Part shown: positions 1-64,000 of the stretch, piece after piece
How positions within the stretch are numbered: position 1 is the first letter of the stretch
Layout of the letters: every line of letters starts with the position of its first letter
Source: Hexactinellida sp. DTS-2022
Taxonomy: Eukaryota > Porifera > Hexactinellida
Assembly: GCA_028753945.1 (NCBI GenBank)
Contig: JAPNXP010000008.1
Location: 496,001 to 560,000 of the forward strand
Reading direction: 5' to 3'
DNA: 64,000 bases
The notes under the pieces: generated by a model
Told to the model about the DNA's origin: nothing
Databases searched by the model: none
What the model saw: the letters and a program-made list of their open reading frames with translations, nothing else
Made by a program: the position numbers and the translations under genes

Positions 1-104
1 GTCTAGAGCTCAGTTATTAATACTGAAATTATATTAGTAAACCATGTAGAAGTATCACAATTTAATAATCATTTGATCATTAATTATACTGTAGACTAGT
101 TAGT

Positions 105-460
105 TAATACGTCAAATTTTATTCGTATTATTGGAGTTCATATTAACGGGAATCACTTGCATGCATTGTACAGGCTAGGGCAATAAACCTTGTGCTCTTT
201 GCCAGATACAGTCAGGTTCATTTATTATGAACATTCAAGGGACCAAAAATTGTGTTCATAATAGAGAGAACTCAACTTAATACCAATCCTATGTAAATTG
301 TTAAATTGGGACCATAGTTCTTGTTCATAATAAAAAATCTTCACATTCAGCAGACGAAATCTTGTTCATAATAAGCAGACCTGACTGTATTTCACTTTAT
401 CCGTATTTTCCTTGTGTTATTTGCCAGATATTTACTTTATTCGTGTTCGCATTAACAAGA
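105..460 (+). repeat. MITE family A copy, split by another MITE
   Basis: This is a degenerate copy of a recurrent element whose landmarks (an Arg-free non-coding motif set) are an internal GGCTAGGG..AAACCTTG block and a CTTTATCCGTGTTCG end. Other copies lie near 4023, 29222, 32817, 47806 and 55415. Here it is interrupted at 208-388 by a different MITE. Both borders are approximate. Confidence 0.6.
208..388. mobile_element. MITE with CAGTCAGGTTC ends
   Basis: The terminal inverted repeats read CAGTCAGGTTC at the left and ACCTGACTG at the right. The element sits in a TA that is duplicated. Removing it rejoins GCCAGATA to TTTCACTTTATCCG, which matches the next-door family A sequence at about 421-445, so the empty site is visible. 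Inside are repeated TTGTTCATAATA motifs. There is no coding capacity; mobilisation by a Tc1/mariner or pogo-type transposase is inferred. Confidence 0.7.
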
Positions 461-465
461 GTACA

Positions 466-566
466 TTAGATGTCGGATATAAGCACACTGGTTATAAGAA
501 CATATCGGATATAAGCACATCAAGTGCAGTTCCCTACGATGTGCTTATAACCGGCATCCACTGTAT
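466..566. mobile_element. MITE family B (short copy)
   Basis: The copy carries the family B hallmarks GTCGGATATAAGCACA at the left and TGTGCTTATAACCGGCAT at the right, ending CCACTG followed by TA. It lies about 25 bp upstream of the first recognised exon of the next gene. Fuller copies occur at 17272, 24290, 27645, 30799 and 46439. Confidence 0.7.
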
Positions 567-590
567 ACTATATATTTATTCTCAATATAG

Positions 591-2266
591 TCGCTGCTCC
601 GAAACTCGTAGGTATTCTTAAAATATCAAAATCTCCCTCTCCCTCTCCCTCCCACTCAGTTCGTTCTAAGTCGAAGAGAAAAGTTAGATTCGCTGGAGCT
701 GAATATATGACAACAGGTCCCCAACAACACAATGCTACCCCTGGTATGTACACACAAGGTACATTTCCATATCGGGTGTCGACACCTAGTAAAGGTAGGT
801 ACTGAATTATCAGCAATATTTTAAGATTACTATTTACAGTAGGACCTCGTTAGTATGAACGAACACCAGGGGACCGTCAAATGCGTTCGCCTTATCCAGA
901 ATTCGTATTAACCAATACCATTTGAATTGAGAAGGCTTTGAAAGGGGACTGAGATAATGTATGTATTAACCGGAATTTAGAATTAACCGTGTTTTTACTA
1001 ACGAGTTTCTACTGTATATGTAACTCAGTTTGTGGTTGTCATATAAGATATTATTTAATATTTAAAGAACAAAAAAAGAGGAATAAATTTTAAGGACATA
1101 TGCAAAATATTTTTTAATAATTTTATTAATTTTATTTGGTCCAAATTTTAACCACCGTTTTTGTTAATTTTATTATTATCTCTAGTTTCTGTAGAAACTA
1201 CGTAATTATTAGCAGAATAATTGTGTGAAGTAAGTATTCTTCATATTTCAATTTGATAAGTCTTGAATTTATATTTGGCATTGTGATTCACATATTCACA
1301 TAACAGTAATAATTATTGTTTGACTTACTAAAATGAAATATAAAAATCCCATCGGGATTTCTAAAAAATGGGTGATAACAAGTAATTATTTTATATGTAC
1401 AAATAAAGATCTCACTTATAACTTTATATGAATAATTAGGAAGTAACCTCAATTCATTGAGTATAATCGGGGACAGCAAATCTTTCACGAGCAACCCAAT
1501 CACTATACACAAATCCCATCCACATCACCAAGACACTGAATTCTCACTCGACGCTACGCCAACTGATGTAGATATACATCTTATATGGAATCAAATTCGC
1601 GAAAATTTACGCAAAAGCAATAATGCTGTATCTGCAAAGAAATTCACGAATTCTGATTCAATAACACTGACACACAGACCGACTAGATTGCTAACAAAGA
1701 GACAACCAAAGATAAATAGAGTTACTATTGGTTTGTTTATTTATATAAATAGTATATTCATAATCACCATTCTTGTTGCTAACATAACTATTTGGACTAG
1801 CCATATTATATTTAAATTTCACAACTTTAAAATTCTTTTGTCAAAACAACTACATTTGGTTAGATTTGGTCTCTCAACTACATGCACTTTTAACAAACAA
1901 ACAAACAAATAAATAGATAAATAAACAACCAAACAAACAACAAACAAACAAACAAACAAACAAACAAACAAACAAACAAACAAACAAACAAACGAATGAT
2001 CAACCAACCAAACAAATTATTCCTGTTTCTACCTTTTAGCACCCAAACAATCTGACACAGAATTAGTTGCCTGGAGTGACCAATCGCATAGAGAGCCACA
2101 GCATTCAGAACTCTCCATAGAGGAAAGCAAAGTACTTGCGTCTTTAGCACGTTTAGACACACAATTAGAAGCCAAACAGGCTTATTTGAGAACAATGAAA
2201 AGCCAAACTTCTAAACAATCCAAAATAACAACCACACCTAATTATAGCGGGTATAAAAATCGGTGA
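591..2266 (+). CDS. Protein with PP1-docking motifs (3' exons, partial)
   Basis: Three exons fit together in phase: 591-794, 1440-1730 and 2040-2266 (stop TGA 2264-2266). Together they encode about 239 residues; the 5' part lies to the left or was not recognised. Exon 1 holds GILK, matching the SILK consensus, then an SP-rich stretch and KVRF, matching the RVxF consensus. These are the two short linear motifs that dock regulators onto protein phosphatase 1, in their usual order and about 25 residues apart. The remainder is polar; the last exon has a short predicted helix (SKVLASLARLDTQLEAKQAY). Donors are GTAGGT and GTTTGT; acceptors are AATTAG and TTTTAG. The second intron contains a CAAA microsatellite. 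I cannot name the orthologue. The role as a PP1 regulator or targeting subunit is inferred from the motifs only. Confidence 0.5.
837..1014. mobile_element. MITE family A' (CAGTAGGACCTCG ends)
   Basis: The element begins CAGTAGGACCTCGTTAG and ends ACGAGTTTCTACTG, with TA on each side. It carries the internal landmarks GGGGACCGTCAAATGCG and TTGAAAGGGGACTGA. It lies inside the first recognised intron of the PP1-docking gene. Related copies are at 18557, 21757, 30593, 31480 and 46370. Confidence 0.75.
1889..1993 (+). repeat. CAAA/ACAA microsatellite
   Basis: About 105 bp of near-perfect tetranucleotide repeat (AACAAACAAACA...) lie inside the intron that ends at 2039. Reverse-strand reading frames across it are low-complexity artefacts. 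Confidence 0.9.
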
Positions 2267-2671
2267 TGTTCACACAACAAATTATTTGTATATTTTTGAT
2301 GTTTGTTTGCTTCAACTGAACATGAAGAATTCACAAAAAGTAATTTTTAACTATAAACTTTTCTCTTTTACCTCTCATCTAATACGTACGTTTATTGATT
2401 TATATTGATATGTATAATCTTACTTATTATATTTCTCTCCCAACACTCATTATATTATTCGTGCATTATTTATTGAATTTAGTATGTGTATATAGCGGTA
2501 TAAAATTCGGTATAATTTTATGGCCAATTGATTAAGGATGGTGTCCAAACCTGATTTTGGTATACTTGGGCACCTTTTGGCACTGCTGAATTCCGGATTA
2601 TAGAGGGTCGGATTATGCAGGTTCTACTGTATATATCAATCTTTTAATACGACTCACTTATACACTGTATA
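2267..2671. other. Intergenic, 3' flank of the PP1-docking gene
   Basis: The stretch is AT-rich. Near 2565-2632 it holds a degenerate piece of another repeat (GAATTCCGGATTATAGAGGG ... CAGGTTCTACTG) that recurs in inverted orientation at 29437-29533. I see no gene. Confidence 0.6.
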
Positions 2672-2856
2672 CAGTCGACTCCGCTTAATAGAGCCACCGG
2701 TTAATAGATTTCACTGCTTAATCGGGTCAAAATTTCGCAGGATTTATAGGACGGAATTACATTTTGGCTTAAAATATTTTCGGTTAATAGATTTCTCCGC
2801 TTAATCAGGTCAAAGTAACCTGGTCCCGAGGTGACTCTATTAAGCGGAGTTGACTG
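2672..2856. mobile_element. MITE family C (CAGTCGACTCCGC ends)
   Basis: The terminal inverted repeats are CAGTCGACTCCGCTTAATAG and the complementary CTATTAAGCGGAGTTGACTG. Both ends abut a TA. Internal GGTTAATAGATTTC and GCTTAATCGGGTCAAA motifs are also repeated in inverted form. A second copy lies at 28488. The right end is only 34 bp before the ATG of the SH2-like gene, so the element probably supplies part of its promoter or 5' UTR. Confidence 0.8.
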
Positions 2857-2890
2857 TATTATTATTAACGATTTATTATTAGACCACTTT

Positions 2891-3745
2891 ATGGCAGATA
2901 CCCATTTACTATCTGAAACCGAATCTTTAACAATCAACGAACCGATCTCCAACACATTAGTTCGTAGCTTAAGTCTACTAAGTTTGAATGAAAAATGGTT
3001 TTTTCATGACCTTTCTCCTGATGTATCGAATCGTATTCTAGCCAGCACGACTTTACATACTTGTTTCCTTGTTACTAATTCCATTGATACTCCAAACCAT
3101 TTTTTCATATTCGTTAAACACAGTAATGATGATTTTCGTAAAATTGAGATTATACAAATTTCACAAGGACATTTTCAAATCGCGAAAACTCCAACACAAA
3201 CTTATTCTTCGCTTTTTGACGCGGTATATTCTGCGAAAGATATCCATTTCAGGGATGTCCCACCTATTTTTGATCGAACAGAATTAACAGCTGAAGTATT
3301 AGAAATTCACTCTATTTTAACCCCTCCTTCTTATGATGAGGTTTTACACTATCAAAATGCGTTGAAAGATTTACCTGCAATTTCAGTTGAACGAATTTAC
3401 CGTGCGACCGAAGCAGGTGACGAAGATTTATCATATCCAGGGAACACCCGAAATCGTTTTCCTAATAACTATCCTAACAATGAAAGGCATTCCAATTGGT
3501 TCGAACGGTTGATAGAACAGAGAAATGAACCGCCACGAAAACATTGGGATTTGCGAAATTCCGGATATTTACGTATAGTTGCTATGCTAATATTCTACTT
3601 TTCAACAATTTGTATAATCCCACATATTCTAGTAGCGATTATTGTTTGTTTATTAATAGCCCTGATTTGTTTACCTTGTTTTGTTATTGTTGTTGTTTGT
3701 TTTTTTACTTACATTATTGCTACACTTGGAGAAGATGATGATTGA
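2891..3745 (+). CDS. Degenerate SH2 domain protein with PPxY motif and C-terminal membrane segments
   Basis: A single exon encodes 284 residues from ATG 2891; the frame is open further upstream, but only into MITE sequence. Residues 36-116 fit the SH2 pattern: W36 at strand A, a helix-A stretch (SPDVSNRIL), then CFLVTNS where active domains have FLVRES, then FFIFV, KIEII, GHFQI and SLFDAV. The position of the invariant phosphotyrosine-binding arginine is Thr62, so canonical phosphotyrosine binding is unlikely. PPSY at 145-148 is a classic class I WW-domain ligand. Residues about 168-223 are polar. Residues about 225-276 are strongly hydrophobic, enough for two membrane passes, and are followed by an acidic tail (GEDDD). 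Membrane-anchored adaptor function, perhaps recruiting a NEDD4-type ligase through PPxY, is inference. I know of no named family with this architecture. Confidence 0.7.
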   Translation: MADTHLLSETESLTINEPISNTLVRSLSLLSLNEKWFFHDLSPDVSNRILASTTLHTCFLVTNSIDTPNHFFIFVKHSNDDFRKIEIIQISQGHFQIAKTPTQTYSSLFDAVYSAKDIHFRDVPPIFDRTELTAEVLEIHSILTPPSYDEVLHYQNALKDLPAISVERIYRATEAGDEDLSYPGNTRNRFPNNYPNNERHSNWFERLIEQRNEPPRKHWDLRNSGYLRIVAMLIFYFSTICIIPHILVAIIVCLLIALICLPCFVIVVVCFFTYIIATLGEDDD

Positions 3746-4022
3746 AGTATAATTTGTTAATAATTCAATTAATTCAGTGTGGTTTTAATTATAGAGTTTT
3801 ATTGCATGTCTATATAGTGTAATTCAAATCAAGTATTTTTTACGAAATCCCTAAATTTAGACAGTTTTTTTTTATTTAGATTTATTTTAAATTTTAATTA
3901 ACTAAAAATTCCAGTTAAATCTTATTTATCGTGATATTCTAACGAAAGTCTAATCATAGAATTCAACTTGATCTTGTTAAACCTTTCTTAATATCAGGTA
4001 AAGCAACCTGCGATCATTATAA
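3746..4022. other. Intergenic, nothing recognised
   Basis: AT-rich 3' flank of the SH2-like gene. I see no reading frame, RNA gene or clear repeat before the MITE that starts at about 4023. Confidence 0.5.
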
Positions 4023-4200
4023 AGTAAACTCTCGTTAATGCGGACACCAGGGGACTGTAGAAATTTGTTTGTATTATCTTGAAATTCTTGCATACATTTC
4101 CATAGGCTAGAGGATTTAAGTTAAACCCTTGTACTCCTTAACCCATATTTCGCCTTATCCGTAATTTTGATATATGTATTAATTATCGAGAATCTACTGT
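4023..4200. mobile_element. MITE family A
   Basis: It runs from AAACTCTCGTTAATGCGG (CACCAGGGGACTGTAG inside) through GGCTAGAGGATTT and CGCCTTATCCG to GAGAATCTACTG. The inverted ends are degenerate. It lies about 120 bp upstream of the first NHL gene. Confidence 0.65.
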
Positions 4201-4322
4201 ATGTTATATTACTCTCTTACTACTTTTCCAAAACAGACAGTTGTCAAAAGGGTTTGATAACTATGGGAAATCCCATACATAATCTTTTTGTTTATAAAAT
4301 TGTAGTTTATTAGCAAACAATA

Positions 4323-5564
4323 ATGGCTACAACTCTTCCTATAAAAACAGCGAATAGAGAAGATAATTTTGAATTGGAATTAGGTCGAGTGAGAGAGAAG
4401 ATTAAAATTAAATTTATTGTATTAATGGATTGTTTGAAAAGTAGGGAAAATGAACTATTAAAAGAATTAGGTAAAATTCTAGCTTGCTATCACTCTTATC
4501 GTAATGAATTTGAAAAACAAATTGAAAAACAATTGGCTCTAGAAAAAGCGAAATTATCGCATCAAGAAGAACTTAAAACTTCTCCAATTAAATATTTTCA
4601 CGAAGATGGTATCGCGCGAGTAAACACTGAACTTAAATCGCTAATAATTCCAATCGAACCTAAAATGGTTAGATTTGAGTGTGACAGCAATTTTATATTA
4701 GATGAATTAAACAGTTTGGGTCATTTCATTGAAAATGTAAGATTTGATTATAAGAGTAAATATGAACCAATAGTGAGTGTTTGTGAGCATGGTAATGGAG
4801 AAGAGCAACTTAGATTTCCACATGGTGTGACAATTAATGAACAAAAAGGGAAAATTTACGTTGCAGATCAATGTAACCATTTTGTAAAAATATTCGATAG
4901 TACAACTGGTAAATATCTGTCAAGATTTGGTGGAAGACAAAGTGGAGAAAAGATGTTGTATCCTCGAGGGCTCGCTATTACTGGAGATATTATTATTATT
5001 TCTCAATCTAATCACTGCTTAGTTAATTACCAACTTGATGGAAAGTTTATTTCTCAAATAGGGAAAGAAGGAAATGGAAATTTAGAGTTTTATTTTCCTT
5101 TAGGTTTGTCAATTAATGAAACGAATGGTGATATTTATGTTTGTGAAAAAGTGAATAAACGCATTCAAATTCTTAATCGAGATTTCTCTTTCAAATCAAA
5201 GTTTAAGAATGAAATTTTTAGAGCACCTCTCGATGTTAAACTTTCTAAAGAAAACATTATTGTTCTTGACCAAACTGATCCATGTCTCCATCTATTTAGC
5301 TATAACAACCACATTCTACAAAAGAGTGTTATTTCACGAGGAAGTCGATTACAAGTTGAAAATCCATTTTATTTCTTCATCAACCATACAGATATGATTC
5401 TCATATCAGATTACGATTCAAATTCTATTAATATTTTCAGTCATGAGTATGAGTTAGTGCATACCATTCCTGTCTTAACGTCTCCAATGGGAATTACCAT
5501 TGATACTAATGGGAGAATTATTGTAGTAACTCAGGGTGAAGATAATTGTCTACAAATATTTTGA
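4323..5564 (+). CDS. Coiled-coil/NHL-repeat protein 1
   Basis: A single exon encodes 413 residues. Residues about 14-145 are charged and heptad-like, with a PIEPKMVRFECDSN stretch near 110-125, as in the region that follows the B-boxes of TRIM proteins. From about residue 150 there are six NHL-type blades (for example FPHGVTINEQKGKIYVADQ and FPLGLSINETNGDIYVCE) that should close into a beta-propeller. There is no RING finger and no B-box, so it is not a canonical TRIM-NHL ubiquitin ligase. NHL propellers bind protein or RNA; the ligand here is unknown. It is the most divergent member of the tandem cluster and lacks the TTTAG-CGAGA context seen before the other ATGs. A copy of its last 100 bp survives near 9017 and 12172, so it once took part in a larger duplication. 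Confidence 0.85.
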   Translation: MATTLPIKTANREDNFELELGRVREKIKIKFIVLMDCLKSRENELLKELGKILACYHSYRNEFEKQIEKQLALEKAKLSHQEELKTSPIKYFHEDGIARVNTELKSLIIPIEPKMVRFECDSNFILDELNSLGHFIENVRFDYKSKYEPIVSVCEHGNGEEQLRFPHGVTINEQKGKIYVADQCNHFVKIFDSTTGKYLSRFGGRQSGEKMLYPRGLAITGDIIIISQSNHCLVNYQLDGKFISQIGKEGNGNLEFYFPLGLSINETNGDIYVCEKVNKRIQILNRDFSFKSKFKNEIFRAPLDVKLSKENIIVLDQTDPCLHLFSYNNHILQKSVISRGSRLQVENPFYFFINHTDMILISDYDSNSINIFSHEYELVHTIPVLTSPMGITIDTNGRIIVVTQGEDNCLQIF

Positions 5565-5639
5565 ATTTATATTTTAATATTTCCTCTTGATGAAAATATT
5601 TTTATTCTTTGTAAATTTAATAATTTGGAATTATTTGAA

Positions 5640-5840
5640 AGACATAGATGCCCTGGCATCCAAGGTATAAATAGAAAAACCCCACTTTCATTTTCACTAT
5701 CAAGTCGCAACTAAAAGTTTAATTTTAACTCGCGGATTCCCTGGAATGTGAAATTGAAACTGAAAGTTAATTCGATTGAAAATGAAAATTGAGGTTTTTC
5801 TATTTATAGCTTTGCCCCCAAGTATTCCGAAGGGATAAAT
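5640..5840. repeat. Inverted repeat family J (CCTTGG..AAACCCC arms)
   Basis: The left arm reads GATGCCCTGGCATCCAAGG then ATAAATAGAAAAACCCCAC, and the right arm is the imperfect complement (GAGGTTTTTCTATTTATAG). The core is rich in CTTTCATTTTCAC. A longer copy occurs at 28935-29195 and partial ends at 9175 and 12330. Confidence 0.6.
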
Positions 5841-6162
5841 TAATTAACAAGTATTCTAAATTTAATTTTTATACACTGGCAGGGAGATTTTACTCAAAAT
5901 AGACACTAATATTCGTATTAGTTAATTGACAGTTATCCTCATGCTCCTATTCCAGAGATCTACGTATTAGCAATAATTTGTTAATTTGTATAGCTATTAA
6001 CTACACTAAGTACATCTTTTGGACCAGCTATTTTTAGAGCAGTAACCTTTTTAACTTTTCTGGAATTAATTCATTGAAATATTTTGTGTAGTTAACTATG
6101 TTATTATACAAAATTTTATTTTACATTATCTGTGTGATATTTTAATTTTATATTTAGCGAGA

Positions 6163-7425
6163 ATGGCAACTGCATACCCAATTGAAGCATGCAATAGAGA
6201 TAATTACGAGTTAGAATTGAGTCGAGTGAGAGAGAAGGTTAAAACTAAATTTGTTGAATTAACTGATTGCTTGAAAGCTAGAGAAAGTGAGCTGTTGAGA
6301 CAGTTGGATAATATTCTAGCTTCTTATCTCTCTTATAGAAGCGAATTTGATAGAGGAAATGAAAAGAAAATAGCTCTTGAAACAACGAAAACATTTCTTC
6401 AAAATCAAATTCAAACTTCTCCTATAAAGACTGTTCATGAAGATTGCATTGCACGAGTAAACACAGAAATTCAATTAATTAAGACTCCCATAGAACCTAA
6501 AATGGTTAGTTTTCAGTGTGACAGCAACAAAATGTTAGCTGAATTGAACAAGTTGGGTAAGTTAGTAGAGAAAGTGAGAAGTGGAATTGACTATAAAAGC
6601 AAGAAACAGCCTCTAGTGAGTGTTTGTGATAAAGGAAATGGAATGGAACAACTTAATTGGCCACTAGGAGTAACTGTTGATAATAAAACGGGCAATATTT
6701 ACATAGCAGATCAATATATAGCAGATCAATATATACAAGGTATTCACGGTGTAAAAGTATTCGATAGTGCTGGCAAGTATTTGTTCAAATTTGGAGACAA
6801 CGAAGGTGAAGGAAAGATGAACAGACCGAGAGGTGTAGCTATTTGTGGTGATATAATTCTTATTTCACAAGGTAACGACTGTATTCTCAATTATCAACTC
6901 AATGGGAAGTTTATTTCTAGATTCGGTGGACCGGGAAGAGGAGAGTTAGAATTTAACAGTCCCTTTGGTCTAACAATTGATGAGTCTAATGGAGACATTT
7001 ACATTTGTGATCGTTTTAATGATCGTATTCAGATACTGAAAAGTGATTTCTCTATTAAGTCTCAGTTTGGAAAAGAAACACTGAAACACCCTCGTGATGT
7101 TAAACTCTCCAAAGAATACATTTATGTTCTCGATAAATCTAATCCTTGTCTCCATCTCTACAACTATAATCACATTCTACAGAAGAGTGTTATATCTCGA
7201 GGCGAAGGAATGGAAGTTATTAATCCTTTGTTCTTCTTCATTGACCAAACTGATAATATTATTATTTCAGATCGAAGCTCTAATTCTATTCATATTTTCA
7301 ACTCTGAATTCCAATTGATTCATAAGATTCCAGTCTCTAACCAACCAACAGGTGTTACAGTAGACAAACAAGGAAGAGTTATAGTAGTGTGTCAAGCTAA
7401 TAAGAACTGTCTACAGATATTCTAA
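6163..7425 (+). CDS. Coiled-coil/NHL-repeat protein 2
   Basis: A single coding exon gives 420 residues. The architecture is that of protein 1: coiled coil at about 10-140, then a six-bladed NHL propeller. It differs by a 15-bp direct duplication near 6702-6731 (IADQY twice), which lengthens a loop in the first blade. Its coiled-coil core (HEDCIARVNTE) resembles protein 1, while its N terminus and propeller resemble proteins 3 and 4, so it looks mosaic. The ATG follows ATATTTAG-CGAGA, a plausible acceptor site for a 5' UTR intron; the same context precedes proteins 3 and 4. No RING or B-box is present. Function is unknown beyond a likely binding role. Confidence 0.85.
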   Translation: MATAYPIEACNRDNYELELSRVREKVKTKFVELTDCLKARESELLRQLDNILASYLSYRSEFDRGNEKKIALETTKTFLQNQIQTSPIKTVHEDCIARVNTEIQLIKTPIEPKMVSFQCDSNKMLAELNKLGKLVEKVRSGIDYKSKKQPLVSVCDKGNGMEQLNWPLGVTVDNKTGNIYIADQYIADQYIQGIHGVKVFDSAGKYLFKFGDNEGEGKMNRPRGVAICGDIILISQGNDCILNYQLNGKFISRFGGPGRGELEFNSPFGLTIDESNGDIYICDRFNDRIQILKSDFSIKSQFGKETLKHPRDVKLSKEYIYVLDKSNPCLHLYNYNHILQKSVISRGEGMEVINPLFFFIDQTDNIIISDRSSNSIHIFNSEFQLIHKIPVSNQPTGVTVDKQGRVIVVCQANKNCLQIF

Positions 7426-7978
7426 ACTCTATAAATCCCAACTTTCCGTAAACATACTTTCTTACATTGTTCACCAATATTTATCCCCTTTTTATATTAT
7501 CTGTGCCAACTACTAAATAGTGACCAGTACTCTTGTTTCTACTTTCTAGCTCCATGTTCTGTATTTTTGAATGTATTTTTATTTTCTTATTCTTACCTTT
7601 TTGCTAAGATGTTTGTTATTATACCAAAAATCTCATTCTATTTAAAATGTTTGTTATTCTATTTAATCATCGCATAATTTGTTTATTTGACCATTAGCCT
7701 ATGTAAGAGTGGACCTTTTTTCCCCGTTAAAATTGCTCCCCTCTGCTTAATAGAATACCACCTTGGGGGAAAAAGAAAAAATACGTACTAACCGAAGGTT
7801 ACGTCTTATCGGTATGCATAATCCACAGGTCGAAATAATTCAATGATATGAATACGATGTAGGGTATTCAAGTCTTAATTAATTAACATACTTAACGATA
7901 AGATTAAAGTATTTTTGTTGTCATCTACTCACTTAAACCAAATACTAACTAAGTTCTGCTGATACTTTACTAGCGTAA

Positions 7979-8107
7979 TAATAAAAAATCCAAAATTGCA
8001 GCCTGTGCCGACGCATGTTCCTTTGGTGGCACTATATCTTGCTGGTGGTTTATTGATAGTGCCTCCAAAGGAACATGCTGTAGGCACAGGCTGCAGTTTT
8101 GGATTTT
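7979..8107. repeat. Palindromic element family F, hairpin 1
   Basis: AAAAAATCCAAAATTGCAGC at the left is complementary to GCTGCAGTTTTGGATTTTTT at the right. The arms continue through TGTGCCGACG..TTCCTTTGGTGGCACT and its complement. It forms a long hairpin with a short loop near 8040. Any reading frame across it is an artefact. Confidence 0.85.
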
Positions 8108-8229
8108 TTTTCGCCAAGTCATCATCACTATGAAGGTGTTAAATTATTTAAGAAAGGTGTTTCAAAAGGCAACGACCCTTAGTGAGTTGGAAGTTTCGTT
8201 TTAGCTCACTTCATTTCAAAGATATTCAA

Positions 8230-8475
8230 AAATCGTTCCTTTGTCCCGTACCAACTTGATAAATGGGTTTAAACACCTTGAGGCGTTAAAAAAATCCAAA
8301 ATTGCAGCCTCTGCAGACGTATTTCCCTTTGGAGGCACTACATTTGGTGGTTGGGTAACTAGTAGTGCCTCCAAAGGAAAATAATTTCGGCACAGGCTGC
8401 AATTTTGGATTTTTTTAACGCCTCAAGGTGTTTAAACCCATTTATCAAGCTGGTACGGGACAAAGGAACGATTGA
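8230..8475. repeat. Palindromic element family F, hairpin 2 (extended arms)
   Basis: The arms extend outward from the AATCCAAAATTGCAGCC core through ACACCTTGAGGCGTTAAA, ATAAATGGGTTTAAAC and AATCGTTCCTTTGTCCCGTA, each present complementarily at the right. Total span is about 245 bp, nearly all of it base-pairable. Confidence 0.85.
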
Positions 8476-8751
8476 TGAATTTTAAGTTTTAGTTGGGAAT
8501 AGAAATTGGTATGTCTTATCTGAGGTACGTATTAACCGAATAATTTATAATGCATCAGATAGGAAGAAAAATCGGTTATTAGAGAACAGTACGTAGTATC
8601 CGAGAGTACGTCTTAAGCAGAGCACATACTAAGCGAGTTCCACTGTCCAATGTTTACTCTATCGTTTCATCCTAATTTTAGCATCCCACTGGGGTACGTT
8701 ATATCCCGAAAGGCTATTTATAGACGGTCACCTATCGGCGTTATAACTATA

Positions 8752-8887
8752 AAGACAAAAATCCAAAATTGCAGCTGTGCCGACGCATTTCCCTTTGGTG
8801 GCACTATTTTTTGGTGGCTACTGGTTGGATAATTGATAGTGCCTCCAAGGAAAATGCTGTCGGCACACCTGCAATTTTAGATTTTTT
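8752..8887. repeat. Palindromic element family F, hairpin 3
   Basis: A diverged copy of the same hairpin: AAATCCAAAATTGCAGCTG at the left and CTGCAATTTTAGATTTTTT at the right, with the GGTGGCACTA core. Confidence 0.75.
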
Positions 8888-9016
8888 GGATTTCATCACT
8901 ATGAAGAATTAAATCATTTCAGAAAGGTGTTTCAGAAGGCAACGACCCTTAGAATGGTGAAAGTTTCCATTTAGCTCAAATCGTTTTAGATATATTTAAG
9001 TTTCAGTAGAATACGA

Positions 9017-9110
9017 TTGATACTAATGGAAGAATTATTGTATTAACTCAGGGTGAAGATAATTGTCTGCAAATATTTTGAATTTATATTTTAATATTTC
9101 CTCTTGATGA
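9017..9110 (+). pseudogene. Relic of the 3' end of NHL gene 1
   Basis: The last coding bases (ATTGATACTAATGG ... CAAATATTTTGA) and the following 3' flank match gene 1 at about 5500-5597 with few changes. The rest of that copy is gone and hairpin elements stand in its place. The matching relic near 12172-12270 comes from the later duplication. Confidence 0.75.
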
Positions 9111-9363
9111 AAGTTAAATATTTTTATTCTTTGTAATTAATTCACTTAATAACTCATAACTTAATTAAAAGACATTGATGCCCTGGGTTCCAAGGTATTA
9201 ATAGCTAACTAAGTACATTTTTCGGACCCGCTAATTTTAGAGTTATAACCTTTTTAACTTTTCTGGAATTAATTCATTGAATATTTTGTGTGTAGTTGTG
9301 TTATTATACAAAATTTCTAATATACATTATCTGTGTAATATTTTAATCATATATTTAGCGAGA

Positions 9364-10602
9364 ATGGCAACTGCATACCCAATTGAAGCAGGCAATAAAG
9401 ATAATTACGAGTTAGAATTGAGTCGAGTGAGAGAGAAGGTTAAAACTAAATTTGTTGAATTAATTGATTGCTTGAAAGCTAGAGAAAGTGAGCTATTGAG
9501 AGAATTGGATAATATTCTAGCTTCTTATCTCTCTTATAGAAGCGAATTGGATAATGTGATATATAAAGTTGAAAGCCTTAATGTAATGAAACAACAACAA
9601 CAAGAGACACTTATCTCGTCACCAGTTAAACCTTTAATTGAAAGAATACTGAATGAAATAAACACAGAATTAGAATCAATTAATACTCCAGTAAAACCTA
9701 AATTGGTTAGATTCGAGTGTGACAGCAACAAAATGTTAGCTGAATTGGACAAGTTGGGTAAGTTGGTAGAGAAAGTGAGAAGTGGAATTGACTACAAAAG
9801 CAAGAAACAACCTATAGTGAGTGTTTGTGAGAAAGGAAAGGGAATGGAACAACTTTACATTCCACTAGGTGTAACTGTTGATAACAAAACAGGAATTATT
9901 TACATAGCAGATCAATGTAATCACTGTGTAAAAGTATTCGATAGTACTGGTAAGTATTTGTTCAAATTTGGAGACAATGAAGGTGAAGGAAAGATGTACT
10001 TACCGAGTGGTGTAGCTATTTGTGGAGATATAATTCTTATTTCTCAAGCTAACGACTGTATTCTCAATTATCAACTCAATGGGAAGTTTGTTTCAAGAAT
10101 CGGTAGACCGGGAAGAGGAGAGTTAGAATTTAACTATCCCTTTGGTCTAACGATTGATGAGTCTAATGGAGACATTTACATTTGTGATCGTATTAATAAT
10201 CGTATTCAGATACTCAATAGTGATTTCTCTTTCAAGTCTCAGTTTGGAAAAGAAACACTGAAAACCCCTCGTGATGTTAAACTTTCCAAACAATACATTT
10301 ATGTTCTCGATGAATCTAATCCTTGTCTCCATCTCTACAGCTATAATCACATTCTACAGAAGAGTGATATATCTCGAGGCGAAGGAATGGAAGTTATTAA
10401 TCCTTATTTATTCTTCATTGACCAAACTGATAATATTCTCATTTCAGATTGTAGCTCTAACTCTATTCATATTTTCAATACTGAATTCCAATTGATTCAT
10501 AGGATTCCAGTCTCTAACCAACCAACAGGTGTTACAGTAGACAAACAAGGAAGAGTTATAGTAGTGTGTCAAGCTGATAGGGATTGTCTACAGATATCCT
10601 AA
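9364..10602 (+). CDS. Coiled-coil/NHL-repeat protein 3
   Basis: It encodes 412 residues from the ATG that follows TTTAG-CGAGA; the open frame upstream of it is non-coding promoter. The coiled coil at about 8-140 includes a QQQQ run and a core (KVESLNVMKQQQQE) shared only with protein 4. The six NHL blades follow. From codon CGD near 10021 to about 10570 the DNA is base-for-base the same as protein 4 by eye, while the 3' flanks differ more, which points to gene conversion. It ends QIS where its sisters end QIF. As with the sisters, there is no RING or B-box and function is not known. Confidence 0.85.
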   Translation: MATAYPIEAGNKDNYELELSRVREKVKTKFVELIDCLKARESELLRELDNILASYLSYRSELDNVIYKVESLNVMKQQQQETLISSPVKPLIERILNEINTELESINTPVKPKLVRFECDSNKMLAELDKLGKLVEKVRSGIDYKSKKQPIVSVCEKGKGMEQLYIPLGVTVDNKTGIIYIADQCNHCVKVFDSTGKYLFKFGDNEGEGKMYLPSGVAICGDIILISQANDCILNYQLNGKFVSRIGRPGRGELEFNYPFGLTIDESNGDIYICDRINNRIQILNSDFSFKSQFGKETLKTPRDVKLSKQYIYVLDESNPCLHLYSYNHILQKSDISRGEGMEVINPYLFFIDQTDNILISDCSSNSIHIFNTEFQLIHRIPVSNQPTGVTVDKQGRVIVVCQADRDCLQIS

Positions 10603-11142
10603 ACTGACTCAATAAATTCCAACTTTCCGTAAACATACTTTCTAACATTGTTCACCAATATTTATCCCCTTTTTATATTATCTGTGCTAACTACTAAATA
10701 GTGACCAGTACTCTTGTTTCTACTTTCTAGCTCCATGTTCTGTATTTTTGAATGTATTTTTATTTTCTTATTCTTACCTTTTTGTTAAGATGTTTGTTAT
10801 TACACCAAAAATCTCAATCTATTTAATCATCACATAATTTGTTTATTTAACCATTAGCCGGTGTAAGAGTGGACCTTTTTCCCCCGTTAAAATTGTTTCC
10901 CTCTGCTTAATAGAATACCACCTTGGGGGAAAAAGAAAAAGTACGTACTAACCGAAGGTACGTTTTATCGGTATGCATAATCCACAGGTCGAAATAATTC
11001 AATGATATGAATACGATGTAGGGTATTCAAGTCTTAATTAATTAACATACTTAACGATAAGATTAAAGTATTTTTGTTGTCATCTACTCACTTAAACCAA
11101 ATACTAACTAAGTTCTGCTGATACTTTACTAGAGTAATAATA

Positions 11143-11268
11143 AAAAATCCAAAATTGCAGCCTGTGCCGACGGATGTTCCTTTGGTGGCACTATATCTTG
11201 CTGGTGGTTTTTGATAGTGCCTCCAAAGGAACATGCTGTAGGCACAGGCTGCAGTTTTGGATTTTTTT
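11143..11268. repeat. Palindromic element family F, hairpin 4
   Basis: Duplicate of hairpin 1 with a slightly shorter loop. Confidence 0.8.
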
Positions 11269-11387
11269 CGCCAAGTCATCATCACTATGAAGGTGTTAAA
11301 TTATTTCAGAAAGGTGTTTCAAAAGGCAACGACCCTTAGTGAGTTGGAAGTTTCGTTTTAGCTCACTTCATTTCAAAGATATTCAAA

Positions 11388-11630
11388 AATCGTTCCTTTG
11401 TCCCGTACCAACTTGATAAATGGGTTTAAACACCTTGAGGCGTTAGAAAAATCCAAAATTGCAGCCTGTGCAGACGTATTTCCCTTTGGAGGCACTGCAT
11501 TTGGTGGTCGGGTAGCTTGTAGTGCCTCCAAAGGGAATAATTTCGGCACAGGATGCAATTTTGGATTTTTTTAACGCCTCAAGGTGTTTAAACCCATTTA
11601 TCAAGTTGGTACGGGACAAAGGAACGATTG
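11388..11630. repeat. Palindromic element family F, hairpin 5
   Basis: Duplicate of hairpin 2, with extended arms through GGTTTAAACACCTTGAGGCG and AATCGTTCCTTTGTCCCGTA. Confidence 0.8.
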
Positions 11631-11909
11631 ATGAATTTTAAGTTTTAGTTGGGAATAGAAATTGGTATGTCTTATCCGAGGTACGTATTAACCGAATCAT
11701 TTATAATGCATCAGATAGGAAGAAAAATCGGTTATTAGAGAACAGTACGTAGTATCCGAGAGTACGTCTTAAGCCGAGTACATACTAAGAGAGTTTCACT
11801 GTACAATGTTTACTCTATCGTTTCATCCTAATTTTAGCATCCTTCTGGGGTAGGTTATATCCCGAAAGGCTATTTATACCCGGTCACCTATCGGCTTTAT
11901 AACTATAAA

Positions 11910-12043
11910 GACAAAAAATCCAAAATTCCAGCTGTGCCGACGCATTTCCATTTGGTGGCACTATTTTTTGGTGGCTACTGGTTGGATAATTGATAGTGCC
12001 TCCAAGGAAAATGCTGTCGGCACCGCTGCAATTTTAGATTTTT
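11910..12043. repeat. Palindromic element family F, hairpin 6
   Basis: Duplicate of hairpin 3. Confidence 0.7.
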
Positions 12044-12171
12044 TTGGATTTCATCACTGAAGAATTAAATTATTTCAGAAAGGTGTTTCAGAAGGCAACG
12101 ACCCTTAGAATGGTGAAAGTTTCCATTTAGCTCAAATCGTTTTAGATATATTTAAGTTTCAGTAGAATACG

Positions 12172-12270
12172 ATTGATACTAATGGAAGAATTATTGTATT
12201 AACTCCGGGTGAAGATAATTGTCTGCAAATATTTTGAATTTATATTTTAATATTTCCTCTTGATGAAAGT
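12172..12270 (+). pseudogene. Second relic of the 3' end of NHL gene 1
   Basis: Copy of the relic at 9017-9110, carried along by the segmental duplication. One change (CTCCGGG for CTCAGGG) separates the two in the coding remnant. Confidence 0.7.
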
Positions 12271-12444
12271 TAAATATTTTTATTCTTTGTAATTAATTAA
12301 CTTAATAACTCATTAACTTAATTAAAAGACATTGATGCCCTGGGGTCCAAGGTATAAATAGCTAACTAAGTACATTTTTCGGACCAGCTTTTTTTAGAGT
12401 TATAACCTTTTTAACTTTTCTGGAATTAATTCATTGAATATTTT

Positions 12445-14294
12445 GGGATACAGACAATTCGTGACAAGACAATTCGTGACAAGACAATTCGTGACAGACA
12501 ATTCGTGCAGGACAATTCGTGACAGAGACAATTCGTGACAGGACAATTCGTGACAATTACAATTATTTTATTTTTTCGAATTTTTAAATTAAATTTATTA
12601 ATTCATTAATTAATTTATTAATTTATTAATTTATTAATTTATTTTTAAATCTATGTAATAATTTATTAATTTTTAAATTAAATTTATTTTATTTTTTCGA
12701 ATTTTTAAATTTCAAATTTATTTTATTTTTTCGAATTAGCGCCCCGACGCTTATTGTTTTCGCGGGTCAAATTTATTATAATTTTTTTTGGGAAAAATCA
12801 AGAAAATTATATTTTAGAGGTTTCCAATGGTTTTCAGCGACAGAATACATACCGTAGTTGCCAAAATCAATGTAATTACTGTCCAGCTATTTATTAATCT
12901 GTTATAATTTACCATACTAATGCTATTTTTATTGACCCGGCACTTATTCAATCCCCCGGCGCATGATGCTAAAAGATAGCTAATACATTAAGCTGAACCT
13001 CTATTTAGTGAACACCCTATAATTAATACACACTCTGGTAGCCCAATTTCTAAGCTGCACTAGAAGCAATCGGAAGTACAGTAAAACCTCCATTAGGGAA
13101 CACCTCCGATTAAGGAACAACTCTGCTTAGGGGACACTTTTTTTAAGTCCCGATTTTCTACTATGCTTTAACATTGATACCTACCTCCCATTAAGGAACA
13201 CCTCCCTACTATGAACAGGGAACACCTTTTGTGTCCCAGATGTAACTTAACCATTCAGATGGACCTCTCATTAAGGAACATTCGTATTTATCATAATTTG
13301 TGGGGATAGTTTTAATCTCAAGCCCATTTTAGCCAATATACAGTGGAGCCTCCCATAACGGCCTCTCCTAATAGCGGACAACCTCTAAATAACGGACAAC
13401 CCTCGTGGCACGGACGGATTGAATTTAGTATATGACTAATAGAAAAGCAACCTCTAAATAGCGGACAACCTCTAAATAGCGAACAACGACTACGGTCCCA
13501 AAGTGTCCGTTGTTCAGAGACTCTATTGCACATGAATTGGCATAAGTGTCTCTGCCACGTACCAATTCTGGCACAAGTGGCACTAATAAAATGTGCTGTA
13601 TCTCAGTAGAAAATAATCGTATTGGTTTGAAATTATGCACTTAAGAGTAATTCGACCATGTGGAATTCAAATCTGCAATCAGAACTTATATATTCTAATT
13701 ACATCTTAATTAATGATCAGTATTTTTTATTTAATTAGCTAATTATATAGTTAATGAGTTTCAAAAATTCGCTATTATATGTTAATTGACCACTATAAAT
13801 TTATCAAAATAGCTATGTTGAAACATCTAATAATGTTAATATGCTACTATATACATTAATTTATGAATACAAATTATTGCTCTTCAAATAATTTTGGCTG
13901 GTTAGTGTACATCTTGAGCATGTTTATAACAAACATCCATACACCTTACAAAGTTTATGATATGATCCTAAAAGTCAGACCTCTTATCAAGGAACACCTC
14001 CATATTAGGAACACTTTTCAGCAGTCCCCAAAGTGTTCCCTAATTGGAGGTTTTACTGTAATAAAATTCGAAAAAATTCAAAAAATAAAATAAATTTAAT
14101 TTAAAAATTAATAAATTATTACATAGATTTAAAAATTAATGAATTAATAAATTAAATTTAAAAATTCGAAAAAATAAAATAATTGTCCAAAATAATTGTC
14201 ACGAATTGTCCTGTCACGAATTGTCTTTGTCACGAATTGTCCTGTCACGAATTGTCTTGTCACGAATTGTCTTGTCACGAATTGTCTGTATCCC
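12445..14294. mobile_element. 1.85-kb element with tandem-repeat arms and 9-bp target duplication
   Basis: The ends are GGGATACAGAC and its exact complement GTCTGTATCCC. They are flanked by the direct repeat GAATATTTT (12436-12444 and 14295-14303). Each arm holds six or more copies of GACAATTCGTGACA, inverted between arms, followed by AT-rich sequence. The empty site is preserved in the paralogous promoter at about 9276-9284 (GAATATTTTGTG, single). The element split the promoter of NHL gene 4 and now ends about 83 bp before its ATG. Target length and arm structure suggest a Mutator-like or Merlin-like non-autonomous element. No transposase is visible; its interior is mostly other MITEs. Confidence 0.85.
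13079..14058. mobile_element. MITE family D (CAGTAAAACCTCC ends) inside the 1.85-kb element
   Basis: The left end CAGTAAAACCTCCATTAGGG is matched at the right by CCCTAATTGGAGGTTTTACTG. The GGGAACACCT and AAGGAACA motifs recur inside both ends. The interior also contains a second inverted set at about 13340-13525 (CAGTGGAGCCTCCCATAACG, AATAGCGGACAACC, AAAGTGTCCGTTG), so at least two insertions are stacked. Borders are approximate. Confidence 0.6.
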
Positions 14295-14377
14295 GAATAT
14301 TTTGTGTAGTTGTGTTATTATACAAAATTTCTAATATACATTATCTGTGTAATATTTTAATTTTATATTTAGCGAGA

Positions 14378-15616
14378 ATGGCAACTGCATACCCAATTGA
14401 AGCAGGCAATAAAGATAATTACGAGTTAGAATTGAGTCGAGTGAGAGAGAAGGTTAAAACTAAATTTATTGAATTAATTGATTGCTTGAAAGCTAGAGAA
14501 AGTGAGCTGTTGAGAGAGTTGGATAATATTCTAGCTTCTTATCTCTCTTATAGAAGCGAATTGGAGAATGTGATATATAAAGTTGAAAGCCTTAATGTAA
14601 TGAAACAACAACAACAAGAGACACTTATCTCGTCACCAGTTAAACCTTTAATTGAAAGATTACTGACTGAAATAAACACAGAATTAGAATCAATTAAGAC
14701 CCCAGTAGAACCTAAATTGGTTAGATTCGAGTGTGACAGCAACAAAATGTTAGCTGAATTGAACATGTTGGGTAAGTTGGTAGAGAAAGTGAGAAGTGGA
14801 ATTGAGTATAAAAGCAAGAAACAACCTCTAGTGAGTGTTTGTGAGAAAGGAATTGGAATGGAACAGCTTGATAGGCCACTAGGAGTAACTGTTGATAATA
14901 AAACTAGAAATATTTACATAGCAGATCGAGATAATCACTGTGTGAAAGTATTCGATAGTACTGGCAAGTATTTGTTCAAATTTGGAGACAATGAAGGTGA
15001 AGGAAGGATGTACTACCCGAAAGGTGTAGCTATTTGTGGAGATATAATTCTTATTTCTCAAGCTAACGACTGTATTCTCAATTATCAACTCAATGGGAAG
15101 TTTGTTTCAAGAATCGGTAGACCGGGAAGAGGAGAGTTAGAATTTAACTATCCCTTTGGTCTAACGATTGATGAGTCTAATGGAGACATTTACATTTGTG
15201 ATCGTATTAATAATCGTATTCAGATACTCAATAGTGATTTCTCTTTCAAGTCTCAGTTTGGAAAAGAAACACTGAAAACCCCTCGTGATGTTAAACTTTC
15301 CAAACAATACATTTATGTTCTCGATGAATCTAATCCTTGTCTCCATCTCTACAGCTATAATCACATTCTACAGAAGAGTGATATATCTCGAGGCGAAGGA
15401 ATGGAAGTTATTAATCCTTATTTATTCTTCATTGACCAAACTGATAATATTCTCATTTCAGATTGTAGCTCTAACTCTATTCATATTTTCAATACTGAAT
15501 TCCAATTGATTCATAGGATTCCAGTCTCTAACCAACCAACAGGTGTTACAGTAGACAAACAAGGAAGAGTTATAGTAGTGTGTTATGCTGATAAGGATTG
15601 TCTACAGATATTCTAA
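14378..15616 (+). CDS. Coiled-coil/NHL-repeat protein 4
   Basis: It encodes 412 residues from ATG 14378. The frame is open upstream, but that part translates the transposon arm (repeated CHELS peptides) and is not coding. It has the same coiled coil (with the QQQQ run) and six NHL blades as protein 3. The propeller half is identical to protein 3 up to the last ten codons. In the N-terminal half there are scattered substitutions (for example PVEPK for PVKPK). The transposon end lies about 83 bp upstream, so the ancestral promoter has been displaced by 1.85 kb. Whether it is still transcribed is not shown by the sequence. Confidence 0.8.
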   Translation: MATAYPIEAGNKDNYELELSRVREKVKTKFIELIDCLKARESELLRELDNILASYLSYRSELENVIYKVESLNVMKQQQQETLISSPVKPLIERLLTEINTELESIKTPVEPKLVRFECDSNKMLAELNMLGKLVEKVRSGIEYKSKKQPLVSVCEKGIGMEQLDRPLGVTVDNKTRNIYIADRDNHCVKVFDSTGKYLFKFGDNEGEGRMYYPKGVAICGDIILISQANDCILNYQLNGKFVSRIGRPGRGELEFNYPFGLTIDESNGDIYICDRINNRIQILNSDFSFKSQFGKETLKTPRDVKLSKQYIYVLDESNPCLHLYSYNHILQKSDISRGEGMEVINPYLFFIDQTDNILISDCSSNSIHIFNTEFQLIHRIPVSNQPTGVTVDKQGRVIVVCYADKDCLQIF

Positions 15617-16364
15617 ACTCAATAAATTCCAACTTTCCGTAAACATACTTTTTTAACATTGTTCACCATTATGTATCCCTTTTTTATTTTATCTGTGTCG
15701 ACTACTAAATAGTGACCTGTACTCTTGTTTCTACTTTCTAGCTCCATGTTCTTAATTTTTGAATTTCTTTCTTTTCTTATTCTTACCTTTTTGCTAAAAT
15801 GTTTGTTATTACACCAAAAATCTCAGTCTATTTAAAATGTTTGTTATTCTATTTAATCATCACATAATTTGTTTATTTGATCATTAGCCAGTGTAAGAGT
15901 AGACCTTTTTCTCCCGTGAAAATTGTTTCCCTCTGCTTAATAGAATAACACCTTAGGGGGAAAAATAAAAAGTACATTCTAACCGAGGTACGTCTTATCC
16001 GTATGCATAATCCACAAGTCGAAATTATTCAATTATATGAATACGATGTAGGGTATTCAAGTCTTAAAACATACTTAACGATAAGATTAAAGTATTTCCC
16101 CCCTACTCACTTAAACCAAATTTACTAACTGAGTTCTGCTGATAGTTTTCTAGATTACGTACTAACCGAAATACAATGAATGCATTTTATTTACTTGGGA
16201 ATAGAAATTGGTACCTCTTATCCGAGAATACGTCTTAAACATTTACACCACAAAATTATCATTTTTTTCGTTACAAGAATGGTAACCACAATTTCTAGCA
16301 TGAATTTAATGGAAGTTTATTATTTTACTTTGAATTGTTCAAATACTTATCTTGAACAGGAAGA

Positions 16365-17063
16365 ATGGCTACTGCTAATCCTTTGAGAGACGATAATTAC
16401 GAGTTGGAATTGAGTCAAGTGAGAGAGAATATTAGAAATAAATTTATTGAATTAATTGATTACTTGAAAGCTAGAGAAAGTGAGCTGTTGAGAGAGTTGG
16501 ATAATATTCTAGCTTCTTATCTCTCTTATAGAAGCCAATTGGATAGAGAAAATGACAAGAAACGAGATCTTGAAAACATGCAAAATGCATTGAAAGGAGT
16601 TGTAAGCACTTCCCCGGTAAAGGGTATGAAAGAAAATATATTAGCACAAATTAGCACAGAGCTCAAAACAATTGAAACTCCTATAGAACCTAAAATGGTT
16701 ACTTTTGTTTGTAACAGCAACAAAATGTTAGCTGAATTGAATAAGTTGGGTAAGTTAGTAGATAAATTCAGACCCGAAATTGACTATAAAAGCAAGAACC
16801 GGTACATTCCGGTACATTCACAAATGTCTCATCCAGTCCCAACGAATTATTCGGTCAATCTTAATCGAGACCCTTATGCCCAGAGTATTCAATCACAGTA
16901 TCAATCTGGAATGTCGTATCAACCAAATGTTGACAGACAAATTGGTAATCAACAGTCAGATAGGCCACAAACAACCAAACGATGTCCGTTTTGCTCATCT
17001 CCAAATCGCATGCAAGATGTTTACTGTGTGAAATGTGGCAATTCTATGGTTCAAGCAACCTAA
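16365..17063 (+). CDS. Coiled-coil protein with C-terminal zinc ribbon in place of NHL repeats
   Basis: It encodes 232 residues from ATG 16365, preceded by TTGAACAG-GAAGA, a possible 5' UTR acceptor. Residues 1-145 are a clear paralogue of the NHL proteins (YELELSQVRENIRNKFIEL, LASYLSYRSQLD, KMLAELNKLGKLV). Instead of a propeller there is a Tyr/Gln/Pro-rich linker (about 146-205) and then CPFCSSPN...YCVKCGN near the C terminus, a CxxC-x(12)-CxxC zinc ribbon. Such ribbons are common C-terminal modules, but I know no TRIM-like protein with one here. It probably arose by exon or domain replacement after duplication. If the coiled coils hetero-oligomerise, it could act as a partner of the NHL proteins; that is inference. 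Confidence 0.8.
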   Translation: MATANPLRDDNYELELSQVRENIRNKFIELIDYLKARESELLRELDNILASYLSYRSQLDRENDKKRDLENMQNALKGVVSTSPVKGMKENILAQISTELKTIETPIEPKMVTFVCNSNKMLAELNKLGKLVDKFRPEIDYKSKNRYIPVHSQMSHPVPTNYSVNLNRDPYAQSIQSQYQSGMSYQPNVDRQIGNQQSDRPQTTKRCPFCSSPNRMQDVYCVKCGNSMVQAT

Positions 17064-17271
17064 CTTTCACGTGTTTCAAACATTTTTTTTTTCTTAATAT
17101 TTAGATTTAGCTGCCTTATCTCTCGTCTTTGTAAATAGACATGACATTAGTTACATAGTGTAACTTTTTGACACACCATTGTTGTTTATTACTTTATGTA
17201 ATGTTACTAATTTATTTGTATTTCACATAGATAAGGTTTTCCAATTTCATAGTAGTATTTACTATAATAAA
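17064..17271. other. 3' flank of the zinc-ribbon gene
   Basis: AT-rich with a T-rich run. No reading frame or repeat was recognised before the MITE at 17272. Confidence 0.5.
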
Positions 17272-17431
17272 AGTCGGATATAAGCACACCGGTTATAAGA
17301 ACATATCTGATATAAAACGGTTGCCATATACCCTATATAATTTATGTCGGTTATAAGAACATGCCGGTTATAATCACATTACGTGCAGTTTCCGACGATG
17401 TGCTTATAACCTGCATGATGCATCCACTGTA
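17272..17431. mobile_element. MITE family B
   Basis: A full-length copy: GTCGGATATAAGCACACCGG at the left, an internal TTGCCATATACCCTATATAA block, and GATGTGCTTATAACC ... CATCCACTG at the right. A related inverted repeat (ACCAAGGCAGCC...CAGTAG, about 17440-17495) follows; it recurs in opposite orientation at 60668-60725. Confidence 0.75.
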
Positions 17432-17639
17432 ATATCTAACCAAGGCAGCCATTTAATACTGGGTCACCTTACTTAGTATAGTCGGCACAGTAGTAAATGC
17501 AAGTTGACATTGACATTGGTGTTATTGTGTTTTACAATTTTGTGAATTTGATATTTCGAATGTGTTAGTTGGCCACGGGTCAATACCCAACATGCACAGA
17601 AAAATGCTGATTCATCACTGATTATATTAATACTGAAAC

Positions 17640-17885
17640 TAGAATATCTCTGAAATGAAGTGAGCTAAATGAAACTTCCAACACAATAAGGGTCGTTGCC
17701 TTCCGAAACAACTTTCTGAAATGGTTTTAACGCCTTTATAGTGATGATGACGTGACAAAAAATCTAAAATTACAGCTTTGCCGACAGCATATTCTTTTGG
17801 AGGCACTACCAAACGACCAACCACCAAAAGATAGTGTTTCCAAGGAACATGCTGTCGGCACAGCTGTGATTTTCGATTTTTACTT
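17640..17885. repeat. Palindromic element family F with left flank
   Basis: Inverted relative to the copies at 8 and 11 kb: the flank GAAATGAAGTGAGCTAAATG...GGGTCGTTGCC precedes a diverged hairpin (AAAATCTAAAATTACAGC ... GCTGTGATTTTCGATTTTT, 17756-17880). Short frames across it are artefacts. Confidence 0.7.
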
Positions 17886-17894
17886 AGTATGTAT

Positions 17895-18075
17895 TCAGTG
17901 TATTATACAGCTATTTGTAAATACGCTCCTAATCCTGGTCTGATCCAATTTTCATACGCTTAAATCGCAAATTAATGTTACGGTATAGAAGAGGATTCCA
18001 AATTTTCACGCTCCTAAATTCAAATTTTCCAAAAATCATGCTCCAAAATGAGCGCTCCTGGATAACTCCTTGTAT
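17895..18075. repeat. Repeat family G (ACGCTCCTAATCCTGG)
   Basis: Landmarks are TGTATTATACAGCTATTTG, ACGCTCCTAATCCTGGTCTG and GCTCCAAAATGAGCGCTCC. Other copies: 23266-23440 and 29540-29705 (reverse), 53695-53866 (forward) and a degenerate one at about 63266-63445. It lies directly upstream of SUPT4H1. Confidence 0.7.
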
Positions 18076-18133
18076 GTATTTAATAAATGCAAGTGTTTCA
18101 AACTATTTATAGTTCTCTTATAAGTGAGTGACG

Positions 18134-18505
18134 ATGGAATCAGGTGATGAACTGAATCCAGACATAATCCCTCGCGAGTTGAGAAACCTGCGTGCCTGTA
18201 AGCTATGCTCTCTTGTAAAGACAGTAGATCACTTCCTATACTACGGCTGTGACAACTGTGAACACCTGTTGAAGATGCGTAAGAACAAAGCATTAGTTGA
18301 TGATTTCACAAGCAATACTTATGATGGCATTATCTCATTAATGTGTCCGAAAGAAAGTTGGGTTAGCAAGTGGAAACGCCTGGAGACGTTTGTACCAGGC
18401 TGTTATGCTATATCTGTTACAGGTGAGTTACCGAGTGCAAAGGTTGAGGAGCTGAGAGATTCAGGGATCCGATACAGGAGTAGAGATTCTAGCGTTAAAA
18501 ACTGA
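18134..18505 (+). CDS. SUPT4H1: Transcription elongation factor SPT4
   Basis: Intronless, 123 residues from ATG 18134. The zinc-finger pair CKLC and CDNC sits near the N terminus within RACKLCSLVKTVDHFLYYGC, followed by the family hallmarks WVSKWKRLE, PGCYAISVTGELP and YRSRD. Length matches the usual 115-125 residues. Spt4 binds Spt5 to form DSIF, which regulates RNA polymerase II pausing and elongation in the nucleus. The N terminus carries a short acidic extension. All four zinc cysteines are present, and nothing looks broken. Repeat G ends about 60 bp upstream, so the promoter must be short or lie within repeat DNA. Confidence 0.95.
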   Translation: MESGDELNPDIIPRELRNLRACKLCSLVKTVDHFLYYGCDNCEHLLKMRKNKALVDDFTSNTYDGIISLMCPKESWVSKWKRLETFVPGCYAISVTGELPSAKVEELRDSGIRYRSRDSSVKN

Positions 18506-18556
18506 TTGTTTGTGTATACTTTTGTTTGTTTATTCTGCTTTTTCTTATTTATACTA

Positions 18557-18727
18557 CAGTAGAACCTCGTTAGTACGTACACCAGGGCACCGTAACAATG
18601 CGTTCGCCTTATACGGAATTCGTGTTAAATAATCATTTTTAATGAGATCGCTTTGAAAGGAACTGAAATTGTGTACGTATTAACCGGAATATTGTAGTAG
18701 CGTGTTCGTACTAATGAGGCTCTACTG
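18557..18727. mobile_element. MITE family A'
   Basis: CAGTAGAACCTCGTTAGTACG at the left and CTAATGAGGCTCTACTG at the right, each next to TA. It lies 50 bp after the SUPT4H1 stop codon. From 18728 to 19151 the sequence is AT-rich with an imperfect repeat (CAAGTTCGCCTATTAGC / GCGACTTGCTATTTACGCG) near 19010-19065; no gene is seen there. Confidence 0.8.
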
Positions 18728-19151
18728 TATACAAAGTAATTGAATTGTTTTCGTTGATTCCCTGTGGCCATCTGTTGGAAATTTAACAGATCATTACTTT
18801 CAATAATACAGTTGATAAATTTAAAGCATTATTAATATCTTAATTAAATAGATTGTGTATATTATATTAATTGAAAACTAGGATTATATTTTTAATTTAT
18901 TACTTTGGCACAAATTATAGCAATTATAATAGCAATATACGTAGTTCTATTACCAAGTTATTTTCAGTCCCCAAGCGAGCCTTTAATTCATTCATTTTGT
19001 TCCCCAAATAGCAAGTTCGCCTATTAGCAAACAAATTTCGTGCAAAATGCGACTTGCTATTTACGCGAACACCACTGTATATCCGACTTCGTTATAACAA
19101 TAATTTACTATATGGTCTCAATTCTTACAATCCCAACAGTTTTGTATTAAA

Positions 19152-21296
19152 ATGTCTGAAACAGAGACAGACTCAAAATTAGCTGATCATACAGATGATG
19201 CCCAAACGGATCATGACGTCACCGCTCCCAAACCTACTTCAAAACCCCCTACTGCCCCCCAGCGACCAGATCCTGCCAAGATGGACATCGTACAAGCCAC
19301 GCAGTATGGCTACCTAATAAGATGCGCTGATATTATAGAGAAACAGCGTGTTGACGTCACAAAAGGAGATGACGAAGGAATAACACTACTACATTGGGCA
19401 GCCATTAACAATAGGGTTGATATAGCAGAATACTACATACACAAGGGTGCCGATGTTAATGCCGTTGGTGGGCAATTGCGCGCTTCTCCAATACATTGGG
19501 CTACAAGAGAAGGTCATTTGAAAATGACTGTTTTGTTGCTAAAATACGGTGCCGCTGCTGGATCAGCTGATATCGAGGGAAAAAATGCGTTACATGTCGC
19601 AGCTCAATTCTCTTTCATTGATATTATTGCGTATTTAGGCGCCAAAGCTCCTGAATTACTCAACGCGAAAGATATCAATGGGCAGACACCGTTGATGTTA
19701 GGTGTTTCGCGCTCGTTCGGTTACGACCCTACTCGCCTTCTGATTAAACTCGGATCTCCTGTCAATGAGAAGGATATCCATGGTAACACTGCGCTACACC
19801 ATGCTATTAGACTAGCTAATCACCTCGCAATAGATGTTCTAATTGAAACAGGCAAAGCTTCGTTACACGTGTATAATGAGGATAATCAAAACCCGTTAGA
19901 TTACGCGTTTCACTATAAACATCTTCCAGTTATCGATGGTATACAAAAACGTATACAATCACAGGATAAATCAACTATTTTCAAACGTCTAACCAAAAAT
20001 CCTGTTTTCGCACGAAATTGTATGAACACTCTACCATTCCTATTCATTGGTGGTGTAGGCTATGCTGCTAGTTCTTCCACACAATTATTGATTTTCCTCG
20101 CTTTGTTCTTTCTAATAACAGGTGCGACTTGTCTGACAGCTAGTCTCCTATTACCAACAGTTTATCCACGGTTCCCATACTTTGTTTCCTTCGTAGCAAC
20201 GTATATATTCTACGCATATTGTACAACATTCTATTACGGTTTTGCTAATGGCATAGCAACTACTCTGCCATGGCAAATAACCATATGGACAACGTCAATT
20301 GTATTATTGTACTCGTTTTATAAATCAGTTGTGAGCTCACCTGGTATAATTAAACCCTCCAAAAGTGATCCGATGACAGAGTTAATACAAATGTGTGAAA
20401 ATAACGAATTTAAATACTCGAATTTCTGTACAACTTGTCTCGTACGCAAGCCATTACGCTCGAAACATTGCCCAGCTTGTAATCACTGTGTTGCGAAATT
20501 CGATCATCATTGTCCTTGGGTGGACAATTGCATTGGTGTTATGAATCACCATTATTTCATTACATTTCTGGCCAGTTGTACCGTAATGTTGTGTATCTTG
20601 TTCTATAACGGAATAATGTTCTTCCTACAGGAATGCGAAAATGTCCAATATGCAGAGGGGTATTTTCCTACTCTTCACGAGGCAGGTTTATGTTCACCAT
20701 GGGCCTTTTGGATGATCTTATTAACTTCGATTATGTTAATATGGGTGGTGTTACTATTGATCGGTCAGGTGTTCACTAACCTTATTATTGGCCAGACTAC
20801 TAATGAATATATGAATCGACATAAATATACTGTCCGCGCTAATTATAATGAGTGCAGGGCTTATTATAATAACGGAGTTATTGGCAATTTTATTGATATG
20901 TATGGTATTACTTTTTGTCCATTGATAAAACCACGTAAAATTGATTATTTTACACTCTATGATTTGCCAATGGAAGCGAGGCGAGTACAAGGAAATACCG
21001 AAAATTTACCGCCTAACCATCCGGCTAGACGCGCGCAAGAAAACGCGAATACTAATCCCACGGGTGGACAACTGCGGTTAGGCGAGGTGTTAAAAGACGA
21101 GAAATTACGCGCAGGTATGATTGCCGCATTAAAAAACAATCCAAAAGTGAAAGCTAATTTTAGTAATGAACTTATACAAAAGCCGGAATTACGAGATAAA
21201 ATGTCTCGAATCCTACGTGATGAACCTGAGTTACACGAACAGCTGTTGGGAACTAAATACTCAGTTGATGAACGTAGTTTCGAGGTTCAAAAATAG
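19152..21296 (+). CDS. ZDHHC17: Ankyrin-repeat palmitoyltransferase, ZDHHC17/HIP14-like
   Basis: A single exon encodes 714 residues. Residues 1-45 are polar and proline-rich. About 75-275 are six ankyrin repeats ([41 protein letters not shown] and so on). Membrane segments follow from about 292. The cysteine-rich zinc-binding domain is at about 424-472, with DHHCPW at 451-456; Cys454 is the acyl-enzyme residue. The TTxE-like motif reads QTTNEY. DHHC rather than DQHC favours ZDHHC17 over ZDHHC13. The enzyme transfers palmitate to cysteines of Golgi and vesicle proteins, with the ankyrin domain recruiting substrates. It is about 80 residues longer than vertebrate orthologues. The extra C terminus (about 635-714) has repeated NNPK, KPEL and DEPEL elements that recall STI1-type helical repeats. 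Confidence 0.92.
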
Positions 21297-21756
21297 AAAT
21301 TCCTCTACTCGACCATAATTTGTTTGTTTGTTGTTATTGTTTATACGTAGATAAATTATGTATAGTCTTTATTAAGCTGAATTGGAAACTCCTACATAGT
21401 ATATTTACATGCATTGTATATCAATATTATTTCTCTTGTCTTAGTGGGATATTTTAGGTATTTATAGTTTATTAGTTATTAGCTCCAATTTTCAATTAGT
21501 TCACCAAAATGTTAGGTACTAATTGTGTGTAAATTATTTTATGATAGCACTTGTAATTAAATATATTGTACACAATGTCGTAATCCCGAAAATATACAGG
21601 AAAACCTATTAATCCACTGGAAAATCACAAAATCAGGGATTTTAGTAATACTACTACATAGTACATACTTAGCTGATTATTCTGGGGGAAAATTTTACGA
21701 ATCATTCCCCTTAGAATAATACAAGGCCATCATTTTATACGTGCATAATCAAAGTA
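21297..21756. other. 3' flank of ZDHHC17
   Basis: AT-rich with no recognised gene or strong repeat. Confidence 0.5.
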
Positions 21757-21918
21757 CAGTATAACCTCGTTAATACGAACCGTCAAAATGCGTTCGCCTT
21801 ATTCGGAATTCGTATTGACCGGCGTCATTTGTATTGAAGAGGTTTGAAGAAGACTGAAATAGTGTTCGTATTAACCGGAATTGCGTATTAACCGTGTTCG
21901 TACTAACTAGGTTTTACT
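21757..21918. mobile_element. MITE family A'
   Basis: CAGTATAACCTCGTTAATACG at the left and CTAACTAGGTTTTACT at the right, each adjacent to TA. The internal GTCAAAATGCGTTCGCC landmark is present. Confidence 0.75.
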
Positions 21919-22575
21919 TATTTTGCGGTTATTCTGATTGAGCGGCTCCGACTTCATCAACCATTAACCAGGTTTTATATATTTGGAAATATATGTATAT
22001 CTTCATTCTATTGAATCCTAAGTAGATAATTGGTATAATTATAGAAATAACTTATATTTAGACCATCTACGTATTTCTAGACCAGGTTTTCTTACATATA
22101 CATTAGTATTACCCATAGACGGCAGGGCTTCTGGTTTACAGAATTTATAGACGGTCTACAAATTTTTGGCTTATTTGTATGGGCTTTTATAGACCGTCTA
22201 CATATAAGCATGCTAATCAAATTACTGTATGAGCAGTTATCGCTACTATGGGTCGCATGGCATAGTATACTACTGCTATATAATATGTATTCATTTATAA
22301 TTCGTTATAATCCAGGAATTCGTGAATTTTCTCTTAGACCTGTTCACCTATTGTGAAGATTTTTAGAACTTAATAATTTTGTAGAAACGTGGTTAGCTAT
22401 GCATTCTACATAAGGTTTTATCCTCGTAAATAATCTTGAATTTTGTAACCGAAAAATGATGATTTTGCATAGGAATGTTTTAAATTTATTGCTCTTAAAC
22501 CTAGCATTTTTCATTTGAAATGAGTTTAAATCTATGTATAGAGACAAGCCTAGCTTATATTAATAGTAAATTTCA
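21919..22575. other. Upstream region of the Argonaute gene
   Basis: AT-rich. It contains an imperfect inverted repeat at about 22075-22205 built on TAGACGGTCTAC / ATAGACCGTCTAC. The stretch just before ATG 22576 (22440-22575) is probably promoter or 5' UTR. No core promoter element can be assigned. Confidence 0.4.
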
Positions 22576-25500
22576 ATGGACCCACCTCCTACACAGGGTA
22601 ATGGCAATGTAAATAGGAAAAAGAAGCGAAATGGGCGTGGTCAAAACGGTTCTCAGAAACCACACACCCCTCCTTCGCCTCAAACCTCAACGCCCTCTTC
22701 TGGCGCTTCTCCCACACCGGAAACTTCTGCCGATTCATTAAAACAGTTGAATATCGAATCTACTCAAGATATAGATGCACCACCAGGTGTACAATTCGTC
22801 CCAGAGCCTACTCTGCCAGAAACAGGTACTAACCTTATTAATTAAGGGTTAACACAACTCATGAAACTCATTAGAGTAATTTAATTATCTGTGCAATTGA
22901 AACAATCTCGCTTATACAATATCTAAATTAATGTACACTTTATTTGGATAATAACCTATCATAGATGTAGATTAGTAGATAATTAGACAATTAGAAAGTG
23001 GAATATTAGATCTAAAATTATGTAAAAAAACGAGTATAACCTAAATATATTTATATGATTCAATAACAAAATTAAGGTAAACTATTATATAGAACTGATT
23101 GTAGTTAACAAAATGTGAAACAATTTTCCTCCGAAACGACATACTTGAAAATTATTTACGTACCTTTTGGTATAATAGCTGAAAATACCTATGTCCGTTT
23201 GTGAATGATCACGAATTGTCTTGTCACGAATTGTATTTATGTATTACCAATATAACCAAGGAATTATCCAGGAGCGCGAGACGCTCCTTTTGGAGCATGA
23301 TTTTGGGAAAATTTGAATTTAGGAGCGCGAAAATTTGGAATATTCTCCTATACCGTAACATAAATTTGTAATTTAGGCGTATGAAAATTGGATCAGACCA
23401 GGATTAGGAGCGTAATTACAAATGGCTGTATAATACACTGAATATAACAACTTAATATTTATTTAATTATTTAATTTATTTCTGAGAATTTCTATTTATA
23501 TAGCTGGAGCTACGCCAGACTTTATACCTGAAATTCCTGTTACAATTGCTACACCTGTTACAGTGCCTAGCACAACACCTGTTACTATTCACACAGAGAG
23601 GAATTTCTTTCCTCCGAAAAGACCTGATTTGGGGAAACTTGGAAGGAAAATTCCTTTACTCGTTAATTTCTTTCCTTTGGAAGTAAATGGTGGAGAAATT
23701 ATACAATATGACGTAAAGGTGTTTACAGAGGAAATGGTAGCAAGAAAGGGTTAGTTTTGCTGTACAGTCGAAACCGGTTTTTTCTAACCAATTCTTTGCT
23801 TGGAAATAAAGTAATAAAAATCCGATAATTAGAATAAACAGATTGAAAATAAATAAAATTGGATTTATTGCACATTTTAAATAGTTAGTTAGAAAAACCG
23901 ATTAGTTAGAAAACACCGGTTTCGACTGGAATTGTAAATTGTTAAATTAACTAAACACGATTACCTTAATATTAGGTTACGAAGGGAATGGAATGACAGA
24001 CAGAGATGAGAAAGCTTATGTTATGAAAGTCTTCTTAGAAAATTGTAAAACACTTTATCCTAAAGAATACCCAGTATATGATGGCAGAGCAATTATGTAT
24101 ACAAAACAACTATTAAAAGCAGCCAATCCATTCATTAAACATGAAATTGAATGGAGAGACCCAGAAGACGGAAAAAATGGAATGAAAAGGATAGCTCACG
24201 TCATTTTAAAACCATCCAACAAGTAATTACTTTAATACGTCATTTATATTAGGAGCTATTTTAATCTTCTGGGGATCAAAATGTATTACAATAGATGTCG
24301 GATATAAGCACACGGCATACCGGTTATAAGAACACTATGTTGGAAAACGGTTGCCATATACCCTATATAATTTATGTCGGTTATAAGCACATTAAGTGCA
24401 GTTCCCGACGATGTGCTTATAACCGGCATCCACTGTAATTAGTGACCTCCTTATAGGAATTCATACTTTTAGATTAATATTACATTTAATTGGTTCACAT
24501 ATAAAGATTTGACATTAAGTAGAATTATAAATAATTATAGGACAACCCAGTGAGTAATTCGTACTTTTGATAGTTCACAAATTATTTAATTTAGTATTCT
24601 TCTGATTAGCCAGTATGAATTTCGTCTGTTTCTTGAAATATTAGAATTTCACCCAATCATATGCGAATCGAATTAGGCTTAAAATTTGCCTACTTTATAC
24701 AAAATTATATGTTAGGAAATATGAAAGTATCCTAAATTATGAATTTATTATTCTTTATCATTATTCTTACAAGTTCTGTCACTTTATCTTCGCAAACAAA
24801 ACCTATTTTACATCCATTAACTGTATTCAATTTAAATGGAGGTTTAACCCAAGTAGAAATTAATGTCACTTATACTGGTATAGAAACGAGCCTTGGTATT
24901 TGGAATTGTCGTTATTATCTTCAAATAAATCGTTCTAAATACAAACATTCATTTCGTTTCGTGAAAGAGTTTGAAACACAGAAAAACTTATCCAATTACG
25001 TTGTGCGTATTGAATATCCAATACCAGGTGACACTTGTTACAGAATTTGTTCAAAATGCAGTGGAGAAAATCAAGAATGGAGTGAAACGAATTTCATTAC
25101 TGTACTAACTTTTAAAAAAGATCTACCTTCTTTATTAAAAGTTGAGCATAAATTCATGCACAAATTTTGGCCGTATATTTTCAAAGTTGATAACGTTGGA
25201 TACAACTACTATATCCATTTCTTTTTAAGATACACCGGCCATCATTCCCTTTCTAGATTCTATCTATTCGCTTGTCGGTACATATACGCGCCTTTTACAA
25301 TAACCCATTGTAGAAAACTATATGATTCTACCGTTTCTGAGCATACAGTGACACATATACTTACAGTTGATCGTTTTGGTTTAGAACATGGAAATTTCAC
25401 ACTTCACATGTGTTTAGATGATGGAAGATGTTCTCCTCCTTTTCTATACCAAACAAAGACTAATCGTGATATTAACCATGTATACCCTTATATAACCCGT

Positions 25501-28500
25501 GTAAGTAAAGTGAGAAAAGTAGGTGTTACCGATTCACTAGATGTCAATTGGTATTTTGATGAGAGTAAATCTAAATGGAAAATGTTTGTATATGCAGGTA
25601 CATGTGTTCGAGATTACAATGGAGTGCTACGTGTTAACAATTTGGTAATAAAACCCGCGATTCCTGGAAAGAAGCATTATACAGTTGTCTTTAAATATTT
25701 TCAAAGAAGATCGTATTGCATATTAGTCTGTGATGGTAGTTTTGTGCATGACAGATGTGGTTATCCTTTAATATTCAATAATTTCGAAGAACCAATACAA
25801 AAACAAGGTTACCCAAAAATAACACGTGTTGTCAAAAAATCACGTTTTGGGTATAGCAACGAAATTGAGATTTATTACGGTATGCCACCAAGCCTATTCA
25901 AGTTGAATCCAATAATTGATTTCTATCGTTGTCAATATAAAGATAATCCATTTACTGTATTCAATTATTCCTGGGCTGGTTATAGGCAGTTGGGAACACC
26001 TGGACCTGGAAAACAGTATACAGTTGAAAATATGCCTATTGGTGATGCCTGCATTTTAGCGTGTGGTGTGAGGAATTCCATTGAGGTTTGTAGTTTGCCG
26101 TTTAAAATTAATAATTATGTAAAGACAAGAAAAACCATGGATTCAGAAAATTCTCCACGAGTCACTAGTTTGAAGAAATTTACTAAATTCGCTTACTCAA
26201 ACAATGTGAATGTTTCATGGTATTTTTCGAGTCAAATGAGTAAGGAATTTAACACTATTAACGTGTATACTTGTCAGTATACTGAACCACCATTATCCAC
26301 TTTTAATTACACCCTTGCTATTCAAATAAAAGCCGATAAAAACCGCGACAATTACAAGTTTGAAATATACAATCTCCCAATTGGACAAATTTGTATTGCA
26401 ATCTGTGGTGATAGCAAATCAATAGAAATGTGTGGCAGTATATTTAAGTTCGAAAATAAACCTCAAGAAAATATCAAAAACTTTCCTAATTCAAATCCTA
26501 AAGTTATAGGAATGAAACGATCAATAAAATACGGTTACACAAGTGGAATTGAATTGGAAATTAATTATCCTCTCAAATTGCATTCAAAATATCCAGAATT
26601 AGTTGTGTATAGATGTGAATACACTTTGTATCCTCATTACCAAACGTATAACTATACAATAGCAACACGAATAAACAATTTACAGAAAAAAGAAAATTTC
26701 TTGATTCAAGTTCAAGGTTTACCGATTGGTTTAGCTTGTATTCATGTATGTGCTGATAACGGAAATTTTGACACCTGTGGATTGCCTTTTCGTTTGAAAA
26801 ACACTCGAATTGTTGATGATACAGAATACACTCGAAATCGCCCGCGAATTATACAAGTCACAAAACCTTATGAAAGGGTTTACAGTAGTTTTGGGACAGT
26901 TCGATTCAATTATCCCAATACATTAATCGCGAAATATGACACTATAGCCATATATCGCTGTCAATATCTCGAAAATCCATTGAAAACTTATGATTATTCA
27001 TTATCGATGGAATTATTGTCTTCTAACAAAAATAAAATACACACAGTGCAAGTAGATGAACTTCCGAAGGGAAAAGCTTGCATTCAGATTTGCGCTATGA
27101 ATGAACACTTTGAGAGATGTGGAATGCCTTATACATTCGAGAATAATTAATAGTCAAATTAATCATCCTAGGGTTTAATTAAATAATGTTATTTAAGCCT
27201 TAATTATATTAATAGATTCTTGGATATAATTATGACCTTGATTGATTTAATGTGGAGTTTTTAATGCATCAAGTTCTCATTCCTGATTATGTTCGAAACT
27301 TTATATTTTATCATATCCATGGTCCAGTAGTAGATTGAATCTGAGTATTCAGTATACTGGAAAAGACCTTACTTAAATAATATTTTTAAATCGAGCTCAG
27401 TTTTTATGATAGTAAAAGAGCCAGGCGTACTTTCTAAAGGTCAATTTTAATAACTGTAAATAAACTTAATTTCTCAGTGCCTGAATTTATTATTAGAAAA
27501 AGCTGAGCTCTGTGTAAGTTATCTCTTACTAAAAACCTTAAGAGTAATAACTGTCGAATCTATTTCATTAAAAACTCCCTTGTTCTAAGTATTAACGGAA
27601 GACAACTGTTTTGTAAGTACGTACTAGTATATCCACTATCAAATACAGTGGATGCCGGTTATAAGCACATCGTCGGGAACTGCACTTGATGTTCTTATAA
27701 CCGGCATGTTCTTATAACAGACATAAATTATATAGGGTGTATGGCAACTATTTTCCAACATAGTGTTCTAATATCCGATATGTTCTTATAACCGGTGTGT
27801 TTATATCCGACGTCTACTGTAGTATATTACTATTATATTTTCTATAGAGTGGATCTCTCTATCCTGAACCATTTTGTTAACAGAAGTGAGCATTACCGAA
27901 CTGGAACAGAGCGAGAAACAGAATTAGATTATCTACAGGAAGCCATTACAGCTATTGACATTATCCTCAAAGAATTTCCGAAATCAAAGGCTGTATCATT
28001 AGGTCGGAATTTCTATTACAAACCTCGAGGTCTCGATGAGAATAACGATATTGGTGGAGGCCGTTGGATTTGGGATGGGTTTTCTCAATCAGTTCGCCCT
28101 GGCCAATGGAAACCGTACATAAATATTGATAAGAGCTGTGGAATATTTGTGAAGCCCCAGCCTTTGCTAGATTTCATTCAAGAGTTAATAGGGACTGGTG
28201 ATCCTAACAATCACAAAAACAGACAGAAAATATCTGACCATTTAGCTAATCTACGTGTTATATCAAAGCATTTGAAATATCCAAAGAGACAACGTATTGT
28301 GAGCAGAGGGCCACCACTATTGAGGTCTGCTCGTGATGAAATATTCGAAAAGGATGGAAGGAAAATTAGTGTAGAACAGTATTTCTTACAACAATATCAG
28401 ATAAAATTACTTCACCCTCTTCTTCCCTGTATTAACGTGGGTGAGTTTGAGAGAATAGTATATTTTTATTTTATAATAAATTAAACACAGTCAACTCTGC

Positions 28501-31500
28501 TTAATAGAGCCACCGGTTAATCGGTTTCTCCGCTTAATCGGGTCAAAACAACCTGGTCTCGAGGTGACTATATTAAGCGGAGTCGACTGCTGCTATAAAT
28601 CCTGTGAAATTTTGACCCAATTAAGCGGATTAAGCGGAGTTGACTATACATTATAAAAGGTATTGGCTAATATACAAGTAGTAAATTATTTCCTAAATCC
28701 CAAGGTAAGCCGGGTACTAAGAACTCCCCTGGAAAGTGTATTGCGCTTCCAATTGAGTTGTGTATGATAAAAGATGTCCAGAGGAGTGGACAGGATCTCG
28801 AGCCAGAACAGACAACTAAAGTGTTGAAAATAGCCGCTAGACCAGCTCCTGAGAGGAGAGATATGATTAACCAGATTGCTAGCAGTGTTCTAGGGCATAC
28901 TGATGAGGTATTTAACCGAAGTTGGCTGTGGGGTAAAATTATAAATAGAAAAAACCCCACTTTCATCATCACTTTCAATTGAAATTCAATTAACTTTCAC
29001 TTTCATTTTCACTTCCGCCCGCCAGCTAAGGGTTAGTAAAATTAATTAATTAATTAATAACTATTAATTAATTAAAAAGTTAATAAGTTATACTCTTAGT
29101 TACCTATTGAAAGTGAAAGTGAAAATTTAATTTAATTTCAATTGAAAATGGGGGTTTTCTAATTATACCTTGGACCCCAAGGCATCTATGTCATTATTAA
29201 GTTAATTAATTAATTAATTCGAAATTGGTCGTATTATCCAGAAATTCCGTTATTTACATCCATTTGTATATGCTTAGGGAATTAAACCTTGTACCTCGTA
29301 ACCATAATTCGCCTTATCCGTGTTCTTACTAACGAGATTATACTGTATAATCAATCAATTCATTTAAAAAAAAACTAATATTAGAACCTACCTGCGATAA
29401 ATTACACTTTTCAACAACCTACAAAATTACTAGATACAGTAGAACCTGCATAATTCGACCCTCTATAATCCGGAATTCAGCAGAACCGAACTTTTTCCTT
29501 ATTCCAATGAGCTTCGAATTAGGCAGGTTCTACTCTACGAATTATCCAGGAGGCGAGACGCTCCTTTTGGAGTATGATTTTTGGAAAATTTGCATTTAGG
29601 AGCGCGAAAATTTGGAATCCTCTCCTATACCGTAACATTAATTTGTCATTTAGGCGTATTAGACGAGCATTCGAAGCGTATTTACAAATAGCTGTATAAT
29701 ACACTGGTTCTACTGTACTTATATCATAACAATTCCATATATTTAATAGGTACAAAAGCACTACGGTATAAAGACTAACTCAAGTATGCTACAGGTAGAA
29801 GGCCGTGTATTAGTGCCGCCTTATATATTGTATGACAACAACACTCGGGCCGAGCCCTCAAGGGGACAATGGGACATCACAAGGTACAAACTCCTACAAG
29901 CTAAACCCATGGGTCATTGGGTGGTAATTGATTTTGTCCGCACACGAGATGATTCTATTCGCGGTTTTATTCGCGAGTTAATAGCTCAGGGTGGCAGTAA
30001 GGGGATGGCTATTGCTGAACCTCTCGAGGTGATTAAGCGCGAACCTCGTAGTGATACAGACGTGCGAAAACTTCTGCTTGATGTCAAAAACTATTTTCCC
30101 GAACTCCAACTAATTCTTATAATATTAGACGAGAGAATGCAACCTCGGAAATTCAGTTCAGTGGTGTATAGAGAGATTAAGAAAGTTGGAGACACGGAGA
30201 TAGGAGTTCCCACACAATGTGTTAAGCAGTTAAATGTGAATAAAGCTAATGGCAGTACTGTAGGGAATATATGCTTGAAGATCAATGCTAAATTGGGTGG
30301 AATCAATCATAGCATTATAATGGAAGGTAAGTTTGTGTAAACCGGTTTTAAAACTTAGCCACTGTTCCGAAAATTTTTCTTTATTCCCAAAACTTTGGGG
30401 TTATTTTTTAAATATTTTGATCTTGACTTTTTATTTCCGCCCAAGACGGGTTCTACTGTAATAATTTACAAGAAAACTATATATATCGGAATATATAAAT
30501 ATTTTGTTAGAAAGTTAGAATTTATCGACTGAAGCAATACCATACTTTATTTAATGTTGAAATATTACTTTTTGGGATAATTAATTTAGATACAGTAGAA
30601 CCTCGTTAATACGAACACTATTTCAGTTCCCTTCAAAGCCTTTTCAATACAATTGACAGTAGTTAATACGAATTCCAAATAAGGCGAATGCATTTTGACG
30701 GTCCCTTGGTGATCTTATTAACGAGGTTCTACTGTAAATATTTGGGGATTTTGGCAGAGAATCTTGTAATTATAAGAACTTATAATGGAAACACTGATAC
30801 AGTAGTGTCGGATATATAAGTACACCGGTTATAAGAACATATCGGATATAAGAACACTATGTTGGAAAACGGTTGCCATATACCCTATATAATTTATGTC
30901 GGTTATAAGAGCATGCCGGTTATAAGCACCTTAAGTGCAGTTCCCGACGATGTGCTTATAACCGGCATCCACTGTACTAACGAGAATCACGTATAATCCT
31001 GGTTTCAATGTTATAGGCACGCCAACAGCTGAGCTGCTTAAAGTCCCTACAATGTTTATGGGTGCAGATGTAAACCATCCCAAACCAGGCACTGATAAGT
31101 ACACTCCTTCTATCGCAGCAGCAGTCGCTTCACTGGATAGGAGACTCGCGAAATATGCCAGTTCCTGCCGCTTCCAGCAACACGAGAGGGCTGAGGCTGA
31201 CACGTCAACTGGTGCGAAAAGACGGTATCGAAAGGAGATTATCATAGAATTTAAAGAAATGGCTAAAGAGCTGATTAATGCATTTATGGAATATAATAAG
31301 GGTAGAAAACCAATGAGAATTATATATTACCGGTGAGTTATATCATTATTAAATCTAAAAGGTTTACTTATATATCGGCCAATACCTTTTGATATATATA
31401 TCGGAATTTGCAAATGTGATTTTTTAATGCTAAAATTGCCTGGAAATACATTAGAAAAGTGTTGGCCGAAATATAAGTACAGTAGAACCTCGTTAGTACG

Positions 31501-32422
31501 TACATGGTTATTATGAACACTATTTCAGTCCCTTTCAAAGCCTTGTAAAATACAAATGATGTTGATTATTACAAAATCCGGGTAAGGCGAACCCATTTTG
31601 ACGGTCCCCTGGTGTTCGCACTAACGAGATTCTAATCAGGGTTCTCGCCAGGATTTGTTGTGTAAGGGTACATGAGAGTGAGATATTACTTAATGTCAAT
31701 GATTTAATGAAAAATTCAAATAATAATATTGACTCACTTAGGACATGTGAATAATGGGTACAATAGCTTTCATGAAGGGCATGTACCTTTTGATAGAGGC
31801 ATAGCGAGAACCCTGAAATTTCTAATATAATTCCTCAATATTTATATTGCAGTACCTATATAGTGATGGTGTATCAGAAGGTCAGTTCATGCAGGTGTTA
31901 CAACATGAGCTACTTGCATTACGCGCTGCCTGCACTGAAATTGATCCTGAATACAAGCCTACAATGACTATTATAATAGTACAAAAGCGACATCACTTAC
32001 GAATGTTTCCATACAACCCAAGAGATGAAACTGGGAAAGCTAAAAACATTCCACCTGGTACTACGCTAGATCACAGTGTTACACACCAAGTGGAATTCAA
32101 TTTCTATCTTAACAGTCACTTCGCATTACAAGGCACAGCTAAATGTGCTTTATACCACGTGCTTTGGGACGAAAATGATTTTAAATCAGACAGTCTACAG
32201 GCTATTACATACCAATTGTGTCATACATACGCTAGGTGTGCTAAATCAGTCTCATATCCCACTCCAGTGTATTACAGCCATTGGGTGGCGTTTCGTTATA
32301 ATAAATCTGCTGGTTATGGTGACCCAGATAGAGATAGAAATAAACTGATTGCTCCTAACGGGGATTGGGATCAGTTTCGTAGAAAGGTTATAACTGAATT
32401 AGGCACTATGTACTGGGCTTAA
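22576..32422 (+). CDS. AGO: Argonaute (AGO clade), slicer-type, eight exons
   Basis: Exons: 22576-22825, 23504-23749, 23976-24222, 27848-28440, 28705-28907, 29750-30326, 31017-31332 and 31864-32422. All phases join, giving 996 residues. Residues 1-130 are a Lys/Arg/Gly then Pro/Ser/Thr-rich tail. Then come the N domain (RPDLGKLGRKIPLLVNFF), linker 1 (GGGRWIWDGFSQSVRPGQW), PAZ across exons 4-5, linker 2, MID (GVPTQCVK, CLKINAKLGGIN, keeping the 5'-phosphate Gln and Lys) and PIWI. The catalytic tetrad is complete: Asp723 (GADVNHP), Glu779, Asp812 (DGVSEGQ) and His950 (YYSHWVAF). PIWI carries a roughly 12-residue insertion (around ERAEADTSTGAKRR) before Glu779. It ends MYWA. AGO-clade proteins bind small RNAs and cut or silence targets; cleavage competence is inferred from the tetrad. 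Intron 3 hosts another gene. Exon 1 lacks strong conservation, so its start is less sure. Confidence 0.93.
23266..23440. repeat. Repeat family G, in Argonaute intron 1
   Basis: Reverse orientation: TTATCCAGGAGCGCGAGACG ... GCTGTATAATACACTG. Just before it, at 23209-23234, stand two copies of TCACGAATTGT, the arm motif of the 12.4-kb element, without the rest of that element. Confidence 0.7.
24290..24436. mobile_element. MITE family B, in Argonaute intron 3
   Basis: TAGATGTCGGATATAAGCAC at the left and GATGTGCTTATAACCGGCAT..CCACTG at the right; the central TTGCCATATACCCTATATAA is present. Confidence 0.8.
24739..27150 (+). CDS. Secreted protein of seven Cys-containing repeats, nested in an Argonaute intron
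   Basis: A single exon encodes 803 residues, wholly inside Argonaute intron 3 on the same strand. Residues 1-19 are a hydrophobic signal peptide (LLFFIIILTSSVTLSS). The mature part is about seven repeats of 100-115 residues beginning near residues 22, 131, 248, 362, 474, 588 and 698. Repeats 4-7 share the order: Pro-x-[IV]-x-x-[VLM]-K, a tyrosine-serine/threonine turn (YS or YT), YRCQY or YTCQY, a NY near FNY/YNY, LPIG-x-x-CI-x-x-C, and CG-x-[PI]-[FY]. Each has about four cysteines, so two disulfides per repeat are plausible; repeats 1-2 are diverged. Many NxT/NxS sites occur. There is no membrane anchor. A beta-sandwich fold is a guess. I recognise no named family. The gene could be extracellular matrix or a recognition protein. 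Confidence 0.75.
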   Translation: MNLLFFIIILTSSVTLSSQTKPILHPLTVFNLNGGLTQVEINVTYTGIETSLGIWNCRYYLQINRSKYKHSFRFVKEFETQKNLSNYVVRIEYPIPGDTCYRICSKCSGENQEWSETNFITVLTFKKDLPSLLKVEHKFMHKFWPYIFKVDNVGYNYYIHFFLRYTGHHSLSRFYLFACRYIYAPFTITHCRKLYDSTVSEHTVTHILTVDRFGLEHGNFTLHMCLDDGRCSPPFLYQTKTNRDINHVYPYITRVSKVRKVGVTDSLDVNWYFDESKSKWKMFVYAGTCVRDYNGVLRVNNLVIKPAIPGKKHYTVVFKYFQRRSYCILVCDGSFVHDRCGYPLIFNNFEEPIQKQGYPKITRVVKKSRFGYSNEIEIYYGMPPSLFKLNPIIDFYRCQYKDNPFTVFNYSWAGYRQLGTPGPGKQYTVENMPIGDACILACGVRNSIEVCSLPFKINNYVKTRKTMDSENSPRVTSLKKFTKFAYSNNVNVSWYFSSQMSKEFNTINVYTCQYTEPPLSTFNYTLAIQIKADKNRDNYKFEIYNLPIGQICIAICGDSKSIEMCGSIFKFENKPQENIKNFPNSNPKVIGMKRSIKYGYTSGIELEINYPLKLHSKYPELVVYRCEYTLYPHYQTYNYTIATRINNLQKKENFLIQVQGLPIGLACIHVCADNGNFDTCGLPFRLKNTRIVDDTEYTRNRPRIIQVTKPYERVYSSFGTVRFNYPNTLIAKYDTIAIYRCQYLENPLKTYDYSLSMELLSSNKNKIHTVQVDELPKGKACIQICAMNEHFERCGMPYTFENN
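27151..27644. other. Argonaute intron 3, 3' part
   Basis: AT-rich with no coding signal. Near 27395-27510 it shows an imperfect inverted repeat around GAGCTCAG / CTGAGCTC. It probably includes the 3' UTR of the nested gene. Confidence 0.4.
27645..27821. mobile_element. MITE family B, abutting Argonaute exon 4
   Basis: CAGTGGATGCCGG at the left and CCGACGTCTACTG at the right, each next to TA. It ends about 25 bp before the acceptor of exon 4, so the branch point and polypyrimidine tract of intron 3 must overlap or directly follow the element. Confidence 0.85.
28488..28645. mobile_element. MITE family C, in Argonaute intron 4
   Basis: CAGTCAACTCTGCTTAATAG at the left and AAGCGGAGTTGACT at the right; the internal GGTTTCTCCGCTTAATCGGG is shared with the copy at 2672. 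Confidence 0.75.
28935..29195. repeat. Inverted repeat family J, in Argonaute intron 5
   Basis: The left arm ATAAATAGAAAAAACCCCAC with TTTCACTTTCATTTTCACTT is matched at the right by GAAAGTGAAAGTGAAAAT and GGGGGTTTTCTAATTATACC, then TTGGACCCCAAGGCATC. Remains of MITE A (29222-29348) and an L-type repeat (29437-29533) follow in the same intron. Confidence 0.65.
29437..29705. repeat. Repeat L and family G copies, in Argonaute intron 5
   Basis: 29437-29533 has CAGTAGAACCTGCATAATTC at one end and AATTAGGCAGGTTCTACT at the other. 29540-29705 is a family G copy in reverse orientation. The exon 6 acceptor (TTTAATAG) is 45 bp further on. Confidence 0.65.
30593..30734. mobile_element. MITE family A', in Argonaute intron 6
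   Basis: CAGTAGAACCTCGTTAATACG at the left, TTAACGAGGTTCTACTG at the right, TA on both sides. The inside is inverted relative to the copy at 837. Confidence 0.85.
30799..30975. mobile_element. MITE family B, in Argonaute intron 6
   Basis: CAGTAGTGTCGGATATATAAG at the left and TAACCGGCATCCACTG at the right with flanking TA. It ends 41 bp before the exon 7 acceptor. Confidence 0.85.
31480..31636. mobile_element. MITE family A', in Argonaute intron 7
   Basis: CAGTAGAACCTCGTTAGTACG at the left; at the right ACTAACGAGATTCTAA, where the terminal ACTG has been lost. Confidence 0.75.
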
Positions 32423-33128
32423 TTCGTTAATAGACCACACTTGTTAGTCTCTAATAGGGAATTAAAGCTCTGGCGTGAGTGTGTGAGTGTGCATGGAGAT
32501 GTAGAGCAAAAATATTTTGTTTGTTTTATATAATATTTCATTAGGCCTAACATTTGGTATTTACTTACCCTTTTGCATAAGTACTTCTCTTAGAGTTGAG
32601 TTGTTATTTTGCAATTGTGTAGTAGTTGTTGTTGTTGTTGTTTAGGTTTATTTATTCTATTATCTATTACTGTAAACCCAAAGGAGTTTGAAATGTGTAT
32701 ACTACAAGTATCGTGATGTATTAGTTTTCATAAATGTACTTTGACTAACAGAGTGGAATTTTCCACGTTTGTTCTGTTGTATGCCTTACTCAATTTAATA
32801 ATGGTGAACCGAATGCAGTAGACTCTCGTTAATAGTACACCAGGGGACTGTATACTTTTTTATTTGTATAGGCTAGTATAATTACACCTTTTGCCCTTTA
32901 ACAAATAATTCACTTTATTTTGATAGAGTTCTAATGTACTTAAATTGGTTATAAAGGGAGTTTACTGTAGTTGAATTTTTAATTTGAATTCTCGTTTCAA
33001 AGGTAAACAAGTGTATTAGTTTGGGTCCTAAAAAATACAATGGTTATACACAAGGCTAAATACTTCATAGATATTTTCAAATATTTATGAGTTCAATCAA
33101 ATATAATCTAGCATTAGAATACGCCTAA
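32423..33128. other. Argonaute 3' UTR region and PPP4R2 upstream region
   Basis: Contains a GTT/TTG triplet run near 32625-32642 and a degenerate family A MITE at about 32817-32972 (GTAGACTCTCGTTAATAG ... GGGAGTTTACTG). No gene was recognised. Confidence 0.5.
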
Positions 33129-34052
33129 ATGTCACAAGAAAGTCTATCACAGACTTTATCTCGCGAATTAACCGTTCCGTTAAGTCAAAACGATCCTGAT
33201 GAACTATTTCGTACTTTAAAAGATTACGTCACTAAGTTAGGAGATATTTCATTGTTAATCGATAAAGAAATTCCTTCCTTACCGATCGAACTCTCGGATA
33301 TTATAACACAAATTTCAAACTACGCGAAAATACTATACCCATGGCGATACATCTATACTATAATTATTGTCAAATTAAAGGAAGTTTTGAGTTCATTTGA
33401 TCAGGTACCAGATGAAAAACAGGATGAAGAAACAACAGTTATGAAAAATATTGATAGATTGTTTACACAAAGATTTAAAAAAGCACCTCCCTTCACTTTA
33501 CAGCGTATATGTGACCTTCTTTCTGAACCAAAAAAGTTTTATAAATCAAAACTAAAATTCCTTCGTGCTATAGATAAAGTGTTAACAGTTATTTCTCATG
33601 CTAAAATACAATGTATTTCCCCACTACCTTCTTCTCTCAGTTCAGAATCTAAATTTTCGCCGCCGGCCAAAAGATTGAAACAAGAATTAAGTACTGCCTC
33701 AACTGTAATTATCAGTAGCGATTCAACATCATCAAGCGAGCGTAATACGACCGGTCATTCAATACATTTCTTTAATGAAGAGTTATCAGAACCGGAAACC
33801 AGTAGCATTGAAAATAAAATGTCTGAAAAAATTCCTGATAACTCACCACCTGTTTCAGAACAGTATTTGGAATGCTCAGTGAGTGAAGCGGATTCTACCA
33901 CAGCAAATGGAGTGCGCTCTATACAAGATTCGATCGAAACCAAAGATGAAAATGAAGCAAAAAGCGATGAACAAATTGAAACACCTGCAAAAACACAGAA
34001 TGAGAAAATTGCAGTCATGAAAGATATCCTTATAGAAACTCATAATAATTAG
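33129..34052 (+). CDS. PPP4R2: Protein phosphatase 4 regulatory subunit 2
   Basis: Intronless, 307 residues from ATG 33129. The conserved N-terminal half includes YIYTIIIVKLKEVLSSF and the family signature PFTLQRICDLLSEPKKFY, then KFLRAIDKVLTVIS. The C-terminal half is acidic, Ser/Thr/Glu-rich and low complexity, as in other members, with a PPAKRLKQE patch that could serve as a nuclear localisation signal. PPP4R2 joins PPP4C and PPP4R3 to form the PP4 complex, which acts in DNA-damage repair and centrosome maturation. The human protein is longer (about 417 residues), with the difference in the acidic tail. The reading frame is intact. Confidence 0.88.
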   Translation: MSQESLSQTLSRELTVPLSQNDPDELFRTLKDYVTKLGDISLLIDKEIPSLPIELSDIITQISNYAKILYPWRYIYTIIIVKLKEVLSSFDQVPDEKQDEETTVMKNIDRLFTQRFKKAPPFTLQRICDLLSEPKKFYKSKLKFLRAIDKVLTVISHAKIQCISPLPSSLSSESKFSPPAKRLKQELSTASTVIISSDSTSSSERNTTGHSIHFFNEELSEPETSSIENKMSEKIPDNSPPVSEQYLECSVSEADSTTANGVRSIQDSIETKDENEAKSDEQIETPAKTQNEKIAVMKDILIETHNN

Positions 34053-34317
34053 AATTAGAATCAATTCAGTATATAATTAATAATTAACCACAAACCTTAT
34101 AAACGGTATCCCATGCATTTGTGGGAATGTTCAGTGAATTATGTAAAGTATTATGTCTTTATATCTATCTCCAGTAATTCACATGTTTATGCTGTAGATA
34201 TGTACAATATTGACTTAATACTAGTAGTACAGTTAATACACTATATAAGAACCTCAGAACAGAGAATTTATGTTCTTATATACGTAGTGTATATAGTACA
34301 GCGGCACAACCGTACAA

Positions 34318-35064
34318 TTGTTCATTTTTTTGATAAAAGCATCAAAATTTGTACACATGTACTTTGATGTAGTGCGAACATTTGAGGATATTGAGGCAAT
34401 TGAAAGAGTGTCTATATCGGCCATGACAGCTCGTCAAAGTTAACACGTCCGATAGTGTTCGCCGGACTTGTTTCCCATAAAAACTTGTTTCAAATTAAGT
34501 TATATCGTCTTTTTATTGTTGAATTCGGTTTCCAAGTAAAATTTCCGATAATTTGATATATCACATGAACATATTTGGAAAACACTTGATTTTATAAAAT
34601 TAATCGAGATTCACCGTGATTTACCATAAATATCGAATAATTTATCAAATCTCGTTTTACAGGGTCGGTATGTGTATAATTATACTCAGGTAGTTGAGAG
34701 GAGTCGAAAGAGGGGTCACTCGATTGGGTAAGTACACAATTGGAGAATGGAATTTTGACACATTCCTGGTATATTCCAGCGTTGCTATGGCAAAATTCTT
34801 CCAAATATGTTCATGTGATATATCAAATTATCGGAAATTTTACTTGGAAACCGAATTCAACAATAAAAAGACGATATAACTTAATTTGAAACAAGTTTTT
34901 ATGGGAAACAAGTCCGGCGAACACTATCGGACGTGTTAACTTTGACGAGCTGTCATGGCCGATATAGACACTCTTTCAATTGCCTCAATATCCAAAAATG
35001 TTCGCACTACAACAAAGTACATGCGTACAAATTTTTGTGCTTTTATCAAAAAATGAACAATCTG
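34318..35064. mobile_element. Fold-back element with about 265-bp arms
   Basis: The left arm (about 34318-34582) and right arm (about 34797-35064) are near-perfect complements: TTGTTCATTTTTTTGATAAA, GTGTCTATATCGGCCATGAC, TTCGCCGGACTTGTTTCCCA and CACATGAACATATTTGGAA all recur in reverse. The spacer of about 215 bp is AT-rich with no coding potential. Reading frames across the arms are artefacts. The superfamily is unclear. Confidence 0.8.
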
Positions 35065-35472
35065 TTGAAACTTTATGTCTATGCCGCTGGACTAATATAC
35101 TTATATGGTGTATGGATTTATTTTAGTAAAAGTATTCTTATATATCCGTTTAAAATCTTATATGTTGTATACATTGGATCATACTTAAGTAATTATATTT
35201 CACAATTTGGTAGTGTGAATGTCAATGGCAGTGACTAATAATCCTATTTGCGTTTTATGCTCAAATAATATGCTGTCTCATTTACTAATGACTAGCATCA
35301 TAGATATCCAACAATATATCCGAGAACAAATAAAACATATAAGGTTGATTATCTTGCTAAGTAAATTACCATAAAATCCAAATCCAGTTAATGTCCATTT
35401 ATTAATAAATATTTGGAAATTTCCTAGGTTTTGACTTTTAGGACAGAATATAACATGTCTTATGCTTTTACA

Positions 35473-35637
35473 ATAGAACTCTGTTAGTACGTACACCCCC
35501 TGGGGAAGAAAATTAGTACGTATTATCCGAGTGTTACGTACTAACCGTGTTGACATAAAGATACATATAAATGGACAAACTTTGTTTATACAAGTTAGTA
35601 CGTACTAAACCAGGTGTACTAACCGAGTTCAACTGTA
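35473..35637. mobile_element. MITE with TTAGTACGTAC motifs
   Basis: AGAACTCTGTTAGTACGTACA at the left and GTGTACTAACCGAGTTCAACTG at the right are imperfect complements. Related fragments lie near 8530-8645 and 11665-11805. It ends 20 bp before the ATG of the NHL pseudogene. Between the fold-back element and this copy (35065-35472) nothing was recognised. Confidence 0.6.
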
Positions 35638-35656
35638 ATCCTCTATATTAAGGTAA

Positions 35657-36520
35657 ATGGCTCAAGCGAATCCTGGTAACATCGATAATTTCGAACTGGA
35701 ATGGGGTCGTGTTAAACTGAACATCCAAATACAATTAGGTGATTTAGTTAATAGCTTGAAAACTCGAGAAGAAGAACTGTTGAAAGAGATGGATAGTATA
35801 CCTGATAATTATATTACTTATCGAACTGAATTTGAGAATGTGAAAGAGAAGAAGATTGAGATTTAAAAGCTAAAATTTATCATCAAAATGAACTGGCATC
35901 ATCTCGCATTAAATCTGTTCATGAGAACTCACAACTAAACACAGAACTTCAATTAATTGGGACTCTAATATAACCTAAAATGGTTTGTTTTGAGTGCGAC
36001 AGCAACAAAATGTTAGCTGAATTGAACAAGTTGGGTAAGTTAGTTAAGAAAGTCAGACCCGAAACTGACTATAAAAGCAAGAAACAACTCCTAGTGAGTG
36101 TTGAGAGGAAATGGAATGGAACAACTTAATAGGCCACTAGGTGTAACAGTCGATAATAAAACAGGAAATATTTACATAGCAGATTTTTTTTTTTTTTTTT
36201 AAATTGAGATATAATTCTAATTTTCCCCACAGTATTCTCAATTATCAACTCAATGGGAAGTTAATTTCTAGAATGTGAATAGGAAAGTTAGAATGACAAT
36301 CTCTTATGTCTAACAATTGATGAGTCGAATGGAGACATTTACATTTGTGATAGTAATAATAATCGTATTCATACTCATTAAAGATTTCTTTTTCAAATCA
36401 GAATTTGGAAAAGACCCCCTCGTGATGTAAAGTTATAAAAAGATTATATTTTATTCTTGATCATTCTAATCCTTGTCTTCACCCCTTTGATTACAATAAA
36501 ATTCTGATGATAGCACGTGT
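35657..36520 (+). pseudogene. Coiled-coil/NHL gene, decayed
   Basis: It starts with an intact ATG and 69 codons of the family coiled coil (FELEWGRVKLNIQIQ, LKTREEELLKEMDS), then a stop at 35864. Homology continues in shifting frames: TTTGAGTGCGACAGCAAC, the first NHL blade to ATTTACATAGCAGAT, a 20-T insertion near 36186-36205, then ATTGATGAGTC..GGAGACATT and later blades to about 36500. Multiple frameshifts and stops show it is not functional. The first 69 codons could still make a short coiled-coil peptide. Confidence 0.85.
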
Positions 36521-36528
36521 CATTAAAA

Positions 36529-37466
36529 TGCAAATGACCATGGCCTACTTAATATACCAGATTACTTATATGGAGGTCAGTTACTGGTAACTGAACTGCC
36601 ATATAAGGAAGAGTTTGAATTCTAAAAGACCCATAAGCTCAGAAATGAAATTTAGACATAAAGTAAAACCACTTCAGTTACCAGTAACTCAGCTCCATAT
36701 AAGTATTTTGTAAATATACAGCCGTGATGTCACCGAGAAGGCCAGTTTTAAATTTCATTCTTGGATAAACTATACCTCCTATTGTTATTATTGGGTTGTA
36801 TGTGGGGTAATCAATTATTGCGAGTCCAATGAAACCACTTTTGAGAATCTCAGATTTGTGTTTAAGCTGTTTAGGCGCCATTTCATGGTGATGGTAACAA
36901 TTTATAGTAAATGATAAAAATTTCCAATATCATAAATTTCATTTTCTTGCTACATTATAATAATTTTATAACAGAAATACTAAAATAGGGATATATTTCA
37001 TACCCAAAGCGCTACTAAATCACAAAATGGCGACATTCTATAATTTCTAAAAATCATAAAGCAACCACATGCTAAAATACAAGTAGTATCCGAGTTACAA
37101 CTTACTACTTCGTCCATAAAACGTATATAATTGCTGGTTTATATATATTCATTCTCATTATATATTCTAAAAATATATACTAGGTTTATTAGCAAATTAT
37201 CTTCATTTTATCGTATTTCTTTTAGACTCGAATTGTATATTTTTGTATATTTGTGGTGTCATCATTAAATGGCGCCTAAACAGCTCAACCACAGACCTGA
37301 GATTCTCAAAAGTGGTTCCATTGGACTCGCGATGGTTGATTACCTCATATAGAACCTAAATAATAACAATAGGAAGCATATTTTAGCTCAGAATGAAATT
37401 TATATACTGGCCTTCTATTTTTGGGCTTCTCGGTGACATACACGGCCGTATATTAAGTTGGCCATG
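36529..37466. mobile_element. Decayed inverted-repeat transposon
   Basis: The ends CATGGCCTACTTAATAT and ATATTAAGTTGGCCATG are complementary with one mismatch. Subterminal sequence is also inverted: GCCGTGATGTCACCGAGAAG..GGCCAG near 36721 against CTGGCC..GCTTCTCGGTGACAT near 37415, and TTTAGGCGCCATTT near 36868 against AAATGGCGCCTAAA near 37267. A smaller inverted repeat (CAGTTACTGGTAACTGA) lies at 36577-36690. No transposase frame remains. Confidence 0.7.
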
Positions 37467-37767
37467 TCTACAGTTATTTTATAATAGGAATTATTCTACA
37501 GTTTTGATTTCTTTTTGAGACTTATTGTTTAAAACGAACTATATTTTTGATTTTTCTTCTTTCCACATTCTTATCGTTTGTATTTATTGAAACTCTGAAT
37601 TATTTATCTGTATACATAATTGTTTTATGTATACAGTTGATGAAATTAGTTGTAAGTTATAATTGTTTAGCGTTGATATGAAAATACGGATTCAAATTTG
37701 GATTTTATTCTAACCTATAAATTAAACTGTAGATGATATTTCTAGAATTCTGGAGTAAGAGAACAAT

Positions 37768-39381
37768 ATGTCAAAGCAAAAACTATTAGATGAAAGCAGG
37801 AATACGTCTAACATTGCACCTTTTTTTAAATTGCTACGACAGTTTTTTCCAATTTATGAAGAATTAAAATTCCTAATCTTACTAGCACTGCCTTCTTCTA
37901 TAGAATGCTTTTCAGAGGGATTGCAGATGAAATTAAGTAATATTTTCATTGGACGAACAGCTGGTATTGATATAGCTTTGATGCTAAGTGCACTCTTTAT
38001 TGGTCAAACAGTGATTGGTATTTTATCCTATCCGATCGCAGAGGGATTTGGTGTATATGTGAATATCCTATGCTCACAGGCATATGGAGCAAAACAGTAC
38101 AAACTGGTGGGATTGTACTTCTACAGAGCTCTATTCATGGCAGCTCTCACTTGCTTTCCAGTATTCACAGTATTCATTAGTGTCCGTCCTATCGTCTACT
38201 TCCTATTCCAAGATTGGGAATTGGCTCAGTACACTGGTAGCTTCACAGATGTTCTATGTTTCGGCTATCCTGCCTATTTGTACTATAAAATTGGTATACG
38301 TTTCCTTCAAGCAATGAACATAGTATGGGGTCCTGCGTTGTATCTTATCATTGGGAACATTTTGAATGGAGTAATACAGTATATTCTGATATTCCGATAC
38401 AACACGAATATTGAAGGAGCAGCTGCTGGTTACGTCATCAGTAATTACTTAGTTGCACTATTAGTATTCGCACACATACAGCTCTCCCATGTGCACACTG
38501 CTATATCACAGAAGTGGACTATTGAATATATCACCCACTGGTTGCATACAGCTAAGTATGCAATATTCACAATAATCCAGACATTTGTCAGCTCAGCTCC
38601 ATTGTCAATATTTCCTATTATATTCATTGGAATTATAGCCAATGATAAGAGAGAACTTGCTATATATTCAATTCTATTTTCAATAGGCTGGGTATTTTGC
38701 CTTGGAACCATGGGATTCTCTAGTGCCATTACAATTCGTGTGGGTTATTTGCTAGGCGAGAATGAGCCGGGTAGAGCGAAGCGAGCTAGCATTATTGGAA
38801 TCGTTTTTGGACAAATATTATTATTTCTATGCAATATGTTATTACTAGCTTTGAGTGGAGCTTTGAGTCAACTTTTCACAACAGATCCTATTCTAGTGAA
38901 AGAACTAACATGGAATATTAGGATTTTCGCGATTCTAATCAATGGCAATATATTTTTCATTGGACAAGGAGTTATGAATGCTTCTTGCAAGCAAGGAATA
39001 CAAACGATATTGAAAATTGTATTTCAAATAATTATTGGTGGGATAGGATCAGGATTATTGGTGTATTATGTAGAGTGGAAAGCTCTTAGTATCTTTTTAA
39101 TGTTTAATATTGTTAGCGTTATTTCCTTCATAATTGTACTTTTCATACTTTATTGCAGTGATTGGAATGAGATTGCCATCGCTGTTAGCAAAAACACACA
39201 GCTCATTACAGAGACAATAAAACTGATGAAAATGAATCCAGAAAATGTGTCATTCAAGAAAAGAATTAGTCATTCTAAAAGATTCTCTCTATTTGGTTAT
39301 ATAAGTTTTATTGCAGTTGGTATTTGTATTTTTATCATAGCATTAGTAACTTTGTATAGTGATGCTTTATTTCGTATGTGA
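37768..39381 (+). CDS. MATE-family cation/drug antiporter, copy 1
   Basis: A single exon encodes 537 residues from ATG 37768. It is hydrophobic throughout, with about twelve MatE helices plus a last helix near the C terminus (FGYISFIAVGICIFIIALV), as in eukaryotic SLC47-type transporters. The first MatE half includes SSIECFSEGLQMKLSNIFIG and EGFGVYVNILCSQAYGAKQ, and the second half GFSSAITIRVGYLLGENEP. MATE proteins export organic cations in exchange for protons across the plasma membrane. The segment from EGFGVYV to FAHIQLSH is almost the same, at the DNA level too, in three other copies at 43.5, 58.4 and 60 kb, while both ends differ. The cytosolic N terminus is about 25 residues longer than in copy 4. 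Substrate cannot be told from sequence. Confidence 0.9.
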   Translation: MSKQKLLDESRNTSNIAPFFKLLRQFFPIYEELKFLILLALPSSIECFSEGLQMKLSNIFIGRTAGIDIALMLSALFIGQTVIGILSYPIAEGFGVYVNILCSQAYGAKQYKLVGLYFYRALFMAALTCFPVFTVFISVRPIVYFLFQDWELAQYTGSFTDVLCFGYPAYLYYKIGIRFLQAMNIVWGPALYLIIGNILNGVIQYILIFRYNTNIEGAAAGYVISNYLVALLVFAHIQLSHVHTAISQKWTIEYITHWLHTAKYAIFTIIQTFVSSAPLSIFPIIFIGIIANDKRELAIYSILFSIGWVFCLGTMGFSSAITIRVGYLLGENEPGRAKRASIIGIVFGQILLFLCNMLLLALSGALSQLFTTDPILVKELTWNIRIFAILINGNIFFIGQGVMNASCKQGIQTILKIVFQIIIGGIGSGLLVYYVEWKALSIFLMFNIVSVISFIIVLFILYCSDWNEIAIAVSKNTQLITETIKLMKMNPENVSFKKRISHSKRFSLFGYISFIAVGICIFIIALVTLYSDALFRM

Positions 39382-39795
39382 GTCTTATTTAAATGGGTCT
39401 ATTTGATACAATTTTAGGTAGAAGTCAATGGAACGTCTACAATTATTCTATTATCCTATTGACTTTTTATTATCAACTTGTGTTGTTTATATTAGTATGT
39501 ATATTGTATGTAGAATCTGTAAATAGTTAGTTGTTTATTACGTCTTTTATTGGATACGTATTACGTATAATGTAATAGTATTATACGGATACCTTCTTAT
39601 AATATCGCGCTCATGGAATTTGCTTTGAACAACATTCGGTTTAATAGTTATTCTTTTATTGTTAATAGACTCGTAGTATACTCTGTATAGTACAAATTTG
39701 ATTATTTGTTAACATTTTGTGTTACAATAAGATTTAAAAATATACTACTGAATATACTTCGAAAACATCCCTGGTTGATCATAGATTTAGGGGGG
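39382..39795. other. 3' flank of MATE copy 1
   Basis: AT-rich; no gene or element recognised before the satellite array. Confidence 0.5.
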
Positions 39796-40567
39796 AGCTG
39801 CACATGTCAGAATTTATTGTTATGATTTTGTCAGAATAATCAGTTCTGCACATGTCAGAATGAGATTTCTAGAGTTCTACACATGTCAGAATGGGATTTC
39901 TAGAGTTCTGCACATGTCAGAATGGGATTTCTAGAGTTCTGCAATTGTCAGAATGGGAGTTATAGAATTCTGTACATGTCAGAATGGGATTTCTAGAGTT
40001 CTGCACATGTCAGAATGGGAATTCTAGAGTTCTGCACATGTCAGAATGGGAATTCTAGAGTTCTGCACATGTCAGAATGGGAATTCTAGAGTTCTGCACT
40101 TGTCAGAATGAGATTTCTAGAGTTCTGCACTTGTCAGAATGAGATTTCTAGAGTTCTGTACATGTCAGAATGGGAGTTATAGAATTCTGTACATGTCAGA
40201 ATGGGATTTCTAGAGTTCTGCACATGTCAGAATGGGAATTCTAGAGTTCTGCACATGTCAGAATGGGAATTCTAGAATTCTGCACATGTCAGAATGGGAA
40301 TTCTAGAATTCTGCACATGTCAGAATGGGATTTCTAGAGTTCTGCACATGTCAGAATGGGATTTCTAGAATTCTGCACATGTCAGAATGGGAATTCTAGA
40401 GTTCTGCACATGTCAGAATGGGATTTCTAGAGTTCTGTACATGTCAGAATGGGATTTCTAGAGTTCTGCACATATCAGAATGGGAATTCTAGAGTTCTGC
40501 ACATGTCAGAATGGGAATTCTAGAGTTCTGCACATGTCAGAATGGGAATTCTAGAGATCTGTACATG
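39796..40567 (+). repeat. 31-bp satellite array, forward
   Basis: About 25 tandem monomers of 31 bp, consensus around CACATGTCAGAATGGGAATT then CTAGAGTTCTG. Monomers vary mostly at GGGATTTC/GGGAATTC/GGGAGTTA. The first monomers are the most diverged. The unit contains partial dyads (TTCTAGA, CATATG-like ACATGT). Confidence 0.95.
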
Positions 40568-41214
40568 CTGAATGCTATATTATTATTTGCATAATTATTA
40601 ATAGGTCTAGATTATAATGTTGATTGAAATAAGCAAAATATGTTGTATAAGTATCATAGCAAAATTAATTAGTAAATATCTGAAACTATTTCTTTTTGAC
40701 TTCACATATTTATCTCCGTCTATAGTTGAAAAGGCTTTTCCCATAAAACTTTGTACTCGTCCAAAGTGTATTCCATTTGTTGCATGATATAACTAGTTGT
40801 CAACATGTCGCTATTTATATAGACTTAATAATTTGTCGAAGCAACACTGTCGTATAATGTGATGAACAAACACTAATAACGGGCGTTGGCTCATAATATT
40901 CTTTTGTAGTGACAATGCATAACTAACCACAAACCCCATTATTAAATTTTGACAAATGAAATAGTCAATAGAAGGATTCTGACCAAAGTTGAGTTTTTTC
41001 CAGTCCAAAACCAGTTTTGGACGGACAGTGAACAAAACCCGATTAAAAGCGGACGAAAACTCAACTTTTACATAGTTTAGAAGAAACAATAAACACGTTT
41101 TTAATTTTATTAAACATTCGTATGGCTTATGGATTAATTAAATTAACATTAGACATGTATTCTGATATAGGGAATTAAGAGGGTGTCTTTAGCTAAAATG
41201 GTAATATTATCAAT
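40568..41214. other. Spacer between the opposed satellite arrays
   Basis: About 650 bp, unique-looking and AT-rich, with a short dyad (CCAGTCCAAAACCAGTTTTGG) near 41000. No gene was recognised. Confidence 0.5.
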
Positions 41215-42117
41215 CCCATTCTGACATGTGCAGAACTCTTGAAATCCCATTCTGACATGTGCAGAATTCTAGAAATCCCATTCTGACATGTGCAGAACTC
41301 TATAACTCCCATTCTGACATGTGCAGAACTCTTGAATTCCCATTCTGACATGTGCAGAACTCTAGAATTCCCATTCTGACATGTGCAGAACTCTAGAAAT
41401 TCCATTCTGACATGTGCAGAACTCTAGAATTCCCATTCTGACATGTGCAGAACTCTTGAAATCCCATTCTGACATGTGCAGAATTCTAGAAATCCCATTC
41501 TGACATGTGCAGAACTCTATAACTCCCATTCTGACATGTGCAGAACTCTTGAATTCCCATTCTGACATGTGCAGAACTCTAGAATTCCCATTCTGACATG
41601 TGCAGAACTCTAGAAATCCCATTCTGACATGTACAGAATTCTATAACTCCCATTCTGACAATTGCAGAACTCTATAACTCCCATTCTGACATGTGCAGAA
41701 CTCTTGAATTCCCATTCTGACATGTGCAGAACTCTAGAATTCCCATTCTGACATGTGCAGAACTCTAGAAATTCCATTCTGACATGTGCAGAACTCTAGA
41801 ATTCCCATTCTGACATGTGCAGAACTCTTGAAATCCCATTCTGACATGTGCAGAATTCTAGAAATCCCATTCTGACATGTGCAGAACTCTATAACTCCCA
41901 TTCTGACATGTGCAGAACTCTTGAATTCCCATTCTGACATGTGCAGAACTCTAGAATTCCCATTCTGACATGTGCAGAACTCTAGAAATTCCATTCTGAC
42001 ATGTGCAGAACTCTAGAACTCCAATTCTGACATGTGCAGAACTCTAGAAATTCCATTCTGACATGTGCAGAACTCTAGAACTCCAATTCTGACATGTGCA
42101 GAACTCTAGAAATCCCT
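41215..42117 (-). repeat. 31-bp satellite array, reverse, with higher-order structure
   Basis: About 29 monomers of the same 31-bp unit, in the opposite orientation to the array at 39796. Variants recur with longer periods: CTCTTGAAATCCC appears near 41238, 41455 and 41827, that is 217 bp (7 units) and then 372 bp (12 units) apart, with the intervening variants in the same order. Reverse-strand reading frames with HMSEWEF-like repeats are satellite artefacts. Confidence 0.93.
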
Positions 42118-42214
42118 TGACAGCTTCAAGTTTATACCAAGATCATACCAAGTCATGAGAATAGAAATAATTTTATCTGTAAAGCCCGAAAATTGGTAGA
42201 AATTTATAAACGAA

Positions 42215-42780
42215 ACAATTGGCGAACAGTTGATAAATTGATAATAAAACCAGAAATATTTACATAGCATATCAAATTAATATCTGTGTGAATGATACGA
42301 TAGTACTTGAAAATATGGAGACAATGAAGATGAAGGAAAGAGAGGCTATTTGTGGAGATATAATTCTTTTTTCTCAACGTGACCACAGTTTTCTCAATTT
42401 ATCAACTAAATGGAATATTTATTTCCAGAATAGGGAGTAAGGGAAAATGAGAATTGGAATTAAACTATCCTTCTGGTCTAACAATTGATGAATTAAATCG
42501 AGACTTTTATAATTGTGATTATAACAATAATCGTATTCAAATATTGTCACAAGATTTCTCTTTCAACTCTCAGTTTGGTAAGATACCCTCGGTCATCCTT
42601 ATGATGTTAAACTCCTCAAGTACTACATTCATGTTCTTGATTAATATAATCCTTGTGTTATATTCATATTTTCAGCCCTCAATTCCAAAGGATTCATACA
42701 ATATGTATATCTAACGATCCTACAAATATTACAAAGAAGGAAGACTCTTAGTTAGTGATAAGAACTGTCTACAGATATTT
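42215..42780 (+). pseudogene. Coiled-coil/NHL gene fragment, decayed
   Basis: Homology to the NHL propeller starts at about ACAGTTGATAAATTGATAAT and runs through ATTTACATAGCA, GGAGATATAATTCTTTTTTC, GGTCTAACAATTGATGA and ATAATCGTATTCAAAT to the terminal AACTGTCTACAGATATTT at 42780. Frameshifts and deletions occur throughout, and the coiled-coil half is absent. It adjoins the satellite array. Confidence 0.8.
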
Positions 42781-42856
42781 TTATTTATTATTCTCCTCTC
42801 TTTACCTGAATTAATCTATATCTACTTCCTTGTAATTATTTCTATTTCTACAGCAT

Positions 42857-43131
42857 AGGCGTCGGAGCTGCAGCGGATGGGGCGGCCATGGCCGCCCCAC
42901 TTTTTTGTTGAAATTAAAAAAATACAGCATATTGGCTGAGGATGTCCTCGGCCACCTCAGATCAATTTCTACTCTTCGTCGAACCACTTTCTTAGGAACA
43001 AATAATATACTTATGACGAAAAGTGGAGCGGCCGAGCGGTCACCCATTGCCAGGCCCGTTTTGGTCGCTCACTAACTCTGTTAAAATAAAATTATGGCCG
43101 CCCCACTTTTATTTTGCTTCCGACGCCTCTG
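42857..43131. mobile_element. Non-autonomous hAT-like element
   Basis: The flanking direct repeat TACAGCAT (42849-42856 and 43132-43139) is 8 bp, the hAT hallmark. The right end reads TCCGACGCCTCTG; the left reads AGGCGTCGGA and seems to have lost its terminal CAG. Inside is a GC-rich dyad, GGGGCGGCCATGGCCGCCCC, and a second GGCCGCCCCACTTTT near the right end. No coding capacity. Confidence 0.8.
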
Positions 43132-43139
43132 TACAGCAT

Positions 43140-43492
43140 ATGTATGTTTTTTGGTATTTGTAGATCCCATTTACCCCTTTGACTTTTGCTTGCTTAGCAA
43201 TATTTATTTATACATATACTTTTACTGATTATATTCGACTGGTATTTTGATGTATTAATTGAGAATGATAGAATTAATTACTTTTATTTACAAACCAATC
43301 TGTGGAACATTTTGGACAGTTTACATTATGATTTACAGAAAATTATACCTTTCACAAATTATTTGTTGAGCTATGGCCCTACCGACTAGAACATTATGAT
43401 TTGAGTAAGTTAGCAAGACGATTGTATAAATATTCTGAATTAATTAGAATAATCAAGAATAACATACTAATATTAGCTAGTATTGATAAATA
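43140..43492. other. Upstream region of MATE copy 2
   Basis: AT-rich; nothing recognised. Confidence 0.4.
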
Positions 43493-44655
43493 ATGCAAAA
43501 ATTAAAGTGCCATTGGATTTTGGAAGAACTCGTAAGTTTAATAGTATTAGCACTACCTGCCGCAATAGAATGCTTCTCAGAGGTACTGCAAATGAAATTG
43601 AGTAATGTGTTCATTGGACGAGCATCAGGTAACAATATTGCATTGATATTAAGTGCACTATTTATGGGACAGATAACAAACGTATTAATAGCTTTTCCGA
43701 TCGCGGAGGCTTTTGGTGCCTATGTGAATATCCTATGCTCACAGGCATATGGAGCAAAACAGTACAAACTAGTGGGATTGTACTTCTACAGAGCTCTATT
43801 CATGGCAGCTCTCACTTGCTTTCCAGTATTCACAGTATTCATTAGTGTCCGTCCTATCGTCTACTTCCTATTCCAAGATTGGGAATTGGCTCAGTACACT
43901 GGTAGCTTCACAGATGTTCTATGTTTCGGCTATCCTGCCTATTTGTACTATAAAATTGGTTTTCGTTTCCTTCAAGCAATGAACATAGTATGGGGTCCTG
44001 CGTTGTATCTTATCATTGGGAACATTTTGAATGGAGTAATACAGTATATTCTGATATTCCGGTACAACACGAATATTGAAGGAGCAGCTGCTGGTTACGT
44101 CATCAGTAATTACTTAGTTGCACTATTAGTATTCGCACACATACAGCTCTCATGTGCACACTGCTATAGCACAGAAGTGGACTATTGAATATATCACCCA
44201 CTGGTTGCATCAGCTAGATATTATATTATTCCATTATTCCAATTATTGTTAGGTTTTGTTCAGTCACATATTACACCATTACTATTCATTGGAATAATCG
44301 CTCATAACAAGTTAACAACAGGCAATTAGCGATATACTCAATTCTCAGTTCTTTGTCGTGGCTCCCTCCCTCGGTTCAATGGGTTTCACCAGTGCTGTCA
44401 TAGTTCGTGTGGGTTATTTTATGGGTGCAAATGATCCCAAAAGAGCAAAGAGAAGTGCATTCAGCACAGGCATTATTTTGGGACAAATGTGTTTATCATC
44501 TTTCAGTATTATATTGCTATTCGTGAGTGAGCCATTGAGTCACCTATTCACCACAGATCCTAGCTTTGCTGAAGAATTACAGTGGAACCTTCGGTATTTT
44601 CATTTTTATTAATTCGGGTGTTAAGAACGTGGTAGAGGGAGTAATGAATGCCTGG
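43493..44655 (+). pseudogene. MATE-family transporter, copy 2, frameshifted
   Basis: The frame from ATG 43493 is intact for about 220 codons (LIVLALPAAIECFSEVLQMK ... FAHIQLS). A 2-bp deletion near 44149, relative to copy 1, then shifts it, and it stops at 44188. Homology goes on in other frames: an IRVGYF-like helix pair at about 44380-44610 (GFTSAVIVRVGYFMGANDP) and a remnant of VMNA near 44640, after which it ends. The conserved core is almost identical to copy 1, so the break or a conversion event is young. Confidence 0.85.
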
Positions 44656-44792
44656 ATTTTTGAAATTTTGTATAGTCCGTGGACGTCAAAATTGTGATAA
44701 TTATATATATAAAGTGGGCGAATAAATTGATTATTGGTCAATATTTTTTGCTTCGTCACCTCCATGTGAGATCCCCAGAAGAGTCAAAGTGG

Positions 44793-45262
44793 TAAATTTA
44801 GGTCTATTACCGAGATTTACATGGAGACACTACATAGCAAGTTAAAAGGTTATTGCATGTATATAGGATAAGATATGCTTCAAATCCCTTAAAAAATAAT
44901 TAAAGAATGGACCTCCGGGGCCTCCCATGGTGACAAATGACGTAGGAATCTTCAAAAGGTTATTACGTTAAAAGTATAGTCCCGATTGAGTTGAAATTTC
45001 AGTGCAGCTAGTACTTATTGCATACTGTTCAAAAACACTCTAATCTCAATTTATGAAATGTTCAGAGAGGGGCCTTAATTTTTTTAAATGATTGTCGGAG
45101 GCCCTTTTGAATTTTTCGCTATAAAAAAGTTTGCCCAAATTTTCGAGACCGGCATGGGAGCTTAAATCGCGAGATATATATACCCTAAAGTATCAGAATT
45201 AGGCATAAAACTTAACTTGCCGAGGTTGGTCACGGAATCTTAGTTTTGACCCTACTATGTTG
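44793..45262 (-). repeat. Inverted, truncated copy of the 45.4-kb element
   Basis: This is the reverse complement of about 45428-45889 at moderate divergence, from GGTCTATTACCGAGATTTAC to the end GGTCACGGAATCTTAGTTTT..GACCCTAC. Only one terminus is present. With its partner it forms a 470-bp-arm inverted repeat with a 165-bp spacer. Confidence 0.8.
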
Positions 45263-45429
45263 AGGCATCTACAAATGTTATTATCCTGCTAGAAGCATGA
45301 ATGTAGGAAATTAGGAATACAAATTATTGTTGTTCAAACACTTTTGGCTGTTTCATCTCTGTTCGTATTAATGAATCTACTGACATGGATTTTTAATGGA
45401 TTTATCATTAATTTTCCAGTATATGTATA

Positions 45430-46053
45430 GTGGGGTCAAAAATTAAGGTTCCGTGACCAACCTCTGGCTAGTTAAGTTTTATGCCTGATTCTGATACTTT
45501 AGGATATAACTCGCGATTTAAGCTCCCATGCCGCTCTGGAAAGTTTGGGCAAACTTTTTTATAGCGACAAATTCAAAGGGCCTCCGGCAATCATTTTGAA
45601 AAATTAAGGCCCCTCTCTGAACATTTCATAAATTGAGATTAGAGTATTTTTGAACAGTATGCAATAAGTAGTAGCTGACTGAAAATTTCAACTCAATCGG
45701 GACTATACTTTTAATGTAATAACCTTTTGAAGATTCTTACGTCATTTGTCACCATGGGAGGTCTATTCTTTAAACTATTTTTTTAAGGGATTTGAAGCAT
45801 ATCTCATCCTATATACATGCAATAGCCTTTTAACTCGCTATGTAGTATGTCTCCATGTAAATCTCGGTATAGACCTAAATTTACCAAAATGATTGCCGGA
45901 GGCCCTTTGAATTTGTCGCTATAAAAAAAGTTTGCCCAAACTTTCCAGAGCGGCATGGGAGCTTAAATCGCGAGTTATATCCTGAAGTATCAGAATCAGG
46001 CATAAAACTTAACTAGCCAGAGGTTGGTCACGGAACCTTAATTTTTGACCCCA
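45430..46053. mobile_element. MITE with about 168-bp terminal inverted repeats (GTGGGGTCAAAAATTAAGG)
   Basis: The left arm from GTGGGGTCAAAAATTAAGGT to GGCAATCATTTT is nearly perfectly complementary to the right arm from AAAATGATTGCCGG to ACCTTAATTTTTGACCCCAC. Both ends abut TA. The middle (about 45598-45884) is AT-rich and non-coding. This fits a Tc1/mariner-class non-autonomous element. Confidence 0.85.
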
Positions 46054-46369
46054 CTAGTAATTCGCTATATTATGGAATTCAAATTAATTGAACAAAATTT
46101 GAAAAAAATATTAATAATTAATAATTGTCAAGCCTAAACTTCTATGGAATAAAGTAATGTGACTATACTTAATTGGGGTCCAGTTAAATATATTTATTAC
46201 TGCACTCAGTTTGAAAACTTTTATTGATCATATATGTGAAAAATATTTTGACATAATCTCCAAATTTCAACATCATAGTGCTTACCTATTACCTACTGGA
46301 ATAATTAAATTGTAAGCATAGGTAGTATACTATATATAATAATTATGTGGTTTCATAATAAGTTGAACT

Positions 46370-46685
46370 TCTACTATGAACACCAGGGAACCGTCAAAAT
46401 GAGTTTGCCCATAGCTATGGAATTCACATTAACCAATTCAGTAGATGCCGGATATAAAAACACCGGTTATAAGAACACTCTATTGGAAAACTGTTGCCAT
46501 ATGCATATACCCTATATAATTTATGCCGGTTATAAGAACATTATATGCAGTTCCTGACGATGTTCTTATAACCGGTATCCACTGTATCATTTATATTGAA
46601 AAGCCATTGAAGGGGACTAAAATAGTCTTCGTGTTTAACCGAAATTTTGTATTAACTATGTTCGTAATACCGAAGTTCAACTGTA
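46370..46685. mobile_element. MITE family A' carrying a nested family B copy
   Basis: The outer element has AACTTCTACTATGAACACCA at the left and GAAGTTCAACTG at the right, with CGTCAAAATGAGTTTGCC and TTGAAGGGGACTAAAA inside. It is split at about 46439-46585 by a family B copy (CAGTAGATGCCGG ... CCGGTATCCACTG). Family B therefore moved after this A' copy inserted. Confidence 0.75.
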
Positions 46686-46689
46686 TACT

Positions 46690-47224
46690 GTTTATTTCGG
46701 CTCATAGCAAAATTACAGTCGAACCCGATGGGACCGTTGAAACTTGTATTAACAGTATAGTAGTCTTAAAAAAGCTTTGAAGGCAGAGATGCAGCGGTCC
46801 GGCATTTAATGGACCCAGATCGATGAACCGGTCCAGACCGTTATATCCCTTTTTTAGACCGTTTTGTAGAGTGGCTAATTATATCCAAAATATGAACACT
46901 TTTTCTCGGTCCCAAATTTTTCCCATTGTTTTACACAGTGTTTATCCTCCAACTTCTGAACACTTCTGAAAAGTGAAATGTGAACACCAAATCTGGTCCT
47001 AATTGTCCAAATTGTATAGGATATGACCTCTTAAAAAGTGAACAAAGGATTTTGGAGGATTTTTCAATTCCTATCATGAGCTGTACATATAATACAGTGT
47101 TTAAATTAAATGCTTTTCAAAGTAAAAGAAAGAAAATTTAAAAAGAATACATTTAGTTAATAAAACCTGATAAAGTACACAAAAAAATATCTAAATATAC
47201 ACAAGTTTATGTGAGAAAATGGGC
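46690..47224. other. Intergenic, downstream of ABCA
   Basis: AT-rich. It has a CGGTCC/GGACCG dyad cluster near 46795-46845 and AT-rich sequence next to the ABCA stop that probably includes its 3' UTR. No gene recognised. Confidence 0.4.
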
Positions 47225-50200
47225 TTAATTCTCTTCGCCTTGTAACTCAAACTCATTTGGCTCAATTGTGCGGGTATCTCTCATATCTAAACGTTTAATT
47301 ATGTTCATAAACACATCATTTAGTGTATACTGTCCAAGAGAAAAATCATTGATTTTACCATCCCTTTTCAATGCCAGACATAGCTTTAAGACTTTTGATA
47401 AATAAATTTCTCTATCAATATTGAATACGATCAGTGTTATGTGTTGTTCCTGGATTTTTGCTTGCGGTATTGTGTTGTTTACTATCTCAATGAGTTCCTC
47501 TTGACTTTGAGAATAACCAAGGTAGAATTTCAATAAATAACCATGGCCGTATTTAGATTTGAGATGTTGAGGTGATCCAATGCATTCCAAATGTCCGTTG
47601 TGTAGTATAGCTATACGCGAGCAGAGAGCTTCGCATTCCCACATACTGTGTGTTGTGAGCAGAGACGATATGCCTTGTGATGTCACTTCTTGTAGAAGCA
47701 GCCACAGTAGATGTTTGGCATAGGGATCTACACCTGGGGAGAATGCATTAGGTTTTGTTATAATAAAATTTCACATTATATTGGTTAAAACTCTGGTATA
47801 TAGTAGACTTTCGTTATTACGAACACCAGGGGACAGTAGAAATTTGTTTGTGTTATCCGGAATTCGTATTAACAGGAATCACTTGTATGCATCTGTATAG
47901 ACAATTCAACATTATTAACCGATATTTGGCCTTATACGTGGTCGTATTAACAAGAGTTCGTATATAATAAGTAAGGCTGAACGAATATTCGAAAAGTAAC
48001 GAACGAACTTTTTTCTATACGAACGAATATTCGAATATTCGTTCGTTTTGATGACCAAGAATTAAATCTAATTCAAGACTCAAAATAAAGTAGAAAATAG
48101 TTTGCACCAACTTTCAGATTTTTCTCAACAATTCCTAAAAAAAGAATGCAATAGGTTTTGTTTCTAATAAACATATTTCTCTACTCTAACGATGTATTAT
48201 AAGTTGTATCTACTTAAATATAAACAAAAAATATTTGAGGAAACATTTATTTTTAGCAGCCATTTTTGTCAAAACAAGCCCTATTATTGGGAAAATACGG
48301 TATACGTATATATTAATGTTTATTCGTATAACTAACCTGAAGTTGGTTCGTCTAACAATAAAAGTGTTGGATGCGAAATGAGCGCTATTGCAGTTGCTAG
48401 CTTTCTTTTATTCCCACCCGAATATCTTGATGTAATAACATTTTGATACTCACTTAAATGTACCTTAGCGATAATCTGATTTACTGATTGGTTTAGTTCT
48501 GCCCCAGACACACCTTTCAAACGGCCATAATACAATAAGTGTTCTTTTCCTGTTAAAAAGTCAAATAGAGCATCCTTTTGTGGAGTATAACCTAATTTCT
48601 TATATATTTCCTTCCTCGATTTATCAATATTTTTTCCTCTGAATTCAATTTTTCCATTTGTTAACGAATGAACTCCAGTAATGCTATTAAAAATTGTAGT
48701 TTTACCAGCTCCGTTTATTCCTAATAATCCAAAGCATTCGTTTTTAACTGAGAAAGTAACATCTTCAATTGCGTATGTATTTCTAACAGCTTTTTTTCTT
48801 GAAAATATAGACTTTGTTAAGCTTCGAAGAGTGTAATATTTTTTGGAAATCCTATACAGAGATAAGGTATTCTCAGAGTTTTGTGACTGTGAAAGTACAC
48901 TAGTTCGCTCTTCTTCCACATCAGAATCATCTGTTAATACAGTTGGTATTCGTTTTTCTTTACATTTACTTCTAAGTATTGAAATGTTGTAGTCATTGAG
49001 AACATTAATGACAATATTTATACAAAAGAGTAGTATAAACTCAATGTATATTACGATAAGCGCTTTTCCAATTGGATCATAAACAAATGGGTCAGTCGCT
49101 GCTAGACCAAATGTAATCCCTACTTCAGCTTGAGAGAGATCATAATAATAATCAATAATCAACCTATATATAATAATTGTAAAGGAAAACTGAGGAATTG
49201 TAAAAAAATAAGGCTTTAATTTCTCTTCAAGTAAAATGTTAGCAGTAGTACTGAGGAATTCAAGTGAATATATAACAGCCATTATTGAAATGCCACTCAC
49301 ATAGAGGATAATTGCTATCACCATATACGAGGTACTAGGACTTTTGCATATCTTCGCTAATAATTGCATTAAACTTATGTTTAACGCTCCGAAACCGAAA
49401 ACAGCGATTAAAAATGTTGGCAAATGTCTGAGAGATATGTAGGGGCCGTATGAAAAACATCCAAATATTATCAAACTAATTATGACAGCGATTGTATATT
49501 GAAACAGTTCAGAAATGAAATTCACAATGAAGTAGAGATTTTGTCCAAGCCCAAAAAGTTCTTGTAGTGACTTTGTTCCTGAAGATTTATCCTCTAACAC
49601 CAGAATGATGGGATGTACGCATAGAAAACAGAAAGCTAGAAACACGAAAGTTGTAATGACCATAGGTTTAGCAGTTACTAATTCATTAAATGCATTTTGT
49701 TTAGGTGTTAATTCCCAGAGGGCTGATTTGCCTATTATCCCATAATTTGTGAAGTTATTGTAATATCCGAAACTGTCACGCATTTCTTTCCTCAAAATGG
49801 CATTGTTCATGAGATTTAGTGACACAGGCATTGTACTATAACCTTTGAAAGTAAACCAAGCTTTTGAAAAATTTCGAACAGCTAATTGTTCCAGGGATAA
49901 ACTATCATTTAAATTAATATAATTTCCCCTATTTATAATATCCGCTTTTGTATTGTTCAACATTGGTATTTCATTTCGAGTATAACCAAAGGATGTACCC
50001 ATATATCTCTTAAGAATATACTCATGGTAGGTAACGGTTAAATACTCAGTTATATTATACCCAATTAGATCTTGTATCGTACTACCATCTCCAATAGCTA
50101 ACATTTGAGGCGGTCTCTTTGGCAGTCCATTACATTTCATTAAATTTGATTGGCAACTGCATTGTGTAATATTGAATGTGTTATTATTGTTCGTATCATA

Positions 50201-53200
50201 ACTCCAACAAGATTTGCTATGAGCAATACTGCATTTTATGTTGGATTTTCCCATTTTCGTAGTGTTAGATAAAGGACATTCGTATGTGCTTTCATTTAAA
50301 CTTTCTTCTAAAAATGGTGGCACACCAAATCCGCCCGGACATACCATAGTGCTGAGATAGTCGTAAGCATTTGATAATTCATCTGATGCCCCTATAAACA
50401 CGTATTGTGGTGAATTTAGATCCAAATATATACCTGGGTAAAGTCGTGTGTAATTTCCTATCTTTGGTTGCATTAAAATGTTTAAAATCATTATTAAAAT
50501 TAGTATTATAGAGAAGAGACCATATCGCAATGTTAATCCTCTCAAATCTCGGCGTACATAGTTGAATCTTATAACAAAGAGAGCGTATGTTTGGAGAAAA
50601 ATTAATTTTATTGAACTCATTTTTTTTCTCTCGTCTTCATTTTCGCACTTGAATAGTGAGTTTGTATTCTCATCGTTTGACGTTTCAATTATGTTATCCT
50701 TTTGATGCGATTCAGTTTGCATTAGAAACAACTGTTCTAAGCTCGGTGCGGATAGTCCATAACCCGATATACCAAATTTAGCCTTATTTTCTTCTAATTC
50801 CTTAATTAGTGAAGTAATAGGAGAATTTTCGTCTTCCATTGTATTGATTGAAATGTAAAACTTCGCTTCCTCTTTACTAACTTTAGAATTAGAACAATCG
50901 ACTAGATTAGTTTCAATTAATCTTTTTAATTCCATTTCTTCTCTCTCGCTTGACTCACTATTCTTCTCCAATACAAGAGTATACCTCAAATTGTATACAG
51001 ACTTTAAGTATTGTAGAGTCCCTACACATAAGAGTTTGCCATGATCCAACAATGCAATCCTATCCCCCAATACTTCAGCCTCATCCATATGATGTGTGCT
51101 GAGTAGCATACAACGTTTCGTACGTTCTGATATTAAGAAATTCCAAATTTCAGCTCGTGATGAGGGATCCACTCCAGCGGTTGGCTCATCTAAAATAACC
51201 AGTTTAGGAGAGCCAAGGAATGCTAAACAAACACTTAATTTCCTCGACATACCACCTGATAGATTTATAATTTTCTTATTTTTATCTTCACTCAGTCTCA
51301 TTGTAGCTAATAGTGATGTAGAATCCTTTTTAATTTTATCGACAGACAAGCCACGGAGAAATCCATAGAAATAGAAATGTTCTATTACTGTAAACTCAGT
51401 GAACAGTATGTTATGTTGTGGACAAAGTCCAATTGTGTCTAGTTGTAGTTTTCTCCGTTCTTTTTCCAATGAATGACCATATATGGTAATACTCCCAGCT
51501 GATTGCGGAAATATCCCTGAGAGTATCATCATGAGTGTAGTTTTCCCTGCACCATTATGTCCCAACAGAGCAGTGATATTTCCCTCATACAAATTGAGTG
51601 AGATAGAGCGAAGTGCTTGTACACGTTTTCTCCTTCCTATAACACCGTATGAATAGTGTTTTGAAACGTGATCAATAGAGACTCCACTGATCATATGATC
51701 TGGTTCTACTTCTTCCGTTAATGGCTTCCCGATTATATTTTCATTGATATTTGTCTGCTCCTCAATTTCTCCATGCAACAACCCAATTTCATCTTGATTA
51801 ATTGAATTACCCAAATTACTGTTCATTTCTTTATTGACACAAGTGAAGTCTTTCCCAATCCAATATGAAGGTAATAAAATGAAATAGAACGGTTTTCGAA
51901 TTCCATACACCCCAACTACAACTTCATACAAATAGAATGCTAACACAGCATATACAATGGTATTTATAAACATAAATCCCCAACTAATCATGGGAATAGA
52001 AAATCCAACTTCAAAAGGAGATTTTGCTATATTCGACCATTGAATTCCTTCTCCTAACAATTCGTATTCCACAGTGTGTACGAAAAACACCCCTAGAGCT
52101 GCTGGTGGTAGAAATTGAGATAAAATGATTATCCATTTTTCAGATTGAAATCCAGTGTACTGTAATAATGATACAATAAAATATTGAATTATATATATAA
52201 GTCCAATTGAAGAAGCAGCTAGAGTAGCTCTTTTGAATGGGATACATGCTAATAGAGATAATGATATCAACTGCAAGTTATTCGTAAGTAGAACTAGTAT
52301 CAAAATCAATGGATTTGTATTCAGTAGAACACCTGTAATTTTCAGTAGAAATACGCTTAATAGTACTGTAGGGATTAACATTATGTAGTATACACAGACC
52401 CAACTTGCCCAGTTTTCTACCACACCTACACCGAATACTGAGAGCATATCTGTTATTCTTTTTTCTCTTTCTTGTACAATGTTTTTTGCAAGTAGGGTAA
52501 CAGTTAAAATGTTACTAGCCATTATGAAGAGTGGAATTACAATCTGACCAACTAATAAATTCGTATCGAACGTGTAGCATGGGAATGGAAATGGTTGAAT
52601 ATAGCCACCTGGGATATTCACTGTTGTATTTGTTATAACTCGGATTAAAGCACGCTCAGTCAAATCTTGGAGAAAAATATATCCCCATTCTATGTTTGAT
52701 AGGTAGAAGTCATAATTTTCAGGATCTGGACGCCAAAAATAATCCCTTAGTGATGAACTGCCAAATTTGGCGGTATAATTCATACTTATTTTGTAAGAAA
52801 TTGTAGGAGGTAATTCAGTAGCATTTCCAATCTAAAAAAATAATTTGAATGATAAAATAAAGGAATTCGAATTAAAGGTATACGACTTGTTTATGAAAAA
52901 ATCAGTAAATGCTACCTTGTTTCATTTGGATTAACAAGGATGTACTGTATCAATTATTTTGCAAATAGTATTTGTATCTATCGAATAGTGAACAACAGTA
53001 GACATTGTCTACAACCTGTACATAACGGTCATTTTGACCAGTCCTCGTTGGCCGCTTTTAACAAATTATACTGTATTCGATTTATACATATAACTAACTT
53101 CAAAGTTTATTCCAGCATATAGATAGTAGATACCCAGACTCTCTCTTTTAGAAAAATTTGTAGCAACTTCTAACAGCTTTTCTTCATTTTCAAATCCTCT

Positions 53201-56200
53201 GAAAAAATCCCAGCTAATTGTATATATTGGTTGGGTCAGAATATACGTAGTATCTTTCTTGATTTTAGCTGTGTAGTACCATAGATTATTATTGGTATTG
53301 TTTCTGTCGATAAGATCAGCTGTTAATTCCAGATCATTAGCTGATGGAATTCCATCTGTACTCATATTTTGGTATTTTAAATTTCGCTGTATTGAAGCTA
53401 TGTGTCTAAATGGTACAAATATTATTTCATAAATTCATATTTAATAGATACAATAATTATTTAAATAACCAAATGAAAAGTAGGTATAGTTCACTTCGCG
53501 ATGGATCACTCAAAAGTACACTATACTCTCGTTATTACGAATATTGTTGGTATTAACCGTGTTCGTACTAACGAGGTTCTATTGTATTAATTTCCTTCTT
53601 TTAAAGCAATTAATATTTCATTTTTACAAACGTAGTTTCCATTCTTTTAAACTAAATTAGGACAAATGGTTGTAGTTAATAGAATACATTTGTACAGTGT
53701 ATTATACTACAGTCATCTGTAAATACGCTCCTAATCCTGGTCTGATCCATTTTCATACGTCTAAATCACAAATTAATATTACGGTATAGAGAAGATCTAA
53801 ATTTTCGCGCTCCTAAATTCAAATTTTCCAAAAATCACGCTCCAAAAGGAGCGTCTTGCGCAACTAGATAATTATTTGCATTTGTACAGAATAAACTATT
53901 TGTATCGCTTTACCTGAGGTTTCTTACAATAGTTTGATTTGGATCAGCAATTGAGAGATTGTAGAGAAGAGACCTGACCAACTCATTTCTGTGTTGAATA
54001 TTTTGTATAATATTCCTTGATTTGTCGATAATACCAAAAGATCTGTTCATTTCCTTTATTATTGACCAACCAAGCTCAGTGTTAGGTGAGAATATAATCC
54101 TTGTACCGCTGTCTCTTAGGTTTTTAACATTAGAATTACTATTGCTATCTTTAGGTTGTAAAGCGGGTACAGAAGAAGAATTTGTAGAATTTCCTATGAT
54201 AGATTTAGGAACATCTTCTTGACCTAATTTTAAAAGAAATAACTTAGATATCGGCTAACAACTTTTCTTATTTAATTTAGTAGGGCTGTAACGAATATAC
54301 CGAAAATTCGAATATCCGTTGGAAATGATTGGAAGAATATTCAATTTGGAGAACAACATGATTTTTTGTAAAATTGGAAGGATAGTAAATATAAATTTAT
54401 ACTTAAACTTACTCATTAATTAATGGCTAATTTGTGTCTAATACACTTTGTAACTATGATTAAATTGTTGTAAGCTTTAAAAAACTTGTGAACTAATGTT
54501 TTTGAATTTAGTGAAGTTGACGATATCTAAATTACCTCTAGGATCCTTTACATTGGCATGCTTGTTATTCACAATCCATGCAAAGAAAGCATTAAGTCGT
54601 TTCTGGTATTTTGTACGTCCGTTTGTTCCACAAAAAGTCAGCTCTGGATTCTGAAAAAGTTGCTTCATTTGCCTGGAAAAGTTAGAATATTCCTTGAGTG
54701 AGGTTTGAAGTTTCCGTACATTCATTATAAGATTTCTACTTTGCGTATTATTTGAGGCTGAAATGGAGGATAAAGCTGCTAGAGTTGAGAGAAGAGTTAA
54801 TTGGTTTTGATTCAGGTTGCTGAGTGCCTTATCTATGGAATAAAAAGATTCATAAGCACTAATACTGTCGAAATATTAATAACTAACGTGTGCAAATATG
54901 TCGTCTACACTAAAAATTTACGGTTAAGTGGGGTCGATTGTAATGTTTTAAATTGAACCAACTCAGAATAATCTGGCTAATTTATTCCTGGCCAACTTTA
55001 ACATTCAGGAAGTTGCATTATTTAGGGGCCGTTAACGTTACGTAACGCTTCCAAGTGGGGAGAGGGGTCAACTAATGTGTGACTGAATATCCTTTTTATA
55101 TTGCAAACAGGTTAACAAAGCGACTTTTGACCGTGTTTAGCCGTATCGGGACACGTTGGACAAGAGCACCAATATTTTACGTAATCTTCATGACCCCTGG
55201 CATAAAAATATATATTTTATTGTTGCGGGGTCGCAGGACCGCATTATATATTAAATTGTGCAATATATGATTGTATTTACAATGTGTTATACGGGCTAAT
55301 ATTTATTTGCAATTTGTATAAACCTTGTGATTTCTTGGAAGGTAGAAAGTGTTTTTATCGAGAAAATATGCGCTACATATACAAATTTAAAAATAAAGTT
55401 TGTGTTAAATGTATAATATCGTTAATACGAACACCAGAGGACCGTCGAAATGTGTTTGAACTATGTGTAAATTAGTGTTAACCGGAGTCACTTGCATGCA
55501 TTTCTAAAGGCTAGAGAATTAAACTTTGTACTCGTTAACCGATATTACACCTTATCCGTGTTCGTAAAGTGCATACTTACATACCTGGAGTGGATTTTGT
55601 CACATTCTCGCATATTGCAGGATCAATACCAATATATAACAATATTTCTGGGTCAACAGAGCATGTCCGCATCAACTGATGTATGGGAGAGGGAAAATCT
55701 CCATTGCTCATAGAGCTGGTATAGAAAAGCCAATAAGGAAGTGATGATCTTGTGAGGAGAGACCGATCAGAATTAACATAGAGAAGATTAAAAATCGCTT
55801 GCAAAGCAGAATTAAATGTCTGCTCGCTCTCAGAGTCTGAATAAGAATTAACCTGGAAATAATTATGATAAAACGTACAGTAGAACTGACTAGTATATTA
55901 CTTTGCAAATAAAAATCAACCTGTATATAAGGGTCACCCGTACATATATTATGCTAGTGCCTTATGTGGCCGTTATAAACAAGTTCTACTGTATATGTAC
56001 GTATATTTGAATATTGGGTGTATTTCTTCGTTTGTTTTTCAAATGATATTTGTGTCAAATGTGAAAATAATACAAAGAGTATTGTAAAGATTTCTGGTCT
56101 AAATTGCTATACCTATTAAAAAAACCTTAGCTTTAATAGAGCAAACCTCTTTCTAATGTCAAAAAGAGTCAGGCCCTGAGCTGCAATAGGTCAAGTCGGT

Positions 56201-56823
56201 CACATGGTTAAATTTTACAAAAATTAAATTTTACAAAAATATACGTCGATGGATCATGACCCATCGACCAATGGGTCATGATCGATCGACATTTATTTTT
56301 CGTATGCATGTAGGGGATTTTCTGCAGGTTTTTTAAGGAATATATTTAGTAGTAATTACTGTAATGTTGAGTGTAATCGTATGGAAAAGTGTGATCTTTC
56401 ATTTATTCTTATCAATTATTTTTTATAATTCTGATATTAAATGAGAGTGAGAATTCACGTATTATAAAACTTTTTATTTATTTGTAGTTAACCTTTGCCA
56501 AAGCTGAGTATAGCTCGTCTACTTTAGCACCTTTGAAAAGAGGAGCTCCATCTGGCCCATTTATCGCGGAATCAGTTAAATCACAATAGAACGTTTGTAG
56601 GAATGGAATAATCCCAGCACTGGGTAATGCCTTCGCAGCTGTTTGTGTTGTTGGGTGGTCTACTGCTGGAATTATAACTTTCATTAAACTTAGAATAATA
56701 ATTAATATGAGCGGGAATAATATCTCCAGTGAGGTTATCTTCCAATTTCTGATTTTCCATAGTGAATTCTTTAATAGGAGAATTAAAAAGCGATTGAATA
56801 TTCCTGGGTTAGCCAGTGTAATT
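47225..56823 (-). CDS. ABCA: ABCA-subfamily full transporter (5' end not found)
   Basis: Seven exons join in phase on the minus strand: 56823-56493, 55852-55585, 54832-54494, 54223-53928, 53386-53099, 52831-48337 and 47733-47225, about 2,170 residues. The first gives the N-terminal helix (LILIIILSLMKVIIPAVDHP). Exons 2-5 form the large first extracellular domain, rich in N-glycosylation sites. The 4.5-kb exon carries six-helix bundle 1, NBD1 (Walker A GHNGAGKTT near 51560, signature LSGGMSRKL, Walker B LVILDEPTAG), bundle 2 with a Cys-rich second extracellular domain, and NBD2 (GINGAGKTT near 48710, YSGGNKRKL, LLLLDEPTSG). The last exon holds the NBD2 H-loop (LLTTHSMWE). Both ATPase sites look intact. 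ABCA proteins move lipids across membranes. The exon 3 donor (GTTCAC) and the start exon are uncertain; which ABCA member it is cannot be said. Confidence 0.9.
47806..47962. mobile_element. MITE family A, in the last ABCA intron
   Basis: GTAGACTTTCGTTATTACGA at the left and GTCGTATTAACAAGAGTTCG at the right; the internal CACCAGGGGACAGTAG is present. At 47975-48050 follows a separate repeat rich in CGAATATTCG dyads, with a similar short stretch at 54283-54330. Confidence 0.65.
53515..53587. repeat. Short family A remnant, in an ABCA intron
   Basis: ACTATACTCTCGTTATTACG joined directly to GTGTTCGTACTAACGAGGTT: both ends of the MITE with the middle deleted. A family G copy follows at 53695-53866. 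Confidence 0.6.
53695..53866. repeat. Repeat family G, in an ABCA intron
   Basis: TGTATTATACTACAGTCATC, ACGCTCCTAATCCTGGTCTG and GCTCCAAAAGGAGCGTCTTG landmarks, forward orientation. Confidence 0.7.
55415..55570. mobile_element. MITE family A, in an ABCA intron
   Basis: ATCGTTAATACGAACACCAG at the left through ACTTGCATGCATTTCTAAAG and GGCTAGAGAATTAAAC to CACCTTATCCGTGTTCG; the right terminus is lost at the exon 2 boundary 15 bp on. Confidence 0.65.
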
Positions 56824-57147
56824 CTATAATTACTTAAATATAAGTGTGCGTAATATTGTTGTTATTAGGAAAAAATGTATTATTTGGTTGTAATATTAGT
56901 TTTTTTGTCAACAACAACAAAAACAAAGCAAAAAAACAACTTGAAAAGAAAAGGTTTTATTTGGTAAAAGAGTGAGTTTATTGTATAAGTTATCACATGC
57001 AACTATTATAATCAACAGTTAGTAATAATATTTTTGGAGAGAAAAACCTGAAATAAAACACTAAATTATCTATGATTAATACTAGGAACTAAGCAATAAT
57101 ATTGGCTAATATGTATTTCCTGATTTAAGTTACTATATAACATAATA
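56824..57147. other. Upstream of the first recognised ABCA exon
   Basis: AT-rich. The initiating ABCA exon should lie here or further up, but I could not find a convincing short coding exon. There is an AACAACAAAAACAAA run near 56905. Confidence 0.4.
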
Positions 57148-57294
57148 CAGTGCCGTAGCCACCAATTAAAAGTGGTCAGGTTAGACCGGGCTGGATACAG
57201 TACCAACAGGGCCAAGGGTTCAGGTTAACCTGTCCAACCAACTAAAAGTGGTCAGGTTGAAACCTGACCAACCTGACCAGTGGCTACGGCCCTG
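57148..57294. mobile_element. Short hAT-like MITE (CAGTGCCGTAGCC ends)
   Basis: CAGTGCCGTAGCCAC at the left and GTGGCTACGGCCCTG at the right match with one mismatch. Inside, AAAAGTGGTCAGGTT is repeated directly and AACCTGACC inversely. The end type is hAT-like, but no clean 8-bp duplication is visible. Confidence 0.7.
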
Positions 57295-58261
57295 TAATAG
57301 GACATATTAATAGCAGCTCATTTCACTGATATGTTAACGAGATAATATCTTATATTAAATACATAATAAATTCATTAACAAATCTAATTCAATCTATTGT
57401 AAATATTTAACCAATCTAATCAAATATAATAGTAAATCAATTGACAAATATAGTCCAACCTATTAGTAAATCCATTAATTACATCCAGGCCTAATGCATA
57501 TAATATTGTTACAGAACTACTGAATAATTAGAATATTATGTAACTCAATCAGTCTGATGTAATTTCATGTAAGTACTGTATACTTATTGGAGTGTAAGTA
57601 AATATAGTTGTAGTTATTAATGTAAGGATGATAGAAATTAGTGGAAAGTGTAATCAATAGATAATAAATCGAATTCAACTCAATTGTTGTTTTGTTTGTT
57701 AAGTATACCTGCTATATTGGACCGAATACTGCCGAACTGTAACGATTATTTCAAACTTATTCGAAGTTCACGAAAGTTCGTCCAGAGGGTATACTGCCTA
57801 TGCTTATTTCAAATCTGAGATCATAATTTTTGTAAGGATATATATTTGAGATATACATTATGCATATTTGATAAATTTATATTGGGTTCTATTGTTTAAT
57901 ATATTTAATGAGTCTTCATGCTTAATTACTCTCATTATGATCTCATCGCTTTGGCATTTTTATTACTTCAATAGGAATCCGTAAATTCACTGAACCCCTG
58001 TATACAAATTTCAGCTTTCTGGGACTCGTAGTCTTTTCAATTGATTCTGGACAAACACACACACACACCAATTGTGCTTTTAATATATAGATACGTAAAT
58101 ATAATTATTTCATAATTCGATATAATTATGTTTAACAAAACAACATACAATAACAATAGAATACAACAATTAATAATATAATTACAAAAAAGAATTTCTT
58201 CAATTTAAATGATCCAAGTAAAATATGAATAAATTGAATTGGATATTTTCAAAGAAATAAT
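57295..58261. other. Intergenic
   Basis: AT-rich with a short CA run at about 58051-58066. No gene recognised. Confidence 0.5.
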
Positions 58262-58656
58262 ACTCTTCACACATTAGCAATACCTGTATCAATAGAATGC
58301 CTTACGGAGGGACTGCAGATCAAATTGAGTAATGTATTAATTGTACGACTATCAGTTGCAAAATATAGCGTTGATGTTAAGTGCTTATTTAGTGGTCAAA
58401 CAATGAATATTATGATAGCTTATTCAATCGCAGAGGGATTTAGTGTATATGTGAATATCCTATGCTCACAGGCATATGGAGCAAAACATTACAAACTAGT
58501 GGGATTGTACTTCTACAGAGCTCTATTCATGGCAGCTCTCACTTGCATTCCAGTATTCACAGTCTACATTAGTGTCCGTCCTATCGTCTACTTCCTATTC
58601 AAAGATTGGGAATTGGCTCAGTACACTGGTAGCTACACAGATGTTCTATGTACGCG
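58262..58656 (+). pseudogene. MATE-family transporter, copy 3, truncated
   Basis: Homology begins around CACATTAGCAATACCTGTAT and runs through IECLTEGLQIKLSNV-like codons with frame damage. The well-preserved core (EGFSVYVNILCSQAYGAK ... TGSYTDVLC) follows. It stops abruptly after GATGTTCTATGT, where ACGCGCGTAG begins unrelated sequence. Only about a quarter of a MATE gene remains. The last frame stays open to 58717 but is not homologous there. Confidence 0.85.
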
Positions 58657-58970
58657 CGTAGTGCGTGAGAGCAGGTTGTGTTGTATATCCCAAAGCTCTG
58701 TAATAAAGTCACTATAGTAGCCTATACTTATATTAATTAATTCAACTATACATGTGTCTATCATATTTCTTAAAATTTCAAGAATACAGAGCTAAGAAAA
58801 AGTCAAGAATTATTAGGTAATAAGGCCCTTGGTTATTAATTAGTCAACTACTCTCATCCCAAAACTCAAAATGTAACATCCTTAGAGAAAGTTTCTTTAA
58901 TTGTTAGATATATGTAAATAGACAAGCAAAATATTGGAAGTATATTGAATAATATTAAGAATCTACTATG

Positions 58971-60500
58971 TTAATCGCATATAATGGATATGACGAAAAC
59001 ACAAATGCTGATACCGATTAAAGTTATATAACCAAATAGAGCGAATATATCTAAACGAGTAACTATTTTTGTCATTAACACAATTTCCGAATTCGTTTTC
59101 AACAGTTTTAGTGTATCTGTAGTAAGTTGTGTGTTTTGGCTGGCTTTGAATGCTATCCTATCCCAATCACTGCAATAAAGTATGAAAAGTACAATTATGA
59201 AGGAAATAACGCTAACAATTTCAAACATTATAAATACACTAAGAGCTTTCCACTCTACATAATACACCAATAATCCTGACCCTATCCCACCAATAATTAT
59301 TTGAAACACAATTTTCAATATCGTTTGTATTCCTTGCTTGCAAGAAGCATTCATAACTCCCTGTCCAATGAAAAATGTATTGCCATTGATTAGAATCGCG
59401 AAAATCCTAATATTCCATGTTAGTTCTTTCACTAGAATCGGATCTGTTGTGAAAAGTTGACTCAAAGCTCCACTCAAAGCTAGTAGTAACAAACTGCACA
59501 GAAATAGTAATATTTGTCCAAAAACGATACCAATAATGCTAGCTCGCTTCGCTCTACCCGGCTCATTCTCGCCTAGCAAATAACCCACACGAATTGTAAT
59601 TGCACTGGAGAGTCCCATTATACCATTACTAAGCACCCATCCAATTGAATATAGTATTGAGAATATTCCTAACTCTCTCTTGTTATTTGCAATTAAACCA
59701 ATGAAAAGTATTGGAAGAATTGTTAGTGGCACTGAACCAACCACAAACTGAAGCATTGTCACAATAGCATACTTAGCTGTATGTAGCCAGTTGGTGATAT
59801 ATTCAATAGTCCACTTATGTGCTATAGCAGTGTGTACATGAGAGAGTTGTATGTGTGCGAATACTAATAGTGCAACTAAGTAGTTACTGATGACGTAACC
59901 AGCAGCTGCTCCTTCAATATTCGTGTTGTATCGGAATATCAGAATATACTGTATTACTCCATTCAAAATGTTCCCAATGATAAGATACAACACAGGACCC
60001 CACACTATGTTCAACGACTGAAGGAAACGAATACCAATTTTATAGTACAAATAGGCAGGATAGCCGAAACATAGAACATCTGTGAAGCTACCAGTGTACT
60101 GAGCCAATTCCCAATCTTGGAATAGGAAGTAGACGATAGGACGGACACAAATGTAGACTGTGAATACTGGAAAGCAAGTGAGAGCTGCCATGAATAGAGC
60201 TCTGTAGAAGTACAATCCCACTAGTTTGTACTGTTTTGCTCCATATGCCTGTGAGCATAGGATATTCACATAGACACCAAATCCCTCTGCGATCGGATAT
60301 GCTGTCAATGTCACTACTGTTTGACCAATAAAGAGAGCACTTAGCATTAACGCTATATTGTTACCTGATGCTCGTCCAATGAACACATTGCTCTGTTTAA
60401 TGTGCAATCCCTCCGTAAGGCATTCTATTGCGGCAGGTAGTGCTAGTACTATTAAATATACGAGTTCTTCCAAAATCCAATGGTGTTTTAACTTCTGCAT
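58971..60500 (-). CDS. MATE-family cation/drug antiporter, copy 4
   Basis: An intact single exon encodes 509 residues, start codon at 60498-60500. Twelve MatE helices plus a C-terminal helix (FGYITLIGISICVFVISII) fit the SLC47-type layout. The N terminus (MQKLKHHWILEELVYLIVL) matches pseudogene copy 2, while the second half (GLSSAITIRVGYLLGENEP, FIGQGVMNASCKQGIQTIL) matches copy 1 closely. It is in opposite orientation to copies 1-3, so the array includes an inversion. Codons 55-220 are shared almost verbatim with the other copies, a sign of gene conversion. Function is inferred as proton-coupled export of organic cations at the plasma membrane. Confidence 0.9.
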   Translation of the reverse strand: MQKLKHHWILEELVYLIVLALPAAIECLTEGLHIKQSNVFIGRASGNNIALMLSALFIGQTVVTLTAYPIAEGFGVYVNILCSQAYGAKQYKLVGLYFYRALFMAALTCFPVFTVYICVRPIVYFLFQDWELAQYTGSFTDVLCFGYPAYLYYKIGIRFLQSLNIVWGPVLYLIIGNILNGVIQYILIFRYNTNIEGAAAGYVISNYLVALLVFAHIQLSHVHTAIAHKWTIEYITNWLHTAKYAIVTMLQFVVGSVPLTILPILFIGLIANNKRELGIFSILYSIGWVLSNGIMGLSSAITIRVGYLLGENEPGRAKRASIIGIVFGQILLFLCSLLLLALSGALSQLFTTDPILVKELTWNIRIFAILINGNTFFIGQGVMNASCKQGIQTILKIVFQIIIGGIGSGLLVYYVEWKALSVFIMFEIVSVISFIIVLFILYCSDWDRIAFKASQNTQLTTDTLKLLKTNSEIVLMTKIVTRLDIFALFGYITLIGISICVFVISIICD

Positions 60501-61185
60501 TATTATTATTATTATCGCCTAATTATTATATTTCTCTGAATTATGTAGAATATTTTATGCAAAATGAAAATAAAAGATGAATCAATACGTATCATCTCTT
60601 CGATAATTCTTTTATCTTTACAGTATTCTCAATTTATCTTTACAGTATTCTCAATTGAGAAGTTTTACTGTGCCGACTATACTATAGTATAGTGGCCCAG
60701 TATTGAAAAGACTGCCTTGGTTAGTTATTATTATTATTTATCTTACGAGCCCTTTGGTCTCGGTCGCTTAGCGACGGTTCACTCTCACTTTGTTCGTTCG
60801 TGTTAGACACTACGCAACACAATTAACGCCCGCTTCGCGGCCTTACCCTTCTCAAAACATATTTTATGCTATGATTTGACTGGTATTATTTCTGTGTTAT
60901 GTATGTTAGGAGCAGTTTAACTCTCCCACCCTCTATCTTGTAAGGCAAACCGAAGCTGAGTTATTTACTAACCCAATATTTAGTTTATACATAATAAATG
61001 CCATATTGATGAGTGTAATAAACAAACACTAATAATTAACAAACAAAGAACAATTGAATTGATTATTTAATAAATAAATATCAAATAGTTAAAATGATCA
61101 GCACATAAAAATATATTGATAAGAAGATTGTAGAATAGGCGATGAATGAAATAATTAAGGTGATTAAGTTGATAAATTATTTGTT
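60501..61185. other. Intergenic with repeat fragments
   Basis: At about 60668-60725 is an inverted copy of the repeat beside 17440 (ACTATACTATAGTATAGTGG, GACTGCCTTGGTTAG). At 60745-60850 a GC-richer block (CGGTCGCTTAGCGACGG) resembles no RNA I can name. The remainder is AT-rich. Confidence 0.45.
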
Positions 61186-61239
61186 GTGTCCTGTCACGAA
61201 ATATTTGGTCTGTGTTGTTTTGGGTCCAGCCGGACCAAA

Positions 61240-61925
61240 ACTACTGCGAGAAATATAATCAGGATTATTTTAGTTTACTTTAATATAGCTTTTCCCAAAC
61301 TTTTTCAACCGTGGACCCCCTATTGTCATTCTGTGGACCCCCTCCCATTGACCGTAATACATATTGTGGACCCCATACAGCCATCCGTGGACCCCAGGTT
61401 GGGAACCACTGCTTTAATATCTCCGTAAGTAGCAGCAACCAAGTCATAAATTGGCTCATCTGCTATTAGGAATTTGTTGTCTACGTGAATCATATAATTC
61501 TCATCCTCGGGCTCAGCGCTTTCTCCAACTCTCAAAAGTAATTTTAGAGAAGTCACTAACACGCATCACTTGAAGATAAATTACGGAGTCGCATGTTTAT
61601 AGTGAGTTTAAGAACCTTAACATGACTCCAGAGAGGCGATCTATTCAGACAGGCTAACACAACATCAGCTTCGGTCCCATGTCTGATTACGGGTAGAATT
61701 TTACGGAAATCACCTCCAAATACAATAACTTTGCCACCGAATGGAATATCGCATGAACAGAGATCTCTCAATGACGGTCGATACACTCTGCAGCATGTCT
61801 ATGTGTCATAGGGGCCTCATCCCAAACAAACAGTCCGGTGCGGTGAATTAGCCTAGCTAAGGCGCTCTGTTTGGAAATACTGCATACAGAGATTTCATTC
61901 GAATGGATAGGGACCTTTATATTTA
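61240..61925 (-). pseudogene. Helitron-type Pif1 helicase relic
   Basis: Reading on the minus strand from 61925: SISKQSALARLIHRTGLFVW, then the Walker B-like WDEAPMTHRHA, a frameshift near 61770, then LRDLCSCDIPFGGKVIVFGG with GGDFRKILPV, and finally LLRVGESAEPEDE..LVAATYGDI. This is the order and wording of the Pif1-like helicase domain of Helitrons. Walker A and the C-terminal helicase motifs are missing. The relic is broken by a frameshift, by stops and by the insertion at 61286-61411. No Rep domain or Helitron end was found nearby. Confidence 0.8.
61286..61411. mobile_element. hAT-like MITE inside the helicase relic
   Basis: The direct repeat CTTTAATA (61278-61285 and 61412-61419) flanks ends TAGCTTTTCCCAAAC and GGTTGGGAACCACTG, of the CAGTGGTTCCCAA type known from hAT elements. 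GTGGACCCC is repeated four times inside. Taking it out rejoins the Pif1 relic in one frame. Confidence 0.85.
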
Positions 61926-62553
61926 GTTCTATTATTTATAAAGCATTCATTAGTGATCTATTATGTTAACAATTAGGATATCATACGAGTATTTATTAAA
62001 ATCATGTTAAAAGTTCCGTATATTTGTTAGTTTCAAAATATTCTTTTTCCAAAAAAATATTAAATTAATGAGTAGAGAACTGAAGCGGATACAATAAGGT
62101 ATTTTGTTTGTTCAGAAGGTTGGAATATTGTTATAAAATGTCATAATTTACACAGAAATAATTATTTTGGAGATTTACAAAATAATTTATAACAAAAGTT
62201 AGTAGTAATTATGTTGGGCATTGTAAAATATACAATATAAAACAAATTTCGTTGTTAAGAGATTAAATTCCGATATAACCTTACTTATAAACTGAGTAAC
62301 AGAATTTCTGTCATTAATGTATCCCATACCTAATTTTACATGCAAAGATTGTACAATCGGAGAGCAATTAACCGAAAATATGCTATTTGAGTTTATAACT
62401 ATTTATTGCATACATACACCGATATATTTTAATACGTACACACTATTGTTATGAGAACATATCCCTAGTCCTCGGGGGTACTGTCCTTGGGAAAGACAGT
62501 ACTATCATGAGATGAGGCCACCAACTAGTATGAAGACTAGCGGCTCTAGTCGC
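61926..62553. other. Intergenic
   Basis: AT-rich to about 62455. Then comes GC-richer sequence that belongs to the left part of the inverted repeat around the hAT elements. No gene recognised. Confidence 0.4.
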
Positions 62554-62852
62554 CAGTGCTCGACAAATTAGGTGGTTTGGTGGCGTTAGCCACCAAAAAT
62601 CTTTCTTAAGCCACCAAATTTAACTTTGGTGGCTTAACTAATCGACCATAAATTGTGGAATTATTTGATGTTGTGTTGATTATATTGTTCATTGCAATAT
62701 TTTATACTAATATTAGCCTTTTTTCCGGCATCAGAAGTTTGTCAAGCCATCAGTGGTTTGTTAAACCGGCCGTTGATTATTCTTTAGCCACCAGAAAAAG
62801 TGAGGTGGTGACTTAATTAGCCACCATCAAAATTCCATTTTGTCGAGCACTG
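62554..62852. mobile_element. hAT-like MITE (CAGTGCTCGACAAA ends)
   Basis: CAGTGCTCGACAAATT at the left and AATTCCATTTTGTCGAGCACTG at the right. TTGGTGGCTAA / TTAGCCACCA motifs recur in both orientations inside. CTAGTCGC before and GTAGTCGC after look like a slightly altered 8-bp duplication. Confidence 0.7.
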
Positions 62853-62859
62853 CAGTAGT

Positions 62860-63665
62860 CGCCCCAACTCATGGAGATACCATGTGTGCAGTGCCCGATT
62901 AACCATGAGGCACCTGAGGCACAGGCCTCAGGCCCCCAGCCTCTAGGGGCTCTATCGGGAAGTCTAAGGGGCCCCCAAATTGAGCTGTGCCTCAGGCCCC
63001 CATCTAGCTTAATCGGGCCTTGCATGTGTGTGGTTTCGTCCCATTACGGGGAGTCATCAGGAGGGTATTACCCCTAGACCACCTTCTGTCCTATGATTCT
63101 AGGACCGTCGGACCTAGTTACCATGCGTACTGCCATAGAGCCCAAGTTACCTCTATCGTACTGTCCACTGCATGGTCCTCTCAAGACCATGTACTCCTGA
63201 AGGCCAGGTGATACTCACAACAGTAGGTTGGCAGCAGGCTTTCATCCAGACAAAAATTTCTGCGCGCCTAGATTTAGTTTGAGCTCGTTCATTATTCATT
63301 TTGTACGCTAGTTTGCACATTTTGTATTAAGTCTATGGGAGCATCTCTCGATATTGTACACCTAGACACGATTTTTGTACGCCTAGATTAAAATCCATCC
63401 AAATTACGCTCCTTTAGGAGCGCCCAATACGCCTGGATAACACCCTGGTTGGCAGTACGGGCACTAGGAGGTAACATGCCGTAGATGAGCCCGGCAGTAC
63501 GGACTGGTACCCGTGGTAGGACGCACGGTGGTGGTCGAGGGTTTACCCTCCTGATGAGTCCCTGCAATGGGACGAAACCACTCGCATGACATTGACATCC
63601 CCATGAGTTGAAGTCATACGTACATAGCGACTAGTCTCTATACTATGTCGTGTCCTCATCTCGAC
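62860..63665. repeat. Large imperfect inverted repeat split by a hAT element
   Basis: The left arm CAACTCATGGAGATAC, then (after the hAT element) GTGGTTTCGTCCCATTACGG and CTCATCAGGAGGGTA, is complementary to 63540-63620 (TACCCTCCTGATGAG, CAATGGGACGAAACCAC, CCCCATGAGTTG). The arms continue outward with TAGTCGC / GCGACTAG. A degenerate family G piece lies at about 63266-63445. Confidence 0.65.
62889..63022. mobile_element. hAT-like MITE (CAGTGCCCGATTAA ends)
   Basis: The 8-bp direct repeat CATGTGTG (62881-62888 and 63023-63030) is exact. Ends are CAGTGCCCGATTAA and TTAATCGGGCCTTG. The 134-bp body is GC-rich with CCTCAGGCCCCC repeated twice. Reading frames on both strands here are artefacts. 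Confidence 0.88.
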
Positions 63666-63885
63666 ACTATTAAGTATATATTAATATTGTATTTATATGT
63701 AACAACAGTTGACTCGATTAACTGTATTACATTATCTTATAAAGCGAAATGGTGTAAATAGTAATCAATAATGAAAAATTATGAGAGACATAAAAGAAGT
63801 CTAAGCACTAATAAGCTATCTAACCTAAAATCCTATTCTACAACAAAATTAGGAAATGGAATAGAAACTTTTGTAATTAATACAA
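63666..63885. other. Intergenic
   Basis: AT-rich, no feature seen; possibly the 3' UTR of the gene at the right edge. Confidence 0.35.
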
Positions 63886-64000
63886 TCATTTCCATCTATT
63901 ATTAATTTCTTCAACATCTAGATAGTCAATATTCACACAGTTCTGGAGTTTATCACAGGTGTTTCCTTTCAATACAATCGAGACTTGACAACACGCTTTG
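63886..64000 (-). CDS. Possible terminal exon, partial, cysteine-containing
   Basis: On the minus strand the frame from the window edge reads KACCQVSIVLKGNTCDKLQN then CVNIDYLDVEEINNRWK and a stop at 63886-63888. Four cysteines in 37 residues and base composition less AT-rich than the flank suggest a secreted or extracellular protein's C terminus. Too short to identify; it may be chance. Confidence 0.35.
   Translation of the reverse strand, partial: KACCQVSIVLKGNTCDKLQNCVNIDYLDVEEINNRWK

Follow-up and report, generated by a model that had tools for sequence, protein, structure and literature searches.

A predicted secreted four-cysteine repeat gene nested in sense within an Argonaute intron of a hexactinellid sponge and framed by inverted MITE-like elements

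A complete single-exon gene lies on the same strand as, and wholly inside, the third intron of an Argonaute gene in a 64,000-nucleotide stretch (hereafter, the window) of contig JAPNXP010000008.1 from Hexactinellida sp. DTS-2022. The explanation that we favor, with a probability of about 0.7, is that this is an intact, independently expressed gene belonging to a small family of single-frame genes and encoding seven secreted, Fn3-like modules with four cysteines each. The nesting, the intact frame, the three family members in the genome, and the framing of the gene by inverted MITE-like elements can be read directly from the DNA; we infer that the nested gene is transcribed independently. The features are collected in Table 1.

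Table 1. Coordinates of the nested gene, its repeats, the Argonaute host, and the flanking elements (window positions, except for the repeats, which are given in amino acids of the nested protein).
Feature	Position	Strand	Remarks
Nested single-exon gene	24739..27150	+	803 aa, seven four-Cys repeats (predicted Fn3-like); two paralogs
Repeat 1	aa 51-106		i-E 0.0021
Repeat 2	aa 169-235		i-E 0.036
Repeat 3	aa 249-348		i-E 7e-6
Repeat 4	aa 358-460		i-E 3.8e-48 or lower; used to build the HMM
Repeat 5	aa 472-574		i-E 3.8e-48 or lower; used to build the HMM
Repeat 6	aa 586-689		i-E 3.8e-48 or lower; used to build the HMM
Repeat 7	aa 701-803		i-E 3.8e-48 or lower; used to build the HMM
ATTAAA, possible poly(A) signal of nested gene	27178..27183	+	string match only
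Host Argonaute gene	22576..32422	+	eight-exon model, 996 aa; AGO2 match; Piwi-domain matches on exons
Argonaute exon 1 (coding)	22576-22825	+	gene model
Argonaute exon 2 (coding)	23504-23749	+	gene model
Argonaute exon 3 (coding)	23976-24222	+	gene model
Argonaute exon 4 (coding)	27848-28440	+	gene model
Argonaute exon 5 (coding)	28705-28907	+	gene model
Argonaute exon 6 (coding)	29750-30326	+	gene model
Argonaute exon 7 (coding)	31017-31332	+	gene model
Argonaute exon 8 (coding)	31864-32422	+	gene model
Argonaute intron 3	24223..27847	+	3625 nt, GT-AG, splits codon 248, within N domain
Left MITE-like element	24287..24437	-	TA at ends; 64 intron nt before it
Right MITE-like element	27644..27821	+	inverted relative to left copy; 26 intron nt after it
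Third copy of MITE-like element	30798..30976	-	Argonaute intron 6

The nesting depends on whether the exons on either side of the frame belong together. The Argonaute model has GT-AG junctions, consistent phases, and no stop codon, and in a search of the PDB its residues 100-956 formed a single alignment with human AGO2 (E 6.6e-151) that runs without a gap over the exon 3/exon 4 junction. The flanking exons are therefore one gene by homology, which rules out separate genes to the left and right of the nested frame and supports the sense nesting proposed in the first-pass annotation. An intron-rich Argonaute gene elsewhere in the genome, on C3, has, by eye, no intron at the position equivalent to intron 3. 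Rfam, at its gathering thresholds, had no match between 20000 and 36000.

The same annotation had judged the arrangement worth describing; by the literature, it is not exceptional. In one table covering five sponge genomes, three have thousands of nested genes and the other two have 83 and none (PMC10282587), so that, as a nested gene, this one has thousands of reported counterparts in some sponges. Of the 227 nested pairs in a human gene set, 75 are parallel and 152 antiparallel (PMC2330155); same-strand pairs thus occur there, and the orientation found here is the rarer one in that set. As in the intronic nested genes of sponges, or in the human single-exon gene CHML inside OPN3 (PMC3192792), a complete gene sits in one intron of an unrelated host, and the nested gene is here itself intronless; what differs from these known cases is that inverted MITE-like copies frame the gene beside both splice sites.

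The frame is exactly where it had first been placed: a reading-frame check put its ATG at 24739 and the end of its stop codon at 27150, with 803 codons and no internal stop. Given the composition of the surrounding intron, the chance of such a run is ~10^-28. Over the same DNA, the five remaining frames contain 44, 49, 49, 57, and 79 stops. The start of the protein looks, by eye, like a signal peptide, in agreement with the earlier claim of secretion, and the protein has eight N-glycosylation sequons and 28 cysteines in seven groups of four. The idea that the frame is an alternative Argonaute exon is ruled out by its own ATG, its signal-peptide-like start, its own stop, and its homologs elsewhere in the genome.

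Searching the protein with an HMM of repeats 4-7 gives seven stretches that are in register. The description "seven Cys-bearing repeats" is therefore a fair one, although repeats 1 and 2 are divergent and weak. The spacing of the cysteines in repeats 3-7 is C-x(37-40)-C-x3-C-x8-C. Two further family members, both single open frames and both overlooked in the first pass, were found at C18:6495448 and C5:4620452; they are 33% and 28% identical to the nested protein. One (L002) has two repeats and a C-terminal tail that is hydrophobic by eye, and the other (L003) has one clear repeat. An origin as a retrogene was dropped since the genome search found no intron-bearing parent, only these two single-frame loci, although a distant parent might be missed when searching exon by exon. 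A scan of bacterial and archaeal genomes with the single nested protein gave 22 stretches matching the pattern but no relative, and a similarity to ribosomal protein uL14 was discarded (nine phmmer rows, best E just 0.095).

The statement that the repeats match no known family holds for Pfam profiles but not for the fold. Neither the whole nested protein nor its paralogs matched Pfam at E<=1, and in searches with ten single repeats, FN3_7 was matched by one of the ten, below its cut-off (E 0.026, 15.2 bits against a cut-off of 34.3), and five unrelated families were each matched by one of ten as well (E 0.031-0.098). The protein does not score above the Pfam cut-off for fibronectin type III, and hhalign comparisons of the repeat profile with nine of the ten fn3 domains extracted from the same genome gave E values of 0.14 and 0.11 and probabilities below 1%; a profile search of the PDB returned one row (E 0.52). 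Sequence, then, does not place the repeat in Fn3. Structure prediction for one 103-aa repeat, based on an alignment of five rows, points to a seven-stranded beta-sandwich of Fn3 topology, all-beta except for one short helix (pLDDT 89.6, pTM 0.81); a single-sequence model of the full-length protein reached a pLDDT of just 30.4. The best structural match of the repeat model is the first FNIII domain of Ihog (PDB 2ic2, TM 0.68/0.62); a DSCAML1 FNIII domain gives TM 0.64/0.56, and the Ig domains among the 50 best rows reach a TM of 0.60. No match in the PDB reached E<=0.001. In a viral structure library, one of 1073 rows did so, a phage tip attachment protein (TM 0.65), and of the 50 best rows several carry an Fn3 name and many lack a name or a characterisation. 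The repeat is thus predicted to be an Fn3/Ig-like beta-sandwich.

By eye, the likeness to Fn3 (PF00041; Ihog FNIII-1) extends to a similar strand register, to a W-Y-F that ends the B strand in several repeats, and to an L-P-x-G turn before strand F. The tyrosine corner of Fn3 contains a tyrosine, near the position of which the repeats have a cysteine; they differ further from Fn3 in carrying four cysteines each, in the short helix predicted between the second and third strands, and in lacking an fn3 profile match. Another resemblance was to SKICH (PF17751), through a Foldseek row for NDP52 (5z7l, 20% identity, rank 23), but the superposition is poor (TM 0.45), and the SKICH proteins NDP52 and TAX1BP1 are cytosolic. 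Membership was ruled out by a PF17751 search of the genome, the three matches of which do not include the nested gene, and by comparing profiles with a single SKICH-like protein encoded in the genome, which aligned only 17 columns; a PDB search with a SKICH-like domain of the genome gave four unrelated rows (best E 0.12). The nested protein is probably extracellular, with a role in adhesion, matrix, or recognition. The locus would add to the nested genes a Pfam-unmatched family of strings of four-Cys Fn3-like modules, predicted to be secreted or, by eye in one paralog, membrane-anchored, which are candidate adhesion or recognition proteins.

A second feature of intron 3, which escaped the first-pass annotation, is a high-copy MITE-like repeat of ~180 bp, inverted copies of which frame the nested gene and adjoin both splice sites. 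A genome search with a 182-base query gave 1930 first-look candidates, and all 40 of those scored align with it along 175 bases or more, with an identity of >=92%. The three copies in the Argonaute gene have the ends TACA[AG]T...CTGTA, and the element resembles a MITE in being short, in its many near-identical copies, and in its inverted ends bordered by TA. Six copies lie in the window, and a second copy lies near one of 11 sibling loci (L015), so copies cluster. The chance of a copy in both non-coding flanks of the intron is ~1e-4 at 1930 candidates per 112.4 Mb and ~3e-3 at the density of the window (6 in 64 kb), and the inverted orientation halves either value; these figures are only suggestive because they were computed after the pair had been seen, copies cluster, and insertions into coding DNA are selected against.

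When intron 3, a 3.6-kb RNA, was folded by energy, 146 of the 155 bases of the left arm paired with the right arm (expectation 145.1). The duplex of the two arms has a predicted energy of -233.3 kcal/mol, compared with -53 and -56 kcal/mol for the hairpins that each forms by itself and with a mean of -51 and a lowest value of -69 kcal/mol for 100 mononucleotide shuffles of the arms. In silico, then, a long intronic stem encloses the nested gene and loops it out from the Argonaute pre-mRNA; such folding by energy is no proof of folding in the nucleus. The arms are 92.2% identical, and their mean identities to the 11 siblings are 96% and 94%, a comparison that is biased, since these siblings were drawn from the copies most similar to the right one. 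Since the identity of the arms is close to that expected from independent divergence, nothing indicates selection for the stem, the idea that pairing has been kept by selection was dropped, and common ancestry is enough to account for the complementarity.

Under the favored explanation, the nested gene would be transcribed from a promoter of its own, located between its ATG and the left repeat, and would use a separate poly(A) site ahead of the right repeat, so that its mRNA would have neither arm. The Argonaute pre-mRNA, which has both, would be able to form the stem, leaving only ~90 nt of the intron unenclosed, and would lose the nested gene as part of intron 3. TATA-like strings are present at 24500 and 24526. 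Ahead of the right arm there are three poly(A)-like strings, at 27178, 27459 (AATAAA), and 27567 (ATTAAA); in AT-rich DNA, both kinds of string are expected by chance.

A different explanation is that there is one transcription unit with two products: transcripts from the Argonaute promoter would be either spliced or cleaved and polyadenylated within intron 3, the nested protein would be made from an RNA with a long leader or a trans-spliced one, and the two genes would be regulated as alternatives. The shared strand and the poly(A)-like strings within the intron are consistent with this. It is nevertheless unlikely: Argonaute exons 1-3, with their ATG, would precede the nested frame, which would hardly favor its translation unless the transcript were re-capped, and the paralogs lie outside any Argonaute gene, with no Piwi match near either locus, so members of the family need no Argonaute promoter. 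It is very improbable that the gene is a decaying passenger, a once-functional copy stranded in the intron with a frame that is open only through recency. Repeats 1 and 2 have indeed diverged and expression is only inferred, but a frame of this length and its seven four-Cys groups argue against decay. Moreover, the closest paralog is just 33% identical, which makes great age probable for the copy; without constraint, a frame of that age should by now have been disrupted.

The remaining alternatives concern the arms. The right copy might instead have the intron 6 copy as its partner, so as to enclose exons 4-6 and favor exon skipping or back-splicing, with the framing of the nested gene being incidental. 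This duplex is predicted to be the stronger one (-290.9 against -233.3 kcal/mol), and reverse-complementary repeats are described as promoting the pre-mRNA folding that leads to circular RNA (PMC8516420). On the other hand, the left arm is transcribed earlier and lies at about the same distance, and copies of the element are common in the genome; we consider this alternative distinctly unlikely. Another possibility, a long shot, is that a MITE-gene-MITE unit with inverted ends carried the gene into an Argonaute intron of ~90 nt (the outer borders of the pair are 64 and 26 nt from its present ends) and that the arms now act as an RNA switch. With both arms present only in the Argonaute pre-mRNA, only this RNA would fold the nested gene away, the stem-closed loop would be spliced out, and the nested mRNA would be without arms. 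The double-stranded stem of ~150 bp may also feed Dicer, so that the Argonaute protein may be supplied with small RNAs from its own gene. If true, this would be a transposon-built housing for a sense gene inside another gene without interference.

The locus also offers a testable case of a sense gene housed in the intron of another gene, with an inverted transposon-like pair so placed that only the host transcript could fold the inner gene away. Should the stem form, transposon insertion, the tolerance of a nested gene, and double-stranded RNA would be linked within an Argonaute gene; should it not, this would be an ordinary nested gene. The bridging and looping-out of introns by complementary sequences are among the mechanisms reviewed in PMC7404189, and the arms here are likewise complementary near the donor and acceptor of one intron; in contrast to such bridged introns, the predicted arms would surround a whole protein-coding gene.

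The nested gene lies in sense between exons 3 and 4 of the Argonaute gene, within the N domain. In the Argonaute model, the phases of the eight exons are consistent and their borders are GT-AG throughout; residues 100-956 of the 996-aa product match human AGO2 in a single stretch (E 6.6e-151). Codon 248 is split by the exon 3/4 junction, and since the alignment with AGO2 is gap-free there, the exons on either side are, by homology, parts of one gene. The gene model and this alignment thus bear out the nesting proposed in the first-pass annotation, and homology speaks against the alternative that the flanking exons belong to two different genes.

Elsewhere in the genome, Argonaute/Piwi genes occur as six single long open frames (L004-L009, on contigs C1, C18, C14, C6, C4, and C2) and as one gene on contig C3 that is split over several exons. 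L005, L006, L007, and L009 are 36-43% identical to the window Argonaute, and L005 and L007 are 96% identical to each other; L004 and L008, with only 25-26% identity, are perhaps Piwi genes. The C3 gene has, by eye, a single open stretch spanning the position of intron 3, which is therefore not common to that gene. A further Argonaute-like locus, L035 (C6:4387500-4397400), in which the matches switch frame in adjoining DNA and one Piwi match contains stops, is a candidate pseudogene or gene with short introns.

The nested frame is open for 803 codons (24739-27150), with its ATG and stop where they had first been placed. A stop-free frame of this length would arise by chance with a probability of about 10^-28 at the base composition of the intron around it; in the other five frames there are 44 to 79 stops. 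Its product has 28 cysteines in seven groups of four, with the spacing C-x(37-40)-C-x3-C-x8-C in repeats 3-7, from which repeats 1 and 2 deviate. An HMM built from repeats 4-7, whose matches to those repeats are therefore trivial, picks up seven stretches in register; of the other three repeats, repeat 3 scores significantly (i-E 7e-6) and repeats 1 and 2 are marginal only (0.0021 and 0.036), so that the claim of seven Cys-bearing repeats stands with this qualification for the first two. The eight N-glycosylation sequons and, by eye, a hydrophobic N-terminus suggest that the protein is secreted.

A genome search yielded three loci of this family. Besides the nested gene, they are L002 on C18 (33% identity, E 9.2e-20) and L003 on C5 (28% identity, E 2.0e-5). 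The two paralogs are single open frames of 348 and 387 codons, respectively, from stop to stop, and each recovers the nested gene reciprocally. L002 carries two repeats, and its C-terminal tail is hydrophobic (by eye, a GPI anchor or a membrane segment). In L003 one repeat is clear with the repeat HMM, the remainder being uncertain. The MITE-like repeat described below is absent from about 9 kb on each side of both paralogs. In Pfam, none of the three proteins has a match at E<=1, and bacterial and archaeal genomes scanned with the nested protein yielded no relative.

Structure prediction for repeat 7, aligned with four further repeats from the window, gave a confident model (pLDDT 89.6, pTM 0.81) in which the only element other than strands is a short helix that follows the second strand and precedes the third; a full-length model was unsuccessful, and the predicted fold is that of this single repeat. 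A Foldseek search of the PDB returned 1691 rows at E<=10, of which none reached E<=0.001; the top row is 4lsd (E 1.2e-3, TM 0.49). Among the best 50 of these 1691 rows, the top TM-scores belong to FNIII domains (Ihog 2ic2 and 2ibg, 0.68; Ihog 2ibb, 0.65; DSCAML1, 0.64; sDscam, 0.63), and immunoglobulin domains reach 0.60. In Pfam, one of ten single repeats matched FN3_7 (E 0.026, with a score far short of the family cut-off), and five unrelated families each matched one single repeat of the ten (E 0.031-0.098), so the FN3_7 row is no better than noise. When its profile was compared with those of nine fn3 domains from this genome, E was 0.14 and 0.11 (probability <1%), although the alignments run in the register expected by eye. 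Since the sequence does not confirm the FNIII-like model, we use the term Fn3-like for the predicted fold and leave the repeat unassigned to Fn3. Of the 150 fn3 matches scored in the genome (from 488 candidates), many fall within about 355 kb (C1:559841-915199), where exons encoding Fn3 have apparently undergone a local expansion.

Within intron 3, the gene is framed by two inverted copies of a MITE-like repeat, which the first-pass annotation had not mentioned, and a third copy lies further downstream.

Repeat copies in the introns of the Argonaute gene
Feature	Position	Location and orientation
Left copy, ~180-bp repeat	24287-24437	intron 3, inverted relative to right copy
Right copy, ~180-bp repeat	27644-27821	intron 3, inverted relative to left copy
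Third copy, ~180-bp repeat	30798-30976	intron 6
Second repeat family, direct copy	23276-23440	intron 1
Second repeat family, direct copy	29553-29706	intron 5

The MITE-like repeat, with ends TACA[AG]T...CTGTA, is high-copy: there are 1930 first-look candidates in the genome, and all 40 that were scored match over 175 or more of the 182 bases, with an identity of >=92%. The window copies are 86-97% alike pairwise, and five of them have mean identities of 92-97% with 11 siblings. In intron 3, 64 bases precede the left copy and 26 follow the right one, so without the copy-gene-copy unit about 90 nt would be left. When this one intron was folded in silico over its whole 3625 nt, the structure of minimum energy placed 146 of 155 left-arm bases in pairs with the right arm (expectation 145.1). 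The left-right duplex has a predicted -233 kcal/mol, versus -53 and -56 for the single arms; 100 mononucleotide shuffles averaged -51 and went no lower than -69. Two findings argue against taking this stem at face value. The left-right identity, 92.2%, is about that predicted from separate divergence from the siblings; hence no selection for pairing is visible. The right arm is also predicted to form a stronger duplex with the third copy (-290.9 kcal/mol); these two could pair and enclose Argonaute exons 4-6, which makes them candidates for promoting circular RNA or exon skipping. The two copies of the second family share a 107-nt block that is 93% alike.

Most likely, to judge from sequence, the nested gene is transcribed on its own, because its paralogs lie outside Argonaute genes and because promoter- and poly(A)-like strings are present. 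No Piwi match lies near L002 or L003 among the genome-wide matches. The 301 bp between the left repeat and the ATG contain two TATA-like strings (24500 and 24526), and three poly(A)-like strings (27178, 27459, and 27567) precede the right repeat; these are weak string matches. An mRNA transcribed in this way would carry neither arm, and the Argonaute pre-mRNA, carrying both, could enclose the nested gene in a loop when it folds. Duplex-driven bridging and looping-out are among the mechanisms covered in a review (PMC7404189), and our hypothesis is that the predicted intron 3 stem loops out the nested gene.

Nested genes are often numerous in sponges, according to one study: Aphrocallistes vastus, which has 12409 single-exon transcripts, holds 2432 (12.4% of its genes), Amphimedon 3358, and Sycon 5032, versus 83 in Oopsacas minuta and none in Ephydatia muelleri, low counts that its authors consider influenced by annotation settings (PMC10282587). 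Same-strand nesting is a minority in a human set (75 parallel versus 152 antiparallel), and selection is said to act against same-strand overlaps (PMC2330155). The first-pass annotation was confirmed as an observation and partly supported in its interpretation: nesting is not rare in such genomes, and the nested gene belongs to an Fn3-like four-Cys family without a Pfam match. Two features look new, namely this protein family and the way in which inverted repeats next to the two splice sites frame the gene. In the listed titles and beginnings of abstracts on nesting or intron pairing, we found no nested gene enclosed by inverted transposons, which is a weak statement about the published literature. 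The transposon-like frame is unusual and testable.

Matches to the fibrillar-collagen C-terminal domain and TGF-beta mark the genome as that of an animal; no Wnt match was found, in a search of a kind that does not show absence. Taken with the many single-frame genes, this points to a sponge and perhaps to a glass sponge, a group from which Wnt genes are not known. In the window, four long open frames with NHL repeats (4323-15616, + strand) form an apparent local array, three MatE-family transporter frames lie on both strands (37768-39381, 43493-44188, and 58971-60500), and an ankyrin-DHHC palmitoyltransferase occupies a single open frame of 714 codons (19152-21296).
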